Shown here: piece by piece, positions 1 through 33,150 of the stretch
Numbering within the stretch: the stretch's first letter is position 1
Layout of the letters: every line of letters begins with the position of its first letter
Source of the DNA: a virus
Length of the DNA stretch: 33,150 bases
Virus record (IMG/VR): IMGVR_UViG_3300030225_000018
Span: 1-33,150 of that record
Direction: 5' to 3' (one strand)
Position numbers and translations under genes: made by a program
Notes under the pieces: model-generated
Seen by the model: only the letters and a program-made list of their open reading frames with translations
The model's database searches: none
What the model was told of the DNA's origin: nothing

Positions 1-635
1 CCGATCGCGTTTCGTGCGTGGGTCATCGATCGGGCCATGGAATGCCACCCCGATATCGCTCCGCCAGTTGCGCCCGCCGCCGCCCCCGCCGCCGCCCACG
101 CCGCCTCCGCCGCCGCCCACGCCGCCCACGCCGCCTCCGCCGCCGCCCTCGCCGCCCACGCCTCCCCCGCCGCCCACGCCGCCCCATTCCATTCTGGCGA
201 TCCGATATCATCGCGCTGCCAAAGGGAGATAGACCCATCAATCGCGGCTTTGACCGCGGGGAATTGGGCGTGGTCGAATGTCTTCAGTGCTGAATTTAGA
301 ACTGCGATCATGAACGGACCCTTCGCCTTTTCGAGGTCGGCGCCGACGTTGATGGCATCAATGAAAAGCTTTGGGAACGTCTTCGACTTCTCAAGGCTCA
401 TGCCTTCAAACAGGGTGTCTTCGACGCGCATCAGCCATTCACCAGCGCCGATCTCCTCAGGGCCTCGGCTATGGTCGTATTTGTCGAACGTGCACCACAC
501 GGCGCAACCTTTGCCATTACGGCCAGTTGCGCCACGAACAAGGTCATCAGCCTTGATGTGATCCTCGACGCGAGCGAGGTATTTGGCCTTGATAGCCGGA
601 TCGCCATGGAAGGCGCGCATGGGCTTATTGGTCAT
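1..635 (-). CDS. Trp/Ala-repeat phage protein, 3' end off window
   Basis: Leftward reading frame from ATG at 635, open to the left edge (211 codons seen, no stop), so the C-terminus is missing. A Shine-Dalgarno CAGGAG lies just upstream. Residues 1 to about 150 look globular (start MTNKPMRAFHGDPAIKAKYL) and resemble a family of small phage proteins of unknown role. Residues about 150-190 are an Ala-rich run with Trp every few residues (WAAWAAAEAAW), then Gly/Ala. The repetitive GC-rich DNA makes long spurious frames on the other strand and in other frames. It follows the gene ending at 656 closely, in a leftward early or accessory group. No catalytic motif is visible and the function is unknown. 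The reading frame is secure; the role is not. Confidence 0.8.
   Translation of the reverse strand, partial: MTNKPMRAFHGDPAIKAKYLARVEDHIKADDLVRGATGRNGKGCAVWCTFDKYDHSRGPEEIGAGEWLMRVEDTLFEGMSLEKSKTFPKLFIDAINVGADLEKAKGPFMIAVLNSALKTFDHAQFPAVKAAIDGSISLWQRDDIGSPEWNGAAWAAGEAWAARAAAEAAWAAWAAAEAAWAAAGAAAGATGGAISGWHSMARSMTHARNAI
70..185. repeat. GC-rich trinucleotide-like low-complexity tract
   Basis: Imperfect tandem GCCGCC/GCCCAC units. They encode the Ala/Trp repeat of the leftward gene. The tract is nearly free of stop codons in several frames, which explains the overlapping spurious frames here. Repeat number may vary between relatives through slippage. Confidence 0.85.
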
Positions 636-655
636 TCATTTTCTCCTGATGAAAG

Positions 656-892
656 TTAGTCATAGCGTTGAAGGTCTCGCCCACAATCCACGCAATACAG
701 TGTGACGTGGCGATCGACCTTGAGATTGATGGATCCGCAGGTGCACTTGCCAAAGCGGCCAGGGGCTTCGAAGGGGATGAGATCAGCCGGTGTCCGCGCA
801 TAACGCAAAGCCCGTCGTGCCTCTTTGCCAGCCTTGACGGCAGCGTCGATGACTTCATGGGCTAGGTGTGCGGGGTTGTAACGGTCGCTCAA
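656..892 (-). CDS. Small zinc-ribbon-like protein
   Basis: Leftward 78-aa frame. The TTG start at 892 is chosen because a GGAG sits 8 nt upstream; an in-frame TTG at 919 has no such site. The C-terminal third has a CTC...CVDC arrangement (C-x-C then C-x2-C, about 20 residues apart), which suggests a metal-binding ribbon. The N-terminal part is a charged helix with Ala and Lys. It ends 21 nt before the next leftward start at 635, so the two are probably co-transcribed. The precise function is unknown. It could be a small DNA- or RNA-binding accessory factor, but that is inferred only from the Cys pattern. Confidence 0.65.
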   Translation of the reverse strand: MSDRYNPAHLAHEVIDAAVKAGKEARRALRYARTPADLIPFEAPGRFGKCTCGSINLKVDRHVTLYCVDCGRDLQRYD

Positions 893-928
893 GTGGAAAT
901 CTCCGTGACGCTCTGGCAAGCGCGTTGG

Positions 929-1138
929 TTAGGCCTTTTGCAGCGCCGCAATGACCTTACGGTGAATCGCCTTGCCCATTGAATCCATGTGCGGAAGATT
1001 TATCGCAGCGCGCTGGTTGCGCAACTCGGCTTCGCGCTCCTCGGCCGTCATGGCCGGGATTTTCGAAATCATGAAGGATTCATATGTGCGTGGGCGGCCT
1101 TGAGCGTTGAGACCGTAGGGATGTGTTTGAGTGGTCAT
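929..1138 (-). CDS. Small hypothetical phage protein
   Basis: Leftward 69-aa frame. The ATG at 1138 is preceded by GGAGA 7 nt upstream, a better start than an in-frame alternative at 1171. The protein is charged and hydrophilic (start MTTQTHPYGLNAQGRPRTYE) with a predicted helix around TAEEREAELRNQRAAI. It has no Cys, TM or catalytic motif. It is first in a leftward group of three and faces the terminase genes across a divergent intergenic region. The family is not recognised. The ribosome-binding site and clean frame make it likely real. Confidence 0.65.
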   Translation of the reverse strand: MTTQTHPYGLNAQGRPRTYESFMISKIPAMTAEEREAELRNQRAAINLPHMDSMGKAIHRKVIAALQKA

Positions 1139-1277
1139 TTGAAATTCTCCGTTGTCTGCCCTGGCAGGCATGAGACGACATTAAGCGCCTGAACGTGCGA
1201 ATTCAAGCGATATTTGCGCTTAATCGCGATTTATGACGGGGTTGCAACGCTATGCCCGCCCATTGTAGCATCAGGCT
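1139..1277. promoter_or_regulatory. Divergent intergenic region with inverted repeat
   Basis: 139 bp between a leftward gene and the terminase small subunit, so promoters in both directions are expected. TTAAGCGC at 1181-1188 and GCGCTTAA at 1216-1223 form a perfect 8-bp inverted repeat, and a smaller AAGCG/CGCTT pair nests at 1205-1221. This could be an operator or, being beside terS, a packaging-site element. No convincing -35/-10 pair could be assigned by eye. Confidence 0.45.
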
Positions 1278-1790
1278 ATGGACATCGGTGATTTTGACAG
1301 CGACGAAGACGACAAGAAGCCCAAGCGTGCGCCTCGCTTTGGGAAGGCAAAGGGTGGCCGGCCTGCAGGCGAGTTGGCCACGAACAAATTCAAGAACGCT
1401 GATATAGCGGTCTCTCTCGTCAAAAACAGTGGCGTGCTGATCCTCGTTGCCAAAGACATGGGCATGAGCCGCGAAAGCCTCGTCAAGCGCATTGATCGCC
1501 ACCCGTACCTGCAAGAGATCATGGCCGAGATCGACGCCAAGATTTTGGACATAGCTGAGGGCAAACTGTTCGAAGCGCTTGGCAAGGGCGACATGGCCAC
1601 AATCCGCTGGTACCTTGAGCGCAAAGGGAAGAGTCGCGGATATGCCACCAAGATTGATCAAGACCTCAGCGCTGAGACCGTTACAGCAGTCGCGAAAGAA
1701 CTCCGCAGTCAAGGACTCGATGCACTCCGGGCTGCTAGGGACGCTCTCGCCGAAGGCAAAGTCCTCCCTTTTAAAGCTGATCGAGCTTGA
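1278..1790 (+). CDS. terS: Terminase small subunit
   Basis: 170 aa. The small terminase recognises the phage packaging site and loads the large subunit. A basic, Lys/Arg-rich N-terminus (residues 10-35) is followed by a helix-turn-helix-like stretch around residues 45-75 (VAKDMGMSRESLVKRI), then a helical region with IRWYLERKGKSRGY near 115, a pattern common in phage small terminases. The length is typical. The large terminase follows directly and overlaps the 3' end in another frame. The ATG at 1278 has only a weak upstream AGG. It is the first rightward late gene after the divergent region. Confidence is high from context and pattern; no database search was possible. Confidence 0.85.
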   Translation: MDIGDFDSDEDDKKPKRAPRFGKAKGGRPAGELATNKFKNADIAVSLVKNSGVLILVAKDMGMSRESLVKRIDRHPYLQEIMAEIDAKILDIAEGKLFEALGKGDMATIRWYLERKGKSRGYATKIDQDLSAETVTAVAKELRSQGLDALRAARDALAEGKVLPFKADRA

Positions 1791-3531
1791 GATTGATATC
1801 CTTGAGGGCCAGCAGGCGGCAGCTGAGGCCGAGGCTGCGCTTTCCCTGGTCGCTGGTGAAAAGCTCGATCACGAGGCTGAGCTTGAACGCTGCAGAACGC
1901 TAGGCGCCGTCTATTGGTTCAATCGCTGGGTCTGGACGTATGACCCTCGCGTGATCGGGCAGAAAGACGAGAACGGCAAGCCTCGATCGCCCTACATGCA
2001 GATGGTGCTATGGGAAAAGCAGGCACAGTGCGTGGCGTGGATCATCGAGCGCATCAAGGCCCAAGAGCCGTGGGGCATCAAGAAAAGCCGCGACCAGGGC
2101 GCAACCTACATCATGTGCGGCGTCGCGCTGTATCTCTGGCTATTCGAGCCTGGGTTCAAGACAACGCTCACGTCAGGCAAGGGTGCGGACTTCATCGATA
2201 AGATAGGCAATCAGGACTCGGTGTTTGAAAAGCTGAGGATCATGTTGCGCCGTCTGCCTTCGTGGATGCTGCCTAAGGATTTCGATTTCCGCAAGCACGA
2301 CTCCGTCATGCGCCTGATCAATCCAGAAACTGGCGCGCTGATCTCTGGTGAGCCGGGGGAAGAGGCGGGCCGTTCAGGACGCAGCTCGCTCTACCTCGTT
2401 GACGAAACCCAAATCCTCAGCAACCCGATATCGCTTGAGGCTGCCCTAGCCGGTAACGCTGAGTGCGTGGGCTGGATCGGCACGTATCACCCGACTGAAG
2501 GCCCTGGCAACTATTACGCCCGCAAGATCGCCTCGCTGCCCCTGACGCAGGTGTTCACGCTCTATTGGCGCGACGATCCCCGCAAAGACGATGCTTGGGC
2601 TGAACGCAAGAAAGCAACGCTCCTCGATCCGTCTACCTGGCCGGCTGAATACGAGATGGACCCTGACGCCAAAGCCGAAGACATCTGCATCCCGTCAGCC
2701 TGGGTTCGCTCAGCTATCGAACTGGCCAAGATCGAGCCGCGGCTGAAGCGCAGCGCTGTGGCTGTCACTGGTGGAGATATCGGGGGAGGCAAGGCCAAGA
2801 GCGTCGCAATCAGCCGCTACGGGCCCGTCGTGCCTGTTGACGGCGTAGCGTGGCGCCAAGAGGGGGATACGACGAACACCGCCTATTGGCTCCTGCGCGA
2901 GGCATCCAAGCACAATTCGAAGCGCGTCAACTTCGATAGCCCTGGCGTAGGGGCTGGGGTTGCCTCGACCCTCATGCATGCGGGCGAAACACGCGAGGAC
3001 AATTCCCTGCGCCGCGAAGGTGACCTGAACGAGCAGAACATCCCTCTTGACTTCGTTCGCCGCGTTCAGGTCGCTGGCATCAACACGGGTCTGCCAGCCT
3101 CAGAGGATCGCACCTGGCCCGATGAACGCACATCGAAGGATATGTTCGCGAACCTCAAGGCTGAAATCGCATGGTTAGCCCGCACACGATTCCAGCGCAC
3201 GCATTGGCATGTGCTGTGGCTCAAAGGCCTAGAGGGTGGATCCGAGCAGGAGCTTGAAACCCTGATCTCGATCCCCGATCACTCAGAACTCGTGCCTCAA
3301 CTCTCTGTCGTGAAGTGGGGAAAAAACGAAAAAGGCAAGATCACGATCGAGTCGAAAGCCAGCCTGCAAAAGCGCGGCGTGCCTTCTCCTGACTTCTTCG
3401 ACGGTTTCGTTCTGACCATGATCGAGCCCGATGAAACAGGCCTCCCAGATTTTGAACTTGATCTGACGACGTTTTCGCGTGAAAACCCTTGGGCTATCGG
3501 GAGCCAGCCAAAATCGGAGTTTTCAGTATGA
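1720..3531 (+). CDS. terL: Terminase large subunit (ATPase/nuclease)
   Basis: 603 aa from ATG 1720, chosen for AAGGA 4-5 nt upstream; the open frame extends back to 1579. It is the ATP-driven packaging motor plus headful or cos nuclease. A deviant Walker A is at about 121-130 (KKSRDQGATY), Walker B with catalytic Glu at about 224-229 (LYLVDE), and a coupling-type GTYHPTEGPGN at about 254-264. The RNase H-like nuclease half shows acidic residues at GGDIGGG (about 351-357), FDSPG (about 405-409) and DFFDGF near the C-terminus. The start overlaps terS by 71 nt, longer than usual, so a later start (for example in the KLIELEIDIL stretch) is possible. The stop overlaps the next ATG (GTATGA). Confidence 0.93.
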   Translation: MHSGLLGTLSPKAKSSLLKLIELEIDILEGQQAAAEAEAALSLVAGEKLDHEAELERCRTLGAVYWFNRWVWTYDPRVIGQKDENGKPRSPYMQMVLWEKQAQCVAWIIERIKAQEPWGIKKSRDQGATYIMCGVALYLWLFEPGFKTTLTSGKGADFIDKIGNQDSVFEKLRIMLRRLPSWMLPKDFDFRKHDSVMRLINPETGALISGEPGEEAGRSGRSSLYLVDETQILSNPISLEAALAGNAECVGWIGTYHPTEGPGNYYARKIASLPLTQVFTLYWRDDPRKDDAWAERKKATLLDPSTWPAEYEMDPDAKAEDICIPSAWVRSAIELAKIEPRLKRSAVAVTGGDIGGGKAKSVAISRYGPVVPVDGVAWRQEGDTTNTAYWLLREASKHNSKRVNFDSPGVGAGVASTLMHAGETREDNSLRREGDLNEQNIPLDFVRRVQVAGINTGLPASEDRTWPDERTSKDMFANLKAEIAWLARTRFQRTHWHVLWLKGLEGGSEQELETLISIPDHSELVPQLSVVKWGKNEKGKITIESKASLQKRGVPSPDFFDGFVLTMIEPDETGLPDFELDLTTFSRENPWAIGSQPKSEFSV

Positions 3532-3791
3532 AATTCACCCAGTATCCTCGTGCCATGGGAAAGTCGTTGCGTGCCAATCATGAGGCGCAATCTCTCCAAG
3601 CGCAGCAGAAATCAGCCTATCGGATGGGATATGCTGAGGCTCGCAATGCCCAGCGCAATACTAAGCGCGTGAACAGCTACTTCAAGGGGATGGCGAACTA
3701 TCACCCGCTGATCCCTCACGTGGCCGGCGAAGTGCGCTTCAAATGGCAGCGCATCCTGATGCCAGACCTGCGCGATCCCAACCGCGCCTAA
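3528..3791 (+). CDS. Small hypothetical protein after terL
   Basis: 87 aa. The ATG at 3528 overlaps the terL stop, with GGAG 8 nt upstream. The frame also runs back to 3489, but the overlap start is better supported. The protein is basic and Gln/Arg-rich, with a region GYAEARNAQRNTKR and aromatic residues in the C-terminal half (YFKGMANYHPLIPH). It has no TM or recognised motif. Translational coupling to terL suggests a late accessory role, but none can be assigned. Confidence 0.65.
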   Translation: MKFTQYPRAMGKSLRANHEAQSLQAQQKSAYRMGYAEARNAQRNTKRVNSYFKGMANYHPLIPHVAGEVRFKWQRILMPDLRDPNRA

Positions 3792-3809
3792 CCAACCAAC
3801 GGAGACGAA

Positions 3810-3962
3810 ATGCCAAACGACGAAATCGAAGTCCTGTTCAAGACGGACAAGTACATGGAAACCCTTGGGGGTGTTTCGCTTGTTCGCTGGCCTGAAGGCC
3901 TCGTGCTTTGGGTTGGCGGGATGATCGTTTACAAATCGTGGGAACGCCCCAACCGCTCATAG
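3810..3962 (+). CDS. Very small hypothetical protein (50 aa)
   Basis: 50 aa, start MPNDEIEVLFKTDKYMETLG, end YKSWERPNRS. The start is supported by GGAGACGAA directly upstream, the same leader that precedes the next gene at 3984. The mid-part is hydrophobic with Trp (LVRWPEGLVLWVGGMIVY), more like a small beta protein than a clear TM helix. It sits between two other small genes in the same direction with short gaps. Function unknown. Confidence 0.6.
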   Translation: MPNDEIEVLFKTDKYMETLGGVSLVRWPEGLVLWVGGMIVYKSWERPNRS

Positions 3963-3983
3963 TTAGAACTTACGGAGACGAAA

Positions 3984-4193
3984 ATGCCAAAAACTAAGGA
4001 TACCTATGTACTCATCAACCATCGCCCAGAGTCCTCCTATCCTGAGGGCGCTCGCTTTTACGATGAAGGCGTAGCGGATTATGAGGCCGGCAAGCCAATG
4101 CTCGCCTATAGCTCCAGATCGTACAGAGATGGTTGGAAGGATATGGCTGAAACGTCCATACCACCGCTCACCCCTGTGCAGGAGGCTGACTGA
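3984..4193 (+). CDS. Small hypothetical protein (69 aa)
   Basis: 69 aa. ATG 3984 follows CGGAGACGAAA, a ribosome-binding site nearly identical to that of the preceding gene. It is acidic and Tyr-rich with a short repeated flavour (GARFYDEGVADYEAGKP, YRDGWKDM) and no Cys, TM or catalytic signature. The stop TGA overlaps the next ATG (TGATG), indicating coupling. Unknown function within a string of post-terminase accessory genes. Confidence 0.65.
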   Translation: MPKTKDTYVLINHRPESSYPEGARFYDEGVADYEAGKPMLAYSSRSYRDGWKDMAETSIPPLTPVQEAD

Positions 4194-4675
4194 TGGAAGC
4201 CTATGGATTTACCAAAAACATATGTGATCTGCTGACCGCTGCCACAGTGGTAGATCATGAAACGCGAGTGGAATTGCTGGCAAAGCTTAATGCCGATGAG
4301 GGATTGAGCGCGCTGATAGATGCTTTTTCCAACTTCATCGGGATGGCAGTCAGCGTAGGCGAAAACAACGCAGTCCATTTGACAGAGGTGCTGACCAGCC
4401 AAGGATTTGAAATCCCGGCAGGGCAAAAGGTGGTTGTTCCAACCGTCTTTGGCGCAATGTCAGGATATCAGATGGCTGCCTGGGCAAAGTCTGAAAAGCG
4501 CTGCGCTACATGCGCATACAGGCTTGGCTCTGTGGCCAACCAGTGCCTTGAAACAGTCTGTGACGCCGAATATGCCGGGCCGTTCGATGAGCTTTTCATG
4601 TGCCACGAAGATATGAAAGACGGCGAGCCGACGCGCGGATGTGCGGGATGGGCAGAGGCGGAAAGCGCCAAATGA
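4193..4675 (+). CDS. Cys-cluster phage protein
   Basis: 160 aa, coupled to both neighbours (TGATG upstream, ATGA downstream). The first about 95 residues are helical. The C-terminal part has six or so Cys in the pattern C-x2-C (RCATCAYRLG) ... C ... C ... C (FMCHE) ... C (GCAGWA), which suggests a bound metal, zinc or Fe-S. A CATCAxR signature of this type occurs in small hypothetical proteins of alphaproteobacterial prophages (recalled, not checked). No enzymatic motif. It sits next to another Cys-bearing small protein, so the pair may act together. Role unknown. Confidence 0.7.
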   Translation: MEAYGFTKNICDLLTAATVVDHETRVELLAKLNADEGLSALIDAFSNFIGMAVSVGENNAVHLTEVLTSQGFEIPAGQKVVVPTVFGAMSGYQMAAWAKSEKRCATCAYRLGSVANQCLETVCDAEYAGPFDELFMCHEDMKDGEPTRGCAGWAEAESAK

Positions 4676-4950
4676 CGATCACCTCCGCCACCCCGCGCGA
4701 CAGGCCTATCCCCGACCACCTATGCACGGTCTGCCGCATCCTATGTGGCTATGGTATAGGGTTTGACGAAAAGGCCGTCTGGTACTGCATAAACCACGTG
4801 CCGGCCGATTTCTTCTCATCCGTGCGCAAGGCCATGAAGGAGGCTATCATTGCGCAGGATGAAGCTCTTAGTTCGACGCCTCAAGCCATAAGTAAGCCAC
4901 CCATTGCCCCAAGTAGCCTACCCCAGGGCGACCTGTTCGGCAGCTTCTGA
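4672..4950 (+). CDS. Small zinc-finger-like protein
   Basis: 92 aa. The ATG at 4672 overlaps the previous stop (ATGA). The frame continues upstream, but that part is a shadow of the neighbour. Near residues 18-42 it has CTVCRILC...WYCINH, a C-x2-C ... C-x2-H type ligand set typical of treble-clef or zinc-finger folds. The C-terminus is Pro/Ser-rich and ends QGDLFGSF, a short peptide tail resembling a clamp- or partner-binding motif (QxxLF). The clamp-binding idea is inference only. It is the last gene before a terminator at 5025-5050. Confidence 0.65.
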   Translation: MTITSATPRDRPIPDHLCTVCRILCGYGIGFDEKAVWYCINHVPADFFSSVRKAMKEAIIAQDEALSSTPQAISKPPIAPSSLPQGDLFGSF

Positions 4951-5024
4951 CTTGCCAAGGAAAAAGATGGTGCTATAGATTTCCACGTTCGGTCCTGTGC
5001 CCAGCGCGGCAATCTGCACAGGCC

Positions 5025-5050
5025 GGGTGAGCAGCAATGCCACCCTTTTT
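5025..5050 (+). terminator. Intrinsic terminator after accessory genes
   Basis: GGGTG at 5025-5029 pairs with CACCC at 5041-5045, with an inner GC/GC pair and bulged A, followed by TTTTT. A second hairpin CCTGTGC/GCACAGG lies just upstream (about 4994-5022). It closes the terS-to-4950 transcription unit. Confidence 0.65.
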
Positions 5051-5084
5051 ATGAGGCAGAAGGGCTTTTTGATCGCCGCGACGG

Positions 5085-5766
5085 TCTGAAATGTCAATCC
5101 TGCCCTACCGGGTAATACCGGGACACTGGTGTAAGCTCAGCAACGGTTCTGTAGGCCTACCGTAAAAAGACCTCCACAGTTTTGCCTAGGGTAACGTGCC
5201 CTGTGATGGCGGAGGGACCATAGCGGGCAGTGTCCAAAACCTGTGCCCGCACAAAGTTTCGCTCGAAAGGGCATAGAGTTTGTGCGATAGGGTCTGAGTG
5301 TGTTTCAGACGGGAGATTAGGCGTTCCGAAGGTGGCGTCTATCCTGCGAATTCCTTCTAAGCCGTCCTGGTATTGTTCCAACCAGGGTCGCACAAGACTA
5401 AGCGCGGATGCCGTGAACGATGGTGCGCTATAGAAGTAAAGCCACGGTGTAGGGGCTGCCAAATCAGCGCCCCATTTGATCTTCGCCTTCGGGCAACCAG
5501 TGTAATCGCTTGGCGGTTTATGCGCCTTGGACCTGAAATAACAGGTGTATCGCCGGGAAACCGGAGTCGAAGTTTAATACCGTGGGAAGGCGCGAGGTTT
5601 GGGATTTATCCCTTTGCCCCGAAATCAAGGACAAATGATCCTCCGAAACAGCGCATGGAGCGTCTCGACATAGCGGGGCACGTGTTACAATAGGCGATCT
5701 GAAGACTCCATTGGTGAGCACGCACCGGTTAAGCCCTGTCAGAAATGGCGGGGCTTTTCATTTGGG
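5085..5766 (+). ncRNA. Candidate large structured phage RNA
   Basis: About 680 nt with no convincing gene, between terminators at 5025-5050 and 5731-5760. Helices seen on the plus strand: CACAG 5175-5179 with CTGTG 5201-5205, extended by CCTC/GAGG (5171-5174/5212-5215); GGGCA/TGCCC 5225-5229/5244-5248; CGCACAAA/TTTGTGCG 5248-5255/5279-5286 enclosing GCTC-GAAA-GGGC (5261-5272); GTCTGA/TCAGAC 5292-5310; CCTGGT/ACCAGG 5366-5386; GGGGCTG with CAG..CCCC 5452-5473; GCC-TTCG-GGC 5485-5494; and GCGCCTT/AAGGCGC 5522-5528/5587-5593 enclosing ACCTG/CAGGT and CCGG-GAAA-CCGG (5553-5564). GNRA and UUCG loops and a U-G wobble fit plus-strand RNA. Its length and phage context recall GOLLD/ROOL ornate RNAs, but that assignment is untested. 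Confidence 0.6.
5731..5760 (+). terminator. Intrinsic terminator of candidate RNA
   Basis: AAGCCC 5731-5736 pairs with GGGCTT 5751-5756, then TTTTCATTT. It directly follows the structured segment and precedes the membrane-protein cassette. Confidence 0.75.
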
Positions 5767-5772
5767 CGCAAT

Positions 5773-5782
5773 GTGATACCGT
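5773..5782 (+). promoter_or_regulatory. GTGATACCGT element, copy 1
   Basis: GTGATACCGT placed exactly 18 nt after the start of the terminator T-run, the same geometry as copy 2 at 6233. The GATACC core could be an extended -10 element reading into the gene at 5822, with the T-rich tract as a -35 region. Function is inferred from duplication and position. Confidence 0.45.
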
Positions 5783-5821
5783 GGCCGTCCTTGCAAGAGT
5801 CCAACAGAAGGATATCCACAA

Positions 5822-6160
5822 ATGGCCGAAAGACCACGCTACCTGATCATTGCCGTCCTTGGCTGCGCATTCCTCGCAGCAATCGCCTGCACATTCGCCA
5901 TGGCACCGAACATCGAGATCATGCGACGGCCTATCGCGTTCATGTTCCAATACGTCCTGGCGCCGTCTGCCGAAACCATCGCCTTTTCGTTCGCGTTCTA
6001 CCTGCTGTTCGGCCTGACCCGCTATGCCATGCTGCGCGTCATCGATACGACCTATCGCGTGCTGTTCTCGACACTGCCCGGCGCCGGCAAGCTGACGCTG
6101 AAACAAGACGGCCTGCTGTGGGTTGCGCCTGATCACCAGATCCGATATCTTGCGATCTAA
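5822..6160 (+). CDS. Small two-TM membrane protein (moron-like)
   Basis: 112 aa with AAGGA about 9 nt before ATG 5822. Two hydrophobic helices: residues about 7-27 (LIIAVLGCAFLAAIACTFAM) and about 52-70 (ETIAFSFAFYLLFGL), then a more polar C-terminal tail ending HQIRYLAI. The codon third positions are GC-rich, unlike the non-coding segment before it. It stands alone between two terminators (5731-5760, 6187-6220), each followed by the same GTGATACCGT element, so it looks like an autonomously expressed insert. It could be a holin-like protein, a superinfection-exclusion protein or a host-envelope modifier. The sequence does not decide. Confidence 0.75.
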   Translation: MAERPRYLIIAVLGCAFLAAIACTFAMAPNIEIMRRPIAFMFQYVLAPSAETIAFSFAFYLLFGLTRYAMLRVIDTTYRVLFSTLPGAGKLTLKQDGLLWVAPDHQIRYLAI

Positions 6161-6186
6161 GCCAATTGGCCTGACGCTCTATACGC

Positions 6187-6220
6187 AAGCCCTCAGACAT
6201 CACAGTCTGGGGGCTTTTTA
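6187..6220 (+). terminator. Intrinsic terminator after membrane protein
   Basis: AAGCCCTCAGAC (6187-6198) pairs with GTCTGGGGGCTT (6205-6216) through 12 pairs including one U-G wobble, loop ATCACA, then a T-run. Strong plus-strand terminator. Confidence 0.85.
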
Positions 6221-6232
6221 ATTTCCGAAACC

Positions 6233-6242
6233 GTGATACCGT
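6233..6242 (+). promoter_or_regulatory. GTGATACCGT element, copy 2
   Basis: Second copy of GTGATACCGT, again 18 nt after the terminator T-run start. It precedes a short hairpin-rich segment ending at another terminator (6371-6401). Candidate promoter; alternatively a recombination footprint of the flanked cassette. Confidence 0.45.
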
Positions 6243-6244
6243 CA

Positions 6245-6408
6245 GCACATAGGACGGCCCAGAATTCACCCTTCGTCCATCGTGCGAAGGAATGGGCTCA
6301 CCAGGTTGTCTCAAAGCGTGTGGGCTTTGTCCTTCGTCCCCTCGGCATGCAATGGTGAGTAAACGAGATCAAGCCCGTGGGGTGCGTCCTGCGGGCTTTT
6401 TCGCACCC
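6245..6408 (+). ncRNA. Possible small RNA or leader upstream of portal
   Basis: About 160 nt without a gene between a GTGATACCGT element and a terminator. Hairpins: CCTTCG 6270-6275 with CGAAGG 6285-6290, and CAAAGC 6312-6317 with GCTTTG 6324-6329. The 3' end is a terminator whose loop can pair with bases after the T-run. The CCTTCGTCC sequence occurs twice (6270, 6331), giving alternative pairings. It could be a free small RNA or a regulated leader for the portal gene. Confidence 0.4.
6371..6401 (+). terminator. Intrinsic terminator with pseudoknot potential
   Basis: AAGCCCG 6371-6377 pairs with CGGGCTT 6392-6398, followed by T's. The loop contains GGGTGCG (6380-6386), perfectly complementary to CGCACCC (6402-6408) just past the T-run, so an H-type pseudoknot or a competing fold is possible. 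It lies 63 nt before the portal start. Confidence 0.7.
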
Positions 6409-6463
6409 ATTGCCGCGAGAGGTCGTTTCCCGTAACTTGACCGTGAAATCAAGGAGTCGGGCA

Positions 6464-7870
6464 ATGGCCAAGGGATACACACCGCCTAGTGAATATGGCG
6501 CCACAGGCCTGCGGCAGTTCTCGGGCTACGTCCGCGAGGAGGCTCTAAGAGAGCTTTCTGGCCCGCTTGGTATGCGGATGTATAGGGAGATGAGCGAAAA
6601 TAATGCCGTCATAGGCGCTATCCTCTTCGCCACCGAAATGCTTCTGCGCTCCGTTCCCTTCCGCGTCGAGCCCGAAGACAAGGCCAATGCAGACGACATA
6701 GCAGCCGGTGAATTTGTCACTGAGTGCATGAGCGACATGGAGCAGCCGTGGGCGCACATCCTGGCCGACGTGCTGGGCTTCATCAAGTACGGCTATCACG
6801 TCCGTGAAATTTGCTTCAAGGTCCGCGGTGGTGAAAACCCTGAAAACCCTGATCTGAATTCCCGCTATGATGATGGCCTGATCGGCTGGCGTAAATGGGC
6901 GCCACGTCCGCCTGAAACGGTGCTGCACTGGGTATTCAATGACGCGGGCAATGCAGTCGCCTTGGTCCAATTGTTACCCACTGGGGGGCCACTTCTGACC
7001 GTGCCGCTTGATAAGTGCATGCACTTTACGACCACGATCAACAAATCCAATCCAGAAGGTCGCTCTAGTCTTCGGTCCAGCTACGTATCGTACTATTACG
7101 TCAAGCGTATCCAAGAAATCGAAGCCATTGGCATCGAGCGCGACCTCTGCGGCGTGCCGGTGGCATGGATTCCCATGGAGGTGATGGACCCTAACGCACC
7201 ACCTCAAAAGAAGCAGCAGTATGAAGCGTGGAAGGCTGCCGTGCGCGACGTGAGTAGGAATGCTCAGGAGGGCTTCGTCTTCCCGCTGCTGTTCGACAAG
7301 GAAAAAAACCAGCTCTATAAGTTCGAGCTGATGAAGTCGGCCGGCACACGGTCTTTCGACACTACCAAGATCATCGACCGATATGACATGCGGATCGCGA
7401 TGACGTTCTTGGCTGACTGGCTCACGCTGGGGCAGGGATCGACAGGGGGCCGCGCCTCAACCGGTCAATCGAAGAACAAGACTGACATGTTCTCGAAGGC
7501 GATTGGTGGCTATCTCGATCTGATCTCGGCAGAGCTAAACCGCAAAGCCGTGCCTGATCTACTCAGCATCAACAGCATGAAAGGCCGCTGCATCATCACC
7601 CACGGGGATGTGTCTCGCACCGATATCGTTGACCTCTCCACCGCCGTCATGCAACTTGTCCAGGTTGGCGTATTCACTCCTGACCCTGATCTTGAAGCGC
7701 ACCTCCGCAATGAGTTCGGCCTTCCCCAACAGGACGGTGAGGCGAGCGACGAACTCAACGAGGGCGGTTCGTCCCAAGATGCTGATAATGCCGACACGCA
7801 AGGTGGTGACACGGACAATGGCACTCCGCAGGGTGATGGCCAGGAACAAGCCACGGTGGATGACGAATGA
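6464..7870 (+). CDS. Portal protein (DUF935/Mu gp29-like)
   Basis: 468 aa from ATG 6464, with AAGGAG 7 nt upstream; the frame extends upstream through the terminator region, which is not coding. The portal forms the dodecameric ring at one capsid vertex through which DNA is packaged. Features typical of the DUF935-type portals: the N-terminal NNAVIGAILFATEMLLR, the middle helix-rich SSYVSYYYVKRIQEIEAIGIERDLCGVP segment, FDTTKIIDRYDMRIAMTFLADWLTLGQ near residue 325, and MFSKAIGGYLDLI. The last about 55 residues are an acidic, Gly/Asn/Asp-rich tail. The stop overlaps the MuF start (ATGA). Family assignment is from recall of motifs. Confidence 0.88.
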   Translation: MAKGYTPPSEYGATGLRQFSGYVREEALRELSGPLGMRMYREMSENNAVIGAILFATEMLLRSVPFRVEPEDKANADDIAAGEFVTECMSDMEQPWAHILADVLGFIKYGYHVREICFKVRGGENPENPDLNSRYDDGLIGWRKWAPRPPETVLHWVFNDAGNAVALVQLLPTGGPLLTVPLDKCMHFTTTINKSNPEGRSSLRSSYVSYYYVKRIQEIEAIGIERDLCGVPVAWIPMEVMDPNAPPQKKQQYEAWKAAVRDVSRNAQEGFVFPLLFDKEKNQLYKFELMKSAGTRSFDTTKIIDRYDMRIAMTFLADWLTLGQGSTGGRASTGQSKNKTDMFSKAIGGYLDLISAELNRKAVPDLLSINSMKGRCIITHGDVSRTDIVDLSTAVMQLVQVGVFTPDPDLEAHLRNEFGLPQQDGEASDELNEGGSSQDADNADTQGGDTDNGTPQGDGQEQATVDDE

Positions 7871-8838
7871 GCCGGTGCGAAAATGGCTGCGTAGCGCGCA
7901 AGTGGCCTGATTTCGGACGCGCGCCGAACTTCCCGAAGATCACCAAGGCTGGCGATGAGCCTATCAAGCCGTCTGACTATGAATGGCTGCTGGCCATCGC
8001 TGACAAGGTGAAAGGGAAGGTGCGCGCTGCATTCCTGAACCTCATCGAGCAGATGCGCAACGAAGCCGACATGCAGGCGCTCAGGGACGCTCTACAGTCA
8101 GGCGATATCACGCGGGCTATGAGTGCCCTGGGCATGGGCGACAACTTCCCGTCTCGTCTCAGTACTGCGATCAAGCCGCCATTGGAAGACGTGTTTATCG
8201 AAGCCGGCCGCGCTGCTGGTGATCGAGGCGTTCAAACGACGACAGGGCAAATCTCATTCGGCTTCGATGTCTCCAATCCCCATGCCGTCGATTTCCTGAA
8301 AAACTACGACATGGATTTGATTCGCGAGATCAGCGATGAGACGCGCGCCGCAGTAAAGCAAGTCGTGCTCGATGCCTTTCAGCAGGGCGGCCATCCCTAT
8401 CAGCAGGCCAAGACCATCCGGCAGATCGTCGGGCTCACCAAGCGCCAGGCCAAGGCTGTCACGAATTTCCGTGCCGCACGTGTTGCTGAAAACCGTCCTG
8501 CCGCTCAGGTTGATCGCATGGTGGCGAAGTATGAGCAAAAGCAGTTGAGGCTGCGGGCTGAGAACATCGCCCGTACAGAAACGATGCGGGCCTCGAACGC
8601 TGGCCAAGACGCGGCCTGGAATCAAGCTGCTGACAAGGGTTTGATCAATCGCGCGACGTTCAAGCGTCGATGGCTCGTGACGCCTGATGATCGCCTATGC
8701 GTCCTGTGTGCTGCTGTGCCGGCGCTAAATCCCGATGGCCGCAAGCTGGGGGAGCCGTTCATAACGCCAGTCGGGCCTCTGATGTACCCTTCGGTCCATC
8801 CTCAAGATCGCTGCATCCTCGTTGCGATGCCGTTCTAA
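7867..8838 (+). CDS. Phage Mu F-like head morphogenesis protein
   Basis: 323 aa, coupled to the portal by ATGA overlap. MuF/SPP1 gp7-type minor head proteins sit inside or near the portal and aid DNA delivery or capsid assembly. The C-terminal MuF domain is clear: RAENIARTETMRASNAG (about 230-246), then W at 269, TPDDRLCVLC (272-281) and HPQDRC (311-316), the conserved Cys/His set of the family. The N-terminal about 200 residues are helical. Length is normal and no toxin domain is appended. A terminator follows. It is the last gene of the portal operon. Confidence 0.9.
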   Translation: MSRCENGCVARKWPDFGRAPNFPKITKAGDEPIKPSDYEWLLAIADKVKGKVRAAFLNLIEQMRNEADMQALRDALQSGDITRAMSALGMGDNFPSRLSTAIKPPLEDVFIEAGRAAGDRGVQTTTGQISFGFDVSNPHAVDFLKNYDMDLIREISDETRAAVKQVVLDAFQQGGHPYQQAKTIRQIVGLTKRQAKAVTNFRAARVAENRPAAQVDRMVAKYEQKQLRLRAENIARTETMRASNAGQDAAWNQAADKGLINRATFKRRWLVTPDDRLCVLCAAVPALNPDGRKLGEPFITPVGPLMYPSVHPQDRCILVAMPF

Positions 8839-8840
8839 GA

Positions 8841-8876
8841 AAAAAGCCCCTGCGCATTTCTACGCAAGGGCTTTCA
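8841..8876. terminator. Bidirectional intrinsic terminator
   Basis: AAAGCCCCTGCG (8843-8854) pairs with CGCAAGGGCTTT (8863-8874) with one mismatch. The A-run before and T-run after allow termination of the rightward MuF gene and, more strongly, of the leftward gene ending at 8900. Confidence 0.8.
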
Positions 8877-8899
8877 TTAATAGCGGATCGACGGGTTTG

Positions 8900-9100
8900 T
8901 CAGTGGGCAGCATGGCTTTTCCGATGGCTCGGAAAGTTTAACTGTCCCGGCGATGCGTTGGTGAAAAGAATATCCTCGTCCTCAGCGGCGCCTCCGCATT
9001 GTGCCATCAGCGCACTTTCGCAAACGACAGAGAACGAGCACGAATAGCGGTCGCCGAACTTGACCGACTCGAGAAGCGACATTTTTGCGATCACGGACAT
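8900..9100 (-). CDS. Small hypothetical protein, antisense to late genes
   Basis: Leftward 66-aa frame. ATG 9100 has an AGGAGA about 8 nt upstream, which supports it strongly. The sequence has three Cys (YSCSFSVVCESALMAQCGG) and an acidic EDEDI stretch; the C-terminus is basic (PSHRKSHAAH). It ends 24 bp from a terminator that works best in its direction. It is one of two leftward small genes embedded in an otherwise rightward late region. The family is not recognised. Regulation separate from the late operon is likely. Confidence 0.65.
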   Translation of the reverse strand: MSVIAKMSLLESVKFGDRYSCSFSVVCESALMAQCGGAAEDEDILFTNASPGQLNFPSHRKSHAAH

Positions 9101-9275
9101 GCGTGATTCTCCTGTGATGTTTGGAGGATTTTGCCTTTCGAGGAAGGATCAGCGCGCCGGGATGGACATCGGCAGGCAGTCGCTTCTTGTCGCGAGACGG
9201 GTTGAGACTGCCACGGATCAGCCCGATAGGCAAGCCGCTTGCAGACTCGCACTGTTTAGGCTTATGAAAAGGACG

Positions 9276-9308
9276 AGGCCCCAAGGAGCTTGTAACTCCA
9301 AGGGGCCT
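9276..9308. other. Strong hairpin of unknown role
   Basis: AGGCCCC 9276-9282 pairs with GGGGCCT 9302-9308, and GGAG 9285-9288 with CTCC 9296-9299, leaving a symmetric AA/AA internal loop and a 7-nt loop. No good T-run follows on either strand. It may be the 5' element of the structured segment to its right, or a weak terminator. Confidence 0.5.
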
Positions 9309-9400
9309 GATTTCCGCTGTTACGACCAGCGGGGGCATTTGCAAATGCGATCACAGTATCGCGTCTCCCCCCCGAAATTGCAATAGCGGCATAGCGCCCT

Positions 9401-9898
9401 ATCTCCCACTTTTTTAGTGGGCCGGAGAGCACGCAGCTTCGTTGCGCGTGCAGATCAAGCCGCGACGCGCAATGCCTACAAAAGTGAGCGGTGAAAAACC
9501 CGCAAAATCCAATCGGTCATTCATGCGGCTGATCTGGAAATGCCGTTACGTTGAATTGGTCCACAAAAGGTGATCGCGAAACCTACCTGCCTGAAAATGG
9601 CGGACCGCATGGATGTGCTCTTGGCTCCGGTCGAAACCTCAGGGAATCGAAAAGTCATCGGGTTGCGATTTGTCCGTTTGGGCAAATTGTGCCCGTACAC
9701 CAGTCAAGTTGCCTTGGGAATTGATATGGACAGAAGAAACTGGCTAAGCCATAAACACCTCGAAACCACCATAGCGGATAGCAGCAGTAACGGGGTGTAG
9801 CTCATAGCCTAGAGCACCGTCTGAAAGATGACGGAGGTAGGAGGTAGCGGAAAATCCTCTCACCGCCGATAGTTGCTATCGGGCCGAATGGTGGTTTC
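9401..9898 (+). ncRNA. Second candidate structured RNA segment
   Basis: About 500 nt with no convincing gene. Hairpins: CCCACT-TTTTT-AGTGGG (9405-9421); GCACGC/GCGTGC (9429-9451); a 12-bp helix with one bulged A joining CAGATCA and GCCGC (9451-9463) to GCGGC and TGATCTG (9525-9536); GGGCA-AATTG-TGCCC (9680-9694); CCAGT/ACTGG (9700-9704/9739-9743). An 11-bp inverted repeat GAAACCACCAT (9762-9772) and ATGGTGGTTTC (9888-9898) closes a domain holding a tRNA-like fold (9791-9868) and the hairpin CCGATAG-TTG-CTATCGG (9866-9882). A wobble pair in the tRNA-like arm favours the plus strand. No terminator is seen at the right end, so boundaries are uncertain. The stretch 9101-9400 otherwise holds only the hairpin at 9276. 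Confidence 0.5.
9791..9868 (+). other. Degenerate tRNA-like cloverleaf
   Basis: Acceptor CGGGGTG (9791-9797) pairs with CACC-G-CCG (9861-9868, one bulge). TA at positions 8-9; D stem GCTC/GAGC (9800-9803/9812-9815); anticodon stem CCGTC/GACGG (9817-9821/9830-9834) with an 8-nt loop TGAAAGAT containing GAA; 5-nt variable loop; T stem GGAGG/CCTCT (9840-9844/9856-9860, one G-U). The D loop lacks GG, the T loop is 11 nt without TTC, and no CCA follows, so it is unlikely to be a working tRNA. It may be a decayed tRNA or a tRNA mimic inside a larger RNA. Confidence 0.5.
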
Positions 9899-9921
9899 AA
9901 TTCCTTCGTAAATGCGACTTA

Positions 9922-10116
9922 TCAGCTTAAATCGCGCTTCTGCGTCAAAATGGCTGCGCACATCCTGGCTGCCGTATCTTCCATAACCTGAAAGGCCACA
10001 GCCCTCTCGTCAGTGAAGGCGAATTTCGCAGCTGAGGCTTGGGAGGCGATATGATCCATGATGATCAGAAACACCTGATCCTCGCGGCTCAAATCACCAA
10101 TGTTGATGCTGCCCAC
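9922..10116 (-). CDS. Small hypothetical protein, leftward
   Basis: 64 aa from GTG 10116. Codon third positions are GC-rich like the surrounding phage genes. The composition is protein-like and helical (SREDQVFLIIMDHIASQASA, then ERAVAFQVMEDTAARMCAAIL), with no TM or Cys cluster. No good ribosome-binding site lies upstream of the GTG, so the start is uncertain. It lies divergent to the XkdF-like gene at 10160, with 43 bp between, and could share a regulatory region with it. Function unknown. Confidence 0.5.
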   Translation of the reverse strand: MGSINIGDLSREDQVFLIIMDHIASQASAAKFAFTDERAVAFQVMEDTAARMCAAILTQKRDLS

Positions 10117-10159
10117 TGTTTGCCGTACTTTGCGAGGAATCGAACAAGGAGATCAGGCT

Positions 10160-11365
10160 ATGGGTATCAGGTCGTTTCTGCAAGCGCTCCGCAAGGATGA
10201 GCCCGGCGTTGATGATGTTCATGTGGCATCGACTGATCAGGGCAAGCCTGCCAAGAAACCCTCGAAAGGCAAGACGACGCCTGAGGGTTCACCGAAGAAG
10301 GGCGATCTGGTTGAGGTCAAGTCAGACGCGATGATCACGAACGCGCCCTGGACTTCGAAGGTGGTTGCGGCGGAAGGCTATCGCGTCAAGGTCGCCTTTG
10401 ATGACGGTGATTGCTGGTATGACCTCGATCCGGCCAATCTGGAAGGTACGACGCAGAAGGGCGAAAGCACGCTGTGGCAATTCGCCAAGGCTGAGCAGGC
10501 CGACGATCAGAACGACAACCTTGACCCGGCCAGCCAAAAGCCAGGAACTATTGAGGCATCCTCAACAGTTCAGCCTCGCGCACTTCGCCCGCTGGATGAG
10601 CAGCGCTCGCATTTCCCGTTGCCCCATGATCCCAACGCCCTGGCTAATCTGCGCGAGGATCAAAAGCCGCGGTTCTATGGCGCGATCACGGATGGGCACA
10701 AACTGCCAACCAAGATCTTTGCCATGTCTGATCTGACCGGCACGCAAAACCGCGTTGATACCGACAAGGTTCAATCAATGGCAGCGGCTGGCACTGCACA
10801 CAGCAAAATGCCTGTCGTCGTGACTAATGGTGGCCACAACCTGATTGCAGACGGTCACCATCGCGTTGCAGCTGAATGGCTGAATGGCGCCGACAAGATC
10901 ACGGCCCACCACAAGGACATCACCGAGCAGTCGAACGAAATGAAATCGGCCGGCCGCGATGCTGTGCAAATCATCGTGCCGATCACCAAGACGGATGAGG
11001 CTCAACGCCTGTGCTTCGGCTGGGCATCGGTCGCCAAGATCGGTGACGAGACGGTTGAGGATTGCCAGGGTTCGCAGATCGATATCGAAGACCTCGAAAA
11101 GGCGTTCTACAATTTCACTGAGGAACACCGCAACGCAGGCGAAATGCACGGCGACTATGGCCAGCAAAATGGCTCACTAGTCGAGTGCATGATGTTCACC
11201 CCGGAAAAGGAAGCGCTGGGCATTGTCGCCAAGGATGAGGCCGGCGAATCCATCTACGGCGCCTGGATTGGCTTTCGCGCCTCGCCTGAAATGTGGGCCA
11301 AGGTGCAGTCAGGCGAGAGGAAAGCCTTCAGTTTTGGTGGGTGGGCGACCAGAGAGGCCGTCTAG
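10160..11365 (+). CDS. XkdF-type prohead protease with ParB-like domain
   Basis: 401 aa. ATG 10160 is preceded by AAGGAG; an upstream in-frame ATG at 10100 lacks one. Residues 45-95 look like a small SH3-like beta domain (KKGDLVEVKSD...YDLDPANLEG). Residues about 195-245 carry a ParB-like signature, DGHHRVAAEWLNG at 231-243. Residues about 275-401 match the XkdF putative serine protease family: LCFGWASVAKIGDE, VEDCQGSQIDIEDLEKA, MHGDYG and FSFGGWA. By family knowledge it should process the scaffold and capsid during head maturation. A ParB-like domain fused here is unusual. A scaffold-like gene follows after a 16-bp hairpin. Confidence 0.8.
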   Translation: MGIRSFLQALRKDEPGVDDVHVASTDQGKPAKKPSKGKTTPEGSPKKGDLVEVKSDAMITNAPWTSKVVAAEGYRVKVAFDDGDCWYDLDPANLEGTTQKGESTLWQFAKAEQADDQNDNLDPASQKPGTIEASSTVQPRALRPLDEQRSHFPLPHDPNALANLREDQKPRFYGAITDGHKLPTKIFAMSDLTGTQNRVDTDKVQSMAAAGTAHSKMPVVVTNGGHNLIADGHHRVAAEWLNGADKITAHHKDITEQSNEMKSAGRDAVQIIVPITKTDEAQRLCFGWASVAKIGDETVEDCQGSQIDIEDLEKAFYNFTEEHRNAGEMHGDYGQQNGSLVECMMFTPEKEALGIVAKDEAGESIYGAWIGFRASPEMWAKVQSGERKAFSFGGWATREAV

Positions 11366-11377
11366 TCGCCTTCATGA

Positions 11378-11420
11378 TTCCGTGATATCCCGATTGCATC
11401 AACGTCGGGATGACGCGGAA
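11378..11420 (+). promoter_or_regulatory. Long 5'-UTR hairpin before scaffold gene
   Basis: TTCCGTGATATCCCGA (11378-11393) pairs with TCGGGATGACGCGGAA (11405-11420) with few mismatches and an 11-nt loop, ending directly before the AGGAG of the next gene. No T-run, so it is more likely an mRNA stability, processing or translation element than a terminator. It contains GTCGGGATGAC, related to motifs at 13334, 13411, 22326 and 30513. Confidence 0.55.
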
Positions 11421-11434
11421 CAGGAGTCGAGACC

Positions 11435-12877
11435 ATGGCTGAATCGCACAAGCTGAAGAACCTGTCGGTTCACGAGGTCTCCTTCGTTGACTATCCCGCA
11501 AACCAGCATGCCAAGATCAAGCTGACGAAGCGAGCTGAGCAAAAGCGCGATTACACTGCCGATCAGCGGAAAGAGATGGAAGCCAACGGCCAAGCGATGG
11601 AGGGGGGCGCCTATCCCATCGCTGATAAAGAGGATCTGCACGACGCAATTCAAGCGTTCGGCCGCGCCAAAGACAAAGCCAAGACCAAAGCCCACATCCG
11701 CACTCGTGCCAAAGCCCTTGGCGCTGAAGACATGTTGCCAGACACGTGGGATGGCGAATCAAAGATCGATGACATTTTGAGCCTAGTTAAGGGGCTTTTC
11801 AGCAAGAAGGACGTTCAGAAGCTCGATCTGGACGGTGGCGCGGTTGGATTTGATCAGTCACTTGCTTGCTACGGTCTTTCTGATCCGATGTGGCGCGCAA
11901 ATGGGGCTCTGCAAGCATCCATTGAATCTATCATTCAGGACACGAGTGGCGCGGATAAATCTGCCCTCTTGCAACAATCCTGTGATGAGTTCACAAACTA
12001 CGTTCAACAGCTTGTGGCCGCGGCAATCACGAAGGCCATCCCTAGCTCTCAGGAGATCGTGAAAATGTCCTTCGCCGTCAAAAAGTCCCTCGGTTTGGGC
12101 GCGGATGCTTCCGAAGCTGAAGTGCTGGCCAAGTTTGCCGAAATCCAAAAGTCGGCCGCCCTGGGCAAACTGACCGCCAAGCAAAAGCGCTACGCCAAGG
12201 CGATGCTGGGTGATGAAGCCCTCCTGAAGTTCGCCACTCTGACGCCGGCCGAAAAGGTCAAGGTCATGAAGGCGAAGCCCATGCCGAATGATGAAGCCGA
12301 CGACATGGACGATGAGGACGAGGAAGAAGAAGACGGCGACTCCGAGGCCGATAAGGCCAAGAAGGCCGTCCTTCGCAAGGCCAAGAAGGCTCCCAAGGCC
12401 AAGGAAATGGACGACGATGAAGACGAAACGCCCGAAGGCCAGAAGAAGGCCCGTCTGCACGCCCTGGCCAAGTCCAACCCGGAAGTCGCCGAACTGATCC
12501 GCAAGTCGGACATCGACGCCATCGAAAAGAGCGTTGGGGCCAAGCTGGCGTACCTGGGCAAGTCGCGCGAAACCGCCGAACTGCTGTACGACCTGCAAAT
12601 GAAGGCCGGGCGTTCGCTCGCCGAAAAGGTTCAAGACCTGCTGACCCGCGCCGGCAATGCCGTGGCCAAGGGTGGCATCTTCAAGGAATACGGTTCCGAA
12701 CGCGCCTCGACCGGCACGACGGCAGCCGACGAACTCAAGGCCATCGGCGCCGAAATCCAGAAGAAGGACTCGACGCTGAAGGGTGATGCCGGCCGTGCGG
12801 TCGCCATGACCAAGGCGCGCCAACAGAACCCCGAGCTTGCCGAGCGCGAGAAGTCGGAACGTCAATCGGCCAACTAA
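11435..12877 (+). CDS. Scaffold-like capsid assembly protein
   Basis: 480 aa with AGGAG 8 nt before ATG. The first about 30 residues (LSVHEVSFVDYPANQHAKI) resemble the opening of XkdF/prohead-type proteins. Residues about 35-105 fit the DUF6582-like region seen in phage proteins (YTADQRKEMEANGQAM, YPIADKEDLHDAI). Residues about 290-340 are a highly charged Asp/Glu then Lys linker (DDEDEEEEDGD, KAKKAVLRKAKKAPKAKE). The rest is helical with coiled-coil potential. Such acidic, helical, low-complexity proteins upstream of the major capsid gene usually act as scaffolds and are cut by the prohead protease encoded just before. Assignment rests on context plus composition. Confidence 0.65.
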   Translation: MAESHKLKNLSVHEVSFVDYPANQHAKIKLTKRAEQKRDYTADQRKEMEANGQAMEGGAYPIADKEDLHDAIQAFGRAKDKAKTKAHIRTRAKALGAEDMLPDTWDGESKIDDILSLVKGLFSKKDVQKLDLDGGAVGFDQSLACYGLSDPMWRANGALQASIESIIQDTSGADKSALLQQSCDEFTNYVQQLVAAAITKAIPSSQEIVKMSFAVKKSLGLGADASEAEVLAKFAEIQKSAALGKLTAKQKRYAKAMLGDEALLKFATLTPAEKVKVMKAKPMPNDEADDMDDEDEEEEDGDSEADKAKKAVLRKAKKAPKAKEMDDDEDETPEGQKKARLHALAKSNPEVAELIRKSDIDAIEKSVGAKLAYLGKSRETAELLYDLQMKAGRSLAEKVQDLLTRAGNAVAKGGIFKEYGSERASTGTTAADELKAIGAEIQKKDSTLKGDAGRAVAMTKARQQNPELAEREKSERQSAN

Positions 12878-12900
12878 CGGCCTAACTCAGGAGTAGCCAA

Positions 12901-13326
12901 ATGGCTTGGGAAGACTCAATGCCCGCGATGCCGGGCCAACTGGCTGGCTCCGACATGAGCGGCATTACGATCACGCTCACCGGCCTTGACGGCACGGGCC
13001 AATATCTGATGGTGCAATTCAACGGCACTGATGACACGCACATCCCGATCACGGCCAACACGCAAGCGCCGTCTGGCGTCCTGCAGAATAAGGCGAAGTC
13101 AGGTGGCGCCGCCGCCGTGAAGTGCCTAGGCATTTCGAAGGTCATGGCGTCCGCTACGCTGATTTCCGGCAATATCGTCGGGCCCGATGCAGTCGGCCGC
13201 GCCATCAAGCGCACCATGACTGCAACCGGCGCCGATACCGGCAAATACTACAACGGGATGGTGCTCGAAGGTGCCACAGTCGGCGCGCTCGCCACGATCA
13301 TGCTCTTCCCGGCGCAGATCATCTAA
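12901..13326 (+). CDS. Capsid decoration (cement) protein
   Basis: 141 aa with AGGAG 7 nt before ATG. A beta-rich, Gly/Ala/Thr-rich protein with the pattern seen in DUF2190-like or lambda D-like capsid cement proteins: QAPSGVLQNKAKSGGAAAVK, ISKVMASATLISGNIVGPD, GRAIKRTMTA and NGMVLEGATVGALATIMLF. Such proteins bind the expanded capsid surface and stabilise it. It is located between the scaffold-like protein and the major capsid gene, the usual place. The exact family is not confirmed. Confidence 0.75.
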   Translation: MAWEDSMPAMPGQLAGSDMSGITITLTGLDGTGQYLMVQFNGTDDTHIPITANTQAPSGVLQNKAKSGGAAAVKCLGISKVMASATLISGNIVGPDAVGRAIKRTMTATGADTGKYYNGMVLEGATVGALATIMLFPAQII

Positions 13327-13370
13327 GTTTTGGGTTCGCCAGTGTCGTGAGACGGGGGCAATTCAAATGC

Positions 13371-13403
13371 GGGAGTGAGGCGTTCTTTCACCCCCATCTT
13401 TTT
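13371..13403 (+). terminator. Intrinsic terminator-like hairpin before capsid gene
   Basis: GGGAGTGA (13371-13378) pairs with TCACCCCC (13388-13395) with one mismatch, then ATCTTTTT. It may reduce read-through or tune capsid gene expression, since the capsid gene follows with its own leader. Confidence 0.6.
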
Positions 13404-13408
13404 AAGCA

Positions 13409-13422
13409 ACGTCGCGAGACGT
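13409..13422 (+). promoter_or_regulatory. GNRA-loop hairpin in capsid mRNA leader
   Basis: ACGTC-GCGA-GACGT, a perfect 5-bp stem with a GCGA tetraloop, 25 nt before the major capsid ATG. A related TGTC-GTGA-GACG hairpin is at 13333-13344. Possible mRNA-stabilising or protein-binding element. Confidence 0.5.
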
Positions 13423-13446
13423 CACATCCTTTAGGGGAAAAATACC

Positions 13447-14406
13447 ATGGGTCAGCCCACATCAGGTGACGTCCACGTAGACGAGGCGCTTACCGACTTC
13501 TCTATTGCCTATATCCAACTGGCGACGAACTTCGTGGCCGGGAAGGCCCTGGCCGTGAAGCCGGTGGACAAGAAGTCGGACAAGTATTTCGTCTTCAACA
13601 AGGACGACTGGAACCGCGACGACTCCGTCAAGAAGCGCGCTCCCGGTGAACGCGCTCCTCGTTCTGGCTTCCGCCTGTCGACTCAATCGTATGACGCTGA
13701 TGCGTGGTGGACGGAATGCCCGCTCAGCGACATGGTTCAGGTCAATGCCGATCAGGGCCTCGCGCTCGATGTGGCCTGCACCAAACTGGTCACCCAGCGC
13801 TGCCTGATCCGCCGTGAACGCCAGTTCGTCTCCACCTTCATGGTGGGCTCCGTTTGGGGCACGACTGTCACGGGCGGCACGGACTTCACAAAGTGGGATG
13901 ACTATTCGTCGGATCCGCAAAAGGACATCGACACCGGCAAGAAGGCCGTGTGGGAAAACACCAGCTTCGTGCCCAACAAATTCATCGTCTCGTACCCGAT
14001 CCACCAAGCCCTGAAGCGCCACCCGGCGATCAAGGACATGATCAAGTACACGTCGAGCGAATCCGTCACCGCCGAAATCATCGCCAAGTACCTCGAAGTC
14101 GATGAATATCTGGTCATGTACGCGATCTACAACACGGCGCTCGAAGGCTTGGCTGGATCCTATACCGGCATCAACATGACCTCAGCCCTGCTGCTGTACA
14201 ACGATGGTGACCCGTCGCTCATGTCGCCATGTGCCGGCGCCCTGTTCGCCTGGACCGGTCTCACCGCATTTAACGAAAGCGGCGTCGCCATCGAGCAGTA
14301 CTATGACGTGACCACGAAGGATGACGTGGTTCGCGGTCAGTTCGCGCACGACATGGAAATCACCGGGTCGGCTTTGGGATATTATTACGCAACGGCCGTA
14401 TCTTAG
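13447..14406 (+). CDS. Major capsid protein
   Basis: 319 aa, an ordinary size for an HK97-fold coat protein without a large prodomain. Supporting pattern: an N-terminal arm, then FVAGKALAVKPVDKKSDKYFVFNKDDW, typical of coat proteins that begin vPvkkqsdkYfvf, followed by PGERAPRSGFRLSTQSYDADAWW, a long helix around residues 95-130 (ADQGLALDVACTKLVTQRCL), and KFIVSYPIHQALKRHPAI in the P domain. It builds the icosahedral shell. It lies immediately after decoration and scaffold genes with its own leader hairpins, consistent with high expression. AGGGG precedes the ATG. Context makes the call strong; the fold is inferred. Confidence 0.85.
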   Translation: MGQPTSGDVHVDEALTDFSIAYIQLATNFVAGKALAVKPVDKKSDKYFVFNKDDWNRDDSVKKRAPGERAPRSGFRLSTQSYDADAWWTECPLSDMVQVNADQGLALDVACTKLVTQRCLIRRERQFVSTFMVGSVWGTTVTGGTDFTKWDDYSSDPQKDIDTGKKAVWENTSFVPNKFIVSYPIHQALKRHPAIKDMIKYTSSESVTAEIIAKYLEVDEYLVMYAIYNTALEGLAGSYTGINMTSALLLYNDGDPSLMSPCAGALFAWTGLTAFNESGVAIEQYYDVTTKDDVVRGQFAHDMEITGSALGYYYATAVS

Positions 14407-14434
14407 GTCATTGTTTTTATAAGGACTTTATCTC

Positions 14435-14932
14435 ATGAGCGAAGACGATATGCAAGCCTCTGAAGCGGCGTCTCTTATGGCTCTCGCCATGACTGATGCC
14501 GTTCCTGGCTCCATGACGCAGCCGCCCGTCTTCGGCACGTTGGAAGCCGTCGTGCAGGCGCACATGACCTTCAATGGCAAGCGTCGTCAGCCCGGCGATA
14601 TCCTCTCGCCTGAGGAACTCGCCACCACCACGCACGTCACGCTTGGCGCGCTGAAAAACCAGAACCTCATCACGCTCCAACCGGAAGGTGCTCATCGCCA
14701 TCAGAAGGGCGTTGCTGCTGAGCTGGAAGAGTTCGAAGACAGGCTTGCGCAAGCAGAGGCCGTCATCGAAGGCCAGAACACCAAGATCGACGCCATGACG
14801 CACGAAATCGCCTCATTGAAGGCGTCCCTCGGGCAGGCGATCGAGGCGGCTATCACGCGCCGTGAAATGCTGGCAACCAATGATCCAAGCGCCCTGCTCG
14901 GCGTCTCGGGCAAGAAGCCGAAGGGAGCCTAA
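14435..14932 (+). CDS. Hypothetical structural protein with coiled coil
   Basis: 165 aa with AAGGA 9 nt before ATG. The middle part NGKRRQPGDILSPEELATTT with TLGALKNQNLITLQP resembles the short helix-turn module found in small post-capsid proteins. Residues about 92-130 form a coiled coil (ELEEFEDRLAQAEAVIEGQN). It sits 29 nt after the capsid gene and 4 nt before the next ATG, so it is part of the head operon. A head-completion or minor capsid role is plausible, but no known family is recognised with confidence. Confidence 0.65.
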   Translation: MSEDDMQASEAASLMALAMTDAVPGSMTQPPVFGTLEAVVQAHMTFNGKRRQPGDILSPEELATTTHVTLGALKNQNLITLQPEGAHRHQKGVAAELEEFEDRLAQAEAVIEGQNTKIDAMTHEIASLKASLGQAIEAAITRREMLATNDPSALLGVSGKKPKGA

Positions 14933-14935
14933 GCC

Positions 14936-15199
14936 ATGACGTTCAAAATCAAAGAGCCCACGGTCAACTATACGTCCAAGGCGGCGATCGGGTTCAAGAA
15001 CGCGCTGATCGATCCGGAAAACGGCACGTGGTTCATCACAGCCGGTGGCGCTCCGACGAACGGGACGGCAGGCGATGGCGCCGGCTGGGCTGGTATCGGC
15101 TCGCTCTACATCGACGTTGTGAACGGCTACCTTTACATCAATGCGAGCGGCGGCACGAAGGCCTCCCCGAATTGGGTGAAAGTCGGAATCCAAACTTGA
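14936..15199 (+). CDS. Small beta-type structural protein
   Basis: 87 aa with GGGAG 8 nt before ATG. It is Gly-rich with GAGWAGIGSLYIDVVNGYLY and NASGGTKASPNWVKVG, a short module that recurs in phage head-fibre and tail-fibre proteins (recalled pattern). It ends 35 bp before a strong terminator, so it closes the capsid operon. It could decorate the capsid or act as a head fibre. Role inferred only from module and position. Confidence 0.65.
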   Translation: MTFKIKEPTVNYTSKAAIGFKNALIDPENGTWFITAGGAPTNGTAGDGAGWAGIGSLYIDVVNGYLYINASGGTKASPNWVKVGIQT

Positions 15200-15234
15200 T
15201 TTCTTCTCTGCGTACCAAACCATCTGCCCTTACC

Positions 15235-15267
15235 GCGGCTCTGGCTAAATGCCGGGGCCGCTTTTTT
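15235..15267 (+). terminator. Strong intrinsic terminator after head genes
   Basis: GCGGCTCTGGC (15235-15245) pairs fully with GCCGGGGCCGC (15251-15261) including two U-G wobbles, loop TAAAT, then TTTTTT. The wobbles show the plus strand is the functional one. It separates the head genes from the signal-peptide cassette. Confidence 0.9.
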
Positions 15268-15285
15268 CATTTTATGGAGATAGTC

Positions 15286-16119
15286 ATGATCAATAGGCTA
15301 TGTGCAGCAATCCTGGCACCCATGCTGCTCCTCATCATGTGTGCTGCGCCTCAGGCGTATGCGCAGAGCATTACGAGCCCGTATTATGTCACACTCTGCT
15401 ATCGAGTGAGCGGAACGACATGTACGGCAGTCAGTTCGACTTCTCCACTTCCAGTTAGCGGCACGTTAAACATTGGGACTGGAGGGCCGTCGAACTATTC
15501 TCTTGAGACGGGCGGCAACCTCGCGACGATCGCGAGCAATACGACAGGCTCGGCGACGTCGGCTAACCAGGCGACGGCGAACGGCAGTCTGTCGATCATA
15601 GCTACGAATACGACGGGGGTTGCTACCGCCGCCAACCAAGCCACTGCGAATACGAGTCTTGCGTCTATCGCTACCAATACGGGGGTCGGTGCAACGGCGG
15701 CCAACCAAGCAACAGCTAACACGTCCTTGTCGACTATCGCAACTAACACCGCCGCCGCTCCTTCGAGCGTATTCAGCGCGCAAGGCCTTTACACAGGCGG
15801 TGGCGGTACAGCCCTTGTGTCCAATACGGCCATCGCCGTAAAAGGCGGCGCGGGGGCCTATTTCGGCATACGGACGGCCAAAAACACCAATGCCACGGAT
15901 TGCTATGTGCTGGTTTACAACGTGGCATCAGGGAGCGTCACGGTTGGTACGACTGTCCCGACGTTGACCATTCCCGTACCGGCAGGCGGCTATTGGGAAG
16001 AAAAGGACATCAAGGGCGAGAACTTCTCGACCGCTATGTCCGTAGCCGTCGTCATGACCACGCCAACCGGAAGCACAGCGCCAACAACGGCGTTCGGCTT
16101 CGACCTTATTTACAAGTAG
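15286..16119 (+). CDS. Secreted repeat protein with beta C-terminus
   Basis: 277 aa from ATG 15286, with GGAG nearby; the open frame reaches upstream through the terminator and is not coding there. A Sec signal peptide is evident: MINRLCAAILAPMLLLIMC then a likely cut after AYA. Residues about 80-155 are three 23-residue repeats (ATxxNQATANxSLxxIATNT type), likely a fibrous beta or coiled trimer stalk. The C-terminal about 100 residues are beta-rich (TVPTLTIPVPAGGYWEEKDI), like small phage knob or head-fibre tips. Signal peptides are unusual for virion parts, which fold in the cytoplasm. It may be a fibre with a vestigial leader or a truly exported protein. Confidence 0.75.
   Translation: MINRLCAAILAPMLLLIMCAAPQAYAQSITSPYYVTLCYRVSGTTCTAVSSTSPLPVSGTLNIGTGGPSNYSLETGGNLATIASNTTGSATSANQATANGSLSIIATNTTGVATAANQATANTSLASIATNTGVGATAANQATANTSLSTIATNTAAAPSSVFSAQGLYTGGGGTALVSNTAIAVKGGAGAYFGIRTAKNTNATDCYVLVYNVASGSVTVGTTVPTLTIPVPAGGYWEEKDIKGENFSTAMSVAVVMTTPTGSTAPTTAFGFDLIYK
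15523..15750 (+). repeat. Three 69-bp tandem coding repeats
   Basis: Units at 15523-15591, 15592-15660 and 15661-15729 plus a partial fourth, each encoding 23 residues with conserved ATANxSL and IATNT. DNA is diverged between units while protein is kept, so selection acts on the protein. Confidence 0.8.
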
Positions 16120-16128
16120 GGCGCAATA

Positions 16129-17655
16129 ATGAAAATCGCACGTTTTCTTCCGGGGCTTTTCGTCCTATTCATCATGGCGGGGGCGGTCCAGGCTGGACCG
16201 GTGATACCGGTGACGGCGCAAACCATCAATAATGTTGGCGGCGAAGTGAGCTTCCGCGCCAAGCTTCAGCGCTTGGCGAAAGAGGCGTCGCTCTCGAATA
16301 CCATCATCAACCCGCCGTGGCTGCTTCCGCCGGCATGGGCGACCGGGCAGGCGGTCCTGACCGGCCAAGAAGAATCGTCCAGCGGCCACTGGTGGGTCGC
16401 GGCGTCGGGCGGAACGACGGGTGCTACCGCGCCGGCAGCTTTCGACATTCCGAATGTTGTCAGTGATGGTGCCGTGCAATGGCTGGATCTTGGCGCGCCC
16501 TCCATCACCGCCAATGATGCGCTCGCGCCGACCGTTACCCGGTCAACGACAAATCCATGCACGTCGCTCACATCGACTTGGGGGCCGTGGGCAACGTCTA
16601 CGCCCGGCGTCTTCAAGGTCTATGGAGGCTACCAGAATCCCGCCCAGACCTCGGTTTTCCGTCAGGCCGTGTTCAATACGTCCTCGGGAAACTTGGTCGG
16701 CGCGGGCGGTAAGGTCGCGTTTTGGAGCGACGGGCCAAAGGTATGCATCCTAACTGGGTCCAATGACCCTGTCATTCGCATCAATGTCGATGGTCGCGTG
16801 CTTGACCCGGGAGGTTACACTAACGGGAGCGGAAATACCTACACCCTGATCGACTGGACGGCCGTTGGCGGCAGAAAGGCCAGGCTCTATGAGGTGGAAG
16901 GATCGCCACGTACCGCGTCCGGCTTCAATATCGATAATGTGCAAATCGGCCCAAAGGATACAATCTGGGCGCCACAAGGCAATGACTCCGTCAAAGCCGT
17001 TGTCATATCGGACAGCTTCTTTGCCGGCAGTACCTTCTCGCCATACCGGCCGGGCATGGGCATTGCCCAGCAATTATGCAAGCGCAATGGCTGGGCGGAT
17101 TGCTGGAATATGTCCATTGGCGGCACGGGCTGGATCGCCACCAACAGCGGCGCGAATTATTCCTATATCCAGCGATTGCAGGATGCGACGAACACACCCC
17201 GGGTCGCAGATGCCGATATCATCGTCTTCGTTGGAAGCACGAACGACGATGGCAATTCCAATGCGACCGTTTCGGCGGCGGTGGTCACCACCTTGCAATA
17301 CGCGCGGTCGATTAATCCTAAGGCCCTGATCTTGGTCTACGGCACGTTCCCGGTGGGATCGAGCTCGGGTCTCGTCGCGGCGGCAACTGCCGTCGATACC
17401 GCGGTGGGCCAAGGCGTAGCAGCCTTTGTCGATCCGGCCAACCGCACGTACTTCATTACGTTGGCGAATGCCGCCTATCCCTACATTATCAGCAACTATA
17501 ATCGTCCGGCGAATGTTTCGAGCGCGGCTAACAACTACAGCCTGTGGATTAACGTGAACGACTTTATCCACCCAGTCGATTACGCGACGACGCCAATGGC
17601 AGGCCGCATGGCTGACGACTTCCGAACCCAAATTCTTCCCACAGTCAACTACTAA
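16129..17655 (+). CDS. Secreted SGNH/GDSL esterase-like protein
   Basis: 508 aa. The signal peptide MKIARFLPGLFVLFIMAGAV is followed by AxA-type cut sites near residue 22. Residues about 60-280 are beta-rich, probably a carbohydrate-binding or scaffold region. The SGNH hydrolase domain spans about 288-505: block I VVISDSFFAG with nucleophile Ser296 (SDS instead of the usual GDS), block II Gly in SIGGTGW (about 329-335), block III GSTND with Asn372, block V DFIH with Asp478 and His481. All catalytic positions are present. Likely substrates are O-acetyl groups on host surface polysaccharide, by analogy with phage receptor-binding esterases. The flanking genes also encode leaders. Confidence 0.8.
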   Translation: MKIARFLPGLFVLFIMAGAVQAGPVIPVTAQTINNVGGEVSFRAKLQRLAKEASLSNTIINPPWLLPPAWATGQAVLTGQEESSSGHWWVAASGGTTGATAPAAFDIPNVVSDGAVQWLDLGAPSITANDALAPTVTRSTTNPCTSLTSTWGPWATSTPGVFKVYGGYQNPAQTSVFRQAVFNTSSGNLVGAGGKVAFWSDGPKVCILTGSNDPVIRINVDGRVLDPGGYTNGSGNTYTLIDWTAVGGRKARLYEVEGSPRTASGFNIDNVQIGPKDTIWAPQGNDSVKAVVISDSFFAGSTFSPYRPGMGIAQQLCKRNGWADCWNMSIGGTGWIATNSGANYSYIQRLQDATNTPRVADADIIVFVGSTNDDGNSNATVSAAVVTTLQYARSINPKALILVYGTFPVGSSSGLVAAATAVDTAVGQGVAAFVDPANRTYFITLANAAYPYIISNYNRPANVSSAANNYSLWINVNDFIHPVDYATTPMAGRMADDFRTQILPTVNY

Positions 17656-17663
17656 GGTAAATC

Positions 17664-18182
17664 ATGCGCAGGCTTGTAATAATCGGCCTTATCGCAGGCT
17701 CGCTTTTCGCGGGGTCTGCATGGGCTCAGCAGTCCACATATATATCGCCGCCGTGGACAAAGATCGGAACGGCAACTAACGACAGCGCACCAGTTGGCTA
17801 TGTCGGCGAAGTAATCTCGTCCACCTTGGCGTCGGGCTCGGCAGTCTCCCTGACGACGGCTACGCCTGCGAACATCACTAATGTCAGTTTAACCGCTGGG
17901 GACTGGAATTGCTGGGCCGTGGCGGACTACACGCTCACCGGGGCCACGGCCTCGGACTTCAAGGCCGGATTGTCCGCAACATCGGCTACCTTCGGCGCCC
18001 AAGACAGTTTCATAGAGTTTCCCATAGTCACCACGTTGCTCAGTGGCAGCATGACGGCTCCAAGCCCGGCGCAACGCATCTCTCTTGCGTCAACCACGAC
18101 GGAATATCTGGTTGGCCAGGAAACCTTTAGCGCCGGCTCGGTGTCGGCCTATGGGACGCTTACATGCTGCCGGATGCGATAG
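17664..18182 (+). CDS. Secreted beta-type tail-fibre-like protein
   Basis: 172 aa with AAGGT before ATG. Signal peptide MRRLVIIGLIAGSLFAGSAW, likely cut after AWA. The mature part starts near STYISPPW and carries PVGYVGEVISSTLASG, VSLTTATPANITNVSLTAGDW and ATASDFKAGLSATSATFG, a pattern widespread as a C-terminal domain in phage fibre proteins. Here it is a free-standing exported protein. It is third in a row of signal-peptide genes with gaps of 8-9 nt, so probably one operon with the esterase. It may be an adhesin-like partner of that esterase. Confidence 0.72.
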   Translation: MRRLVIIGLIAGSLFAGSAWAQQSTYISPPWTKIGTATNDSAPVGYVGEVISSTLASGSAVSLTTATPANITNVSLTAGDWNCWAVADYTLTGATASDFKAGLSATSATFGAQDSFIEFPIVTTLLSGSMTAPSPAQRISLASTTTEYLVGQETFSAGSVSAYGTLTCCRMR

Positions 18183-18249
18183 AACGTACTACTTTTTTAC
18201 GGAATCGCGTCACTTTCCCACATAGCCCTCAGACAAAGGATGGCCCAAG

Positions 18250-18567
18250 ATGCCTATCACCCTAACCGATCCAGAGATTCAACGCGGCTCTGAACTGCTG
18301 TGGGCCTTGGAGAACGCCATTGACGCTCAGCCGGAAGAGGTCAAGATGGCCCTGGCTGATGCCAGAGCGGACTTCCACGGCTATCTGAACCGTGTCTATC
18401 GTCGCAAGGATGGGCATTTCATCCCGGCTGCAGCAGCGCCTTCTGAGGCTCTTCAGATCAGCGCGAGTGCGGCATCCGTGATTGTTCTTTCCCCAATCAC
18501 GCCTGCTAGTGGTGGGACCGGAAAGCAGAATAATCCCCCCACCCCAACTTCGCCTCCGGGGGGTTAA
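18250..18567 (+). CDS. Hypothetical protein with Pro-rich tail
   Basis: 105 aa with AAAGGA about 9 nt before ATG. Residues 1-60 are helical (LTDPEIQRGSELLWALENAI, then a basic YRRKDGHF). The remainder is Ala/Ser then Pro/Gly-rich (PPTPTSPPGG) and probably disordered. No TM, no catalytic motif. It precedes the membrane-protein cluster by 14 nt. Unknown role. Confidence 0.6.
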   Translation: MPITLTDPEIQRGSELLWALENAIDAQPEEVKMALADARADFHGYLNRVYRRKDGHFIPAAAAPSEALQISASAASVIVLSPITPASGGTGKQNNPPTPTSPPGG

Positions 18568-18580
18568 AATGGAGTCACCG

Positions 18581-19063
18581 ATGCTCTTCGTTGAATCCAA
18601 TCTTGGCGCGACAATCTTCTACGGCTTTGTTGTCGCGATCACGGGCATTTTGTCTGTGCTCTCGAAACAGGCGCCATTGCAGAAGGTCGCACTCCTGATG
18701 GTCTTTTCATGGGGCATCAGCAACTTTCTGTTCGACACGATGTCGCCGCCTCACTTGCTGGCATGGAACGCGAGGATGGACGCGGTACTTGGTGCACTGG
18801 CATTCCTGGCCCTGCGCGGTAACCACACGCCGAAGGCGAGGTCCCTGGTCTCGCTCATATACATATCAATGCTTTCGTGCCATTTCGGCTGGCTGCTGTT
18901 CTACCGGGGCGCTAATTACGGCCCTTACTTCTGGACCCAGAATCTATTATTCTTGTCGCTTGCGGCAATAATATCTGGGGGATCAATCAGTGCCATGGTC
19001 GGACATCATAGTATCCGGCACGGCTCTGATCATGGTGGTGATCCTGTTCATTTGGGTGGGTGA
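18581..19063 (+). CDS. Multi-TM membrane protein
   Basis: 160 aa. ATG 18581 is chosen because GGAG sits 6 nt upstream; ATG 18569 is also in frame. Four or five hydrophobic helices: about 8-28 (GATIFYGFVVAITGILSVL), about 34-50, about 66-82 (MDAVLGALAFLALRG), about 90-108 and about 116-132. The C-terminus is His/Gly-rich and overlaps another frame. Followed by a possible one-TM peptide and a coiled-coil plus TM protein, so the cluster may serve lysis (holin-like) or membrane modification. No endolysin is beside it. Function inferred from topology. Confidence 0.65.
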   Translation: MLFVESNLGATIFYGFVVAITGILSVLSKQAPLQKVALLMVFSWGISNFLFDTMSPPHLLAWNARMDAVLGALAFLALRGNHTPKARSLVSLIYISMLSCHFGWLLFYRGANYGPYFWTQNLLFLSLAAIISGGSISAMVGHHSIRHGSDHGGDPVHLGG

Positions 19064-19130
19064 TTTTGATGAGCGACGAAAGCCCAGAAACAAAGCTCGC
19101 CCTTCTAGAACAAAGGATGGACACCGCTGA
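18990..19130 (+). CDS. Possible nested one-TM peptide
   Basis: 46 aa from GTG 18990 with GGGGG upstream (TCTGGGGGATCAATCA). It begins MPWSDIIVSGTALIMVVIL, a clean TM helix running to about residue 24, followed by an acidic patch and a very basic tail (DERRKPRNKARPSRTKDGHR). It overlaps both neighbours in another frame. The N-out, basic-in topology fits a small holin, antiholin or spanin-like peptide. It could be a chance frame, although the TM-plus-basic-tail design makes that less likely. Confidence 0.4.
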   Translation: MPWSDIIVSGTALIMVVILFIWVGDFDERRKPRNKARPSRTKDGHR

Positions 19131-19266
19131 AAAGCGCGTTGACAAGCATGATACGGACATCGGCTCGCTCAAGCTATGGCGTGGGTGGGTGACAGGTAGC
19201 GCTGCGACGATCATGTTCTTTGTCGGTCTGTTCGCCTCACAGCTCAAAAAGCTCACGGGAAATTAG
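19069..19266 (+). CDS. XhlA-like coiled-coil/TM protein
   Basis: 65 aa from ATG 19069. Residues about 6-38 form an amphipathic coiled coil (ETKLALLEQRMDTAEKRVDK), then W41 and W44, then a TM helix about 46-62 (VTGSAATIMFFVGLFASQL), ending with a basic KKLTGN. This order matches the hemolysin XhlA type of phage protein, which acts with holins at the inner membrane. Weak ribosome-binding site; it may be coupled to the preceding frames. Together with 18581 and 18990 it makes a plausible membrane/lysis module. Confidence 0.65.
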   Translation: MSDESPETKLALLEQRMDTAEKRVDKHDTDIGSLKLWRGWVTGSAATIMFFVGLFASQLKKLTGN

Positions 19267-19341
19267 CGCTTGCTTTCAGTGCGGCGATTGATAGGTTGCC
19301 CATGCCGATGTGCACCTAACCCACTTTAACGGAGAAGCCCC

Positions 19342-19473
19342 ATGGCCACCGAAGAGAATGCCCCCGAAACCGAAACTGTCGATGACGCCGCTGTCGAAGC
19401 TGATACGCCTGAAACGGCCGACGACGATGCCGGCGATGATCTGGACGACGGCGCAGAAGGCGAAGACGCCTAA
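19342..19473 (+). CDS. Ultra-acidic 43-aa protein
   Basis: 43 aa with GGAG 7 nt before ATG. About half the residues are Asp or Glu (start MATEENAPETETVDDAAVEA, end DDGAEGEDA) and there is no Lys or Arg. Such a peptide cannot form a hydrophobic core and is probably disordered. It directly precedes a terminator and then the connector genes. Possibilities are a DNA-mimic or charge-based inhibitor, a small scaffold fragment, or a portal/connector accessory. The ribosome-binding site and codon use make it a likely real gene. Confidence 0.6.
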   Translation: MATEENAPETETVDDAAVEADTPETADDDAGDDLDDGAEGEDA

Positions 19474-19500
19474 CCCCTGTCGCCAAGACCTGTAATCAAG

Positions 19501-19532
19501 AAAGCCGCTGGGGAAACTCGGCGGCTTTTTTA
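19501..19532 (+). terminator. Intrinsic terminator before connector genes
   Basis: AAAGCCGC (19501-19508) pairs with GCGGCTTT (19521-19528), then a run of T's to 19531. Classic strong terminator on the plus strand. Confidence 0.88.
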
Positions 19533-19575
19533 TATGCGCGATCTGTGGCACATTGCCGGAAACGGAGTCTCTCAC

Positions 19576-20040
19576 ATGCCAACCTATACCTATTCAGGCG
19601 ATCCATCGACCTCACCCATGGATGCTGTGCGCTTCTGGCTCTCGGATGTTGGTCCGACGAAGTGGTACAAGGCGAATGAAGAGATTAACTTTGTCCTGGG
19701 GCTCGATCCGAACCCATTCGTTGCCGCGGCCTATATCGCGCGCTCGATCGCTGCGTCTCTGGCCAGCAATGTCAACCGTCGCATAGGTGACCTCTCCATC
19801 AATGCTGGGGATGCCGTCAAAGCCTGGATCGCCCTAGCCAACGATATGGATGCCAAGGCGCTGCTGGGGGTGACTGCGATGCCCTACGCAGGAGGCATCA
19901 GCCATTCTGATGTTGAACAGGTCGCGAGTAATTGTGATCGGGTCAAGCCGCCCTTCCGTGAAAAGCAGTTTGATCATCGCGCCAATGATACTGGCGCAGC
20001 GGAGCCTGGCCTTCCGTTCATTGCTGGCGATTGGGGCTGA
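19576..20040 (+). CDS. Head-tail connector (adaptor) protein
   Basis: 154 aa from ATG 19576 with CGGAG 8 nt upstream. The sequence YTYSGDPSTSPMDAVRFWLSDV, then KANEEINFVL, AAAYIARSIAASLAS and RRIGDLSINAGDAVKAW fits the small helical head-completion adaptors that dock under the portal (gp6/gp15-like). The start of the connector block is the expected place, although head genes here are separated from it by an accessory region. The C-terminal about 30 residues are disordered. Good confidence from pattern plus order. Confidence 0.75.
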   Translation: MPTYTYSGDPSTSPMDAVRFWLSDVGPTKWYKANEEINFVLGLDPNPFVAAAYIARSIAASLASNVNRRIGDLSINAGDAVKAWIALANDMDAKALLGVTAMPYAGGISHSDVEQVASNCDRVKPPFREKQFDHRANDTGAAEPGLPFIAGDWG

Positions 20041-20042
20041 TC

Positions 20043-20366
20043 ATGCCAGATATTTCACCATGGCTTGACCTGATGAACAATACTGTCACGGTCGAACTGC
20101 TGACTGGCTTGGACCCCTATGGCGTGGCCACATATGCGGCGTCGGCTACCTATCCTGCGCGCGTGAACAATTCTAGTCGCCGCGTCTTGAACAAGGATGG
20201 CGAAGAGGTGGTTGCGCGCGGATCAGCCATTGTCGCTTCCCCAGGCGATATTCCTACGAACGCGAGGATCACGCTGGATGACGGGTCAAAGCCGCTAATC
20301 CTGTCCAGCAATTCTGAGCCTGACGAAGACGGCGGACATTTATATTCCAAGTTTTATTTTAGCTGA
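20043..20366 (+). CDS. Head closure / neck protein
   Basis: 107 aa. ATG 20043 lies 2 nt after the previous stop; GGGG lies about 8 nt upstream. It is a beta-rich small protein: MNNTVTVELLTGLDPYGVAT, PARVNNSSRRVLNKDGEEVV, NARITLDDGSKPLILSSNSE. Size, fold type and position between the adaptor and the HK97-gp10-like gene fit a head-tail stopper. No distinctive motif beyond that. The stop overlaps the next start (TGATG). Confidence 0.65.
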   Translation: MPDISPWLDLMNNTVTVELLTGLDPYGVATYAASATYPARVNNSSRRVLNKDGEEVVARGSAIVASPGDIPTNARITLDDGSKPLILSSNSEPDEDGGHLYSKFYFS

Positions 20367-20947
20367 TGGTTGGGCAACCCTACAAGACGCGCTCAGGTCG
20401 CTCGATAGAAGCAAGCGTCCAGATGCTGGGTGACAGGGTTTTGCGTGCATTGGCAGCTGAGGTGTACCGCGAGGGAACAAACATCATAGCAGCGTCTCAA
20501 CCCCTTGTGCCTGTAGCTACAGGAACGCTGAGAGGAACTGCTTATGTCACGATTCCAGACATTCAGGGGAACAAGGTTACTGTGCACATCGGTTACGGCG
20601 GCCCATCTGCACCATATGCGCTCTATGTTCATGAAAATATGATGGCTCACCACCCTGTCGGGCAGGCCAAATATTTAGAACAGCCGTTCAATGAGGCGCT
20701 TCCTGGCATGCCTGATAGGCTGAAAAGTGGCGTTGTGCGCAGGGTAATATTCCAATTCCAGTATACAAATCCGGGAATTGATATTGGGTCTGAGCAGTTA
20801 GGCCTGGACCTTCAGACTGGTATTTCGCAAATGCAAGGAGCGCTCGTTGAGCGTCAGACTATTGCCAAAGAGGCTTCCGACTACAAGGCATTGAGCGGTG
20901 GCACATATATGAATTATCTGGCAAGCAAGGGTATGCGGCCTAAATAG
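20366..20947 (+). CDS. HK97 gp10-like tail completion protein
   Basis: 193 aa, longer than the usual 110-150. The family core is clear: AALAAEVYREGTNIIAASQPLVPVATGTLRG style segment (VPVATGTLRG about 47-56), VTVHIGYGGPSAPYALYVHE, and HHPVGQAKYLEQPFNEA. These proteins bridge neck and tail. The extra C-terminal about 70 residues are helical (GISQMQGALVERQTIAKEAS). Base composition is a little more AT-rich than neighbours, hinting at mosaic exchange. Coupled to the previous gene by TGATG. Confidence 0.82.
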   Translation: MVGQPYKTRSGRSIEASVQMLGDRVLRALAAEVYREGTNIIAASQPLVPVATGTLRGTAYVTIPDIQGNKVTVHIGYGGPSAPYALYVHENMMAHHPVGQAKYLEQPFNEALPGMPDRLKSGVVRRVIFQFQYTNPGIDIGSEQLGLDLQTGISQMQGALVERQTIAKEASDYKALSGGTYMNYLASKGMRPK

Positions 20948-20958
20948 GACTCAGCGCC

Positions 20959-21393
20959 ATGTCAGAAACACCGTTCATTGAAGCGATAGGGCAGGCGATA
21001 ATTGCCGCCAGCCTTGGCCAAGATACAGACCGAACAGCCGACTGGTTTGTGTCGTATGCCTTCATGGACGATTCTCCGGATCGGATGATTGGGATATTTG
21101 ATGCCCCTGGACGGCCACCCGAAGAAACGTTTCGTCTCGATTATCCAGATATTCAGATCCGGGTGCGCGGGAAGGCGAACGACTATCAAGCCGCTGCGGC
21201 GCAGGCGCGAGCCATATTCGGGCTGCTCCATGGCGGCGAAACGGCTGTGAACACGTACACGAGCCCACCTAGCGCAGCCGTGGTTTTCCTCTATGCCAAG
21301 AACTCGGCTCCCCTCTCGCTCGGGGTTGACGAAAAGCGCAGACCGCATGTCTGTTACAATTTCAGATCTGCCAAGGGCAGAGCTATAGCTTAA
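20959..21393 (+). CDS. Tail terminator / minor capsid-like protein
   Basis: 144 aa with AGGA upstream of ATG. Contains DRMIGIFDAPGRPPEETFRLDYPDIQIRVRGK style core (YPDIQIRVRGKANDYQAAAA), typical of the phage minor proteins that cap the tail tube (lambda U-like or minor capsid protein 12-like). The position after the gp10-like gene and before the tail tube fits. The core is short, with a C-terminal beta strand region. Reasonable confidence by order and pattern. Confidence 0.72.
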   Translation: MSETPFIEAIGQAIIAASLGQDTDRTADWFVSYAFMDDSPDRMIGIFDAPGRPPEETFRLDYPDIQIRVRGKANDYQAAAAQARAIFGLLHGGETAVNTYTSPPSAAVVFLYAKNSAPLSLGVDEKRRPHVCYNFRSAKGRAIA

Positions 21394-21406
21394 CCGGAGA
21401 AGTGCC

Positions 21407-21661
21407 ATGATCGCCATTGATTTGCGGGTTGACGATGCAACCTCGACTCTTAATCCCGAAACAGGGCGACGAACCATAATGCTTGGTGGCATCGATCTTC
21501 GTGAAGTCGATGAAGACGCCATAACGGCAATTGTCACGGCACTCCGAGCTGTCACTGGCAAGCGCGTGCGGCTGATGGTGCTTGAGGTCGGCGAAGACTT
21601 CCCTGAAATGCCAAAGTCGCGCAAGCCGCACACTGGCGAAGGCTCAGATCCGTTCGCGTGA
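21407..21661 (+). CDS. Small hypothetical protein in tail block
   Basis: 84 aa with CGGAG 7 nt before ATG. An alpha/beta-looking small protein (MLGGIDLREVDEDAITAIVT, then VRLMVLEVGEDFPEMPKSRK) with a short disordered tail. No recognised family. It is placed between the tail terminator and the DUF115-like gene with no gaps, so it belongs to the same transcript. Unknown role. Confidence 0.62.
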   Translation: MIAIDLRVDDATSTLNPETGRRTIMLGGIDLREVDEDAITAIVTALRAVTGKRVRLMVLEVGEDFPEMPKSRKPHTGEGSDPFA

Positions 21662-21668
21662 GTACGCC

Positions 21669-22280
21669 ATGATCCCGAGGATTTTTGAAGGTGAGACCAT
21701 GTTCATCGTGGCGGGGGGTGCATCACTGATGGCGCTGGATTTCGATCGCCTCATAGGAAAAAAGCATATCGCTCTGAACTTCAGCCTGCGCTTTTGCCCA
21801 CAGGCCGATATCCTATATTTCACAGATGCGCATTTCTTCCGGGAAAACCGCGAGGAGATCGAGGCCCACGCTGCGCCCTGGAAAGCCTCTGGCCATATCA
21901 ACCAAGAGCCTGGCACACCGGACTGGCTGCACGTCTATCGCCTGAGTGCTCGGGAAGGCTTTGATCCTGATCCCACAGCCCTGCGCCACGGCAACACATC
22001 CACCTATGCCGCTATGCACCTTTGTGCCCACATCGGGGTAAAGCGAATCGTGCTGCTAGGCGTCGATATGTGCCTAAGCCCTGAGGGGCGCACCCACTAC
22101 TATGACGGCCACGAATATCCAGAGCGCTCATATGTCTATGTTGAGTGCATGGTTCCGTTCTTCGCTGGCCTCTATCAACCCTTTAAAAATATGGGGATTG
22201 AGGTACTTAACGCCTCTCCAAAAAGCCAGTTGAAAATATGGCCCAGAATATCGCTTGAAGAGGCAATGAGCCTGACCTAG
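21669..22280 (+). CDS. DUF115/glycosyltransferase-like Rossmann protein
   Basis: 203 aa from ATG 21669, the likeliest start; ATG 21699 has a better AAGGTGAG and would shorten it by 10. The N-terminus EGETMFIVAGGASLMALDFD, with KKHIALNFSLRFCPQADILY and FTDAHFF, matches the nucleotide- or sugar-binding start of DUF115/MptE-like and sialyltransferase-like proteins (GGGPSL...D). Further on are TSTYAAMHLCAHIGVKRIVL and GVDMCLSPEGRTHYYDG. It could modify host or phage glycans or nucleotides. An enzyme of this sort within a tail block is unusual. The catalytic activity is not proven by the sequence. Confidence 0.65.
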   Translation: MIPRIFEGETMFIVAGGASLMALDFDRLIGKKHIALNFSLRFCPQADILYFTDAHFFRENREEIEAHAAPWKASGHINQEPGTPDWLHVYRLSAREGFDPDPTALRHGNTSTYAAMHLCAHIGVKRIVLLGVDMCLSPEGRTHYYDGHEYPERSYVYVECMVPFFAGLYQPFKNMGIEVLNASPKSQLKIWPRISLEEAMSLT

Positions 22281-22316
22281 CGTGGCCATGCGAAACGCGA
22301 TATGTTCGCCTCGTAT

Positions 22317-22350
22317 TTAGCCAGCGTCGTGATGACGCGGGCCGTCTTTT
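22317..22350 (+). promoter_or_regulatory. Hairpin with T-run before tail tube gene
   Basis: GCGTC-GTGAT-GACGC (22324-22338), extended by GCC/GGC with a mismatch, then CCGTCTTTT. It could be a weak terminator or an mRNA leader element. It shares GTCGTGATGAC with 30513-30523. Confidence 0.5.
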
Positions 22351-22366
22351 AACAGAGGTTTATGCC

Positions 22367-22801
22367 ATGACCGTCCCTTCGATTGCCGCCGTTGCGGGCC
22401 GCGCGCTTCTTCTGAAGATCGCCTCGGCTACCTCTCCTTCCAACTTTGTCACGGTTGCTGGACTTCGTGCGACGCAGGTCGCATTGAATGGCAATCCCGT
22501 GGATATCACCTCGAAATCATCGGGAGGTTGGCAGGAAATGCTTGCCGGCGCCGGGATTACCAGCGTTGACATCACTGGTTCGGGTGTGATCGATTCCACC
22601 AATACGCAGTTAGAAGCGTTGCGGGATGCCATTCTGACCTCTCCCACGTCCGCCGTGAATATCACTGCGCAAATCGTCACGGCGCTGGGAACATTCACCG
22701 GCAAGTGGGTAGTTCGCACCATGCAACTCGATGGCACCCACAACGACGCACAAACCTACACCCTCAGCTTCGGCAGTGTCGGCCTGATCACAGCCGCCTA
22801 A
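22367..22801 (+). CDS. Major tail tube protein
   Basis: 144 aa with AGAGG 8 nt before ATG. The pattern of TP901-1/phi13-type tail tube proteins is present: AGRALLLKIASATSPSNFVT, VAGLRATQVALNGNPVDITS, GWQEMLAGAGITSVDITGSG, then FTGKWVVRTMQLDGTHNDAQ and a final beta strand. These polymerise into the tail tube around the tape measure. The chaperone and tape measure follow at once. Placed after a leader hairpin, consistent with high expression. Confidence 0.87.
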   Translation: MTVPSIAAVAGRALLLKIASATSPSNFVTVAGLRATQVALNGNPVDITSKSSGGWQEMLAGAGITSVDITGSGVIDSTNTQLEALRDAILTSPTSAVNITAQIVTALGTFTGKWVVRTMQLDGTHNDAQTYTLSFGSVGLITAA

Positions 22802-22813
22802 TAAGGATTCCTG

Positions 22814-23248
22814 ATGACCAAAAATGCCAGACAAGAAATCACCTTCGTGCTGGGCGGAAAGTCCTACACTGTGCGGCCTGATTTCGCCTACATCAACCGC
22901 TTGGAAACTGCGATGGGGACTCCTGCCCGCCTGCTTGGGTTGAAGTGCCTCAATACCGGTTCGCAATTGGCCATGGCGGGGCAGGCGCAAGAGGTCACGA
23001 TGGTTGAAATGGCATCCATCATCTGGGGTGCGATCGGTGGCACGAAGGACGCGCCGAAGACGTTCAACGAGCTCGGCGAAATCCTGATGGATGATGGCTA
23101 TGGCGATTATCTTCAGCCGTTCGGAAACATGCTGGCCAACTGCCTGAACGGCCACAAGGATCACTCTGTTGACGCGCCTAAGGATGAGGTGGCTCCGGGC
23201 GTCGTGGACCCTTCGAACCAAGACCAGAGCGAACCGTTGAATGCCTAG
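22814..23248 (+). CDS. Tail assembly chaperone, first frame (gpG-like)
   Basis: 144 aa with AAGGA 6 nt before ATG. Start FVLGGKSYTVRPDFAYINRL, then ETAMGTPARLL and EVTMVEMASIIWGAIGG, FNELGEILMDDGYGDYL match the GTA-type tail assembly chaperone (gpG counterpart). It binds the tape measure and recruits tail tube protein. The last about 25 residues are Asp/Pro-rich and variable. The downstream conserved frame (23188-23469) lacks any start codon and should be reached from here by a -1 shift, giving a longer GT-like product. Confidence 0.82.
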   Translation: MTKNARQEITFVLGGKSYTVRPDFAYINRLETAMGTPARLLGLKCLNTGSQLAMAGQAQEVTMVEMASIIWGAIGGTKDAPKTFNELGEILMDDGYGDYLQPFGNMLANCLNGHKDHSVDAPKDEVAPGVVDPSNQDQSEPLNA

Positions 23249-23469
23249 ATTTTGAGCCTTGGCTTGAAACAGCATTAGGGGCTCTCAACTGGTCGCCCGA
23301 TACGTTCTGGAAAGCCACGCCGTATGAATTTTCCTGCGCATATATCGGATGGTGCAAGGTCAATGGCGCGGGCAAGTGGCGTAAGCATGACGATGGTTGG
23401 ACGGACGCCGAAGTGGAGGAATGGAAGGATGTAGAGGCCTATTTGCGGGCCAAATATCCTGACGAATAA
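23188..23469 (+). CDS. Chaperone extension made by -1 frameshift
   Basis: Open in the -1 frame relative to 22814-23248, from after a TGA at 23185 to TAA at 23467-23469. The conserved part (ECLDFEPWLETALGALNWSP, then FWKATPYEFSCAYIGWCK) matches the second tail chaperone of GTA/DUF2376-type modules. There is no ATG, GTG or TTG before the conserved region, so independent initiation is unlikely. The shift must occur between 23188 and 23247. No canonical X-XXY-YYZ heptamer is present; C-CCT-TCG at 23209-23215 is the best candidate by eye. In lambda the G/GT pair uses the same logic. Confidence 0.75.
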   Translation, partial: GGSGRRGPFEPRPERTVECLDFEPWLETALGALNWSPDTFWKATPYEFSCAYIGWCKVNGAGKWRKHDDGWTDAEVEEWKDVEAYLRAKYPDE

Positions 23470-23481
23470 GGAAGCGGGCGC

Positions 23482-26400
23482 GTGGCAAACGAACCAATCG
23501 ATCAAGTAGACTTTCAGATCGGCGGCGATGTCACCCCGCTCAAGACTCAAGCTGGCCCGCAGGCTAAGGCCGTCTTTGATGATATCGGCAACAGTGGGGC
23601 AGCAGCAGCAGCCAAGATCAGTGCAGCCTTCCAGAAGGGCGCTGATGACATTGCTGCCTCCGCAGCTAAGGCGCGAGGCTCCAGCGGCTTTGGCGGCGTT
23701 AGTGATGATCTCGACAAGCTCCAAGCCAAATTCGATCCCGTCTTTTCCAAACAGCAGAAATTCGCGCAAGCCCAAGGTGAAATAAACCGCCTTGTCTCTG
23801 AAGGGCGCATGACGCAGCAAGCCGGATCTGCGGCTCTGGCTGAGTTCGCAGCGGGTTTCGAGCATGTGAATGGGGCTTCCCGCAAAACCCGTGAAGGCCT
23901 CGTTCTGGTCCATGAATTTATCAGAGGTGATTTCAAGCGTGGGGTTGGATCAGCTCTGATCGAGCTGCAAAACTTCGGAGCGATGGGCGCTGTCTTCAAC
24001 CCGATCACGATTGGCGTTGTAGCCGCGACTGGCGCCCTCATAGCGATGGGTGTGGCTGCTGTCCAAGCTGATGCCCAATTGAGCAAAATCCAGCGCAACA
24101 TTATCATGAACGGCGGCGGGTCTGGGATCACGCAAAGCCAGCTTGCCTATCAGGGGGGCTTGGTCGGGCAACAAACCGGGATTTCGTCAATCGCGGGCCA
24201 AAATGCGATCATGACGCTTAATGCGCGCGGAAATATCCCATCACAACTTCTTCCCCAGGCGGCGACTGCGGGGACATATCTCGCTGAGGCGCAGGGTGCG
24301 TCTGGCAAGGATGCAACCAAAGTCCTTGACGATTTCGAAAAGGAACTAGCTGACCCGGCGAAGGGTGCCAAGGAATTGAATGAGCAGTTCAAGCTTCTGA
24401 GCGCCGGCCAAACGCGCGAGATCGATGACCTCAGCGCAACTGGTGACACATATGATGCTCAGCGGATCATCATCGAAGCCCTGACAGATCGCTCAAAAGA
24501 AGCAGCAGATGCGCTTGGCGGATTTCAGAAGGCCTTGAATTGGGTCACATCTGGCATTTCAGATGGTTGGTCTCGCCTTGGAAAGCTTGTCAACCAAGAC
24601 ATTGCCGACATATCCGGGAAGGCTGTTGGTGCTGGAAATACCCCTCAAGAGGCTATGGCCTATTGGGAACAGCAGCGCAAAAACGGCTTGGCGCAGAATG
24701 ATAGGGTCGGCAATAACCGCGCGCAATATGCATGGCAGCAAGAGTCTGTCGCTCAGGATCAGTACGATAAGCAACGTGACGCAGGTGAAAAGGCGCAAGC
24801 GGCGGCTAATGAAGACACGCTCATTAATCGCGCCAAAGACTTGGGCTCTAAATGGGACGTTGAGGGGACAAAGAGCGAGAAGCGCGCCGATGCTATATCG
24901 CAATATACGCAGGCCGTCATTGCTGCGAAAAATAAACTTGGTAAAGACAAGGGAAAAAGCCCAGGTCTGCTAAAGGCCGATCAGGAAAACCTTTCTGAAG
25001 TGCAGACCGGCTTGGCTAATGCCCAAAACCCAAATTACAAGCCAGGATCAGGCATTCCCAAGGCAAGGGCTGTCAAGGGGCCAAACTCCTTTCAGGTCGA
25101 TGCGCAGACGGCCGAAGAGCAACTGACCATTGCGAGGCAGATCGCGGCCGCGCCTGAGGGCCAACGCGCCATGCTGAAGGCGCAACTCGACGCGCAACTT
25201 CAGTATCAAAAGGACATGCTGAACCCGAAGGCCGCCCCGCATGCTGCGACCATTCGAGATACGAAGATTGCTGAGGCAGGCCTTGGTGAGCAAAGCAAAG
25301 CCAGTGATCAACTGGAAAACATCAATGAGAGCACAGCGGCCAATAGCCGTTTGGCAGATGCCTATGGCAAGAGCACATCTACGGCCAAGGCGGCTGAAAT
25401 TCAGAATACGGCCCTTGAAGCCAACCTGAAAAATCAAGCCGTCGATGTGGATAAGTTGACGGCTGCACTCACAAAGCAGGCCTTCGCCGAAGCACAGGTC
25501 TCATCGGCGCGTGGCTTTTCCGGCCTGACCACCTCAAACACGGCACTACAGGCCCAACTCGCCGCTGGGGGCGATCCTGCCGCCATGCAGGCCGCGAGGC
25601 GTCACAGCGAGGCCCTGGCGGCTAATCAGGGCATATTGGATGCGGCCGGCAATGATCCGTCGCGCCCAGCTCAAGCTAATGGGGCGGTAAATCAATATCA
25701 GGGCGCCCTTCAACAGCGCGACACGCTTAACCGCGGCATTTCTGACAATGCGGCGAATGACAACCTGCGCCAGCAAATATCGCTTGAGCAGCAGGAACTT
25801 GCTCTCAAAAATACTGATGTGGAATCTCGCGCCAAGGAAATGGCCGATATCGAGGCCACGACGCAACTGAAGAAGGAGGGGTGGACGGTCGATCAGGCTG
25901 GCTACGCCCAGGCGCTCGCCTCTCGCCAGCAACTTCTTGAACAGTCGGCGCAGCTTAATCTTGCCCTGCAAGGCCAGACTAAGGAGATGCAACTGACTGA
26001 CGCGCTCAAGAGCGGCTTAGAAAAGGTTGGAATGGCCGGCACGAAGTCATTCAAGGACATGAAGACGGCAGCGGCGAGCCTGCTTGATACGATTGGCGAT
26101 TTGCTCATCAAGCTTTATGTGGTCGATCCTCTAGTCAATAGCGCGATGTCGGCTATGGGCGCTGGATCATCCACAAATCCAGGCAGCAATCTAGGGGCAA
26201 GCATAGCCACTACGGCGGCATCATCTTTCATAAACTCAGCAGTCACCTCTACAGCAGCATCTGCGCCGGCAGCAGCTTCAGCAGCAATGGCCGCCTCATC
26301 TACAGTCGCATCTGCATTGAGCAGTATGGTTGCCCTAGCTGGTGGGGGCCCGCTTAACCCCGCTGGATACACCTTAGTCGGCGAGAATGGCCCTGAAATC

Positions 26401-26664
26401 CTCGGTCCTGGCCATGCTGGGGTTATCACACCAATGACGGCGCCGAACATGTCGGGCATTATGGGTGGTGGTGGATCGGCGCCAGTGACGATGAACCACA
26501 ACATCAGCATCGTCGTGAGCGGGACTGGTGACAAGGATCTGCTCAACAAGGTGCAAAGCGCATCGCACGCGGTGGTGAATCAAAGTCTGGCTGCCTACAA
26601 TCAGGTGACTCAGCGCAATTCGCGCCAACTTTCGATCAATGCCAACAATAGGGCGCTCCGCTAA
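23482..26664 (+). CDS. Tail tape measure protein
   Basis: 1060 aa from GTG 23482, with AGGA upstream. The tape measure sets tail length and occupies the tube lumen. The N-terminal region starts DQVDFQIGGDVTPLKTQAGP; coiled-coil stretches span about 60-150 and 400-860; hydrophobic segments are near 170-195 (NPITIGVVAATGALIAMGVA) and near 900-955 (Ala/Ser-rich). A C-terminal GGGPLNPAGYTLVGENGPEI with GHAGVITPM is the common tape measure hallmark. At 0.15 nm per residue the tail would be about 159 nm. No muralytic domain was identified. The stop overlaps the next ATG (TAATG). Confidence 0.92.
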   Translation: MANEPIDQVDFQIGGDVTPLKTQAGPQAKAVFDDIGNSGAAAAAKISAAFQKGADDIAASAAKARGSSGFGGVSDDLDKLQAKFDPVFSKQQKFAQAQGEINRLVSEGRMTQQAGSAALAEFAAGFEHVNGASRKTREGLVLVHEFIRGDFKRGVGSALIELQNFGAMGAVFNPITIGVVAATGALIAMGVAAVQADAQLSKIQRNIIMNGGGSGITQSQLAYQGGLVGQQTGISSIAGQNAIMTLNARGNIPSQLLPQAATAGTYLAEAQGASGKDATKVLDDFEKELADPAKGAKELNEQFKLLSAGQTREIDDLSATGDTYDAQRIIIEALTDRSKEAADALGGFQKALNWVTSGISDGWSRLGKLVNQDIADISGKAVGAGNTPQEAMAYWEQQRKNGLAQNDRVGNNRAQYAWQQESVAQDQYDKQRDAGEKAQAAANEDTLINRAKDLGSKWDVEGTKSEKRADAISQYTQAVIAAKNKLGKDKGKSPGLLKADQENLSEVQTGLANAQNPNYKPGSGIPKARAVKGPNSFQVDAQTAEEQLTIARQIAAAPEGQRAMLKAQLDAQLQYQKDMLNPKAAPHAATIRDTKIAEAGLGEQSKASDQLENINESTAANSRLADAYGKSTSTAKAAEIQNTALEANLKNQAVDVDKLTAALTKQAFAEAQVSSARGFSGLTTSNTALQAQLAAGGDPAAMQAARRHSEALAANQGILDAAGNDPSRPAQANGAVNQYQGALQQRDTLNRGISDNAANDNLRQQISLEQQELALKNTDVESRAKEMADIEATTQLKKEGWTVDQAGYAQALASRQQLLEQSAQLNLALQGQTKEMQLTDALKSGLEKVGMAGTKSFKDMKTAAASLLDTIGDLLIKLYVVDPLVNSAMSAMGAGSSTNPGSNLGASIATTAASSFINSAVTSTAASAPAAASAAMAASSTVASALSSMVALAGGGPLNPAGYTLVGENGPEILGPGHAGVITPMTAPNMSGIMGGGGSAPVTMNHNISIVVSGTGDKDLLNKVQSASHAVVNQSLAAYNQVTQRNSRQLSINANNRALR

Positions 26665-27362
26665 TGTCCAATTATCAATGGCCGCGTGAAGCTCTATCCC
26701 CGCGAAAAGTGACGTGCCAACCCGTGCCAGGGACGATTGGTGGTGGCGTAAGCATCACAGGTCTTGAGCAGGTCATTGCCTCAGATGCAGGGTATTGGCG
26801 GATCGTGCTCGATGAAATCCCCATCGCCGGTGTTCAAAGAAAGCGTCTGTGGAACGCAATGGCTGTGCGTCTGCAGGGACGGCTGAACCTATGCGACGTG
26901 CCGATCTATGACGATGCGGCGCCGTGGCCCGTTGTGGGGGGGATACCTGTCGAGGCCTATTATACGCCGCATAGTGACGGATCGACGCTTTCGGATGGTG
27001 GCGAGTACGAGACAGACTCCATTGTTGCTACAAGCGTAGGAGGCGCTGTGGCCGGCTCCAGCTCCATAGTGATCAACATGGCGGCGGGAAGTGCACTCGG
27101 TGCGGGAATTTCTTTTTCATGGCAGGGCGCAGTTAAAAACCGCCTCTATCGTATCATGGATATAACTAGCCTTTTGGAGACGCAGTTCACCTGTTCGATC
27201 TGGCCGCCCGTTCGCGAAACCATTTTGAATGGTGACGCGCTGAACTTCAACAATCCGGTACTGACGTGTCGCCTTGCGACTGATACCGAAATGGATTCCG
27301 GATCTGATGACTATGCCGGTCGCACGCTGGCAATGGTGACGTTTTTGGAGGCACTCCCGTGA
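26664..27362 (+). CDS. Distal tail protein-like
   Basis: 232 aa, coupled to the tape measure stop (TAATG). A beta-rich protein with WPREALSPRKVTCQPVPGTI, WRIVLDEIPIAGVQRKRLWN and VKNRLYRIMDITSLLETQFT. Size and place after the tape measure and before the baseplate-hub genes fit the distal tail (Dit) position in GTA-like siphoviruses. No recognised catalytic motif. Confidence is moderate and based on synteny. Confidence 0.65.
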   Translation: MSNYQWPREALSPRKVTCQPVPGTIGGGVSITGLEQVIASDAGYWRIVLDEIPIAGVQRKRLWNAMAVRLQGRLNLCDVPIYDDAAPWPVVGGIPVEAYYTPHSDGSTLSDGGEYETDSIVATSVGGAVAGSSSIVINMAAGSALGAGISFSWQGAVKNRLYRIMDITSLLETQFTCSIWPPVRETILNGDALNFNNPVLTCRLATDTEMDSGSDDYAGRTLAMVTFLEALP

Positions 27363-27934
27363 CTGGCGTTCCTGAAGAGGCTATTTCTGGCATAGCGGTG
27401 CGCCTAGCTTGGTTTGTGGATTTCGCCTTCACCAGCGGTCACACGCGTGTCTGGAATGGCTATCGCAACATTCACCTCTCGGGCCAGGACTGGCTTCCTC
27501 TCGGGCCTGAAAACGCCGTAGTGCAGATAGAGGATATGGTTGGCGACTCCGTCCCTGCCGTCACTCTAAAACTAGCAGGTGTGACTTCTGATCAGATACA
27601 ATTGGCGGTCTCAGAAAGCGATGAGGTCCGAGGTCAATTGTGTTTCATCTATAATCAGGCCTTCGATCAGAACTGGCAGCCATGGGGAGATTTTGCTCCA
27701 TATACCGTCCTGCGCATGGATAATCTGAAAATCAGCAGATCCATTCAGGGTGATGGCTCCTTTATCCGCCAGATAGAAATTACAGGCGAAAGCGCCCTGA
27801 CCACAGGAGCTAATCCCCCAGCAGGCAGATATTCCAGCCTTGATCAGGCGATGCGCCATCCATCTACAACTGACAAATATTTCGATTATATGAGTGCAAA
27901 TCAGCAAAAGCGGATCACGTGGCCGAACTTCTAG
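27359..27934 (+). CDS. DUF2163-like tail tip/hub protein
   Basis: 191 aa; GTG 27359 overlaps the preceding stop (GTGA). Pattern: VRLAWFVDFAFTSGHTRVWN, then W...LPLGPENAVVQIEDM, PAVTLKLAGVTSDQIQLAVS, GQLCFIYNQAFDQNW and YSSLDQAMRHPSTTDKYFDY. It matches the small tail-tip proteins (DUF2163 or related) that precede the cell-wall peptidase-like gene in these modules. The last W-rich IITWPNF-type end (RITWPNF) is typical. It works with the neighbours in the tail tip. Confidence 0.72.
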   Translation: MTGVPEEAISGIAVRLAWFVDFAFTSGHTRVWNGYRNIHLSGQDWLPLGPENAVVQIEDMVGDSVPAVTLKLAGVTSDQIQLAVSESDEVRGQLCFIYNQAFDQNWQPWGDFAPYTVLRMDNLKISRSIQGDGSFIRQIEITGESALTTGANPPAGRYSSLDQAMRHPSTTDKYFDYMSANQQKRITWPNF

Positions 27935-28422
27935 GAAAGCCCAACTCGATAGACGGCCAACTTGCCGTTTTCCTGCGCGATCAGGCTGGCCATAAGTTTG
28001 ACTGGCAATATTGGAACTGCGGCCTCTGGCTCGCAGACTGGATCACCTATTCACGGGGTATCAATGACCCGGCGAAAGAATGGCGTGGATGCTATTTCGA
28101 TGAGCCCTCGTGCCGTGCCCGGCTGAATGGACTACCCTTCCCTGTCCTTGTAGGACGCTTGGCACGACGCGTGGGGCTGCGCATGACGCAAAGCCCAACC
28201 GTTGGCGCTATCGCCGTCATCATCGCCAATGATCAGGCTGTGGGAGCGATTAAAACCGCCAGGGGATGGGCCGTTGTGGCACCTAGTGGAATCGTAAGAT
28301 TACCAGACGGTCAGCGCATCATTGGCGCATGGGAGGCTCCTGATGCCAGAGACACTTTTAGCAATCACGGCTCACGCCATATTTGCAGCTGCCGAGACAG
28401 CTCTTCAGGCGGTTGGTATTGA
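27919..28422 (+). CDS. NlpC/P60-like (DUF6950-type) tail protein
   Basis: 167 aa from GTG 27919, overlapping the previous gene by 16 nt. The N-terminal segment KFDWQYWNCGLWLADWITYS has the catalytic-type Cys34 in the NC-G-x-W-x-AD context of DUF6950/NlpC-like phage tail proteins. A later PTVGAIAVII segment and GWAVVAPSGIVRL could hold the His region, but the catalytic His is not obvious, so activity may be lost. In relatives this protein sits between the tip protein and the J-like hub and may cut peptidoglycan during entry. The 3' end overlaps the next gene by 80 nt. Confidence 0.7.
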   Translation: MAELLGKPNSIDGQLAVFLRDQAGHKFDWQYWNCGLWLADWITYSRGINDPAKEWRGCYFDEPSCRARLNGLPFPVLVGRLARRVGLRMTQSPTVGAIAVIIANDQAVGAIKTARGWAVVAPSGIVRLPDGQRIIGAWEAPDARDTFSNHGSRHICSCRDSSSGGWY

Positions 28423-30466
28423 TATTTTCAACTATATAACCGTTGCCGTGGTTGCATCCCAGGTTGCGGCGGCTGTGGTTTTGGCTGCGGCGGCATACGG
28501 CCTTGCATCCCTCCTCACGCCATCCGCAACTGCATCTGATGGCCAGTGGACGCTTGCGCAACCAGTTCCATTCCGGCGCCGCGTCTATGGGCGTGCGAAG
28601 TTGGGCGGCTATTTCATCTTTTTGGATTCCCAAAACGGAACCCTCTATTTTCTCGTTGTCCTCGCTGCACATGAATGTGATGGCTACGAAGAGCACTGGC
28701 TTGCTGACAGGCAAGTCTCGATCGATCCTACTGGATTCTTTGTGAATAACGTGCTGGGGCCCCCAGGCTCGGCTGGTGATCAGTTCAGCCGCCATGGGTA
28801 TCACTGGGTCTTTATCTACAACCGGCTCGGAACGTCTGGACAAGCGGCATATTCACGGCTGATTTCAGACCTGTCGCCGCTTTGGACTGATGACTACATC
28901 GGGATTGGGATGACTGATACGCTTGTCGTTCAAACCGGTATCGCTGAAAAGTATTTTGCCTCAGCATATCCGGGGGGGATGCAGAACTATCGTGGTGTGA
29001 TCCGGGGTGCAAAAATCCTTGATCCGCGCAATTTGGCAACTCCTGCTGCATGGAATGACAATGCCATTTGTGTACTTTATGACTACCTCACCAATGCCGA
29101 TGGCTTCCGTATCGCGCCGAGTTTCTTCAACACTGGCATGGGTCTCGCTATCACCCAGGCTTCTTGTGATGTAGCCGACGAACTGGTTGAACTTGTCGCG
29201 GGTGGAACCGAGCATAGATACCGCATTTGGGGGTTTTACGATTTTTCGGAAGAGCCGCGTGTCGTGCTTAACCGGATGTTGGCGGCAGCAGGCGCATGGC
29301 TTGAGCCCCAACCTGATGGAACGATAGGCATTCGTGCTGGTGCCTGGGTTGCGCCAACCGTCACGATCTCTGACGATTATATCCTGTCGTATTCGGTGCA
29401 GCATTATGTGGGCGAGTTCGATGCAATCAATGAAGTTCGCGCCACCTTCACCTATCCACAGAACGACTATCAGAACCAAGAATCCTTCCCGTGGCAGGAC
29501 ACGGCCGATATCACGCGCCGCGGCTATGTGCGCTCGACCACAATCGATGCGCGCCATTGCCCAAGTTTCACGCAGTGCCGCCGCATACAGAAGATCGGCA
29601 TGGCTGAGGCATCGCCTGAATGGACGATCCAACTTGTAACGGGGCCTTACGGGTTGCTAGTCAGAAATCAGCGCTTCATTAATCTCGTCATCACTGAGCT
29701 TGGCCTGAATATCACGTGCCGCGTGACGAAGTTTGCCGCCGACACCCATACTGGCATCTGCACAATTAGCCTGATGAGCTATGGCTCAGAGGCCTACGAT
29801 TGGGACCCGACGACGGAAGAGGGGCCACCTCCTCCTATTCCGCCAAGTACAGCGAACAGTGGTGAAATTGAAACGCCGACTGATCTTGTAGCCACTGTCA
29901 TTCAGGCTGGTTCCGGCGCCGGCATCCAATTGACCGTGGCTGGCCCGACGCTACGCACTGATCTGAACACACAGTTTGATATTCAGGTCGCGGGCGCTAC
30001 AGATTGGACAACCATTTCCAGTGGCACACAGTCCCTTGAGGTCGCTACCGGCCAATTGCTCAATGGAACATATAACACCCGCGTTTTCTACGTCACGAAC
30101 AGCGGCTATCAGAGCGACCCGCTAGAGGTTGATGGCGTTGTCGTAACCCCGGCTGATATCACTCCCGCAGCGCCGACTGGCCTTGCAGTGACGGGCGTAG
30201 GGTCACCCATCACTATTGCCCGCGTAACTTTCAATGCGCCGAATGATACGCACTTCGTCGCAGCTAAGATTTATCGCAACAGTTCGTCCGTTTTCAGCGG
30301 TGCTACTTTGATCGCTGGGCCTCTTTATGGGTCTGCAAATCAGGCATTCACGTACAATGATACGCCAGGGAGTGGCACGTGGTACTATTGGGCATCCTCG
30401 ATCAATGCTGCGTCTCCGCCAGGTGAATCTGGTCATACCGGTCCGGTGAGCCTGACGGTTCCATAG
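28343..30466 (+). CDS. Tail tip attachment protein J-like hub
   Basis: 707 aa from ATG 28343, with GGAGG 6 nt upstream. The N-terminus has hydrophobic segments (about 5-60, AVVASQVAAAVVLAAAAYGL) as in many GTA/J-type tail tip proteins. RRRVYGRAKLGGYFIFLDSQ and LYFLVVLAAHECDGYEEHWL fit the start of the phage tail hub family, then helical and beta regions with CVLYDYLTNADGFRIAPSFF. After a Pro-rich hinge (GPPPPIPPST, about 495-504) come two fibronectin-III-like domains (about 515-610 and 615-705). It forms the central hub and receptor-contact base. It is the last gene before the fibre. Confidence 0.85.
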   Translation: MPETLLAITAHAIFAAAETALQAVGIDIFNYITVAVVASQVAAAVVLAAAAYGLASLLTPSATASDGQWTLAQPVPFRRRVYGRAKLGGYFIFLDSQNGTLYFLVVLAAHECDGYEEHWLADRQVSIDPTGFFVNNVLGPPGSAGDQFSRHGYHWVFIYNRLGTSGQAAYSRLISDLSPLWTDDYIGIGMTDTLVVQTGIAEKYFASAYPGGMQNYRGVIRGAKILDPRNLATPAAWNDNAICVLYDYLTNADGFRIAPSFFNTGMGLAITQASCDVADELVELVAGGTEHRYRIWGFYDFSEEPRVVLNRMLAAAGAWLEPQPDGTIGIRAGAWVAPTVTISDDYILSYSVQHYVGEFDAINEVRATFTYPQNDYQNQESFPWQDTADITRRGYVRSTTIDARHCPSFTQCRRIQKIGMAEASPEWTIQLVTGPYGLLVRNQRFINLVITELGLNITCRVTKFAADTHTGICTISLMSYGSEAYDWDPTTEEGPPPPIPPSTANSGEIETPTDLVATVIQAGSGAGIQLTVAGPTLRTDLNTQFDIQVAGATDWTTISSGTQSLEVATGQLLNGTYNTRVFYVTNSGYQSDPLEVDGVVVTPADITPAAPTGLAVTGVGSPITIARVTFNAPNDTHFVAAKIYRNSSSVFSGATLIAGPLYGSANQAFTYNDTPGSGTWYYWASSINAASPPGESGHTGPVSLTVP

Positions 30467-30543
30467 CGCCCTATCGCCATCCACGATTCTTGGCTATATA
30501 TAGCGCCTGACCGTCGTGATGACTGGCCGTAGCGGAGATCGAC
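30467..30543 (+). promoter_or_regulatory. Intergenic leader before tail fibre gene
   Basis: Contains TTGGCTATATATAGCG (about 30490-30505), a possible -10-like region, then CCGTCGTGATGAC (30511-30523), shared with 22326-22336, then CGGAG and the fibre ATG. No clear -35 is seen. It may let the fibre be expressed separately from the hub. Confidence 0.4.
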
Positions 30544-33150
30544 ATGGGTGAAATAACCACGGATTCCATGTCTGTATATCGTGATTTTACGGTAGACGGA
30601 GAATCATCGTCTGGCGCTTATGATCCGCCTAAAACAGATATTCGCACACTTTTTTCGATAATTGATAATGCTGTATCCGCTATCGCAGCTAGTACATTAA
30701 GCTACTCGACACGTGCGCTTCTGTATGCTGATTTGACTAGGGCTGATGGTACCCTTGCATATGTTTATGCAGACTCGACATCGGCGTATAATACCTATTA
30801 CCAGTTTGGCGCATACACATCTCCGCCTGCGTGGGTAGTGGCGACTTGGTATATTAATCAGGTAGCGACCGTCGTACAGCCATTGGTCGATGATGCAGCG
30901 GCATCTGCGACATCAGCTGCTGCATCATCTGCAAGTGCTCCTGTGACAATTGGCGGGACTGGCTCAATCTCGATAAATCTTCAAACCCTAAAGATAACCA
31001 CATCGGGTTCCCTGTTCGCACTTACCGGAAGCCCTCCCCTAGCAATACCGGCCGCACAGTCATATACAATGACCGCGCCAAACCCGGCCTTCCTGCAAAC
31101 GATTTACGTCAACGTCACGACGGGGAATTTCGGCTCTGTGCAGTCCGGGTCAGTACCAGCTGGATGCCGTATCGTTGCCTTTGTCTTCAACCAAATCCTT
31201 TATCCCGTCGCCACCTTCCAGGCATCGCTAAACCTCACCCTTACGAATTCAAGCGGCGCTACGACCTCAGCCATAAACGATATCATCATAGCCGCTCGTG
31301 GCGCGTCTGATCTTCCTACCGTTGTCGGCCCCCCAGGCGTTGTCACCGTGAACTTGCAGACCGGGTATATCGTCACAAGCGCGGGGAACTTCTACGCCGT
31401 CTGCAGTACTGGATTCAAACAGATCACCGCGAGCCAGTCGGTAGCTATTACGGGTTTTACTAACGCGGCCTTCCTCCAGACCATTTACGTCAATATGTCC
31501 ACCGGGGCAGTCGGCGCGGTCCAGGGCGCGGGCGGTGTGCCGGTGGGTTGTCTGCCGGTGGCATATACGTTCAACCAGATCCTTTACCCGGCCGCGTCCT
31601 ACTCGCCGGCCATATCGCCATTTTCGCTCGTCAACAGCGCAGGCACGACGATCAGCGCGGCAGCCAACAAGCCATTTGCTCTGATATTCGACATCGGGGC
31701 GTGGAACGTCTCGATGCAGACGAACGCGATCACGACGGTAGGGTCGTGCTTCCTGGCAACGCCGGACGGAACGATTAGCGTGGCCGGCTCCCAAACCGTG
31801 ACCATCCCAACGATGACGGGCGCGGGCTATCTGTACGCCAACGCCTCGGGGGTGCTCTTCTACATTGACAACGGCGCGCCTCCAGCCGGCTCATATCCGA
31901 TACTCGCGCTTAAGCAGGCACCAGGAAGCGCGCTTGACGTACAATGCCTGAGTTTCGGCGCGAACGTCACCTTCACGGATTCGACAGGCTACACGACGAC
32001 TGTCGGCAATGTGCTCAAGGCGTTCGTTCGGACGTCAACTCGCTTGATCCTGCCGGACGATATGTTCTTCGTCAGCGGCCTTTCCCTGCCGCTATACAAG
32101 TCTTCGGCCGTCTGCGAGACCGACGCAGTCTTATATAATTCGACGCGCACGGCAGTCATCAGTGGCGTTGCGACCGACCGAAGCCCCTACCAATATTTTA
32201 GTGAGTATCGCGATCTTCTAGGCGATAATCTAGCGGGCACTTTTCAAGTTGGCTTGCGGAACTGGACCGACGATAATGTTATGGTGCAATCCGTCACGCG
32301 GCATCTTGCCGGCGCGGGCGCTCTGACGGGCCATTCGCCCAAGATACTCGTCATCGGGGATAGTACGTCAGAATTCGGCATGTTGACCGAACTTGACGCT
32401 GCCTTGCGCACGCTGGGTGCGACACCGGTATGGCTCGGCACTTATGCCAGCACGGCCAATCCCGCCAATGTCGGGGGTGGTAATATTCCAGGCGAGGGCC
32501 GCGGTGCTTTCGCACTCCGAACCTTCATCGGCCGTGACGGCGTGGCGGCGACGACGAACGTTGCGACCGTCGCGTCAAGTGGGGGCGGAACGACGACGCA
32601 CTATCAAAATCCGTTTCTCCGGGTATGCGTATCCGGCGACCTGACAGCGCACCCAGAGCGCTGCATGCGGTACCTGAACGCAGGCACGCCGTACAACCAG
32701 TTTCGCAATGTTACCTATGCCGAAGAGACAGCTGGCAGCATCAGTCATAGCGCGACCACAGACTATTATATCTTCGATTTCGCCGCTTATCTTTCGGGTT
32801 GGGGGATTTCCACGCCGGATATGGTCATAATCGCACTGGACGACAACGACGTCTTATGGGGCGGCGGTCCGGGGGGTTCGGGCTCACACACCTATACCCA
32901 GGCGGAACAACTCGCCTTTGCGTCTGCGTCACTGGCTATCATGGTGCGGTCGATCTATGAGGCCAATCCGGCAATCAAGGTCGGCATATCGCCGCTGGCA
33001 AGTCGCGGCAATGATACGACGTTCGTCTCGCGTTGGGCCTCACTCTACGCGCCCCTGATCGAAGCGCAGATGACGGAAGTCCGCGCATTGCAGACCGCGC
33101 TATCCTCTACTGTGATTAAGGTAATTGGTACATGGGCCCACACGAACCGA
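30544..33150 (+). CDS. Large tail fibre with SGNH domain, 3' end off window
   Basis: 869 codons seen, open to the right edge, start ATG 30544 with CGGAG 6 nt upstream. The N-terminus SYSTRALLYADLTRADGTLA fits a phage fibre attachment module. Ala/Ser linker at about 115-135. Three related beta domains follow: about 143-250, about 270-375 (sharing FLQTIYVN and FNQILYP, period 127) and a shorter third about 412-470. The C-terminal SGNH hydrolase starts near 598: KILVIGDSTSEFG with Ser607, and MVIIALDDNDVLW with Asn768-Asp769. The DxxH block should lie past the edge. It probably binds and deacetylates host surface glycan. The first about 130 codons are AT-richer than the rest. Confidence 0.85.
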   Translation, partial: MGEITTDSMSVYRDFTVDGESSSGAYDPPKTDIRTLFSIIDNAVSAIAASTLSYSTRALLYADLTRADGTLAYVYADSTSAYNTYYQFGAYTSPPAWVVATWYINQVATVVQPLVDDAAASATSAAASSASAPVTIGGTGSISINLQTLKITTSGSLFALTGSPPLAIPAAQSYTMTAPNPAFLQTIYVNVTTGNFGSVQSGSVPAGCRIVAFVFNQILYPVATFQASLNLTLTNSSGATTSAINDIIIAARGASDLPTVVGPPGVVTVNLQTGYIVTSAGNFYAVCSTGFKQITASQSVAITGFTNAAFLQTIYVNMSTGAVGAVQGAGGVPVGCLPVAYTFNQILYPAASYSPAISPFSLVNSAGTTISAAANKPFALIFDIGAWNVSMQTNAITTVGSCFLATPDGTISVAGSQTVTIPTMTGAGYLYANASGVLFYIDNGAPPAGSYPILALKQAPGSALDVQCLSFGANVTFTDSTGYTTTVGNVLKAFVRTSTRLILPDDMFFVSGLSLPLYKSSAVCETDAVLYNSTRTAVISGVATDRSPYQYFSEYRDLLGDNLAGTFQVGLRNWTDDNVMVQSVTRHLAGAGALTGHSPKILVIGDSTSEFGMLTELDAALRTLGATPVWLGTYASTANPANVGGGNIPGEGRGAFALRTFIGRDGVAATTNVATVASSGGGTTTHYQNPFLRVCVSGDLTAHPERCMRYLNAGTPYNQFRNVTYAEETAGSISHSATTDYYIFDFAAYLSGWGISTPDMVIIALDDNDVLWGGGPGGSGSHTYTQAEQLAFASASLAIMVRSIYEANPAIKVGISPLASRGNDTTFVSRWASLYAPLIEAQMTEVRALQTALSSTVIKVIGTWAHTNR

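Follow-up and report, generated by a model that had tools for sequence, protein, structure and literature searches.

What occupies the interval between the terminase and portal genes of this phage? The sequence that we analysed, a virus record of 33,150 bases (hereafter the window), belongs to a tailed phage known from metagenomes only. Family searches placed the terminase large subunit gene at 1579-3531 and the portal gene at 6377-7870 (ATG probably at 6464), followed by genes for head morphogenesis (7867-8838), a protease-like protein (10100-11365), the major capsid protein (13447-14406) and the tape measure protein (23482-26664); tail genes were also identified. A gene-free stretch (4955-5820) lies between terminase and portal and contains the segment 5085-5766, for which an original prediction had proposed a large, ornate plus-strand RNA, perhaps of the GOLLD or ROOL kind or else of a new, unrelated class. 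Terminase, portal, capsid and tail genes surround the candidate RNA, which is thus phage-encoded, as GOLLD is. Our preferred reading, to which we assign a probability of about 0.55, is that the segment would be a self-contained accessory structured RNA gene (an RNA 'moron') placed among the structural genes of this tailed phage.

Coding potential was assessed through codon usage, the large genes of the phage serving as the training set for the score. It called the large structural genes coding, as well as 1278-1790 and 5822-6160, and detected a coding signal in no frame between 4955 and 5820, with a sensitivity that can miss small genes, the gene at 4600-4950 also scoring negative. Reading frames of the segment had no credible Pfam or phage relative, in agreement with the gene-free character first claimed for it. 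The leftward frame 5157-5573, whose conservation as a protein had been named as a point against an RNA, gave neither a Pfam match nor a credible phage relative. A real protein gene that escaped detection, for example this frame, which is indeed open, was already disfavoured and is highly improbable in view of these results and of the negative codon scores of the reading frames there.

Elsewhere in the window, the protein encoded at 21582-22280, among neck and tail genes, matched PHROG 4603, annotated as alpha-2,3-sialyltransferase (E 1e-28). The Pseudomonas phages F116 and H66 conserve a protein related (34-36%) to the product of 4193-4675; in the F116 record, the match lies at 1732-2163, where the only annotated gene that it overlaps is the shorter F116p04 (2007-2213). 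Read by eye, 30545-33150 appears to be a long open frame that continues past the window end, likely for a tail-fibre-type protein; this region is probably not gene-free, though it is absent from the list of open reading frames. A GCC-rich low-complexity repeat tract (70-190) lies at the contig end, with a G+C content of 79% over 1-200. Nothing in this analysis supported the alphaproteobacterial host that had been thought probable. Scans of prokaryote genomes for portal and capsid, limited to two peptide patterns each, found nothing.

Folding of the segment was strand-specific. The 682 nt of the plus strand reached a minimum free energy (MFE) of -265.9 kcal/mol, with a z-score of -4.06 against 120 dinucleotide shuffles, compared with -1.18 for the minus strand (120 shuffles); a smaller shuffle set (n=20) gave -4.4 and -1.4, respectively. 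GNRA or UNCG hairpins of at least 4 bp numbered four on the plus strand, a count reached by 1.8% of shuffles, and zero on the minus strand. Together with the z-scores (-4.1 versus -1.2), the tetraloops point to plus-strand RNA, as had been proposed. At the unpaired positions of the segment, A-enrichment was not above that of shuffles, which counts against the RNA reading.

A genome-internal comparison covering 44 window-strand combinations placed the segment near the top, with an energy excess of -29 kcal/mol over shuffles. Among 20 other plus-strand windows of equal length, one folded as well, a coding window at 15701 (excess -30), and a second gene-free region (9239-9920) showed an excess of -29 to -30 on both strands. 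Since one coding window folds equally well, stability alone is no proof of a structured RNA. That window also speaks for the main rival to an RNA gene, in which the segment would be intergenic DNA that has no function or changes rapidly, either filler or the decayed remains of a gene insert, with a fold excess due to chance and the terminator at 5731-5756 as its only functional part. We regard such neutral or decayed DNA as possible but doubtful. The strand asymmetry and the end closure described below both lie beyond shuffles, and no remnant of a former gene was found among Pfam families or phage relatives. Phage structural-gene regions are usually compact, and filler DNA sits badly with this.

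A long closing stem, in which 5125-5208 pairs with 5669-5729, frames the predicted fold as a whole; the original prediction overlooked it. Between the first and the last 130 nt, 36 pairs have P>0.9. Shuffles average 4 such pairs (0/60 shuffles reach 36), and the highest value among 30 downstream windows is 28; the statistic was picked after viewing the fold, so its weight is below what the count suggests. Predicted pairings of this stem include 5125-5132/5722-5729, 5135-5139/5715-5719, 5182-5188/5691-5697 and 5195-5204/5673-5682. The features of the locus, all on the plus strand, are the following.

5043-5064, plus strand: upstream intrinsic-terminator-like hairpin, CCCTTTTTATGAGGCAGAAGGG-CTTTTTG, which parts the segment from the gene at 4600-4950 (consensus match only).
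5110-5125, plus strand: candidate transcription start region, GGGTAATACCGGGACA, proposed from sequence.
5120-5757, plus strand: candidate RNA unit of about 640 nt (strand-specific fold excess, end-to-end closure, no coding signal).
5125-5208, plus strand: 5' strand of the predicted long closing stem (5125-5132, 5135-5139, 5141-5143, 5182-5188, 5195-5204 and others; P mostly 0.95-1.00).
5248-5286, plus strand: predicted 8-bp helix 5248-5255/5279-5286 with an inner 3-bp helix and the GCUC-GAAA-GGGC tetraloop hairpin (P 0.99 and 1.00).
5292-5341, plus strand: two neighbouring predicted hairpins, GUCUGAG/UUCAGAC and UAGGCGUU/GGCGUCUA (P 0.98 and 0.95).
5366-5386, plus strand: predicted hairpin CCUGGU/ACCAGG (P 0.98).
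5442-5585, plus strand: predicted domain closed by the 9-bp helix CCACGGUGU/AUACCGUGG (P 0.97).
5669-5729, plus strand: 3' strand of the predicted long closing stem (5673-5682, 5691-5697, 5711-5713, 5715-5719, 5722-5729; 36 closing pairs with P>0.9).
5731-5756, plus strand: terminal intrinsic-terminator-like hairpin with an 11-bp stem and a GAAA loop, then TTCATTT (terminator scan, base-pair prediction).
5822-6160, plus strand: gene for a small hydrophobic protein, next after the segment (coding signal; relatives are identical copies only; no family match).

All sequences named in the original prediction are present in the segment, namely GCGCCTT (5522-5528) with AAGGCGC (5587-5593), CGCACAAA (5248-5255) with TTTGTGCG (5279-5286), CCGGGAAACCGG at 5553, GCTCGAAAGGGC at 5261 and GCCTTCGGGC at 5485. 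The 8-bp helix and the GCUC-GAAA-GGGC hairpin belong to the MFE structure. The 7-bp closing helix 5522-5528/5587-5593 exists as sequence but falls outside it, and forcing the helix costs 8.2 kcal/mol; the CCGG-GAAA-CCGG and TTCG hairpins are likewise present but outside the MFE structure, at a cost of 2.4 and 3.2 kcal/mol, respectively, and forcing all three jointly costs 10.5 kcal/mol. These two hairpins represent an alternative fold inside the domain 5442-5585, and all three elements together compete with that domain. The inner fold thus appears ambiguous in the ensemble, energy models being unreliable for choosing at 680 nt, and this ambiguity is a point in favour of filler DNA. For the large, ornate plus-strand RNA as a whole, support comes from the lack of genes, the strand-specific fold, the end closure and the terminator-like site, while part of the helices first drawn for it lie outside the MFE structure.

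The segment had also been described as bracketed by intrinsic terminators. Terminator-like sites do occur on both sides, at 5043-5064 and 5731-5756, but a simple terminator scan returned only 3 sites in 1.7 kb versus 1.5 expected, and such sites by themselves are evidence of little force, although the downstream one has the 11-bp, GAAA-capped stem and TTCATTT tail listed above. It starts 2 nt past the closing stem's 3' strand, and 65 nt separate its end from the next gene. Closure of the ends with a terminator immediately after suggests one RNA unit, with a transcript running from ~5120 to ~5757. On the 5' side, TAATACC would possibly place the RNA end near 5120-5125, at the start of the closing stem; no sigma-70 consensus promoter was found at 5110-5125 or just upstream of the candidate RNA, likewise a point against an RNA gene.

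The spacing of the terminator between closing stem and next gene would suit a long structured leader or attenuator for 5822-6160 and the portal gene, in which the upstream fold decides the fate of the terminator at 5731-5756. We consider this unlikely: the MFE structure holds no anti-terminator pairing, terminator and closing stem coexist in it, and a leader of about 640 nt would be very long. In addition, the window contains just two copies of GATACCGT, at 5775 and 6235 on the plus strand, each ~18 nt behind a terminator and ahead of a gene. It is possibly a phage promoter element, and its position just behind terminators hints at separate starts for the genes downstream.

We then asked how the candidate relates to known large RNAs. 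A covariance-model scan of all Rfam families, the check put forward with the original prediction, matched none of them: Rfam 15 gave 0 gathering-score matches in the 33,150 bases (OLE, group I/II introns and pRNA included), and the strongest match below threshold within the segment reached 17.9 bits for a cut-off of 50, which is chance level at E<=10. At E<=10, the GOLLD model (RF02032) hit nothing, either across the full window or within 700 nt, in a search run without a positive-control genome. The ROOL model (RF03087) had no match either, with a control set that did not contain ROOL, so that this per-family search ran without a positive control. ARAGORN and the tRNA covariance model detected no tRNA in the window. 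These results give no support to membership of GOLLD or ROOL.

GOLLD and ROOL are phage and prophage RNAs often located near tRNA islands, and tRNAs sometimes lie within the GOLLD linker; the function of GOLLD is unknown, its expression rises during lysis and it forms a nanocage (PMC12286853). Like GOLLD, the candidate is phage-encoded, several hundred nt long and complex in its fold, predicted in this case; it differs by having no GOLLD sequence match, no family of homologues and no nearby tRNA, the nearest tRNA-like sequence being a degenerate stretch about 4 kb away. With ROOL it shares the phage or prophage location of a structured RNA and a similar length (the ROOL model has 574 positions), whereas it has no covariance-model match and is not near a tRNA island. 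OLE is an RNA of Gram-positive extremophilic or anaerobic bacteria, not of phages. At about 600 nt and with an elaborate fold (PMC9723947), it resembles the candidate in length and in the elaborateness of the fold (predicted for the candidate), which differs in being phage-borne and in having no Rfam match.

Homologues of the segment were sought widely. Distant BLASTN against INPHARED phages and PLSDB plasmids found none, the weak matches falling mostly on the terminator, and neither did three exact-motif scans of IMG/VR. The sole foreign motif match in IMG/VR (L052) was rejected, as it lies inside a coding frame. The segment was not found by local BLAST and nhmmer on related loci or by BLAST on 16 phage records. 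Single-sequence covariance models of 5440-5587 (R1) and 5243-5350 (R2) gave no homologue on 20 records and further loci; the best match (L036; E 0.095, 14.7 bits) was taken as chance. Only identical copies were found, all from the same phage, and a portal protein search returned two identical contigs of it (L002 and L003). That a second IMG/VR contig carries the segment unchanged speaks against an artefact of assembly. The absence of a homologue, and hence of covariation, in the databases and loci searched counts against the reading as an RNA gene and favours filler DNA.

Alignment of the portal led to 6 related viral loci, and that of the capsid to 31, down to about 31% identity. The portals of diverged phages are 52-57% identical to that of the window, and in these relatives the segment is missing between terminase and portal: at 52% portal identity (L004), the terminase-side ORF ends at 10023 and the portal ORF begins at 10034, about 10 nt apart, while at 57% (L009) only short ORFs lie between the two genes. 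Its absence from this locus in the nearest relatives makes the segment look like an accessory insertion. It also bears on a packaging-associated RNA acting with portal or terminase in the manner of phi29 pRNA, likewise a phage structural RNA, which the location among packaging genes, between terminase (1579-3531) and portal (6377-7870), would suit. This alternative is very improbable, given that relatives with related packaging genes and the closest portals lack the segment, that the pRNA family was unmatched in Rfam, and that the candidate, at about 640 nt, far exceeds pRNA in length.

Under the accessory RNA gene that we prefer, transcription of the plus strand would span approximately 5120-5757, the RNA would fold into multiple domains with the long closing stem clamping its 5' and 3' ends, and its own terminator would end the transcript. 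The RNA might then act in trans during infection as a stable structural RNA, a scaffold or container like those suggested for GOLLD and ROOL, while belonging to neither family; this last step, drawn by analogy, is tentative and rather doubtful. A new orphan large phage RNA is plausible but unproven, and at present it is a candidate from a single sequence. If the reading is true, the short list of large structured RNAs from phages (GOLLD, ROOL) gains a phage lineage and an unrelated sequence, repeated acquisition of such RNAs by phages is implied, and the locus offers a compact example for testing their function.

A second gene-free, strongly folding segment was observed 3.4 kb downstream, at ~9110-9915, between the head-morphogenesis and protease-like genes. 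Over 9310-9920, the fold z-score was -3.2 on the plus strand and -3.1 on the minus strand. A perfect 11-bp inverted repeat (9762-9772/9888-9898) flanks GGGGTGTAGCTCATAGCCTAGAGCACCGTCTGAAAGATGACGGAGGTAGGAGGTAGCGG, which looks tRNA-like by eye (D arm, anticodon arm, T stem) and fails both ARAGORN and the tRNA covariance model. The motif ATAGCGG, picked post hoc, occurs six times on the plus strand in the two gene-free regions (5220, 5670, 8880, 9044, 9383 and 9771) and twice elsewhere on that strand, and ACCATAGCGG is an exact match common to both candidate RNAs. From these observations, an accessory RNA pair is conceivable. The phage would then encode a pair of large structured RNAs of a novel type (5120-5757 and about 9110-9915), single-phage so far, inserted among its structural genes and perhaps acting jointly. 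The second would have a tRNA-like part, and the pair would have arisen independently of GOLLD and ROOL, as something comparable to them; we consider this extended proposal speculative and rather unlikely. On the minus strand, 8900-9100 contains a 66-codon open frame with no family match, preceded just ahead of its start by AGGAGA, a ribosome-binding-like site.
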